Below, one piece after another: positions 1 to 20,006 of a stretch of 20,006 bases of DNA. The first letter of the stretch is position 1. Each line of letters begins with the position of its first letter. This stretch comes from a virus, in IMG/VR virus record IMGVR_UViG_3300030580_000047, positions 1 to 20,006 of that record; one strand, given 5' to 3'. The notes below the pieces were generated by a model that ran no database searches, had not been told where the DNA came from, and saw only the letters and a program-made list of their open reading frames with translations. The translations under genes and the position numbers were made by a program.

Positions 1-80
1 CCAAGCCCAAGACCGGCGCCGAGATGTGGGACGACCGCGCCGACCACCTTCTCGGCGACTTCGGGAAGATCGGCGTCTGA
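1..80 (+). CDS. C-terminal end of an unknown head-region protein (partial)
   Basis: Only the last 25 codons are in the window, reading in frame from base 3 and ending with TGA at 78-80. The visible tail is charged and ends DFGKIGV. It is followed three bases later by the stop codon of the opposite-strand HNH gene. Because the gene sits just upstream of the major capsid gene, a scaffold, protease or head-decoration role is possible, but the visible sequence does not identify it. Confidence 0.6.
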   Translation, partial: KPKTGAEMWDDRADHLLGDFGKIGV

Positions 81-83
81 CAG

Positions 84-650
84 TCAGTCCGCCGCAGCTC
101 GTGCAGCCCGGCGCTTGCGGGTCTTCTCGCGTGCGCATGCGCGACAAACACGATGCCCTGCCTTGTTGACGTAGGTGTTGACCTCGTCGAATTCGTGGTC
201 GCGGATGCAGACGTCCTTGGCGGCGTTCAGCCCAGACACACTGCCAGACCGGTGAGCATTGATCTTCGTGGTCACCGGCTCCAGGTGGTCTGGTCGGACA
301 CATCTGCGATGTGGGCACAAGTCGCCGCCAGGGCACGACCGGTCTCTGCCGTGGCACAGGTGGTCGAGTTCGAGACCTTCAGGAATCAGCCCGACGGCCA
401 ACTCGTAGGCAACACGGTGCGCGACCTTCGATGGTCTTCCGAATCCGCCATAGCCGTGCGCGTTGACGCCCCCGCCCCAGATCCAGCAGTCGTCCGTCTT
501 CTCTACCTTCGCCCAGAACCGCTGCTCTTCGGGCAGCCCACTGAGGGCCTCACCCGCATACCTGCGACGCCAGCGCTGATAACAGGGATTGCAGAGACCT
601 CGGGCGTATAAGGCGCGGTAGCAGCCGTTCAGGCACGCATCAGAACTCAT
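84..650 (-). CDS. HNH endonuclease, probable free-standing homing endonuclease
   Basis: A 188-residue protein. Residues 6-23 hold a zinc-ribbon-like cluster (C6, C10, C20, C23) of the type that often opens phage HNH proteins (pattern ...GLCNPCYQRWRR). The HNH-type core lies at about 55-125: CWIWGGG, AHRVAYE, then the catalytic-type LDHLCHG (D96, H97) and CVRPDHLEPVT. A second small Cys cluster with HEFDEVNTYV and HRVCRACA closes the protein (about 148-172), followed by a basic tail. The start MSSDAC at 650 is chosen because the family usually begins just before the first Cys pair; an in-frame ATG at 680 with GGAAG close upstream is the alternative. A small dyad (GAAGC/GCTTC, 655-669) lies in the leader. 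It is the only - strand gene inside the late structural operon, which is typical of selfish HNH genes. Confidence 0.88.
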   Translation of the reverse strand: MSSDACLNGCYRALYARGLCNPCYQRWRRRYAGEALSGLPEEQRFWAKVEKTDDCWIWGGGVNAHGYGGFGRPSKVAHRVAYELAVGLIPEGLELDHLCHGRDRSCPGGDLCPHRRCVRPDHLEPVTTKINAHRSGSVSGLNAAKDVCIRDHEFDEVNTYVNKAGHRVCRACAREKTRKRRAARAAAD

Positions 651-688
651 GTCAGAAGCATATCGCTTCCGGCTCTCCATCACTTCCG

Positions 689-719
689 AAGCCCCGCCCG
701 GACACCCCGGCGGGGCTTT
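689..719 (+). terminator. Hairpin terminator-like element upstream of the capsid gene
   Basis: AAGCCCCGCC (689-698) pairs perfectly with GGCGGGGCTT (709-718) around a 10-base loop, and a short T run follows on the + strand. It would end + strand transcription before the capsid gene, or act as a 5' stabilising stem for the capsid message. On the - strand it lies just upstream of the HNH gene, so that gene must either start within about 40 bp or be read through the stem. Confidence 0.7.
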
Positions 720-746
720 CGCATGCCCACGAAAGACGAGGCACTC

Positions 747-2105
747 ATGCCGACCGAACTTGAGGAAGCCCTGACGGCTGCAACTTCCGTCCCGGGCCTC
801 GTGCAAAAGCAGATCGACCCGCTGCTCCTTGAGTACCAGCGCCGGTTCGCGCCGCTCCTCGCGGCGATCCCGGCCCGCCAGTGGGGCTCCACGCAGTACT
901 TCTTCAACCGGCGCACCCAGCGCCCGGACGCCGGTGGCGTCGTCGACGGCGGCGCCCGCCCGCTCGGCAACTCGACCTACGAGCAGGCCGTCTTCAACAT
1001 CAAGCTGTTCCAGGCCGTCGGCGCTGTGACGGGCTTCGCGCAGACCGTCACCCGCGACCTCGTTGGTGACCTGCGGCAGCTGGAAATCGACGGCACCGTC
1101 CAGTCGATGCTGTGGTCCGTCGAGAACTCCTTCATCTGGGGCAACGACCCGGCGACCGCCAACGGCCTGTACCCGATCTGCTCCGGCCTGGACTACCTGG
1201 TCTCGAACTTCACCAACGGGACCGGCTCCAACGCCTACACCAACGCGACCGACGGCGCGGGCGCGACCTTCAGCACCAAGATCCTCGACTCGCTGATGGC
1301 ACAGGTCTCCAGCAACGCGGGTCTGCCCGTCAACGGCGGCAGCTACATGTTCATCATGTCGCCCGCGATCCTCGGATCCATCTCGCAGCTGCTCAGCACG
1401 CAGCAGCGGTTCATGGGCGAGATCGAGGTCGCCGCCGGTCTGATCGTCCCGACCTACCGCGGCGTCCCGCTGGTCGAGTCCTCGTTCCTCGCGCCCCGCT
1501 CCAACCAGATGGGCGCGGTCTCCACCGCGACCGCCACCACCGGCGGCACCCTCGCGGCGACCACGTACTACTACCAGGTCAGTGCGGTGATCGCCCGCTT
1601 CGGCGAGATCCAGTGCTCCACCGAGGTCTCCCAGACCACCACTGGCTCCACGTCCACGGTGACGTTGAGCTTCTCCACCCCGACCAACATGCCGGACGGC
1701 GCCTCCCCGATCCTGTACAAGGTCTACCGGTCCACCACCACCGGCACCGAGTCCCTCGTCGGCGTCGTCGACGCGTTCGACACCACCGGCACTGCCGTGA
1801 CCAGCATCATCGACACCGGCACCAACCTGCAGACCAACAGCTCCGGCAACACCGGCCCGACCCTGTACCAGGGCGGCAACAGTGGGGCGAAGGCGCGCGG
1901 CGCGGGCCACGAGGACATCTACCTCGTGCCGAAGGACCCCAACTTCTTCCTGCGCCCGTACACCCGCGACATGCAGGTCATCCCGCTGGCACCGACCACG
2001 ACCAGCCCGGACGTCCTCCCGTTCGCCGTGGTCACCGACACCGTGGCTGCGTTGCGCGCGCCGAAATATGCCGGGCGGTACTCGCGCCTGGTCAGTGCTG
2101 TCTGA
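747..2105 (+). CDS. Major capsid protein (HK97-fold type) with inserted FN3-like domain
   Basis: A 452-residue protein, and the only candidate for the main capsid subunit: it lies immediately upstream of the connector genes and has the length and mixed alpha/beta composition of HK97-type capsid proteins. The N-terminal part (about 1-255) carries a run of aromatic and polar segments such as TQYFFNRRTQR and FIWGNDPATANG. Residues about 260-370 read as a Thr/Ser-rich beta-sandwich of FN3 type (ATTYYYQVSAV, YKVYRSTTTGTE), and the capsid fold then resumes with EDIYLVPKDPNFFLRPY. No protease domain is visible. The ATG at 747 is preferred because GAGG (738-741) lies five bases upstream; the in-frame ATG at 723 lacks a ribosome site and abuts the hairpin. 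Fold assignment rests on context and by-eye resemblance. Confidence 0.85.
   Translation: MPTELEEALTAATSVPGLVQKQIDPLLLEYQRRFAPLLAAIPARQWGSTQYFFNRRTQRPDAGGVVDGGARPLGNSTYEQAVFNIKLFQAVGAVTGFAQTVTRDLVGDLRQLEIDGTVQSMLWSVENSFIWGNDPATANGLYPICSGLDYLVSNFTNGTGSNAYTNATDGAGATFSTKILDSLMAQVSSNAGLPVNGGSYMFIMSPAILGSISQLLSTQQRFMGEIEVAAGLIVPTYRGVPLVESSFLAPRSNQMGAVSTATATTGGTLAATTYYYQVSAVIARFGEIQCSTEVSQTTTGSTSTVTLSFSTPTNMPDGASPILYKVYRSTTTGTESLVGVVDAFDTTGTAVTSIIDTGTNLQTNSSGNTGPTLYQGGNSGAKARGAGHEDIYLVPKDPNFFLRPYTRDMQVIPLAPTTTSPDVLPFAVVTDTVAALRAPKYAGRYSRLVSAV
1521..1860 (+). other. FN3/Ig-like domain embedded in the capsid protein
   Basis: Capsid residues about 260-370. The segment is rich in Thr, Ser, Val and Gly, and shows FN3-type strand patterns: a Tyr-rich strand (TTYYYQVSA) and a later YKVYRS strand, ending with an IIDTGTNL-like strand. 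The flanking sequence reads as ordinary capsid protein, so the domain is best seen as an insertion exposed on the capsid surface. Ig-like and FN3 domains in phage capsid and tail proteins are known; their usual proposed role is weak binding to cell-surface carbohydrates. Confidence 0.6.
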
Positions 2106-2115
2106 TCCCGCGCCA

Positions 2116-2146
2116 GGCCCCGGCCGACCAGTCCTCGGCCGGGGCC
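2116..2146 (+). terminator. Hairpin after the capsid gene
   Basis: GGCCCCGGCCGA (2116-2127) pairs perfectly with TCGGCCGGGGCC (2135-2146) around a seven-base loop, ten bases after the capsid stop codon. There is no T run, so it may be a U-less actinobacterial terminator, a pausing element or a 3' stabiliser that keeps capsid message abundant relative to downstream genes. Confidence 0.7.
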
Positions 2147-2162
2147 AGCTCATCCCCTGCAA

Positions 2163-2176
2163 CTCCTTGAAGGAGG
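2163..2176 (+). promoter_or_regulatory. Shine-Dalgarno site inside a small palindrome
   Basis: The strong site AGGAGG (2171-2176), nine bases before the ATG at 2186, is preceded by CTCCT (2163-2167). CTCCT and AGGAG can form a five-bp stem with a TGA loop. The upstream arm resembles the anti-Shine-Dalgarno end of 16S rRNA. Whether the stem matters in the cell is not shown. Confidence 0.45.
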
Positions 2177-2185
2177 CGACAGTCC

Positions 2186-2458
2186 ATGTGGCTGCGCAAG
2201 AGCCGTGCGCCCGGGTCGGCGCCGGGCGGCTATAGCTGGACGACCGCCGAGGATGCGGTCGAGGTCCCCTACGATCTCGGTCTGCAGCTCCTCGGTATCC
2301 GCGACGCGGGCTTCTCCGAGATCGCACCGCCCGAGGTCGCTCCGGAGCCCGAGCCAGACCCGGCCGATGACGACAACAGCGACAACGGCGAGCAGTCCGA
2401 CACTCCGGCGCCGGCCAGGCGCGTCGGACGTCCGCGCAAGACGCCCGTCGCAGAGTAG
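2186..2458 (+). CDS. Small head protein with C-terminal AT-hook motif
   Basis: A 90-residue protein between the capsid and connector genes. The first half (TTAEDAVEVPYDLGLQLLGI, then GFSEI) resembles short proteins often found directly after the capsid gene in actinophages. A strongly acidic, Pro-rich linker follows (PEPEPDPADDD), and then a GRPRK AT-hook-like core at residues 81-85 within RRVGRPRKTP. AT-hooks bind the minor groove of AT-rich DNA. The role is unproven; head completion or contact with packaged DNA are guesses from position. Start: ATG with AGGAGG nine bases upstream. Confidence 0.8.
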   Translation: MWLRKSRAPGSAPGGYSWTTAEDAVEVPYDLGLQLLGIRDAGFSEIAPPEVAPEPEPDPADDDNSDNGEQSDTPAPARRVGRPRKTPVAE

Positions 2459-2467
2459 GGGGCGGTC

Positions 2468-3121
2468 GTGGCCGACACCGTAGCGCCGCTGGCCACGCCC
2501 GCCCAGTTCTCGGAAGGGCCCTTGGCGGACCTGGTGCGGGACTACTCCACCGATGCGCTGATGGACCTGCTGATGGAAGCGACCCGCATGCTGGAGGACT
2601 ACGCCGACCGCAGGCTGGCGCCGTTCACCGACATGGTTGAGACGCAGCGCGCGGACGCCTTGGACATCGAGGATGCCCTCGACGCGTATGTGCCGTTGGA
2701 TCCGACGTCGCAGTTGGGGTTCTCGCGGGCGCAGTCGCTGGGTTCGACGCTGCTGGTGCGGCACTTCTGGTTGCGGGAGTTCCCGCCGCGCACCCCCGAG
2801 TACTGGGCCGGGTCGTTGACGAGCGTGCAGTTGCTGCGTTCGTTCTCGGGCGTCCAGGACGTGGATGTGACGCAGTTGCAGTACGAGCCGGACACCGGGC
2901 ATGTGCGTTTCCAGCTGGGGACGTTCGTGCCGCCGGGGACGACGATCGTGTCCACGTACTCGGGCGGCTACTCGACGGTCCCGTCGTCGCTGGTGCGGGC
3001 GTGCAAGTTCGCGACGGCGAGCCTGGCGGTCGCTGAGCTCGATCCGGCGGTGCAGTCGCATGATCCGGATGACCTGTGGTCGCGGGCCACGCAGATTGTC
3101 GGCTCGTACGCGAGGGGCTGA
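2468..3121 (+). CDS. Head-tail connector (HK97 gp6 / SPP1 gp15-like adaptor)
   Basis: A 217-residue protein. The N-terminal helical part (PLADLVRDYSTDALMDLLME, then MLEDYADRRLAPF) matches the opening pattern of gp6-like adaptors in actinophages. The middle is beta-rich with long loops (QLGFSRAQSLGST, STYSGGYSTVP), and a C-terminal helix ends the protein. The adaptor forms a ring below the portal and prepares the head for tail joining. Start: GTG at 2468, ten bases after the preceding stop, with a G-rich ribosome site (AGGGGGCGG). Its stop is two bases from the next GTG start, so the two genes are probably translationally coupled. Confidence 0.8.
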   Translation: MADTVAPLATPAQFSEGPLADLVRDYSTDALMDLLMEATRMLEDYADRRLAPFTDMVETQRADALDIEDALDAYVPLDPTSQLGFSRAQSLGSTLLVRHFWLREFPPRTPEYWAGSLTSVQLLRSFSGVQDVDVTQLQYEPDTGHVRFQLGTFVPPGTTIVSTYSGGYSTVPSSLVRACKFATASLAVAELDPAVQSHDPDDLWSRATQIVGSYARG

Positions 3122-3123
3122 CC

Positions 3124-3549
3124 GTGGCGGCGAAGCGCAAGGCGATGTCGGCGGCGACGAAGGCCAAGATTTCGAAGGCCTTGAAGGGCAAGCACCACAA
3201 GCACCACGGGCACAGGGAGTCCGCAGCAACTCGCGCGAAGATCGCTGCGAAGCTCAAGGCCCGCTATGCGGAGCGCAAGAAGGCACGGCTGGCGCGGCTC
3301 GCCGCGGCGAAGGCCGCGCGCGCGAAGGCCAGGGCTGCGAAGACCGCCGCCCGCAAGGCCGCGCGGAAGACCGCCCGGAAGTCGCGTCACCGTGTGCTGC
3401 GGGCCGGCCAGCGCTCACCGCTCACCGCTGCCCAGCGGCAGAACCGGTCCGAGATGGGCTACCGGCCGAAGCGCCGCGTGGGTTCGCGGGTCGGCAACTC
3501 CTCGCCTCGGTCTCGCCGGATCCGGCGGATTCATCACCACGTGAGGTAG
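3124..3549 (+). CDS. Very basic Lys/Arg/Ala-rich protein with NUMOD3-like repeats
   Basis: A 141-residue protein. Residues about 8-23 (MSAATKAKISKALKGK) closely match the NUMOD3 DNA-binding pattern known from homing endonucleases (S-x-E-T-K-x-K-I-S-x-A-x-K-G-K). A second, weaker copy follows (ESAATRAKIAAKLKAR), separated by a His/Lys stretch (HHKHHGH). The middle is an histone-H1-like run of Ala/Lys/Arg (about 45-90), and the end is Arg-rich (RRIRRIHHH). No nuclease domain is visible. The GTG at 3124, with GAGGGG six bases upstream, is chosen over in-frame starts inside the connector gene. The position fits where a stopper gene would be expected, so it may be a DNA-binding neck component or a DNA-condensing head protein; neither is shown. 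Confidence 0.8.
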   Translation: MAAKRKAMSAATKAKISKALKGKHHKHHGHRESAATRAKIAAKLKARYAERKKARLARLAAAKAARAKARAAKTAARKAARKTARKSRHRVLRAGQRSPLTAAQRQNRSEMGYRPKRRVGSRVGNSSPRSRRIRRIHHHVR

Positions 3550-3552
3550 GGG

Positions 3553-4056
3553 GTGGCGGTGGGTACTGCTGATGCGGTTGTCCGTGAGACCAACTGGTTA
3601 ACGTCGTACAGCCCGGCCGACGGTTTGCCTGCGCTGTTGTCGTCGCAGGGTGGTCCGTTCGATGTGGTGCAGGCGTACTGGCCGCGCACTGCGGCGACGC
3701 GTCAGATTCAGCTGTATGTGACGCGGCGGGCGATCTCGGTGGAGCGGTTCGGCTTCAGCCGGAAGATCATCCACTATCCGTTCGTCCTGCGGATCATCTG
3801 GCCGCTGTCGTCGCAGTCCGGGTCGGCCGAGGACGTGCAGCAGGCCATGGACAACGCCGTCGAGCTGGTGCTGCAGCGCGTCAACGGGCCTCTGGTGGTG
3901 CCGATCAACAAGACCCACGGCGCACGGTTCATGTCCGTCGCCGAGGACCCGTGCGTGATCGGCGTCGACTTCGGTGATCCCGAGCAGGCCATCGGTCAGG
4001 GCCAGTTCCGGGCGACGGTCACCTACACGGCCGACGACCGGGACTACCTCTCCTAA
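3553..4056 (+). CDS. Probable tail terminator / tail-completion protein
   Basis: A 167-residue protein between the neck genes and the major tail gene, the usual place for the ring protein that caps the tail tube. Visible segments are YVTRRAISVERFGFS, a helix SAEDVQQAMDNAVELVLQRV, and a C-terminal beta part ending QFRATVTYTADDRDYLS, which suits the alpha/beta fold of tail terminators. The start is ambiguous: GTG at 3553, four bases after the preceding TAG, or GTG at 3559, which has AGGGGG five bases upstream. A terminator hairpin follows the gene. Confidence 0.72.
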   Translation: MAVGTADAVVRETNWLTSYSPADGLPALLSSQGGPFDVVQAYWPRTAATRQIQLYVTRRAISVERFGFSRKIIHYPFVLRIIWPLSSQSGSAEDVQQAMDNAVELVLQRVNGPLVVPINKTHGARFMSVAEDPCVIGVDFGDPEQAIGQGQFRATVTYTADDRDYLS

Positions 4057-4082
4057 CTGCTCCCGCCTGCCTTTCTCTTCAG

Positions 4083-4111
4083 CCCCCTGCGGGTCCCGCC
4101 GGGGGTTTTTT
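4083..4111 (+). terminator. Rho-independent terminator
   Basis: CCCCC (4083-4087) and GGGGG (4101-4105) form the outer stem, with a shorter inner stem (GCG/CGC), followed directly by six Ts (4106-4111). This is the best classical terminator inside the late operon and it lies before the small gene and the major tail gene. Confidence 0.82.
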
Positions 4112-4139
4112 CCATGCCGTGACTGCCCCGGGAGATGCC

Positions 4140-4358
4140 GTGCTGCAGCGCAATACCACCGCCTATCCGTGGACCTGGGCCGGGGATGCGCCGTACGCGG
4201 TGCTGCCCGGTGAGACGGCCGACTATCCGGTGCTCCTGGCTGGCTGGACGCCGGTCGGGGACGAGGCATCGGCACCTGATTCCGAGGTCGTGAAGACCGC
4301 CATCAAGAGCAAGCGGCCTGCCGCTGCGGACACCCCCGAGGGAGGTGGGCCGCGATGA
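4140..4358 (+). CDS. Small protein of unknown function before the major tail gene
   Basis: A 72-residue protein. The first 40 residues (YPWTWAGDAPYAVLPGE, then DYPVLLAGWTPV) are aromatic and look folded; the rest is a low-complexity charged tail. GTG at 4140 is chosen because GGGAG (4130-4134) lies five bases upstream; an earlier in-frame GTG at 4119 sits directly after the terminator with no ribosome site. The stop overlaps the major tail ATG (ATGA), so the two are coupled. No function recognised. Confidence 0.65.
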   Translation: MLQRNTTAYPWTWAGDAPYAVLPGETADYPVLLAGWTPVGDEASAPDSEVVKTAIKSKRPAAADTPEGGGPR

Positions 4359-5515
4359 CTCTGCTCGGGCGGTCCGGTTATGTGGGCCTGGCGAAGGAAG
4401 TTACGCAGGGGACGTGGGTGACGCCCTCGTACTTCCTGCCCTGCACGAAGATCGACTTCGAGCCGGTGTTCGACCAGCTCCAGGACCTCAGCTACCGGGG
4501 CAACGACTCGAACCTGCAGGGCCTGTACCAGGGTCCGGGCAGCAGCACTGTCGACCTGGAGTTCCCTGCCTATCCGGATTCGATCGGGTACGCGCTGCGG
4601 ATCATCGGTCCGGACACGGTCACGGCCGGGGTCTCCACCACCCTGTCGTCCTCGACGATCGCGGGCGCGACGTCGATCTCGACGGCGGTCACGATCCCGA
4701 CCGGCTCCACCATCATGATCGACACCGGGTTGAAGGTCGAGTACGCCACCACCGGCGTCCCGACCGGCTCCGGGCCCTACACCATCCCGATCACCGCCCC
4801 GGCCGCCGGGCTGACGTACGCCCACAACTCCTCCGTGGCAGTGGCGACACAGACGACGCACACGTTCAAGCAGTCCGCATCCACCCTGAAGCCCACGTAC
4901 AGCCTCACCGAGTTCAACTCCTTCGAGGACTGGGGCTACCCGGGCTGCATGCTCTCCGACGTGTCGATCAAGGTCGATCCGAAGGCGATCTGCACGATCG
5001 ACGCCAAGTTCACCGGCTGGATCCCGGCCGTGCAGACCGGCATCACCGCGACATTCAGCGAGCCCGCACCGCTGCTGGGCTGGCAGTTCGCGATGACCAA
5101 CGCGGGGGCGACCTCGACGCGCGGCCTGACCTACACCATGGACCTGAAGCGGCCCACGGAGGCGATCCACGCCTCGAATGGCTCCCAGCAGCCGCGCGAG
5201 GTCTTCTCGGGCGTCCTGGACGCGGACGTCACCTACTCCGCGATCTACGAGAACGACACCGACTACAACCTGTACTTGAGCGCGCTGCAGAACAACCCGA
5301 CGACGATGACCATGGCGCAGCCCGTCGGCGCAGGCGTCGACGCGGCGGGCGGTTCGCTGACACTGACGACGAGCCAGCCCGGCTGGTCCAAGGGCAAGCC
5401 CGACATCTCCGGGACGTACGCGAAGGCCGACTTCGCGATCAACGGGATCTACAACACCACCGACGGCGGCAGCGTCCAGGCGATCTTGAAGAACTTCACG
5501 ACCGCCGCCTACTGA
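4355..5515 (+). CDS. Major tail (tube) protein with inserted beta module
   Basis: A 386-residue protein that opens MTLLGRSGYVGLAKEVTQGT, the pattern of actinophage tail tube proteins (a glycine-rich start, then a 'made with cargo of T/W' strand). Tube-type strands surround residues 1-90 and 170-386 (for example YSLTEFNSFEDWGYPGCM, DVTYSAIYENDTDYNLYL, GTYAKADFAINGIYNTT). Residues about 94-166 are a Ser/Thr/Ile-rich module unlike the rest and similar in pattern to the end of the large hub protein. It is the tube subunit by position, just before the frameshifted chaperone pair. Start: ATG with GGGAGGTG upstream. Multiple hairpins follow the gene. Confidence 0.87.
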   Translation: MTLLGRSGYVGLAKEVTQGTWVTPSYFLPCTKIDFEPVFDQLQDLSYRGNDSNLQGLYQGPGSSTVDLEFPAYPDSIGYALRIIGPDTVTAGVSTTLSSSTIAGATSISTAVTIPTGSTIMIDTGLKVEYATTGVPTGSGPYTIPITAPAAGLTYAHNSSVAVATQTTHTFKQSASTLKPTYSLTEFNSFEDWGYPGCMLSDVSIKVDPKAICTIDAKFTGWIPAVQTGITATFSEPAPLLGWQFAMTNAGATSTRGLTYTMDLKRPTEAIHASNGSQQPREVFSGVLDADVTYSAIYENDTDYNLYLSALQNNPTTMTMAQPVGAGVDAAGGSLTLTTSQPGWSKGKPDISGTYAKADFAINGIYNTTDGGSVQAILKNFTTAAY

Positions 5516-5522
5516 CGATCAA

Positions 5523-5588
5523 GGGCTGCCCCGGTGGCAGCCCCTCCAACTCCCCGGTTGCGCGCGTCGGGCGTCGCCGCAACCGGGG
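5523..5588 (+). terminator. Two successive hairpins after the major tail gene
   Basis: First stem: GGGCTGCC (5523-5530) with GGCAGCCC (5536-5543). Second stem: CCCCGGTTGCG (5552-5562) with CGCAACCGGGG (5578-5588), eleven bp. Neither has a T run. They occupy most of the 114 bp between the tail tube gene and the chaperone gene and could cut expression of downstream genes after the abundantly needed tube protein. Confidence 0.6.
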
Positions 5589-5629
5589 CCCAACACCCAC
5601 GCCCGCAACGCCCCGACCAGGAGACCCCC

Positions 5630-6061
5630 ATGACCGCCAAGAAGACCCCCGAAACACCCCGGGGCACCGGCTACACCGAGCGCTTCAAGCTCGTCGACTT
5701 CTCCCACCTCTCCGCAGGCGGATCCATCCTGATCCGCAACCCCAAGCTCCTGCCCCCCGAGAAGATCGAAGCCGTCGTCGCCGCCAGCGAATCCCCCGAC
5801 CGCGCGGTACAGCGCGCCGCCATGACCGAAGTGCTGGTCGAAGTCATCGTCGCGTGGCGCAACATCTACCCCGCCACCGAAGACCTCGCCGACATCGACC
5901 TCGACGACGACAGCGACCTCGAAGCACTCATGGCGCGCCTGGAATCCCGCGAGCAGGCCCCCCTCGGCAAGCCGTCACTGGAGACCGTCGCACAGCTGCC
6001 GCTCGCGATCACGAACCGCTTGGCGGAGGAGTTCAAGGCCGGCGGGGCAAACCCCACGTAG
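5630..6061 (+). CDS. Tail assembly chaperone, short form (gpG-like)
   Basis: A 143-residue protein made by normal decoding to the TAG at 6059-6061. It is mostly helical and acidic (ADIDLDDDSDLEALMARLE), with the placement and length typical of the first chaperone, which binds the tape measure protein before tube polymerisation. Start: ATG at 5630 with AGGAG (5619-5623) six bases upstream. The reading frame can be left near its end by a -1 slip to give the longer form. Confidence 0.85.
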   Translation: MTAKKTPETPRGTGYTERFKLVDFSHLSAGGSILIRNPKLLPPEKIEAVVAASESPDRAVQRAAMTEVLVEVIVAWRNIYPATEDLADIDLDDDSDLEALMARLESREQAPLGKPSLETVAQLPLAITNRLAEEFKAGGANPT

Positions 6062-6312
6062 GCCCCGGTGATCCCTATTTCGAGGACGTGCTGCTCCCGG
6101 TGGAGAGCATCCTCGGCGGGACCTGGGGCCACTCCGAACCTGCGCCCGCGGAGTGGCGCGACTTCGTGCTCATGAAGCGCATGCGCTGGTCGTGGCAGCA
6201 GTTGGAGGCCACTCCCTACTATGTGCGCCGCTACAGCATGGACTTCCTCGGCCTGATCGCGGAGGCCGAGGAGAGGGAGCGCAAGAAGACCGAGAAGAAG
6301 TCGCGGAAGTAG
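5630..6312 (+). CDS. Tail assembly chaperone, frameshifted form (gpGT-like)
   Basis: Read 5630-6055, then re-read 6055 and continue to the TAG at 6310-6312, giving about 227 residues. The extension begins HVGPGDPYFEDVLLPVE and contains the recurring chaperone pattern EWRDFVLMKRMRWSWQQLE and YYVRRYSMDFLGLIAEAEE, ending in a Lys-rich tail. No ribosome site or start belongs to this part by itself, and its frame runs back as non-coding sequence through the tail gene, so it must be reached by the slip. Confidence 0.85.
6049..6055 (+). other. Programmed -1 ribosomal frameshift site A_AAC_CCC
   Basis: Within ...GGG GCA AAC CCC ACG TAG, the bases A AAC CCC fit X_XXY_YYZ exactly. After a -1 slip the Asn tRNA re-pairs with AAA and the Pro tRNA with CCC. 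The zero-frame stop is two codons downstream, and the -1 frame is open to 6312. This is the conserved arrangement for producing the gpGT-like chaperone in long-tailed phages. Confidence 0.85.
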
Positions 6313-6322
6313 GGGGTGTGCG

Positions 6323-6778
6323 ATGCCCCTCACCGTTGCGGTCAGCGGGATCAGCGACGCGGTCGCCGCGCTGCGGGCGATGGCTGCGCGCCTGGACACG
6401 GCGACCGCGCAGGCCGCCGAAGCATCCCGGGACCTGGTCGAGAAGCGTGCCCGCTCCAGCTTGGAGCGCTACTCGCACACGCGCGGCACCAGGACGCCGT
6501 CGCCGCGCGGCCAGCCGCCCGCGAAGATCGACGGCACGCTGCAGAACTCCTGGACGCACACCATGCCCACCCCCGACGGCATCGGCGGCTGGGTGTGCAC
6601 CCTGTCCAGCGGCCTGGTCTACTCCCGCATCCAGGAGCTGGGCGGCTGGGCGGGGCGCGGCCACCGCTCGCACCTGCCGCCGCGCCCGTACCTCAAACCG
6701 GCCGCCATGGACACCGTGGCCTCCGGTGACCTGAGGGACACGTTCGCCCGCTTCTGGGCCGAGGCCATCTCAGCCTGA
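6323..6778 (+). CDS. HK97 gp10-like neck/tail protein
   Basis: A 151-residue protein. Helical N-terminus, then the family marks: PPAKIDGTLQNSW (65-77), YSRIQELGG (100-108) and PPRPYLKPA (119-127), which correspond to the 'iqE-G-G ... pRPFLrPA' pattern of HK97 gp10-like proteins. These are usually encoded between the connector and tail terminator genes; here the gene lies between the chaperones and the tape measure. Start: ATG at 6323, after AGGGGGTG. Confidence 0.78.
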   Translation: MPLTVAVSGISDAVAALRAMAARLDTATAQAAEASRDLVEKRARSSLERYSHTRGTRTPSPRGQPPAKIDGTLQNSWTHTMPTPDGIGGWVCTLSSGLVYSRIQELGGWAGRGHRSHLPPRPYLKPAAMDTVASGDLRDTFARFWAEAISA

Positions 6779-6812
6779 CCCGCCCGCCTCCTGCTTGAAC
6801 CGACCGGGCGGG
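6779..6812 (+). promoter_or_regulatory. Hairpin before the tape measure gene
   Basis: CCCGCCCG (6779-6786) pairs perfectly with CGGGCGGG (6805-6812); the downstream arm overlaps the G-rich ribosome site ahead of the GTG at 6821. It could limit tape measure translation or act as a weak terminator. Not tested. Confidence 0.5.
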
Positions 6813-6820
6813 GGTGCGCG

Positions 6821-9800
6821 GTGGGCGATTCCCTGATCCCCCCGATCATGATCGAGCTGGGCGGCACGGCGGCCGACGCCATCAAGGCCATCGCCAGCAC
6901 CGTCGCAGCGTTCGAGGACCTCACCGAGGCCGCTGCGGCGATGGGCGATGCCGTCGACGAGGTCTTCGCGTCCCTCGACGCGGGCGTCGAAAGCTTCACG
7001 GCCATCAAGACTGCGGCGAAGTCCGCAAGCACCTCCATGCGGTCGATGGCCAAGTCCACGGCCTCTGTCTCCGCTGCCGCCGATGATGCCGCTGAGGCGA
7101 TCGACACGGGTTTCGCTGCGATGGCCGAGGCGTCGGCGTCGATGGCGGAGGCCGTCAAGGCTGCCTCCGTCGAGGCGTCCGAGGGCCTGTCCGCGATGGG
7201 TGAGGAAGCCAAGGCTGCAGGCCTGTCCATGGGCGCCATGGGCGAGGACATCGTCGCGTCGATGCGCGAGGCCGCTGCTGCGATCGCCGAGGCCGCCGGT
7301 GAGATCAAGGCCGCTGCGGTGGAGATGGGCGAGTCCGTCGAGGCTTCGTCCGCGGAGGCGGGTGAGGCGACCGAAGGGCTCGGGTCCAAGTTCCTGGGCC
7401 TGGGTGAGATGTCGGGCCTGCTCAAGGCTGCGGTGCCGCTGTCGATCGCGGCGATCGGCTACGAGTCGGTCAAGGCCGCGACGACGTTCCAGTCGAGCAC
7501 GACGCGGCTGGTCACCTCCGCCGGGGAGATCTCCTCGAACCTGGGGGTGGTCCGCTCGGGGATGCTGAGCATGGCCGGGCAGGTCGGCGTGTCTGCGGAC
7601 GACCTGTCGCAGGCCATGTACTACGTCGAGGCCGCCGGTTTCCACGCCGCGGACGGCCTGACGGTCCTCAAAGCGGCTGCGCAGGGCGCGGCGGCGGAGG
7701 GCGCGGACACCACGACCGTTGCGCAGGCGCTGACGGACGTCCTCGTCGACTACCACAAGCCCGCGCAGGACGCCGCGACCGTGACGTCGGAGATGATCGC
7801 GGCTGTTGCGGGCGGCAAGACGAACCTGCAGGACTTCTCGGGGGCGTTCGCGAGCATCGTGCCTGCGGCGTCGGCGGCGGGGATCTCCTTCGCGGACGTG
7901 GCGGCTGCGCTGGCGGAGATGACCAACCACGGCTTCCCTGCCGCCCGGGCCTCCCAGAACCTGGCCCAGGCGCTGCGTTCGCTGCTGACTCCGACGGCGG
8001 TCATGCAGGGCGCGTTCACGAAGTACGGGCTGTCCAGTGACGTCCTGAAGGAGAAGCTGGCCGGGCCGAACGGGTTGACGGACGGCATGGAGTACGTGTC
8101 GCAGATCGCCTCGAAGTCCGCGAAGGAGGGCACGCCCGAGTTCGCGAGCATCCTCAAGCAGCTGATGGGTACCGCGCCCGGCGCGAACGCGGCGCTGGCG
8201 ACGACGGGCGAAAACTTCCAGGCCACCGCCAACGGCATCATCGCGGTCAACAAGGCGTCAGCCGATGCGCAGGGCAACGTGCGCGGCTTCGCACTGGTGC
8301 AGAAAAACCTGGGCCAGCAGCTCAAGGACTTGAAGGCCGGTTTCGATGCGCTGCTGATCCGCATCGGCGACGGGCTCATCCCGGTGTTCTCGGAGTTCAT
8401 CGGCTACGTCATGTCCCACGGGATCCCGGCGCTCCACACTCTGGGAACGGCCCTGTCGGGTATCGCGTCGGGGTTCTCGGGTGCGGCGGGCAAGGCACCG
8501 GCACCGGCGCAGGGCCTCAATGCGCGGATGCAGGAGGGGGGCGGTGCACTGCCTGCGCCGCCGCCGTTGACGGCGTGGCAGCAGGTCGGGCAGACGTTGA
8601 AGACCGTCGCGGACGATGTCGGCAAGTTTGTGGAGGCCGCGGCCCGTCTCGGGGCGGTGCTGGTGAAGACGGTGGGCCCGGCGCTGGCGACGCTGGTGGG
8701 TGGCGCGGTTCTGGGTGCGCTGTCGATTTTGGGGTCGATCCTGTCGACGGCGGTGACTCCGGCGTTGAAGGGTCTGGCGGATTTCGCCGAGAAGCACAAG
8801 ACGATCATGGATTGGATCGTCGGCGCGTTCCTCGCGCCACTGGCGCTGCGGCTCGCAGCGCTCGCGGTCATCAAGCCGATCATGGCGATCGCGGGGCTCG
8901 CGAAGAGCATCATCACGTTCCCGATCAACCAGAGCAAGCAGATCGTGACGTCCGTGAAGAGCATGTGGGCGAACCTCTTCGGCGCGGAGGCGACCAAGGA
9001 CGCCGAGGGCAAGGCCATCCCCGCGATCGAAGGGTTCTTCCCCAAGCTGCAGCGGATCTTCAAGAGCGGTTTCGCGAGCATCAAGTCCGGCTGGGCGAAG
9101 CTCTTCGGCACGCAGGAAATCAAGGACGACGAAGGCAACGTCACCGGCGTAGTGCAGGGCTTCTTCCCCAAGCTGCTCAAGAAGTTCAAGTCCGGGTGGA
9201 CGTCGCTCGCCGGCGCCGCGAAGACCGGGTGGATGAAGGTCTTCGCCACCCAGGACGTCACCGATGAAGAGGGCAACGTCATCGGCCAGATCCAGGGCTT
9301 CTTCCCGAAGATCGGGAAGCTGTTCAAGTCTGGCTTTACGTCCCTGGTCGGCGCTGTGAAGTCCGGCTGGGGAAAGGTCTTCGGCGCGGAGGAGGCCACC
9401 GACGAAGAAGGCAACGTCATCCCCGCGGTCAAGGGCTTCTTCCCGAAGATCCTCGACAAGATGCAGACGGGCTGGGATTCGCTCGTCCAGGGGGCCCAGT
9501 CGGGGTGGGCTGCGATCTTCGGCGCGGAGGCGATGGAGGACGAGGAAGGCAACGCGGTCCCGGCGGTCGAGGGCCTGTTCTCGAAGCTGGGCGGCACCTT
9601 CAAGACCGGCTGGTCGACGCTTTCGGGCGGCGCGAAGACCGCGTGGCAGGGCATCTTGAACATGAAGAACGCCATCACCGGCCTGAAGGACGCCGAGGAA
9701 CTCGCCGAGGGCGCGACCGAGGGCGAAGCAGTTGCGACGGGCGAACTCGACGTCGCGATGGACGCCAACCCCATCGGGCTGATCGTCATCGCGATCGGTT

Positions 9801-10600
9801 TGCTGGTGATCGCTTTCCTGTATTGCTGGGACCATTTCAAGGGCTTCCGTGATTTCTGGATCGCCGCCTGGGGCCTGATCCAGGACGCGGCGAAGGAAGC
9901 CTGGAAGTTGATCCAGGACGCCTTCAACGGGATCGCGAAGGCAGCGGAGTGGCTCTGGAACAACGCGATCATGCCAGCGGTCCACGGCATCGAAAACGCG
10001 TTCACGTCGCTAGTCCACGGGGCGTCGCAGGCCTGGTCCGACATCGTCAGCGCGGGCGAGAAAGCCGCGTCGTGGCTGGCCGGGCTGCCGGGCCGGATCC
10101 TCGGCTGGTTCAACGACGCCGGGTCGTGGCTCTACAACGCAGGCGTTTCGATCATCGAGGGCCTGTGGAACGGCATCCAGTCGATGGGCTCGTGGATCGC
10201 CGGGGCGATCATGGGGCTGATCAAGGACGTGGTCCCGGGTCCGGTCCTGAAGATCCTGGGGATCAACTCGCCGTCGAAGGTGTTCCACGAGATCGGCCTC
10301 GGCGTGACCGAGGGCCTCGTCAACGGCCTGATCGCGGGCGGCCCGAGCACGGCAGCCGCCTCCACACAGATGGCGAAGGGCGTCATCGCCGCCGGGTCGC
10401 GGGCCATGGCCGGATCCCGGGCCCTGGCCATGGCCGGCGGTGGCAGCACCGCCGGCGGTGGCAGCGGCACGGTCTACAACGTGACGGTCAACGTCGCGGG
10501 CACGGTGACGTCGGAGAAAAACTTGCGGGATCAGATCCAGAGGCAGTTCTTGCAGCTGGGTATGCGCAACTCTCAGACGTACCAGCCGTACCGGCGCTGA
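6821..10600 (+). CDS. Tape measure protein
   Basis: A 1259-residue protein, the longest in the window, right after the chaperones. It sets tail length and ends up inside the tube. Residues 1-190 are an Ala-rich heptad-like helix. About 220-395 is a TP901-type tape measure core (GMLSMAGQVGVSADDLSQAM, AALAEMTNHGFPAARASQNL). About 615-700 is hydrophobic. Residues 716-941 hold five tandem repeats. About 983-1003 (NPIGLIVIAIGLLVIAFLYCW) is a clear membrane-type helix. The C-terminal part has INSPSKVFHEIG (from 1148) and GLVNGL, the usual tape measure tail motif. Start: GTG at 6821. By the usual rule of thumb of about 1.5 angstrom per residue, a tail of roughly 190 nm is expected. Confidence 0.93.
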   Translation: MGDSLIPPIMIELGGTAADAIKAIASTVAAFEDLTEAAAAMGDAVDEVFASLDAGVESFTAIKTAAKSASTSMRSMAKSTASVSAAADDAAEAIDTGFAAMAEASASMAEAVKAASVEASEGLSAMGEEAKAAGLSMGAMGEDIVASMREAAAAIAEAAGEIKAAAVEMGESVEASSAEAGEATEGLGSKFLGLGEMSGLLKAAVPLSIAAIGYESVKAATTFQSSTTRLVTSAGEISSNLGVVRSGMLSMAGQVGVSADDLSQAMYYVEAAGFHAADGLTVLKAAAQGAAAEGADTTTVAQALTDVLVDYHKPAQDAATVTSEMIAAVAGGKTNLQDFSGAFASIVPAASAAGISFADVAAALAEMTNHGFPAARASQNLAQALRSLLTPTAVMQGAFTKYGLSSDVLKEKLAGPNGLTDGMEYVSQIASKSAKEGTPEFASILKQLMGTAPGANAALATTGENFQATANGIIAVNKASADAQGNVRGFALVQKNLGQQLKDLKAGFDALLIRIGDGLIPVFSEFIGYVMSHGIPALHTLGTALSGIASGFSGAAGKAPAPAQGLNARMQEGGGALPAPPPLTAWQQVGQTLKTVADDVGKFVEAAARLGAVLVKTVGPALATLVGGAVLGALSILGSILSTAVTPALKGLADFAEKHKTIMDWIVGAFLAPLALRLAALAVIKPIMAIAGLAKSIITFPINQSKQIVTSVKSMWANLFGAEATKDAEGKAIPAIEGFFPKLQRIFKSGFASIKSGWAKLFGTQEIKDDEGNVTGVVQGFFPKLLKKFKSGWTSLAGAAKTGWMKVFATQDVTDEEGNVIGQIQGFFPKIGKLFKSGFTSLVGAVKSGWGKVFGAEEATDEEGNVIPAVKGFFPKILDKMQTGWDSLVQGAQSGWAAIFGAEAMEDEEGNAVPAVEGLFSKLGGTFKTGWSTLSGGAKTAWQGILNMKNAITGLKDAEELAEGATEGEAVATGELDVAMDANPIGLIVIAIGLLVIAFLYCWDHFKGFRDFWIAAWGLIQDAAKEAWKLIQDAFNGIAKAAEWLWNNAIMPAVHGIENAFTSLVHGASQAWSDIVSAGEKAASWLAGLPGRILGWFNDAGSWLYNAGVSIIEGLWNGIQSMGSWIAGAIMGLIKDVVPGPVLKILGINSPSKVFHEIGLGVTEGLVNGLIAGGPSTAAASTQMAKGVIAAGSRAMAGSRALAMAGGGSTAGGGSGTVYNVTVNVAGTVTSEKNLRDQIQRQFLQLGMRNSQTYQPYRR
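8966..9643 (+). repeat. Five tandem 42/46-residue repeats in the tape measure
   Basis: Measured from the conserved Trp codon, units begin at 8966, 9092, 9230, 9368 and 9506, and the next Trp is at 9644. The first unit is 126 bp and the next four are exactly 138 bp. Consensus: W-x-x-(L/V/I)-F-(G/A), then D-x-E-G-N, then GFFPK, then F-K-(S/T)-G-(F/W)-x-S-L. The last unit has GLFSK in place of GFFPK. Each unit pairs a turn-like DEEGN segment with amphipathic helices. Confidence 0.92.
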
Positions 10601-10643
10601 CCTGCCCCGGACTGTCCGTCAACTGAAGACGCAACGGGTGCCG

Positions 10644-10669
10644 CCGGGCACTGGATCGGTGGTGCCCGG
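10644..10669 (+). promoter_or_regulatory. Hairpin ending on the start codon of the hub gene
   Basis: CCGGGCAC (10644-10651) pairs perfectly with GTGCCCGG (10662-10669); the last paired base is the G of the GTG start, and the ten-base loop contains the GGATCGGTG ribosome-site-like bases. It may influence start-site access; this is inference. Confidence 0.5.
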
Positions 10670-13600
10670 TGAGCAATCCGAAGTTGTCCACCTTGTCGGA
10701 CGCGTTCAACGAGGGCGCGATCAACGCCACCGTTTGGTCGAATGTCACGGGCGGCGCGGCCACCTTGGACGGCGTCAACGACTTGGTGGTCCTCGCGCAG
10801 CCGACGGTCAACGGCACCGTGAACACGTTCGGCAGCAACACGCTGTTCGACGCCACGTCCAGCAGCATCTACGCCGAGGTGACGCCCGTCGCGAACGGCA
10901 GCGGCCACACCCAGACCGCGATGGTGCTGGCGCTGAACACGGGCAACTCGGTTGCGATGCGGCTGTCCTCAGGTGCCTTCCAGCTCGTCCTGACGACGGC
11001 CGGGACAGGCGTGACGACAACGCTGGCGGCCTACGACCCGTCGGCGCACGGCTGGTGGCGGCTGCGCGAGGCGGCGGGCACGTTCTACGCGGATGCCTCG
11101 GCGGACGGCTACAACTGGGCGATCCTGGCGTCGACGACGTATTCGTGGTCGGCGGCCGGGGTGACGGTCGCGTTCCAGGCGTCGGCGTCGGCGACGGAGG
11201 TCGCGGGCAACACGGCGGCGCTCTCGCACGTCAACACGATGGTCGGCGGCCCCATCAACATCAACTGGCCGACGCTGGCGGATGACTGGGCACCGTACTG
11301 GAACAGCAACGGCGGCGACGCGCCGCTCGACAGGTACGTCAGCCTGGCGTCGCGCATCGAGGGGCAGAGCTCCGTCACCCGCGGCAAGCAGTACGAGCTC
11401 GACGAATGCAGAAGTGGCGAGGCCGCGGCGGTGCTCGCCAACACCGACGGCACCCTTGACCCGCTGAACGCGGCGGGCCCGTACTTCGGCCACATCATGC
11501 CGTACCAGCCGTGGCGGCGGCGGATGATGTGGCCGCCGTGCCGGAACCTGCTGTCGCAGGTCATGGCGACGGGCGGCGACAGCGGCGGCTTCGGTGCGGG
11601 CCTGATCCCGCAGGGCCAGGGCGGCATCGACGTCTTCAGTGCCACGGACTCCACGGGCGGCAGTATCGTCACCACGGCGTCGGCGTGGCAGGGCTCCAGC
11701 GTGTTCCAGTTCGCGGTCCCGTCGGGCACCGTGGCGCCGACGCGCATCGTGTACTCCCCGCAGGTCGGCGTCGACCTCACGGCGCAGTACGCGTTCCAGG
11801 CGCAGGTCCGCAACCTCACCGCCTCCACAACGCTGCACGTACAGGCGTTTCTGGGCTGGTACACGCCCGGTACGACGTCACCGACGAGCTACACCTACGG
11901 CCCGGCAGTGACCCTGACGGGCAGCACCACCGCAGCATGGTCGCAGGTCACCGTGACCGCGACACCGCCGTCGACGGCCGCGGGCATGGCGTACGGCGTC
12001 GCGGTGCAGACCACGGCGGCGGCGACGTGCACTATCCACGTCGACGGCATGCAGCTCGAGGAAGCCGCGACACCGTCGTCGTGGGCGTGTCCGGGTGTCT
12101 GGTACGGCGTGTGGGCGGGCGGCACCGAGAACTGGCCGGCGTCGTGGGACATGGGCGGCGTCTACGGCCTGGTGTCGGCGAGCGGCGTCGACATCATGGG
12201 CGCCCTGTCGCAGGTCACACTGACGGACCCGCTCACGCAGGAGATCACCTCGCGTGGCCCCCGGTTCCTGTACGAGCTGAACGACCCCTCGGGATCTGTA
12301 TCGGCCACCGACGCCACCGGCAACAACGCCGCCGCAGTCGTGGAGAACGGCAAATACGGGCCAGGGTCGCTGGTGTTCGGGACGTCGATCACGGCCGCGA
12401 ACACTGTGACAGGGGAGTATCTCGGCAGCACCGGCAGCGTCATGACGCTCGCCAACCTCGACCCCGGCACCACCGACATTGCGGGCGCCACATTCCTGAG
12501 CCTGAACAAGGCGGCCATCACCGGACCCACGAACCCGGCCCTGTGGACCCGCATGATCGCATTCCGGTACACGGGTCCGATGCCCACGTACCGGGCGTAC
12601 CTGTGGTCCGGCATGGACAGTCAGCGCTCGGGCGGCAATCCGTCCGGGTCGCAGATCTCCGTATACCTGGATTCGACCGGGGAACCGGCCGTGGTCATTC
12701 AGGGGCCCACTGGGGCGAACGAGAACGTCTACTTCGGTGGCGCGACGAACTGCGTCGACAGCAACTGGCATCTGCTGATTTTCGGTTATAACGCCGCAAC
12801 GGCTCAGATCATGGCCTCGCAGGACGGGGCAATCGGCGCGTACTACGGCAGTGTCAGCGCGGCCGTGCAGCCGACCGGCCTGATCGCCGACAATGTGGGC
12901 GGCTGGGTCGACGCAACGGTTGGCAACGGCACGGCCTACAACTACGCGGGCGACCTGTCGTACGTGGCGGAGTGGCCGGCCTTCGACACCACCACCGCGA
13001 CGATCACCGCCCTGTACTCGGCGTGGAAGTCGGCGTGCGCGGGCGAGTCGAGCGATGCGCGGTACGCCCGCATCCTGCGGTACGCCGGATACACGGGCAA
13101 CACCAGCTTGCAGGCGGGTGTGACGACGGACATGGGTCCGGCGACGGACATTTCCGGTTCGGATGCGCTGAGCTGCCTGCAGGCGTGCGTCGATGCGGAG
13201 AACGGCCAGCATTTCGTCGACACGAGCGGCACGATCACGTTCCAGTCGCGCGGTGCCCGCTACAACGCGACGACGCCGGTGTACGTCTTCGGTGAGGATG
13301 TCGCTGCTGGTGAGTGGCCGTACGAGGATGTGCAGCCGTCGCTGGACCCGACGCAGATCTCGAACATCGTTCAGGTCACCCAGAATTCGTCGTCGCAGGT
13401 TTTCACCGCGCAGGACGCCACCAGTCAGACCGACTACTTCCCGCGAACCCTGCAACGGACCATCAACGTCGTCAGCACCCTGGAATGCCAGGCCGCTGCG
13501 CAGTACCTGGTCAGCAGGTACAAGCAGCCCGCGACGCGGATCGCCAGCATGGTGCTGCACCCGTCGGCGAACCCGGCGATGTGGCCCGTCTGCCTCAGTC

Positions 13601-14103
13601 TCGAACTCGGGATGCGGATCACCGTCAACCGCAGGCCCCCGGCCGCACCCGCGTCCAGCATTCCGTGCTTCGTTGAGGCCATCAATATCGTCTGGGACGA
13701 TCAGGGCGACGCCACCTGGACGCTGCAGTGCTCGCCCGTGGACCTGACCGCCTACGGGATCTTCACGAGTTTCCACACGACGCTGCACTCCACCATCGCC
13801 GCGAACGCGAGCAGCATCACGATCAACGCCGGGGCCGACAACACCAATCTGGCTGCGGCGCAGCTCTCCACCGGGCAGCAGCTCGTGCTGTCGCAGAACC
13901 TCTCGACGCAGGAAACGGTGACGATCAAGGCGGTGGCTGCGACGTCACCGGGCTGGACGACGTGCGTCATCACCCTGGCCAGCAACACGCTCAACGCCCA
14001 CACGGCGGGCGACATCGTGTGCGAGCCGCTACCGGCCGGGGTCACCAACCCCGCGCAGTACGACGCCGTCGGACAGTTCGACAACGCCTGCTTCTCCTAC
14101 TAG
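10669..14103 (+). CDS. Large multidomain minor tail / tail hub protein
   Basis: A 1144-residue protein after the tape measure. Domains by eye: 1-200 a ConA-like jelly roll (DUF1349-like, with HGWWRLREAAGTFYADAS); about 215-290 the tail hub opening (RIEGQSSVTRGKQYELDE, then TDGTLDPLNAAGPYF), a recurring pattern in actinophage minor tail proteins; about 305-470 a carbohydrate-binding-like jelly roll ending HVDGMQLEEA; about 490-530 hub; about 535-785 a LamG-like insert; about 790-1030 hub C-terminal part (ARILRYAGYTG, FQSRGARYN, FVEAINIVWDD); 1037-1120 a beta module; and an end YDAVGQFDNACFSY. It probably joins tail-tip assembly to host surface binding. No separate distal tail gene is seen before it. 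Start: GTG at 10669, the only in-frame start after the stop at 10624. Confidence 0.85.
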   Translation: MSNPKLSTLSDAFNEGAINATVWSNVTGGAATLDGVNDLVVLAQPTVNGTVNTFGSNTLFDATSSSIYAEVTPVANGSGHTQTAMVLALNTGNSVAMRLSSGAFQLVLTTAGTGVTTTLAAYDPSAHGWWRLREAAGTFYADASADGYNWAILASTTYSWSAAGVTVAFQASASATEVAGNTAALSHVNTMVGGPININWPTLADDWAPYWNSNGGDAPLDRYVSLASRIEGQSSVTRGKQYELDECRSGEAAAVLANTDGTLDPLNAAGPYFGHIMPYQPWRRRMMWPPCRNLLSQVMATGGDSGGFGAGLIPQGQGGIDVFSATDSTGGSIVTTASAWQGSSVFQFAVPSGTVAPTRIVYSPQVGVDLTAQYAFQAQVRNLTASTTLHVQAFLGWYTPGTTSPTSYTYGPAVTLTGSTTAAWSQVTVTATPPSTAAGMAYGVAVQTTAAATCTIHVDGMQLEEAATPSSWACPGVWYGVWAGGTENWPASWDMGGVYGLVSASGVDIMGALSQVTLTDPLTQEITSRGPRFLYELNDPSGSVSATDATGNNAAAVVENGKYGPGSLVFGTSITAANTVTGEYLGSTGSVMTLANLDPGTTDIAGATFLSLNKAAITGPTNPALWTRMIAFRYTGPMPTYRAYLWSGMDSQRSGGNPSGSQISVYLDSTGEPAVVIQGPTGANENVYFGGATNCVDSNWHLLIFGYNAATAQIMASQDGAIGAYYGSVSAAVQPTGLIADNVGGWVDATVGNGTAYNYAGDLSYVAEWPAFDTTTATITALYSAWKSACAGESSDARYARILRYAGYTGNTSLQAGVTTDMGPATDISGSDALSCLQACVDAENGQHFVDTSGTITFQSRGARYNATTPVYVFGEDVAAGEWPYEDVQPSLDPTQISNIVQVTQNSSSQVFTAQDATSQTDYFPRTLQRTINVVSTLECQAAAQYLVSRYKQPATRIASMVLHPSANPAMWPVCLSLELGMRITVNRRPPAAPASSIPCFVEAINIVWDDQGDATWTLQCSPVDLTAYGIFTSFHTTLHSTIAANASSITINAGADNTNLAAAQLSTGQQLVLSQNLSTQETVTIKAVAATSPGWTTCVITLASNTLNAHTAGDIVCEPLPAGVTNPAQYDAVGQFDNACFSY

Positions 14104-14115
14104 CAGCCCTCCCGT

Positions 14116-14144
14116 AAGGCCCCGCGTGATCCGCGCGGGGCCTT
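14116..14144 (+). terminator. Hairpin terminator after the hub gene
   Basis: AAGGCCCCGCG (14116-14126) pairs perfectly with CGCGGGGCCTT (14134-14144), an eleven-bp stem with a seven-base loop. No clear T run. It is followed within 13 bp by the ribosome site of the next gene. Confidence 0.72.
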
Positions 14145-14168
14145 CGCCACGCCCGAAGGAGGGCTTCC

Positions 14169-14699
14169 TTGACGAACCTGCCCGTCCCCACACTGGCCAC
14201 CGAGATCCCCGGAAACCTCATCGCGTCCTCGGTGTGGAACGCCGTCGGACCCAACGGCCTCGGGTTCTCGCTGGCCGTGCCCGTCGCATCGCTGTACCAG
14301 ATCACCGTCCAGGGCATCCCGAACGCCTCTGCGACCGCCGTCAACATGGACGGCGAGAACAGCGACACCTACGGCGGGCATTCCGTCGTCACCAACACCT
14401 CGCGCTATGTCGGGCAGGTCCCCGGCTACTACCTCACCATCGCCACCGTCCTGTACGGCAGCTCCACCGTCGGCGTGCGCATCGCCTACGTCTACAAGAA
14501 CGGCGCCCTCATCGACGGCGCTTTCGGGGCCAGCCCCGGAAGCACCTACAGCAGCGCCACCGCCATCGCCGTCCCGTATCTCAACGGCACGACGGACTAC
14601 GTCGAAGCGTGGACCTACCAAACCGAAGGCGGCACCTTCAACACCAACACGAGCGCCGGACAGGCGAGCAGCTTGACCGTGTACTGGCTCCACAACTGA
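14169..14699 (+). CDS. Small tail fibre protein, C1q/TNF-like fold (probable)
   Basis: A 176-residue, all-beta protein. Segments such as LYQITVQGIP, GYYLTIATVLY, YVYKNGALIDG and DYVEAWTYQTEGG, ending LTVYWLHN, follow the C1q/TNF-like trimeric jelly-roll pattern ('kNG', 'aGDyV-e-w-yQ') found in phage fibre and receptor-binding proteins. It directly follows the hub gene. TTG start at 14169 is supported by a perfect AGGAGG (14157-14162) six bases upstream; no ATG or GTG fits. The receptor is unknown. Confidence 0.7.
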   Translation: MTNLPVPTLATEIPGNLIASSVWNAVGPNGLGFSLAVPVASLYQITVQGIPNASATAVNMDGENSDTYGGHSVVTNTSRYVGQVPGYYLTIATVLYGSSTVGVRIAYVYKNGALIDGAFGASPGSTYSSATAIAVPYLNGTTDYVEAWTYQTEGGTFNTNTSAGQASSLTVYWLHN

Positions 14700-14730
14700 C
14701 CTGTCGACCGCGCTGCTAGGAGGCCGCCAC

Positions 14731-15018
14731 TTGACCCCCGATTTCCTCGCGGAACTGGCCGGAGTGCTGAATTTCGGCGTCCTCGGCATCGTGTTCTTCC
14801 TGTTCGTCTCCGGGAAGCTCCATTCCCAGACCGAGTACGAGCAGCTGCTGCGGGACCTGGAGACGGAGCGCACCGCGCATGAGCACACCCGCGAAGCCCT
14901 GCGCATCGCCAACGCCCGTGGCGAATCTGGTGCGTTGGCGGCGGAGATTGTGGCCCGCGCGCTGGAAGGAGCGCACAGGCAAGGGGGTGACCCCCATGCG
15001 GCTTCCCTGGGGTCGTAG
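14731..15018 (+). CDS. Single-TM small membrane protein with coiled tail
   Basis: A 95-residue protein with one hydrophobic segment (about 9-27: LAGVLNFGVLGIVFFLFVS), then an acidic/basic heptad-rich tail (LLRDLETERTAHEHTREAL). TTG start with TAGGAGG (14717-14723) seven bases upstream. First member of a run of small membrane proteins ahead of the lytic enzymes, so it may be a holin-type or spanin-like component; the family is not recognised with confidence. Confidence 0.75.
   Translation: MTPDFLAELAGVLNFGVLGIVFFLFVSGKLHSQTEYEQLLRDLETERTAHEHTREALRIANARGESGALAAEIVARALEGAHRQGGDPHAASLGS
14983..14995 (+). promoter_or_regulatory. Ribosome site in a GGGGG-TGA-CCCCC hairpin
   Basis: The AAGGGGG ribosome site of the next gene can pair through GGGGG (14983-14987) with CCCCC (14991-14995) directly before the ATG at 14996. 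Translation of the overlapping upstream gene would open the stem, which would couple the two genes. Confidence 0.45.
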
Positions 15019-15214
15019 CGGCAAGCACTGCGGCGGGGCTGTGGATTCGGACGCGGACCGGTCGCTGAACCGGGCGAAGCGCGACGTCGCCGACCAGTCC
15101 GCGAAGCTCCGCGAGGAGCACGAGGTCATCGACCGGCTGAAGTCCATCCGCGCCCACAACGGTCTCGCGGACGCCTTGTACATCGCGCTGACGCGGAGGG
15201 GGGGTTCGCCGTGA
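14996..15214 (+). CDS. Small coiled-coil protein of the phage lysis region
   Basis: A 72-residue soluble, helical, charged protein (DRSLNRAKRDVADQSAKLRE, then IRAHNGLADALYIALTRRGG). The last third resembles the short 'NhfA-x-x-l' proteins that are common beside actinophage holins (DUF7620-like). ATG at 14996 overlaps the upstream gene by 23 bp, and the TGA overlaps the next GTG (GTGA). Confidence 0.65.
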   Translation: MRLPWGRSGKHCGGAVDSDADRSLNRAKRDVADQSAKLREEHEVIDRLKSIRAHNGLADALYIALTRRGGSP

Positions 15215-15594
15215 GTCCGTCGGTCCTGCAGGCCCTGGTCCGGGCCACGACGGTGGAGACGATCGTCGCGTTCTGTGCGGCGGTCGCGTTCATTGTCCTG
15301 TACTCGGTGATCGCGCCGTGGTGGCGGTCGCCGCTGGGCCGCAATGTGGTGGCGTTGGATGCGTCGATCTCGTTGACGCTGCTGCCGGGTGTGGTGCATC
15401 ACTTCTTCGGTGTCAGTACGGCGCTGGACCCGTATTTCGCCTGGTTCACGGTGTTGGCGTTCGGCGCGGTGCCGCTGGTGATCGCATGGCGGGCGTGGAT
15501 CTTGTGCCGCATCCAGTTCGGGGCGACGGGCGGCGACCGTCCAGCCGACGTGCTCGCACCGGCCGAGCCTCCCGTCCCGGCCGACCAGGAGTGA
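15211..15594 (+). CDS. Three-TM membrane protein (holin candidate)
   Basis: A 127-residue protein with hydrophobic segments at about 15-36, 48-66 and 75-98, and a Pro-rich cytoplasmic-type tail (PAEPPVPADQE). The motif WWRSPLGRNVVALDASISL between the first two segments is of a type frequent in actinophage membrane proteins next to lysins. Best holin candidate in the window because it has several membrane segments and a short charged tail. Start: GTG at 15211, after GGAGGGGGGG. Confidence 0.72.
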   Translation: MSPSVLQALVRATTVETIVAFCAAVAFIVLYSVIAPWWRSPLGRNVVALDASISLTLLPGVVHHFFGVSTALDPYFAWFTVLAFGAVPLVIAWRAWILCRIQFGATGGDRPADVLAPAEPPVPADQE

Positions 15595-15604
15595 GGGGAC
15601 CGTC

Positions 15605-15868
15605 GTGCACTGGCTCTCCCACTGGCTGGGTCTGGACAACGCATCCGGGGCGATCTACTTGTTTTGGTCCGGCATCGGCGCCGACCTGGGCTATCTCGCG
15701 ATCGTCGGGGGCCTGTACCGGCACCGGAACTGTGAAATTCAGGGCTGTCCCCGTCTGGGGCGGCGCACGTCCGCGGCGGGGCACCTGCTGTGTCGGAAGC
15801 ACCACCCCGACGGGCCGCTGACGGTGGAGGCCGCGCATGCCGCGCACCGGAAGGCGGCCGGGTCGTGA
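15605..15868 (+). CDS. One-TM protein with C-terminal Cys/His cluster
   Basis: An 87-residue protein. A hydrophobic region (about 15-40: GAIYLFWSGIGADLGYLAIV) is followed by NCEIQGCPRLGRR and LLCRKHHPDG, a C-x4-C...C-x2-H arrangement that could bind zinc. A similar Cys/His cluster beside a membrane helix recurs in actinophage small proteins. GTG start with AGGGG six bases upstream. Its stop overlaps the next GTG. Confidence 0.7.
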   Translation: MHWLSHWLGLDNASGAIYLFWSGIGADLGYLAIVGGLYRHRNCEIQGCPRLGRRTSAAGHLLCRKHHPDGPLTVEAAHAAHRKAAGS

Positions 15869-16176
15869 GGCGTCTTGGCGTGTGGCTGGCTGTCGCGGTG
15901 CTGCTGGTGGCGTACGACGTGTACCTGTTCGGCTGGCGGCTGGACGAGGTGCAGGGAAATGTTGAGGCGCAGTTCATCATCGTGACGCCGATGTTCCTGC
16001 TGAAGCACTGGTCGGATGTGCGTCGCGCACGCCGCGACAGGGCCGAGGTGCGCGCGCGCCTCGACGCGCAGGACGAGGCGATGGCGGAGACTCACCGCAA
16101 AGTGCACGAGCTGCACGCCCTTCACGTCGAGGGCCGCCCGGCGCGGCTCCAGAAACGCATCGTCCGCGACGACTGA
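15865..16176 (+). CDS. Small membrane protein with coiled-coil tail
   Basis: A 103-residue protein. A first hydrophobic segment at 5-24 (GVWLAVAVLLVAYDVYLFGW), a second weaker one at about 36-51, then a long charged helix (RRARRDRAEVRARLDAQDEA). GTG start inside the previous stop (GTGA), with GGAAGG upstream. Last of the four membrane proteins before the enzyme genes; function unknown. Confidence 0.7.
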   Translation: MRRLGVWLAVAVLLVAYDVYLFGWRLDEVQGNVEAQFIIVTPMFLLKHWSDVRRARRDRAEVRARLDAQDEAMAETHRKVHELHALHVEGRPARLQKRIVRDD

Positions 16177-16219
16177 ACTCAAGCCCTGCCGCCCCAACAT
16201 CAAGCTCCCCCGAACTCCG

Positions 16220-16244
16220 CCCCCGTGCCCACGGCCGGGGGTTT
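16220..16244 (+). terminator. Terminator-like hairpin before the peptidase gene
   Basis: CCCCC (16220-16224) pairs with GGGGG (16237-16241), with an additional GTG/CAC inner stem, followed by TTT. It lies in the 100-bp gap between the membrane proteins and the peptidase gene; the gap holds nothing else recognisable. Confidence 0.62.
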
Positions 16245-16276
16245 CTGCATGCCCACCCTCACCCTCGGAGGCCCTC

Positions 16277-17098
16277 GTGCTTGTCGACTTCGGCTCGCGC
16301 CTGCACCGCTACCCCACCACCTCGACGCGCCTGGGCCGCCATCACCTGGTCGACTCGCGTTCGCTGCGCTGGCTGCACCATCACGACGGCTCGGAACTGA
16401 AGCCGGCGGAGCACATGCCGAAGGTCCCCGTGCTGGACCAGGAGGACCTCCTGGAGCAGAACATCCACGTCGCCGAGCTGGTGCCGGGTGCGACGGACGT
16501 GGATGCGCTCGGCAGCTGCACGGGCAACGCCGGGACGGCCGCGGTCTCGGCCCTGCTGACTGCGGATCAGTGCGCTGCGGCGGGGCTGAATGTGACGTCG
16601 TCGTGGGCGGCGGAGGAGTGGGCGATCGAGTTGTACTCGCAGGCCACGAAGGACGACGACAATCCGGGGCAGTGGCCGCCGACGGATGCGGGCTCGTCGG
16701 GGCTTGGGGTTGCGCGGGCGTTGAAGGACCGGGGTCTGATCACGGGCTATGTGCATGCGACGAATGCCACCGGGTTCGCGAGCCTGCTGCAGTCCGGCAC
16801 CGTGATGGCCGGGATCCCCTGGTTCCAGGCCTGGTTCGATACGCAGCCGGGGCAGCTCCTGGACGAGGTGGCGGGCTGGGAGACATCGGGGCTGGCGGGT
16901 GGTCACGAGATTTGCGTGGTGGCGCTGGAGACGGTGGAGCAGGACTGGCTGGGCCGGGTTGTGCCGGAGAAGACGGTCGTGAAGTTCCAGAACTCGTGGA
17001 CGGCGCAGTGGTGCGACGGCGGGTTCGGCAGGTTCTCGCTGGCCCTGTACGCGCAGTTGCGGTCCCACATCGACCTGATCCAGCTCAAGGGGGCGTGA
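16277..17098 (+). CDS. Papain-like (C1-type) cysteine peptidase
   Basis: A 273-residue protein with the C1 triad in order: Cys81 in GSCTGNA, His210 in GGHEICVVALE, and Asn239 in FQNSWTAQWCDGGFGRF, matching the papain patterns GSCW/T-x-A, GH, and NSWG-x-x-W-x-x-x-G. The position of the papain oxyanion-hole Gln, six before the Cys, is Val75 here (DVDALGSC instead of DQGALGSC). No signal peptide or prodomain is obvious, so a cytosolic or virion role is possible. GTG start at 16277 with GGAGG (16267-16271) five bases upstream; ATG at 16249 is in another frame. Only two bases separate it from the next gene. Confidence 0.83.
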   Translation: MLVDFGSRLHRYPTTSTRLGRHHLVDSRSLRWLHHHDGSELKPAEHMPKVPVLDQEDLLEQNIHVAELVPGATDVDALGSCTGNAGTAAVSALLTADQCAAAGLNVTSSWAAEEWAIELYSQATKDDDNPGQWPPTDAGSSGLGVARALKDRGLITGYVHATNATGFASLLQSGTVMAGIPWFQAWFDTQPGQLLDEVAGWETSGLAGGHEICVVALETVEQDWLGRVVPEKTVVKFQNSWTAQWCDGGFGRFSLALYAQLRSHIDLIQLKGA

Positions 17099-17100
17099 CC

Positions 17101-17652
17101 GTGGCTCTCGCTGACCTGTCCCTGCTCGACGGCTACAAGACGGGCGGCTTCCCGGCCCGCTACCTGCCGGGCTACCGCGCGTTCTACAGCCCTGTCGATG
17201 ATGTTCATTCTGTTCTGCGGGATGTCGTCGCCTCTGCGCGGCATTCGCTGATCATCAGCATGTTCGGGTTCGATGATGACGAGCTGGCGGACATCATCAA
17301 GGCGAAGCTCGCGGACCCGTCCATCGTCGTGCAGTTGACGTTCGACTCCTCGCAGGCCGGTGGCGTGCACGAGCGCACGCTGCTGGCGCGGGAGGCGTAT
17401 CCGGCGTCGTCGGTGGCGATCGGCCGGTCCGAGGAAAATGCCATAGTCCACCTCAAGCTCGTGATCGTGGACGGCGAGATCGTGGTCACCGGCTCGACGA
17501 ACTGGTCGGCGTCCGGTGAGGGCCTGCAGGACAACGTGTGCGAGGTCATCCACGACCCGTACGTGGCTGCGGAGGCCCGGTCCCGGGTCGACGCGATCCA
17601 TCAGCACATCCTCGCCGCGGCCGCGAAGAAGGCGGCCCGCGCCCATGGATGA
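17101..17652 (+). CDS. Phospholipase D-family protein with one HKD motif (nuclease-like)
   Basis: A 183-residue protein. The HKD motif is complete: H117-x-K119-x4-D124 (VHLKLVIVDG), followed by GSTNWS (131-136), as in the single-HKD Nuc-type endonucleases, which dimerise to form one active site. The N-terminal strand-helix pattern (YSPVDDVHSVLRDVV, LIISMFGFDDDELADII) is the usual PLD half. No membrane segment. Substrate could be DNA, RNA or phospholipid; the length favours the Nuc nuclease branch. Start: GTG two bases after the peptidase stop, AAGGGGG upstream. Confidence 0.85.
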   Translation: MALADLSLLDGYKTGGFPARYLPGYRAFYSPVDDVHSVLRDVVASARHSLIISMFGFDDDELADIIKAKLADPSIVVQLTFDSSQAGGVHERTLLAREAYPASSVAIGRSEENAIVHLKLVIVDGEIVVTGSTNWSASGEGLQDNVCEVIHDPYVAAEARSRVDAIHQHILAAAAKKAARAHG

Positions 17653-17923
17653 CCTCTACCGCGAGCGCGCTCACCTGGTCGCGCACCTCGCAGCCCTGTA
17701 TCCGTCGCATATCGGCGTCGACCCGGCCGAGCCCGACTGGCCGGTGGTGTACGTCGACACCGGCGCGGGCCAGTTGAGTTGGCATCTGTCGACTGCTGAC
17801 CTGCCGCTGTTCGCGCATGTTCCGCGCGGTGACGCCGACTGGGACGGCCACACCACGGAGCAGAAGTATGCGCGCCTGGACAACCTGACGCGGACGATCG
17901 CGGCGAGAGGAGCAGCAGCATGA
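17645..17923 (+). CDS. Conserved small actinophage protein of unknown function
   Basis: A 92-residue protein. The core VVYVDTGAGQLSWHLSTADL, then LFAHVPRGDADWDGHTTEQKY, is a recognisable recurring pattern in Streptomyces and related phages, always small and of unknown role. Its ATG lies inside the preceding gene's last codons and its stop overlaps the next ATG, so it is coupled on both sides. No catalytic motif is clear. Confidence 0.8.
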   Translation: MDDLYRERAHLVAHLAALYPSHIGVDPAEPDWPVVYVDTGAGQLSWHLSTADLPLFAHVPRGDADWDGHTTEQKYARLDNLTRTIAARGAAA

Positions 17924-18711
17924 CGCGCACCATGTACGACAGCGTGTCCGCGGCTTCGATCCCCGCCGACGCCACGATGGTGGCCGGCTACCTCAACGGC
18001 GCGTACGCCTGGTCGTCCGAGGACTGGGCTCGGTTCCCGCACGCGGTGCACGTCACGGTGACCGTGAACACCAGCGCGGCGGCGGACGTTCTTGACGTCG
18101 AAAACGGCGACGCGTCGCCGGCCGAGGCGCCGGGGTGGATCGCCACACACCCGGGCGGCTCGATCTACTGCGACTCCTCGACATGGCCTGCGGTGAAGGC
18201 TGCGTTCGGCGGCCGTCCGCTGCCGCCGTTCTGGATCGCCGACTACAACGGCGACGCCTCAACGATCCCCACCGGCGCGGTGGCTGCTCAGTACGAGGAC
18301 GCCGGCCCGTACGACCTTTCCGTCTGTGCCGACTACTGGCCGGGCGTTGACCCGCTCCCGGAGGATGACATGCCGCTGAATGCTGCTGATGAGGCTGCGA
18401 TCAGGTCGATCGTGACTGCTGCGATCACCGCGAACCGTCCGATCGCGGTCGCGGACACGCTGTACTGGCTGGCGGCTGGTGTGACTGGTCAGCCGCCTGC
18501 GGGTGGTGTGGCTCCGGTGGATCTGCATTCGATCGCCGAGTTGCATGCGGCGCTGGTTGCTGGCCCGTCGGCGCAGCTCGCTGCCTTGTCGGCGCGGTTG
18601 GTGGCGGCGGAGGCTGCTCTGGCGGCGGTGGAGAAGGGCGAGCTGACTGCGGCGGAGGTGCAGGCTGCGGTTGCGGCGGCGCTGGCTGCGGCCGGGCATG
18701 TGGCGGCGTAG
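17920..18711 (+). CDS. Lysin candidate: DUF1906/GH25-like domain plus Ala-rich coiled coil
   Basis: A 263-residue protein. Residues 1-148 follow the DUF1906 (Rv2525c-like) glycoside-hydrolase pattern: VAGYLNGAYAW, DVLDVENGDASP (D and E of the strand-end acidic pair), IYCDSSTWPAV, FWIADYNGD, AAQYEDAGPYDLSV. Residues 150-263 are a linker and a very Ala-rich helix (from MPLNAADEAAIRSIV), with no recognised wall-binding domain. Proteins of this kind are often annotated as the endolysin of Streptomyces phages; wall cleavage is not shown here. ATG at 17920 with AGGAG seven bases upstream. Confidence 0.75.
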   Translation: MTRTMYDSVSAASIPADATMVAGYLNGAYAWSSEDWARFPHAVHVTVTVNTSAAADVLDVENGDASPAEAPGWIATHPGGSIYCDSSTWPAVKAAFGGRPLPPFWIADYNGDASTIPTGAVAAQYEDAGPYDLSVCADYWPGVDPLPEDDMPLNAADEAAIRSIVTAAITANRPIAVADTLYWLAAGVTGQPPAGGVAPVDLHSIAELHAALVAGPSAQLAALSARLVAAEAALAAVEKGELTAAEVQAAVAAALAAAGHVAA

Positions 18712-18755
18712 TCTGGTCGCGCGGTAGCAACGCATCGGTTCCACCTGGCAGTGCT

Positions 18756-18779
18756 CGGCCCCCGCTTCGGCGGGGGCCG
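18756..18779 (+). terminator. Strong TTCG-loop terminator at the end of the late operon
   Basis: CGGCCCCCGC (18756-18765), TTCG loop, GCGGGGGCCG (18770-18779): ten perfect pairs, the most stable hairpin of the window, followed by TTCTGCTGT. It lies 45 bp after the lysin stop and 14 bp before the stop of the opposite-strand gene. Confidence 0.88.
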
Positions 18780-18792
18780 TTCTGCTGTCTGG

Positions 18793-18984
18793 TCAGCCCT
18801 TGAGTGCGCCGCCGCGTCCGCCTTCGCCTTGTCGCCGCTTCTCGGCCCGCACCTTGATCGCGTCCCCGATGAACCCGTCGATGTCCCCGTCGAGGACGGC
18901 TTGCGGGTCGTGTTCTTCGCGGCCGGTGCGGTGGTCGGTGACGCGCTTGACCGGGTTGAGGATGTAGCTGCGGATGGTGGCCAT
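18793..18984 (-). CDS. Small protein of unknown function
   Basis: A 63-residue protein, start ATG at 18984. It reads MATIRSYILNPVKRVTDHRT, then HDPQAVLDGDIDGFIGDAIK and a basic Gly-rich tail, which looks like a compact folded head plus charged tail. A dyad (GCCCAG/CTGGGC, 18987-19002) lies directly upstream of the start. Longer in-frame upstream starts are unlikely because the extra part reads as low-complexity Arg/Ala. No family recognised. Confidence 0.55.
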   Translation of the reverse strand: MATIRSYILNPVKRVTDHRTGREEHDPQAVLDGDIDGFIGDAIKVRAEKRRQGEGGRGGALKG

Positions 18985-19076
18985 GGGCCCAGTATCCTGG
19001 GCGTGGTCCGGGGCGGCATCGATCCTGCGGAGGCTCCGCAGACACCTGGCGGTGACGGCCGCCGCCCATGGCCACC
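18976..19076. repeat. 12-bp inverted repeat enclosing nested dyads
   Basis: GGTGGCCATGGG (18976-18987) and CCCATGGCCACC (19065-19076) are perfect inverted copies. Between them lie GCCCAG/CTGGGC (18987-19002, TATC loop) and CTGCGGAG-G-CTCCGCAG (19025-19041). The left arm includes the start codon of the 63-residue gene. Possible regulator-binding or recombination site; no function shown. Confidence 0.6.
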
Positions 19077-19269
19077 AGTGCTCCCGCATAGGGGTGTCGC
19101 ACAGGGATGGGTTGTCCGGTCCCCGCTCACGGGCGGTTGATCGGCGGGCGCCAGTGGCCTGGAGGCTGGACCCTGACACTCCGCCCACGAAGCCGGGTCA
19201 CTCCGGCGGTTGCCCCGCCCGTCTGGTCTTCGGACCGGGCGGGCGGGGCCATTTCTACGTTCCCGGGAG
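18985..19269. other. Gene-free region between the small protein and the repressor
   Basis: No convincing gene is seen on either strand. The region holds the inverted repeats described and one long hairpin near 19212-19249. I see no tRNA-like sequence, no attachment-core candidate that could be justified, and no standard promoter. Confidence 0.6.
19212..19249 (-). terminator. Long hairpin 20 bp after the repressor gene
   Basis: GCCCCGCCCGTCTGGTC (19212-19228), TTCG loop, GACCGGGCGGGCGGGGC (19233-19249); 17 pairs including two G-T wobbles. It suits a terminator of the - strand repressor message and, in the + direction, is followed by ATTTCT, so it may work both ways. Confidence 0.8.
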
Positions 19270-19668
19270 CTACTTGGCCGCGCGGCCCTTGAGTCGGCTG
19301 ATGATCGCGAGGATGGCGGTCTGGTCGGCCGGGTCGGTCACGCCGAGGTGTGTGAGGGCCCGCTTGTCGGTGAGCGGCTGCGGCCTCGGGTTGGCTGCGG
19401 CGGCTTCGTCCGAGATGACTCCGGCGCGGGCGAGCAGATCGAGGACGGGGATGCCGAGGGCTGCGGCCAGTGCTTCGAGGCTCTTGGCGTCGGGGATGAC
19501 CTGTCCGGCGAGCATGCGGCTGGCTGTGGCCTGGGACATGCCTGCGTCTTTGGCGAGTTGGGTCATGCCGCCGGTGCGGGGGCCTTCGAGGTCGTATCCG
19601 GCGTGCTTTGCGGCGTCGCGGATGTGGGTGCCGAATCGCGCGGCAAGGTCGTCACTGTCGGGGCTCAT
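19270..19668 (-). CDS. XRE-family HTH regulator (immunity-repressor-like)
   Basis: A 132-residue protein. The HTH lies at about 35-80 (MTQLAKDAGMSQATASRMLA, then LEALAAALGIPVLDLLARAG), the standard Cro/CI-type arrangement. The remaining C-terminal 50 residues have no LexA/CI peptidase motif, so RecA-triggered self-cleavage is not expected. Start: ATG at 19668, without a clear ribosome site; a leaderless transcript is possible. A dyad (19680-19697) lies just upstream. Its position at the - strand end of a phage late module fits a lysogeny regulator. Confidence 0.82.
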   Translation of the reverse strand: MSPDSDDLAARFGTHIRDAAKHAGYDLEGPRTGGMTQLAKDAGMSQATASRMLAGQVIPDAKSLEALAAALGIPVLDLLARAGVISDEAAAANPRPQPLTDKRALTHLGVTDPADQTAILAIISRLKGRAAK

Positions 19669-19679
19669 GCATCCACTCT

Positions 19680-19697
19680 AGCAAGCTATGTCTTGCT
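19680..19697 (-). promoter_or_regulatory. Putative operator dyad upstream of the repressor gene
   Basis: AGCAAG (19680-19685) and CTTGCT (19692-19697) form a perfect dyad with a six-base spacer, 12 bp upstream of the regulator's ATG. It is the least GC-rich bit of the surroundings, and it lies in the short 54-bp gap between two - strand regulator genes. Likely autoregulation site; no binding is shown. Confidence 0.5.
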
Positions 19698-19722
19698 TCG
19701 GAGGATGAATGCCGGAGGTCGG

Positions 19723-20006
19723 CTACTCGCTGTCCTGCTGGTCGTCGCCGATGACGACACGGCCGGGGATGGCACGGGCATTGGTGGCACTGCGTCGACC
19801 ACGGCCGGGGCGGTTGGCCAGCCAGCGTTCGATGGTCGACGGCTTCCAGGTGGGCGACTGGCCGTAGGTCTCGTCCGGCATCGGGAAGTCCTGGTCGCGG
19901 ACAGGTAGCTCTTCGGCGATGCGGGCGCGGGTGCGCTTGAGGTAGACGCGGATGGTGGGCACTTCGAGGCCGGTCAGCTCGTGGACGCCTGGGTAGCCGA
20001 TCAGCT
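19723..20006 (-). CDS. Winged-helix/excisionase-like DNA-binding protein (5' end outside window)
   Basis: At least 94 codons, open to the window edge. The visible part begins LIGYPGVHELTGLEVPTIRV, an HTH pattern of the MerR/excisionase type (GV-x-E-L-T-G, then TIRVYLKRTRAR). It continues DFPMPDETYG, PTWKPSTIERWLANRPGRGR: the 'W-x-p-s-T-I-x-x-W' clamp typical of phage and actinobacterial small HTH proteins. GTG at 19962 is an internal Val of the conserved segment, so the true start lies beyond 20006. Likely a regulator or directionality factor paired with the repressor. Confidence 0.75.
   Translation of the reverse strand, partial: LIGYPGVHELTGLEVPTIRVYLKRTRARIAEELPVRDQDFPMPDETYGQSPTWKPSTIERWLANRPGRGRRSATNARAIPGRVVIGDDQQDSE

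What the first reader, a model, noticed from the sequence alone, without database searches (positions are those of the whole stretch)
16277..17652. Adjacent papain-like peptidase and single-HKD PLD nuclease-like protein in a phage lysis region
Seen: two enzyme genes of unrelated classes separated by two bases, between four membrane-protein genes and a lysin candidate. The triad of a C1 peptidase (C81, H210, N239) and a full H-K-D motif are visible. Known: C1-type peptidases are common in bacteria but are not a standard lysis-cassette component; Nuc-type single-HKD proteins degrade nucleic acids. Inference: the pair could process host or virion proteins and DNA at late times, or be an anti-competitor/anti-defence unit released with the burst. 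No such system is known to me in this position.
Basis: partly seen in the sequence, partly recalled or inferred. Interest (0 to 1): 0.65.

Follow-up and report, generated by a model that had tools for sequence, protein, structure and literature searches.

The report
PLD enzyme among phage lysis genes
A phage of probable Streptomyces-like hosts carries, among the genes that burst its host, a papain-like protease already known from similar phages and, right beside it, a phospholipase-D-family enzyme that recurs in the lysis genes of many uncultured phages and of some Gram-negative prophages but has no established role there.

Summary
16277-17098 encodes a papain-like (C1) peptidase: Q55/C81/H210 are invariant in 56 homologues, N239 nearly so, and the predicted fold is confident. 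17101-17652 encodes a single-HKD PLD protein: catalytic residues intact in 139/139 homologues, Nuc/NucT-like fold. A holin lies upstream and a GH25-like lysin downstream.

"No such system is known" is wrong for the peptidase: homologues sit beside endolysins and holins in cultured phages (GMA2, Sixama, Morgana, Lilbeanie, Mufasa8, ZL12), and GMA2 Orf38 was published as a putative lysin.

The PLD half is the news. No cultured phage has a significant homologue. In 57 of 81 uncultured viral loci it lies within 3 kb of a lysin or papain-fold gene (random anchors 31±4), repeatedly beside this peptidase family. A separate clade sits in betaproteobacterial prophage cassettes with endolysins, spanins and lipases. 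The nearest precedent is a PLD-family gene in the putative lytic cassette of Wolbachia phage WO.

Best reading: two exchangeable accessory enzymes of a lysis cassette. The PLD's substrate is unresolved; its acidic core (pI 4.5, versus 9.3-9.7 for Nuc/NucT) leans slightly against a plain DNase.

The parts
16277..17098 (+). papain-like (C1-fold) cysteine peptidase, 273 aa, with about 20 extra residues between oxyanion Gln55 and catalytic Cys81; no signal peptide or TM segment detected
17101..17652 (+). single-HKD phospholipase-D-superfamily protein, 183 aa (PLDc_2); H117, K119, D124, G131, S132, N134
17645..17923 (+). small WDGH-domain protein (PF25311), overlaps the PLD and lysin genes; function unknown
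17920..18711 (+). endolysin candidate, GH25-like family; some relatives carry PG_binding_1
15211..15594 (+). putative holin, Phage_holin_2 (PF23778)
   Evidence: 1.7e-14; hydrophobic segments
15605..15868 (+). small protein with one weak hydrophobic segment, possible holin accessory
15865..16176 (+). small protein with an N-terminal hydrophobic segment, possible holin or antiholin
14731..15018 (+). small protein with an N-terminal hydrophobic segment, TTG start after aggagg
10669..14103 (+). tail protein (phrog_5313, 3.3e-104; weak match to Streptomyces phage minor tail proteins) upstream of the lysis genes
14169..14699 (+). virion structural protein (phrog_13989) marking the end of the tail module

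Best explanation
The two genes are accessory enzymes of the phage's late lysis cassette, which lies after the tail genes and includes a holin and a GH25-like endolysin. Both are made in the cytoplasm without a secretion signal and would reach the envelope when the holin opens the membrane. The papain-like peptidase most likely cuts peptide bonds in or around the cell wall (stem peptides, cross-bridges or wall/membrane proteins), as an auxiliary to the true endolysin. The PLD protein most likely works in the same step, hydrolysing a phosphodiester bond with its HKD active site (probably as a dimer, as single-HKD enzymes do). The favoured substrate is an envelope phosphodiester, such as membrane phospholipid or a wall-polymer linkage. 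Shown: location, intact active sites, folds, recurrent linkage to lysis genes. Inferred: lysis function, dimerisation, substrates. Confidence about 0.7 that both belong functionally to lysis, about 0.4 that the PLD substrate is in the envelope.
For: Peptidase: 80 viral homologue loci place it after tail genes (median -1.9 kb), with GH25, amidase, CHAP or LysM proteins about +1 kb and small hydrophobic proteins about +2 kb; six cultured phages have it beside lysins or holins; Orf38 of GMA2 was listed as a lysin (PMC4524720). PLD: lysin/papain-fold genes fall from 0.22 per kb next to the PLD to about 0.01 beyond 4 kb, 85 of 89 on the same strand; 57 of 81 loci have one within 3 kb against 30.9 (sd 3.6) for random anchors (maximum 41 in 500 draws); 60 of 81 have a called neighbour within 20 bp. 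A separate clade sits in prophage cassettes with GH19/GH24 endolysins, Rz-like spanins and class-3 lipases: L031, L033, L035, L041, L048, L055, L058, L063. C1-peptidase linkage is scattered over the PLD tree, 16 tips and 12 parsimony changes, so the pairing arose repeatedly. HKD residues intact in 139/139. Acidic core, pI 4.5 against 9.3-9.7 for the matched parts of Nuc/NucT. PLDs co-occur with lipid-active enzymes in three settings: class-3 lipase, LysB, and patatin in phage WO (PMC9203015).
Against: 23 of 81 PLD loci have no recognised lysin-type family within 4 kb; some lie by capsid, portal or terminase genes (L009, L197, L208, L232), and L006/L008 lie in the head genes. Closest solved relatives are nucleases. 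The acidic core may partly reflect the acidic proteome of these phages (neighbour median pI 5.7). Some peptidase homologues lie outside lysis regions: Shaeky in a tRNA cluster, mycobacteriophage Rinkes. Gordonia phages keep a separate LysA protease gene beside this peptidase, so it is not the only wall peptidase. Many PLD relatives are chromosomal with no prophage signs. No biochemical data exist.
Confidence: 0.5

Rival explanations
1. The PLD protein is a late Nuc-type endonuclease that degrades host or leftover nucleic acid before or during lysis (recycling, lower viscosity, or removal of competing DNA). The peptidase is still a lysis enzyme.
For: Nearest solved structures are the nucleases NucT and Nuc; NCBIfam NucT models match weakly (3.3e-10); the phage WO protein is described as a PLD-family endonuclease in a putative lytic cassette (PMC9203015); some loci lie beside head or terminase genes.
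Against: All 81 viral members are acidic, core median pI 4.7, while the NucT/Nuc cores are about 9.5; NucT matches are far below the curated cutoffs (39.8 against 297 bits); repeated linkage is to envelope enzymes rather than to DNA genes.
Confidence: 0.3
2. Neighbourhood by module shuffling only: the end of the tail module is a common insertion site, and both genes are passengers (morons) with unrelated functions.
For: Peptidase found outside lysis regions in Shaeky and Rinkes; PLD without a lysin-type neighbour in 23 of 81 loci; pairings change often.
Against: Linkage spans two bacterial phyla and separate PLD clades; same strand and tightly spaced genes; the PLD lies between holin candidates and endolysin with start/stop contact in L031 and L041.
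Confidence: 0.2
3. The peptidase and PLD form a dedicated two-enzyme effector pair (anti-competitor or anti-defence).
For: Direct adjacency in the window, L156/L014, L196, L213 and L119.
Against: Most members of each family occur without the other; both orders and variable distances; no PADLOC match for the peptidase and only weak DrmC-type matches for the PLD; no export signal.
Confidence: 0.05
4. The peptidase processes virion proteins (maturation protease) and the PLD is a virion component.
For: Both are late genes downstream of tail genes; fold alone does not exclude it.
Against: Position of the peptidase among holin and lysins in cultured phages; presence in only a small share of tailed phages, unlike maturation proteases.
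Confidence: 0.07

Closest known systems
Actinophage lysis-cassette 'cysteine protease' (Gordonia phages Sixama gp109, Morgana gp30, Lilbeanie gp40, GMA2 Orf38; Arthrobacter Mufasa8 gp26; Streptomyces ZL12 pZL12.46c)
   Same: homologous peptidase (27-44% identity), beside LysA genes and/or holin; catalytic residues kept in the three aligned (ZL12 with Gln for Asn)
   Different: no PLD gene in the annotated regions examined; GMA2 and Mufasa8 lack the extra residues between Gln and Cys, ZL12 has them
Wolbachia phage WO putative lytic cassette (patatin, holin-like, ankyrin protein; some variants with a PLD-family endonuclease)
   Same: single PLD-family gene in or next to a putative lytic cassette, next to a lipid-active enzyme
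   Different: sequence match not significant (24%, E 0.5); different partners; no peptidoglycan hydrolase
Nuc (Salmonella, 1byr) and NucT (Helicobacter, 6ehi) nucleases
   Same: single-HKD fold, H-x-K and GSxN motifs, among the best structural matches
   Different: basic and cellular; the phage family is acidic and carries its own motifs GFDD, DxxQ, HE, SGE, QxN
Mycobacteriophage LysA N5 domain (predicted papain-family peptidase)
   Same: papain-type peptidase proposed to act on peptidoglycan in actinophage lysis (PMC6116114)
   Different: a domain of LysA rather than a separate gene; homology to this family not tested here
DrmC of DISARM
   Same: PLD fold, weak profile match (6.5e-11)
   Different: far below the NCBIfam DrmC cutoff (38 against 133 bits); no other DISARM gene recognised beside it

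Membership tests
Peptidase family C1 (papain-like) | Gln-Cys-His-Asn catalytic residues in order | tested here: met
   Q55, C81, H210 invariant and N239 nearly invariant in 56 homologues
Peptidase family C1 (papain-like) | papain fold | tested here: met
   model pLDDT 92.3; Foldseek hits to Lpg2622, xylellain and cathepsins, E down to 1.2e-9
Peptidase family C1 (papain-like) | Pfam PF00112 above gathering score | tested here: inconclusive
   window protein gives no Pfam hit; relatives L141, L183, L159 and L213 pass
Peptidase family C1 (papain-like) | proteolytic activity | not testable with these tools
   needs an assay
PLD superfamily, single-HKD (Nuc-like) | H-x-K-x4-D and GSxN motif | tested here: met
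   H-x-K and GSxN in 139/139; D124 in 135/139
PLD superfamily, single-HKD (Nuc-like) | PLD fold | tested here: met
   NucT 6ehi E 6.8e-12 and Nuc 1byr 3.9e-10
PLD superfamily, single-HKD (Nuc-like) | homodimer forming the active site | not tested
   dimer prediction not run
NucT nuclease (NCBIfam equivalog) | score above curated cutoff | tested here: not met
   39.8 bits against 297
DISARM DrmC | score above curated cutoff, with other DISARM genes | tested here: not met
   38.1 bits against 133; no matches for the three neighbouring proteins tested
Phage lysis cassette | holin near a peptidoglycan hydrolase in the late region | tested here: met
   PF23778 holin at 15211 and GH25-like lysin candidate at 17920; the lysin call rests on family members, not on the window protein alone
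Phage lysis cassette | gene contributes to host lysis | not testable with these tools
   needs deletion or expression

The most novel reading that the evidence does not exclude
Phages of Actinobacteria and of Gram-negative bacteria have recruited, at least twice, a PLD-family phosphodiesterase as an additional lysis effector that attacks membrane lipids or wall phosphodiesters alongside holin and endolysin: an undescribed class of lysis enzyme.
Probability: 0.35. Interest if true: 0.75.

Novelty: new variant of a known kind. Interest (0 to 1): 0.55.

Why it matters
Lysis cassettes are thought to be built from holins, peptidoglycan hydrolases, spanins and, in phages of mycolic-acid bacteria, LysB. 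A PLD enzyme that recurs beside these genes, with a fully conserved active site and in separate clades, suggests an overlooked step of host break-open that can be tested directly, and a possible new source of envelope-degrading enzymes. The peptidase's repeated pairing with different endolysins also gives a tractable question: what does a second, papain-like enzyme add when a complete endolysin is already present?

Tried and rejected
Single-sequence scan of viral contigs with the window peptidase found nothing; an alignment was needed. PLD searches of cultured phages were negative with the window PLD, a betaproteobacterial PLD and a divergent viral PLD; at E<=1 only weak, non-significant hits to Wolbachia phage WO and two unannotated records. 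Plasmids negative. No fused peptidase-PLD ORF among fetched loci. GDPD as a substitute phosphodiesterase in peptidase loci lacking PLD: considered because ZL12 has one, but only ZL12 and two other loci have it, rejected as a pattern. Peptidase fused to a wall-binding domain: none found by Pfam in ten members, including the longest ORFs; several have only a proline-rich linker and a short C-terminal tail. DISARM/DrmC rejected. Profile comparison of the 17920 lysin family with the DUF1906 family failed; GH25 gave E 1.3e-4, probability 54. In 393 genomes of the Streptomyces genus group only the centre genome carried a PLD relative, so co-occurrence statistics there were not possible; 10 of 350 genomes of the Paraburkholderia family had one, but the returned loci were too short for context. 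A Pfam survey of neighbours in the 23 loci without a lysin family gave mostly capsid, portal and terminase genes, with single CHAP and LysM matches.

Full report
What is there. The window is one IMG/VR virus record of 20,006 bases. It runs from a probable major capsid gene (723-2105, judged by position, not scanned) through a very large ORF in the tape-measure position (6821-10600) and tail genes to a late region. The two ORFs are as described: 16277-17098 and 17101-17652, two bases apart, both with GTG starts. The next gene, a WDGH-domain protein, overlaps the PLD gene and the lysin candidate at 17920. The host is not known; the nearest PLD relative in a genome is in a Kitasatospora contig (72%) and the tail protein resembles Streptomyces phages weakly.

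The peptidase. It matches phrog_16701 'peptidase' and, as a profile, many solved papain-type enzymes, xylellain first. Over 56 homologues Gln55, Cys81 and His210 never vary and Asn239 is Gln in three. AlphaFold with 52 sequences gave pLDDT 92.3, and Foldseek found Lpg2622, xylellain and cathepsin/falcipain chains. A structural oddity: in 24 of 56 members, including the window and ZL12, Gln and Cys are 25-26 positions apart instead of the papain-like 6.

Its place in other phages. In cultured phages the homologue follows LysA genes and precedes a holin in Gordonia Sixama, Morgana and Lilbeanie; it lies between lysins and holin in GMA2, beside a holin in Mufasa8 and directly after tail genes in ZL12, with an Amidase_2 lysin two genes on. 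Dyson et al. listed GMA2 Orf38 among four putative lysins (PMC4524720); BetterKatz has a cysteine-protease-like endolysin gene next to a glycoside hydrolase (PMC4982276; homology to the window gene not tested); the mycobacteriophage LysA N5 domain is predicted papain-like (PMC6116114). So a papain-like lysis gene is a known kind. Exceptions exist: Shaeky and Rinkes.

The PLD protein. Pfam PLDc_2 4e-14; closest solved relatives NucT and Nuc. Among 139 homologues every one keeps H117, K119, G131, S132 and N134, and also G56, D59, D82, E91, I115, E140, Q143 and N145. It is absent from 50,697 phage records at E<=1e-5 but present in at least 184 viral contigs of IMG/VR and in 62 bacterial genome contigs.

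Linkage to lysis. Gene calls in the fetched loci were made by a simple codon-position method, so counts are approximate. Among the gene families most often found near the PLD were this C1 family, a second papain-like family, permuted C92/NlpC families, DUF1906, GH25 and the family of the window's lysin. They are concentrated within 3 kb and on the same strand. These families were chosen because they are common within 6 kb, so the distance gradient, not their presence, is the evidence. In betaproteobacterial prophages a separate PLD clade sits with GH19 or GH24 endolysins, Rz-like spanins and class-3 lipases. In L031 and L041 the PLD and endolysin genes are in direct contact. C1-peptidase association appears at 16 tips with 12 changes on the tree, that is, repeated pairing, not one inherited pair. 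The tree is an approximate one, midpoint-rooted. The window illustrates the exchange: its PLD is closest to the one in L156/L014 (72%), whose peptidase is of the short-spacing type, while its peptidase is closest to loci in which no PLD was found (L076, 55%).

Function. The evidence supports 'component of the late lysis module' better than any specific chemistry. The single-HKD fold is shared by nucleases and lipid enzymes. The acidic core speaks modestly against a DNA-binding nuclease, and co-occurrence with lipases, LysB and, in phage WO, patatin (PMC9203015) modestly for lipids. Neither is decisive. LysB is standard in phages of mycolic-acid bacteria, so its co-occurrence is weak evidence.

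Literature. Eight searches of open papers found no study of a PLD protein in a phage lysis cassette other than the phage WO remark. Subscription papers and most preprints were not searched.

Verdict. Observation confirmed; the interpretation of a novel pair is partly supported. The peptidase is a known kind of actinophage lysis gene, in a variant with an insertion. The PLD is a recurrent and largely unrecognised lysis-cassette gene that deserves an experiment.

Noticed in passing
window 84-700, - strand: Opposite to and just upstream of the capsid gene, the end of a long minus-strand ORF reads like an HNH homing endonuclease (WIWGGGVNAHGYGGF...LDHLCHGRDRSCPGG).
   Followed up: no
window 5534-6312, + strand: The gene before the tape measure ends at 6061 and an overlapping frame continues to 6312, as in programmed-frameshift tail assembly chaperones; the overlap holds GGCGGGGCAAACCCC.
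   Followed up: partly
window about 8900-9750, + strand: The tape-measure ORF has about five imperfect repeats of roughly 55 residues (GWxKxFGxxxxxDEEGNxxxxxxGFFPK).
   Followed up: partly
window 3076-3549; L006:7286-7573; L008:3594-4052: Very Lys/Arg-rich small protein inside the head-completion genes, at a similar position in two related PLD-bearing contigs; the window copy contains NUMOD3-like repeats.
   Followed up: no
window 16442-16516 (residues 56-80 of the peptidase): Extra residues between the oxyanion Gln and the catalytic Cys define a subfamily (24 of 56 sequences, spacing 25-26 against 6); unusual for papain-fold enzymes.
   Followed up: partly
L033:9507-10241, L035:9303-9887, L058:9405-10052: Class-3 lipase (in L033 below the Pfam cutoff) in betaproteobacterial prophage lysis cassettes near the PLD.
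   Followed up: partly
L156, L141, L159, L196, L213 (C1 peptidase C-termini): Short-spacing peptidases carry a proline-rich linker and a short C-terminal tail ending like WLAAKGL or YLTSQGV, perhaps a docking or wall-binding element.
   Followed up: partly
window 19270-19962, - strand: Two minus-strand genes after the lysis cassette, the first with a helix-turn-helix look (repressor-like).
   Followed up: no
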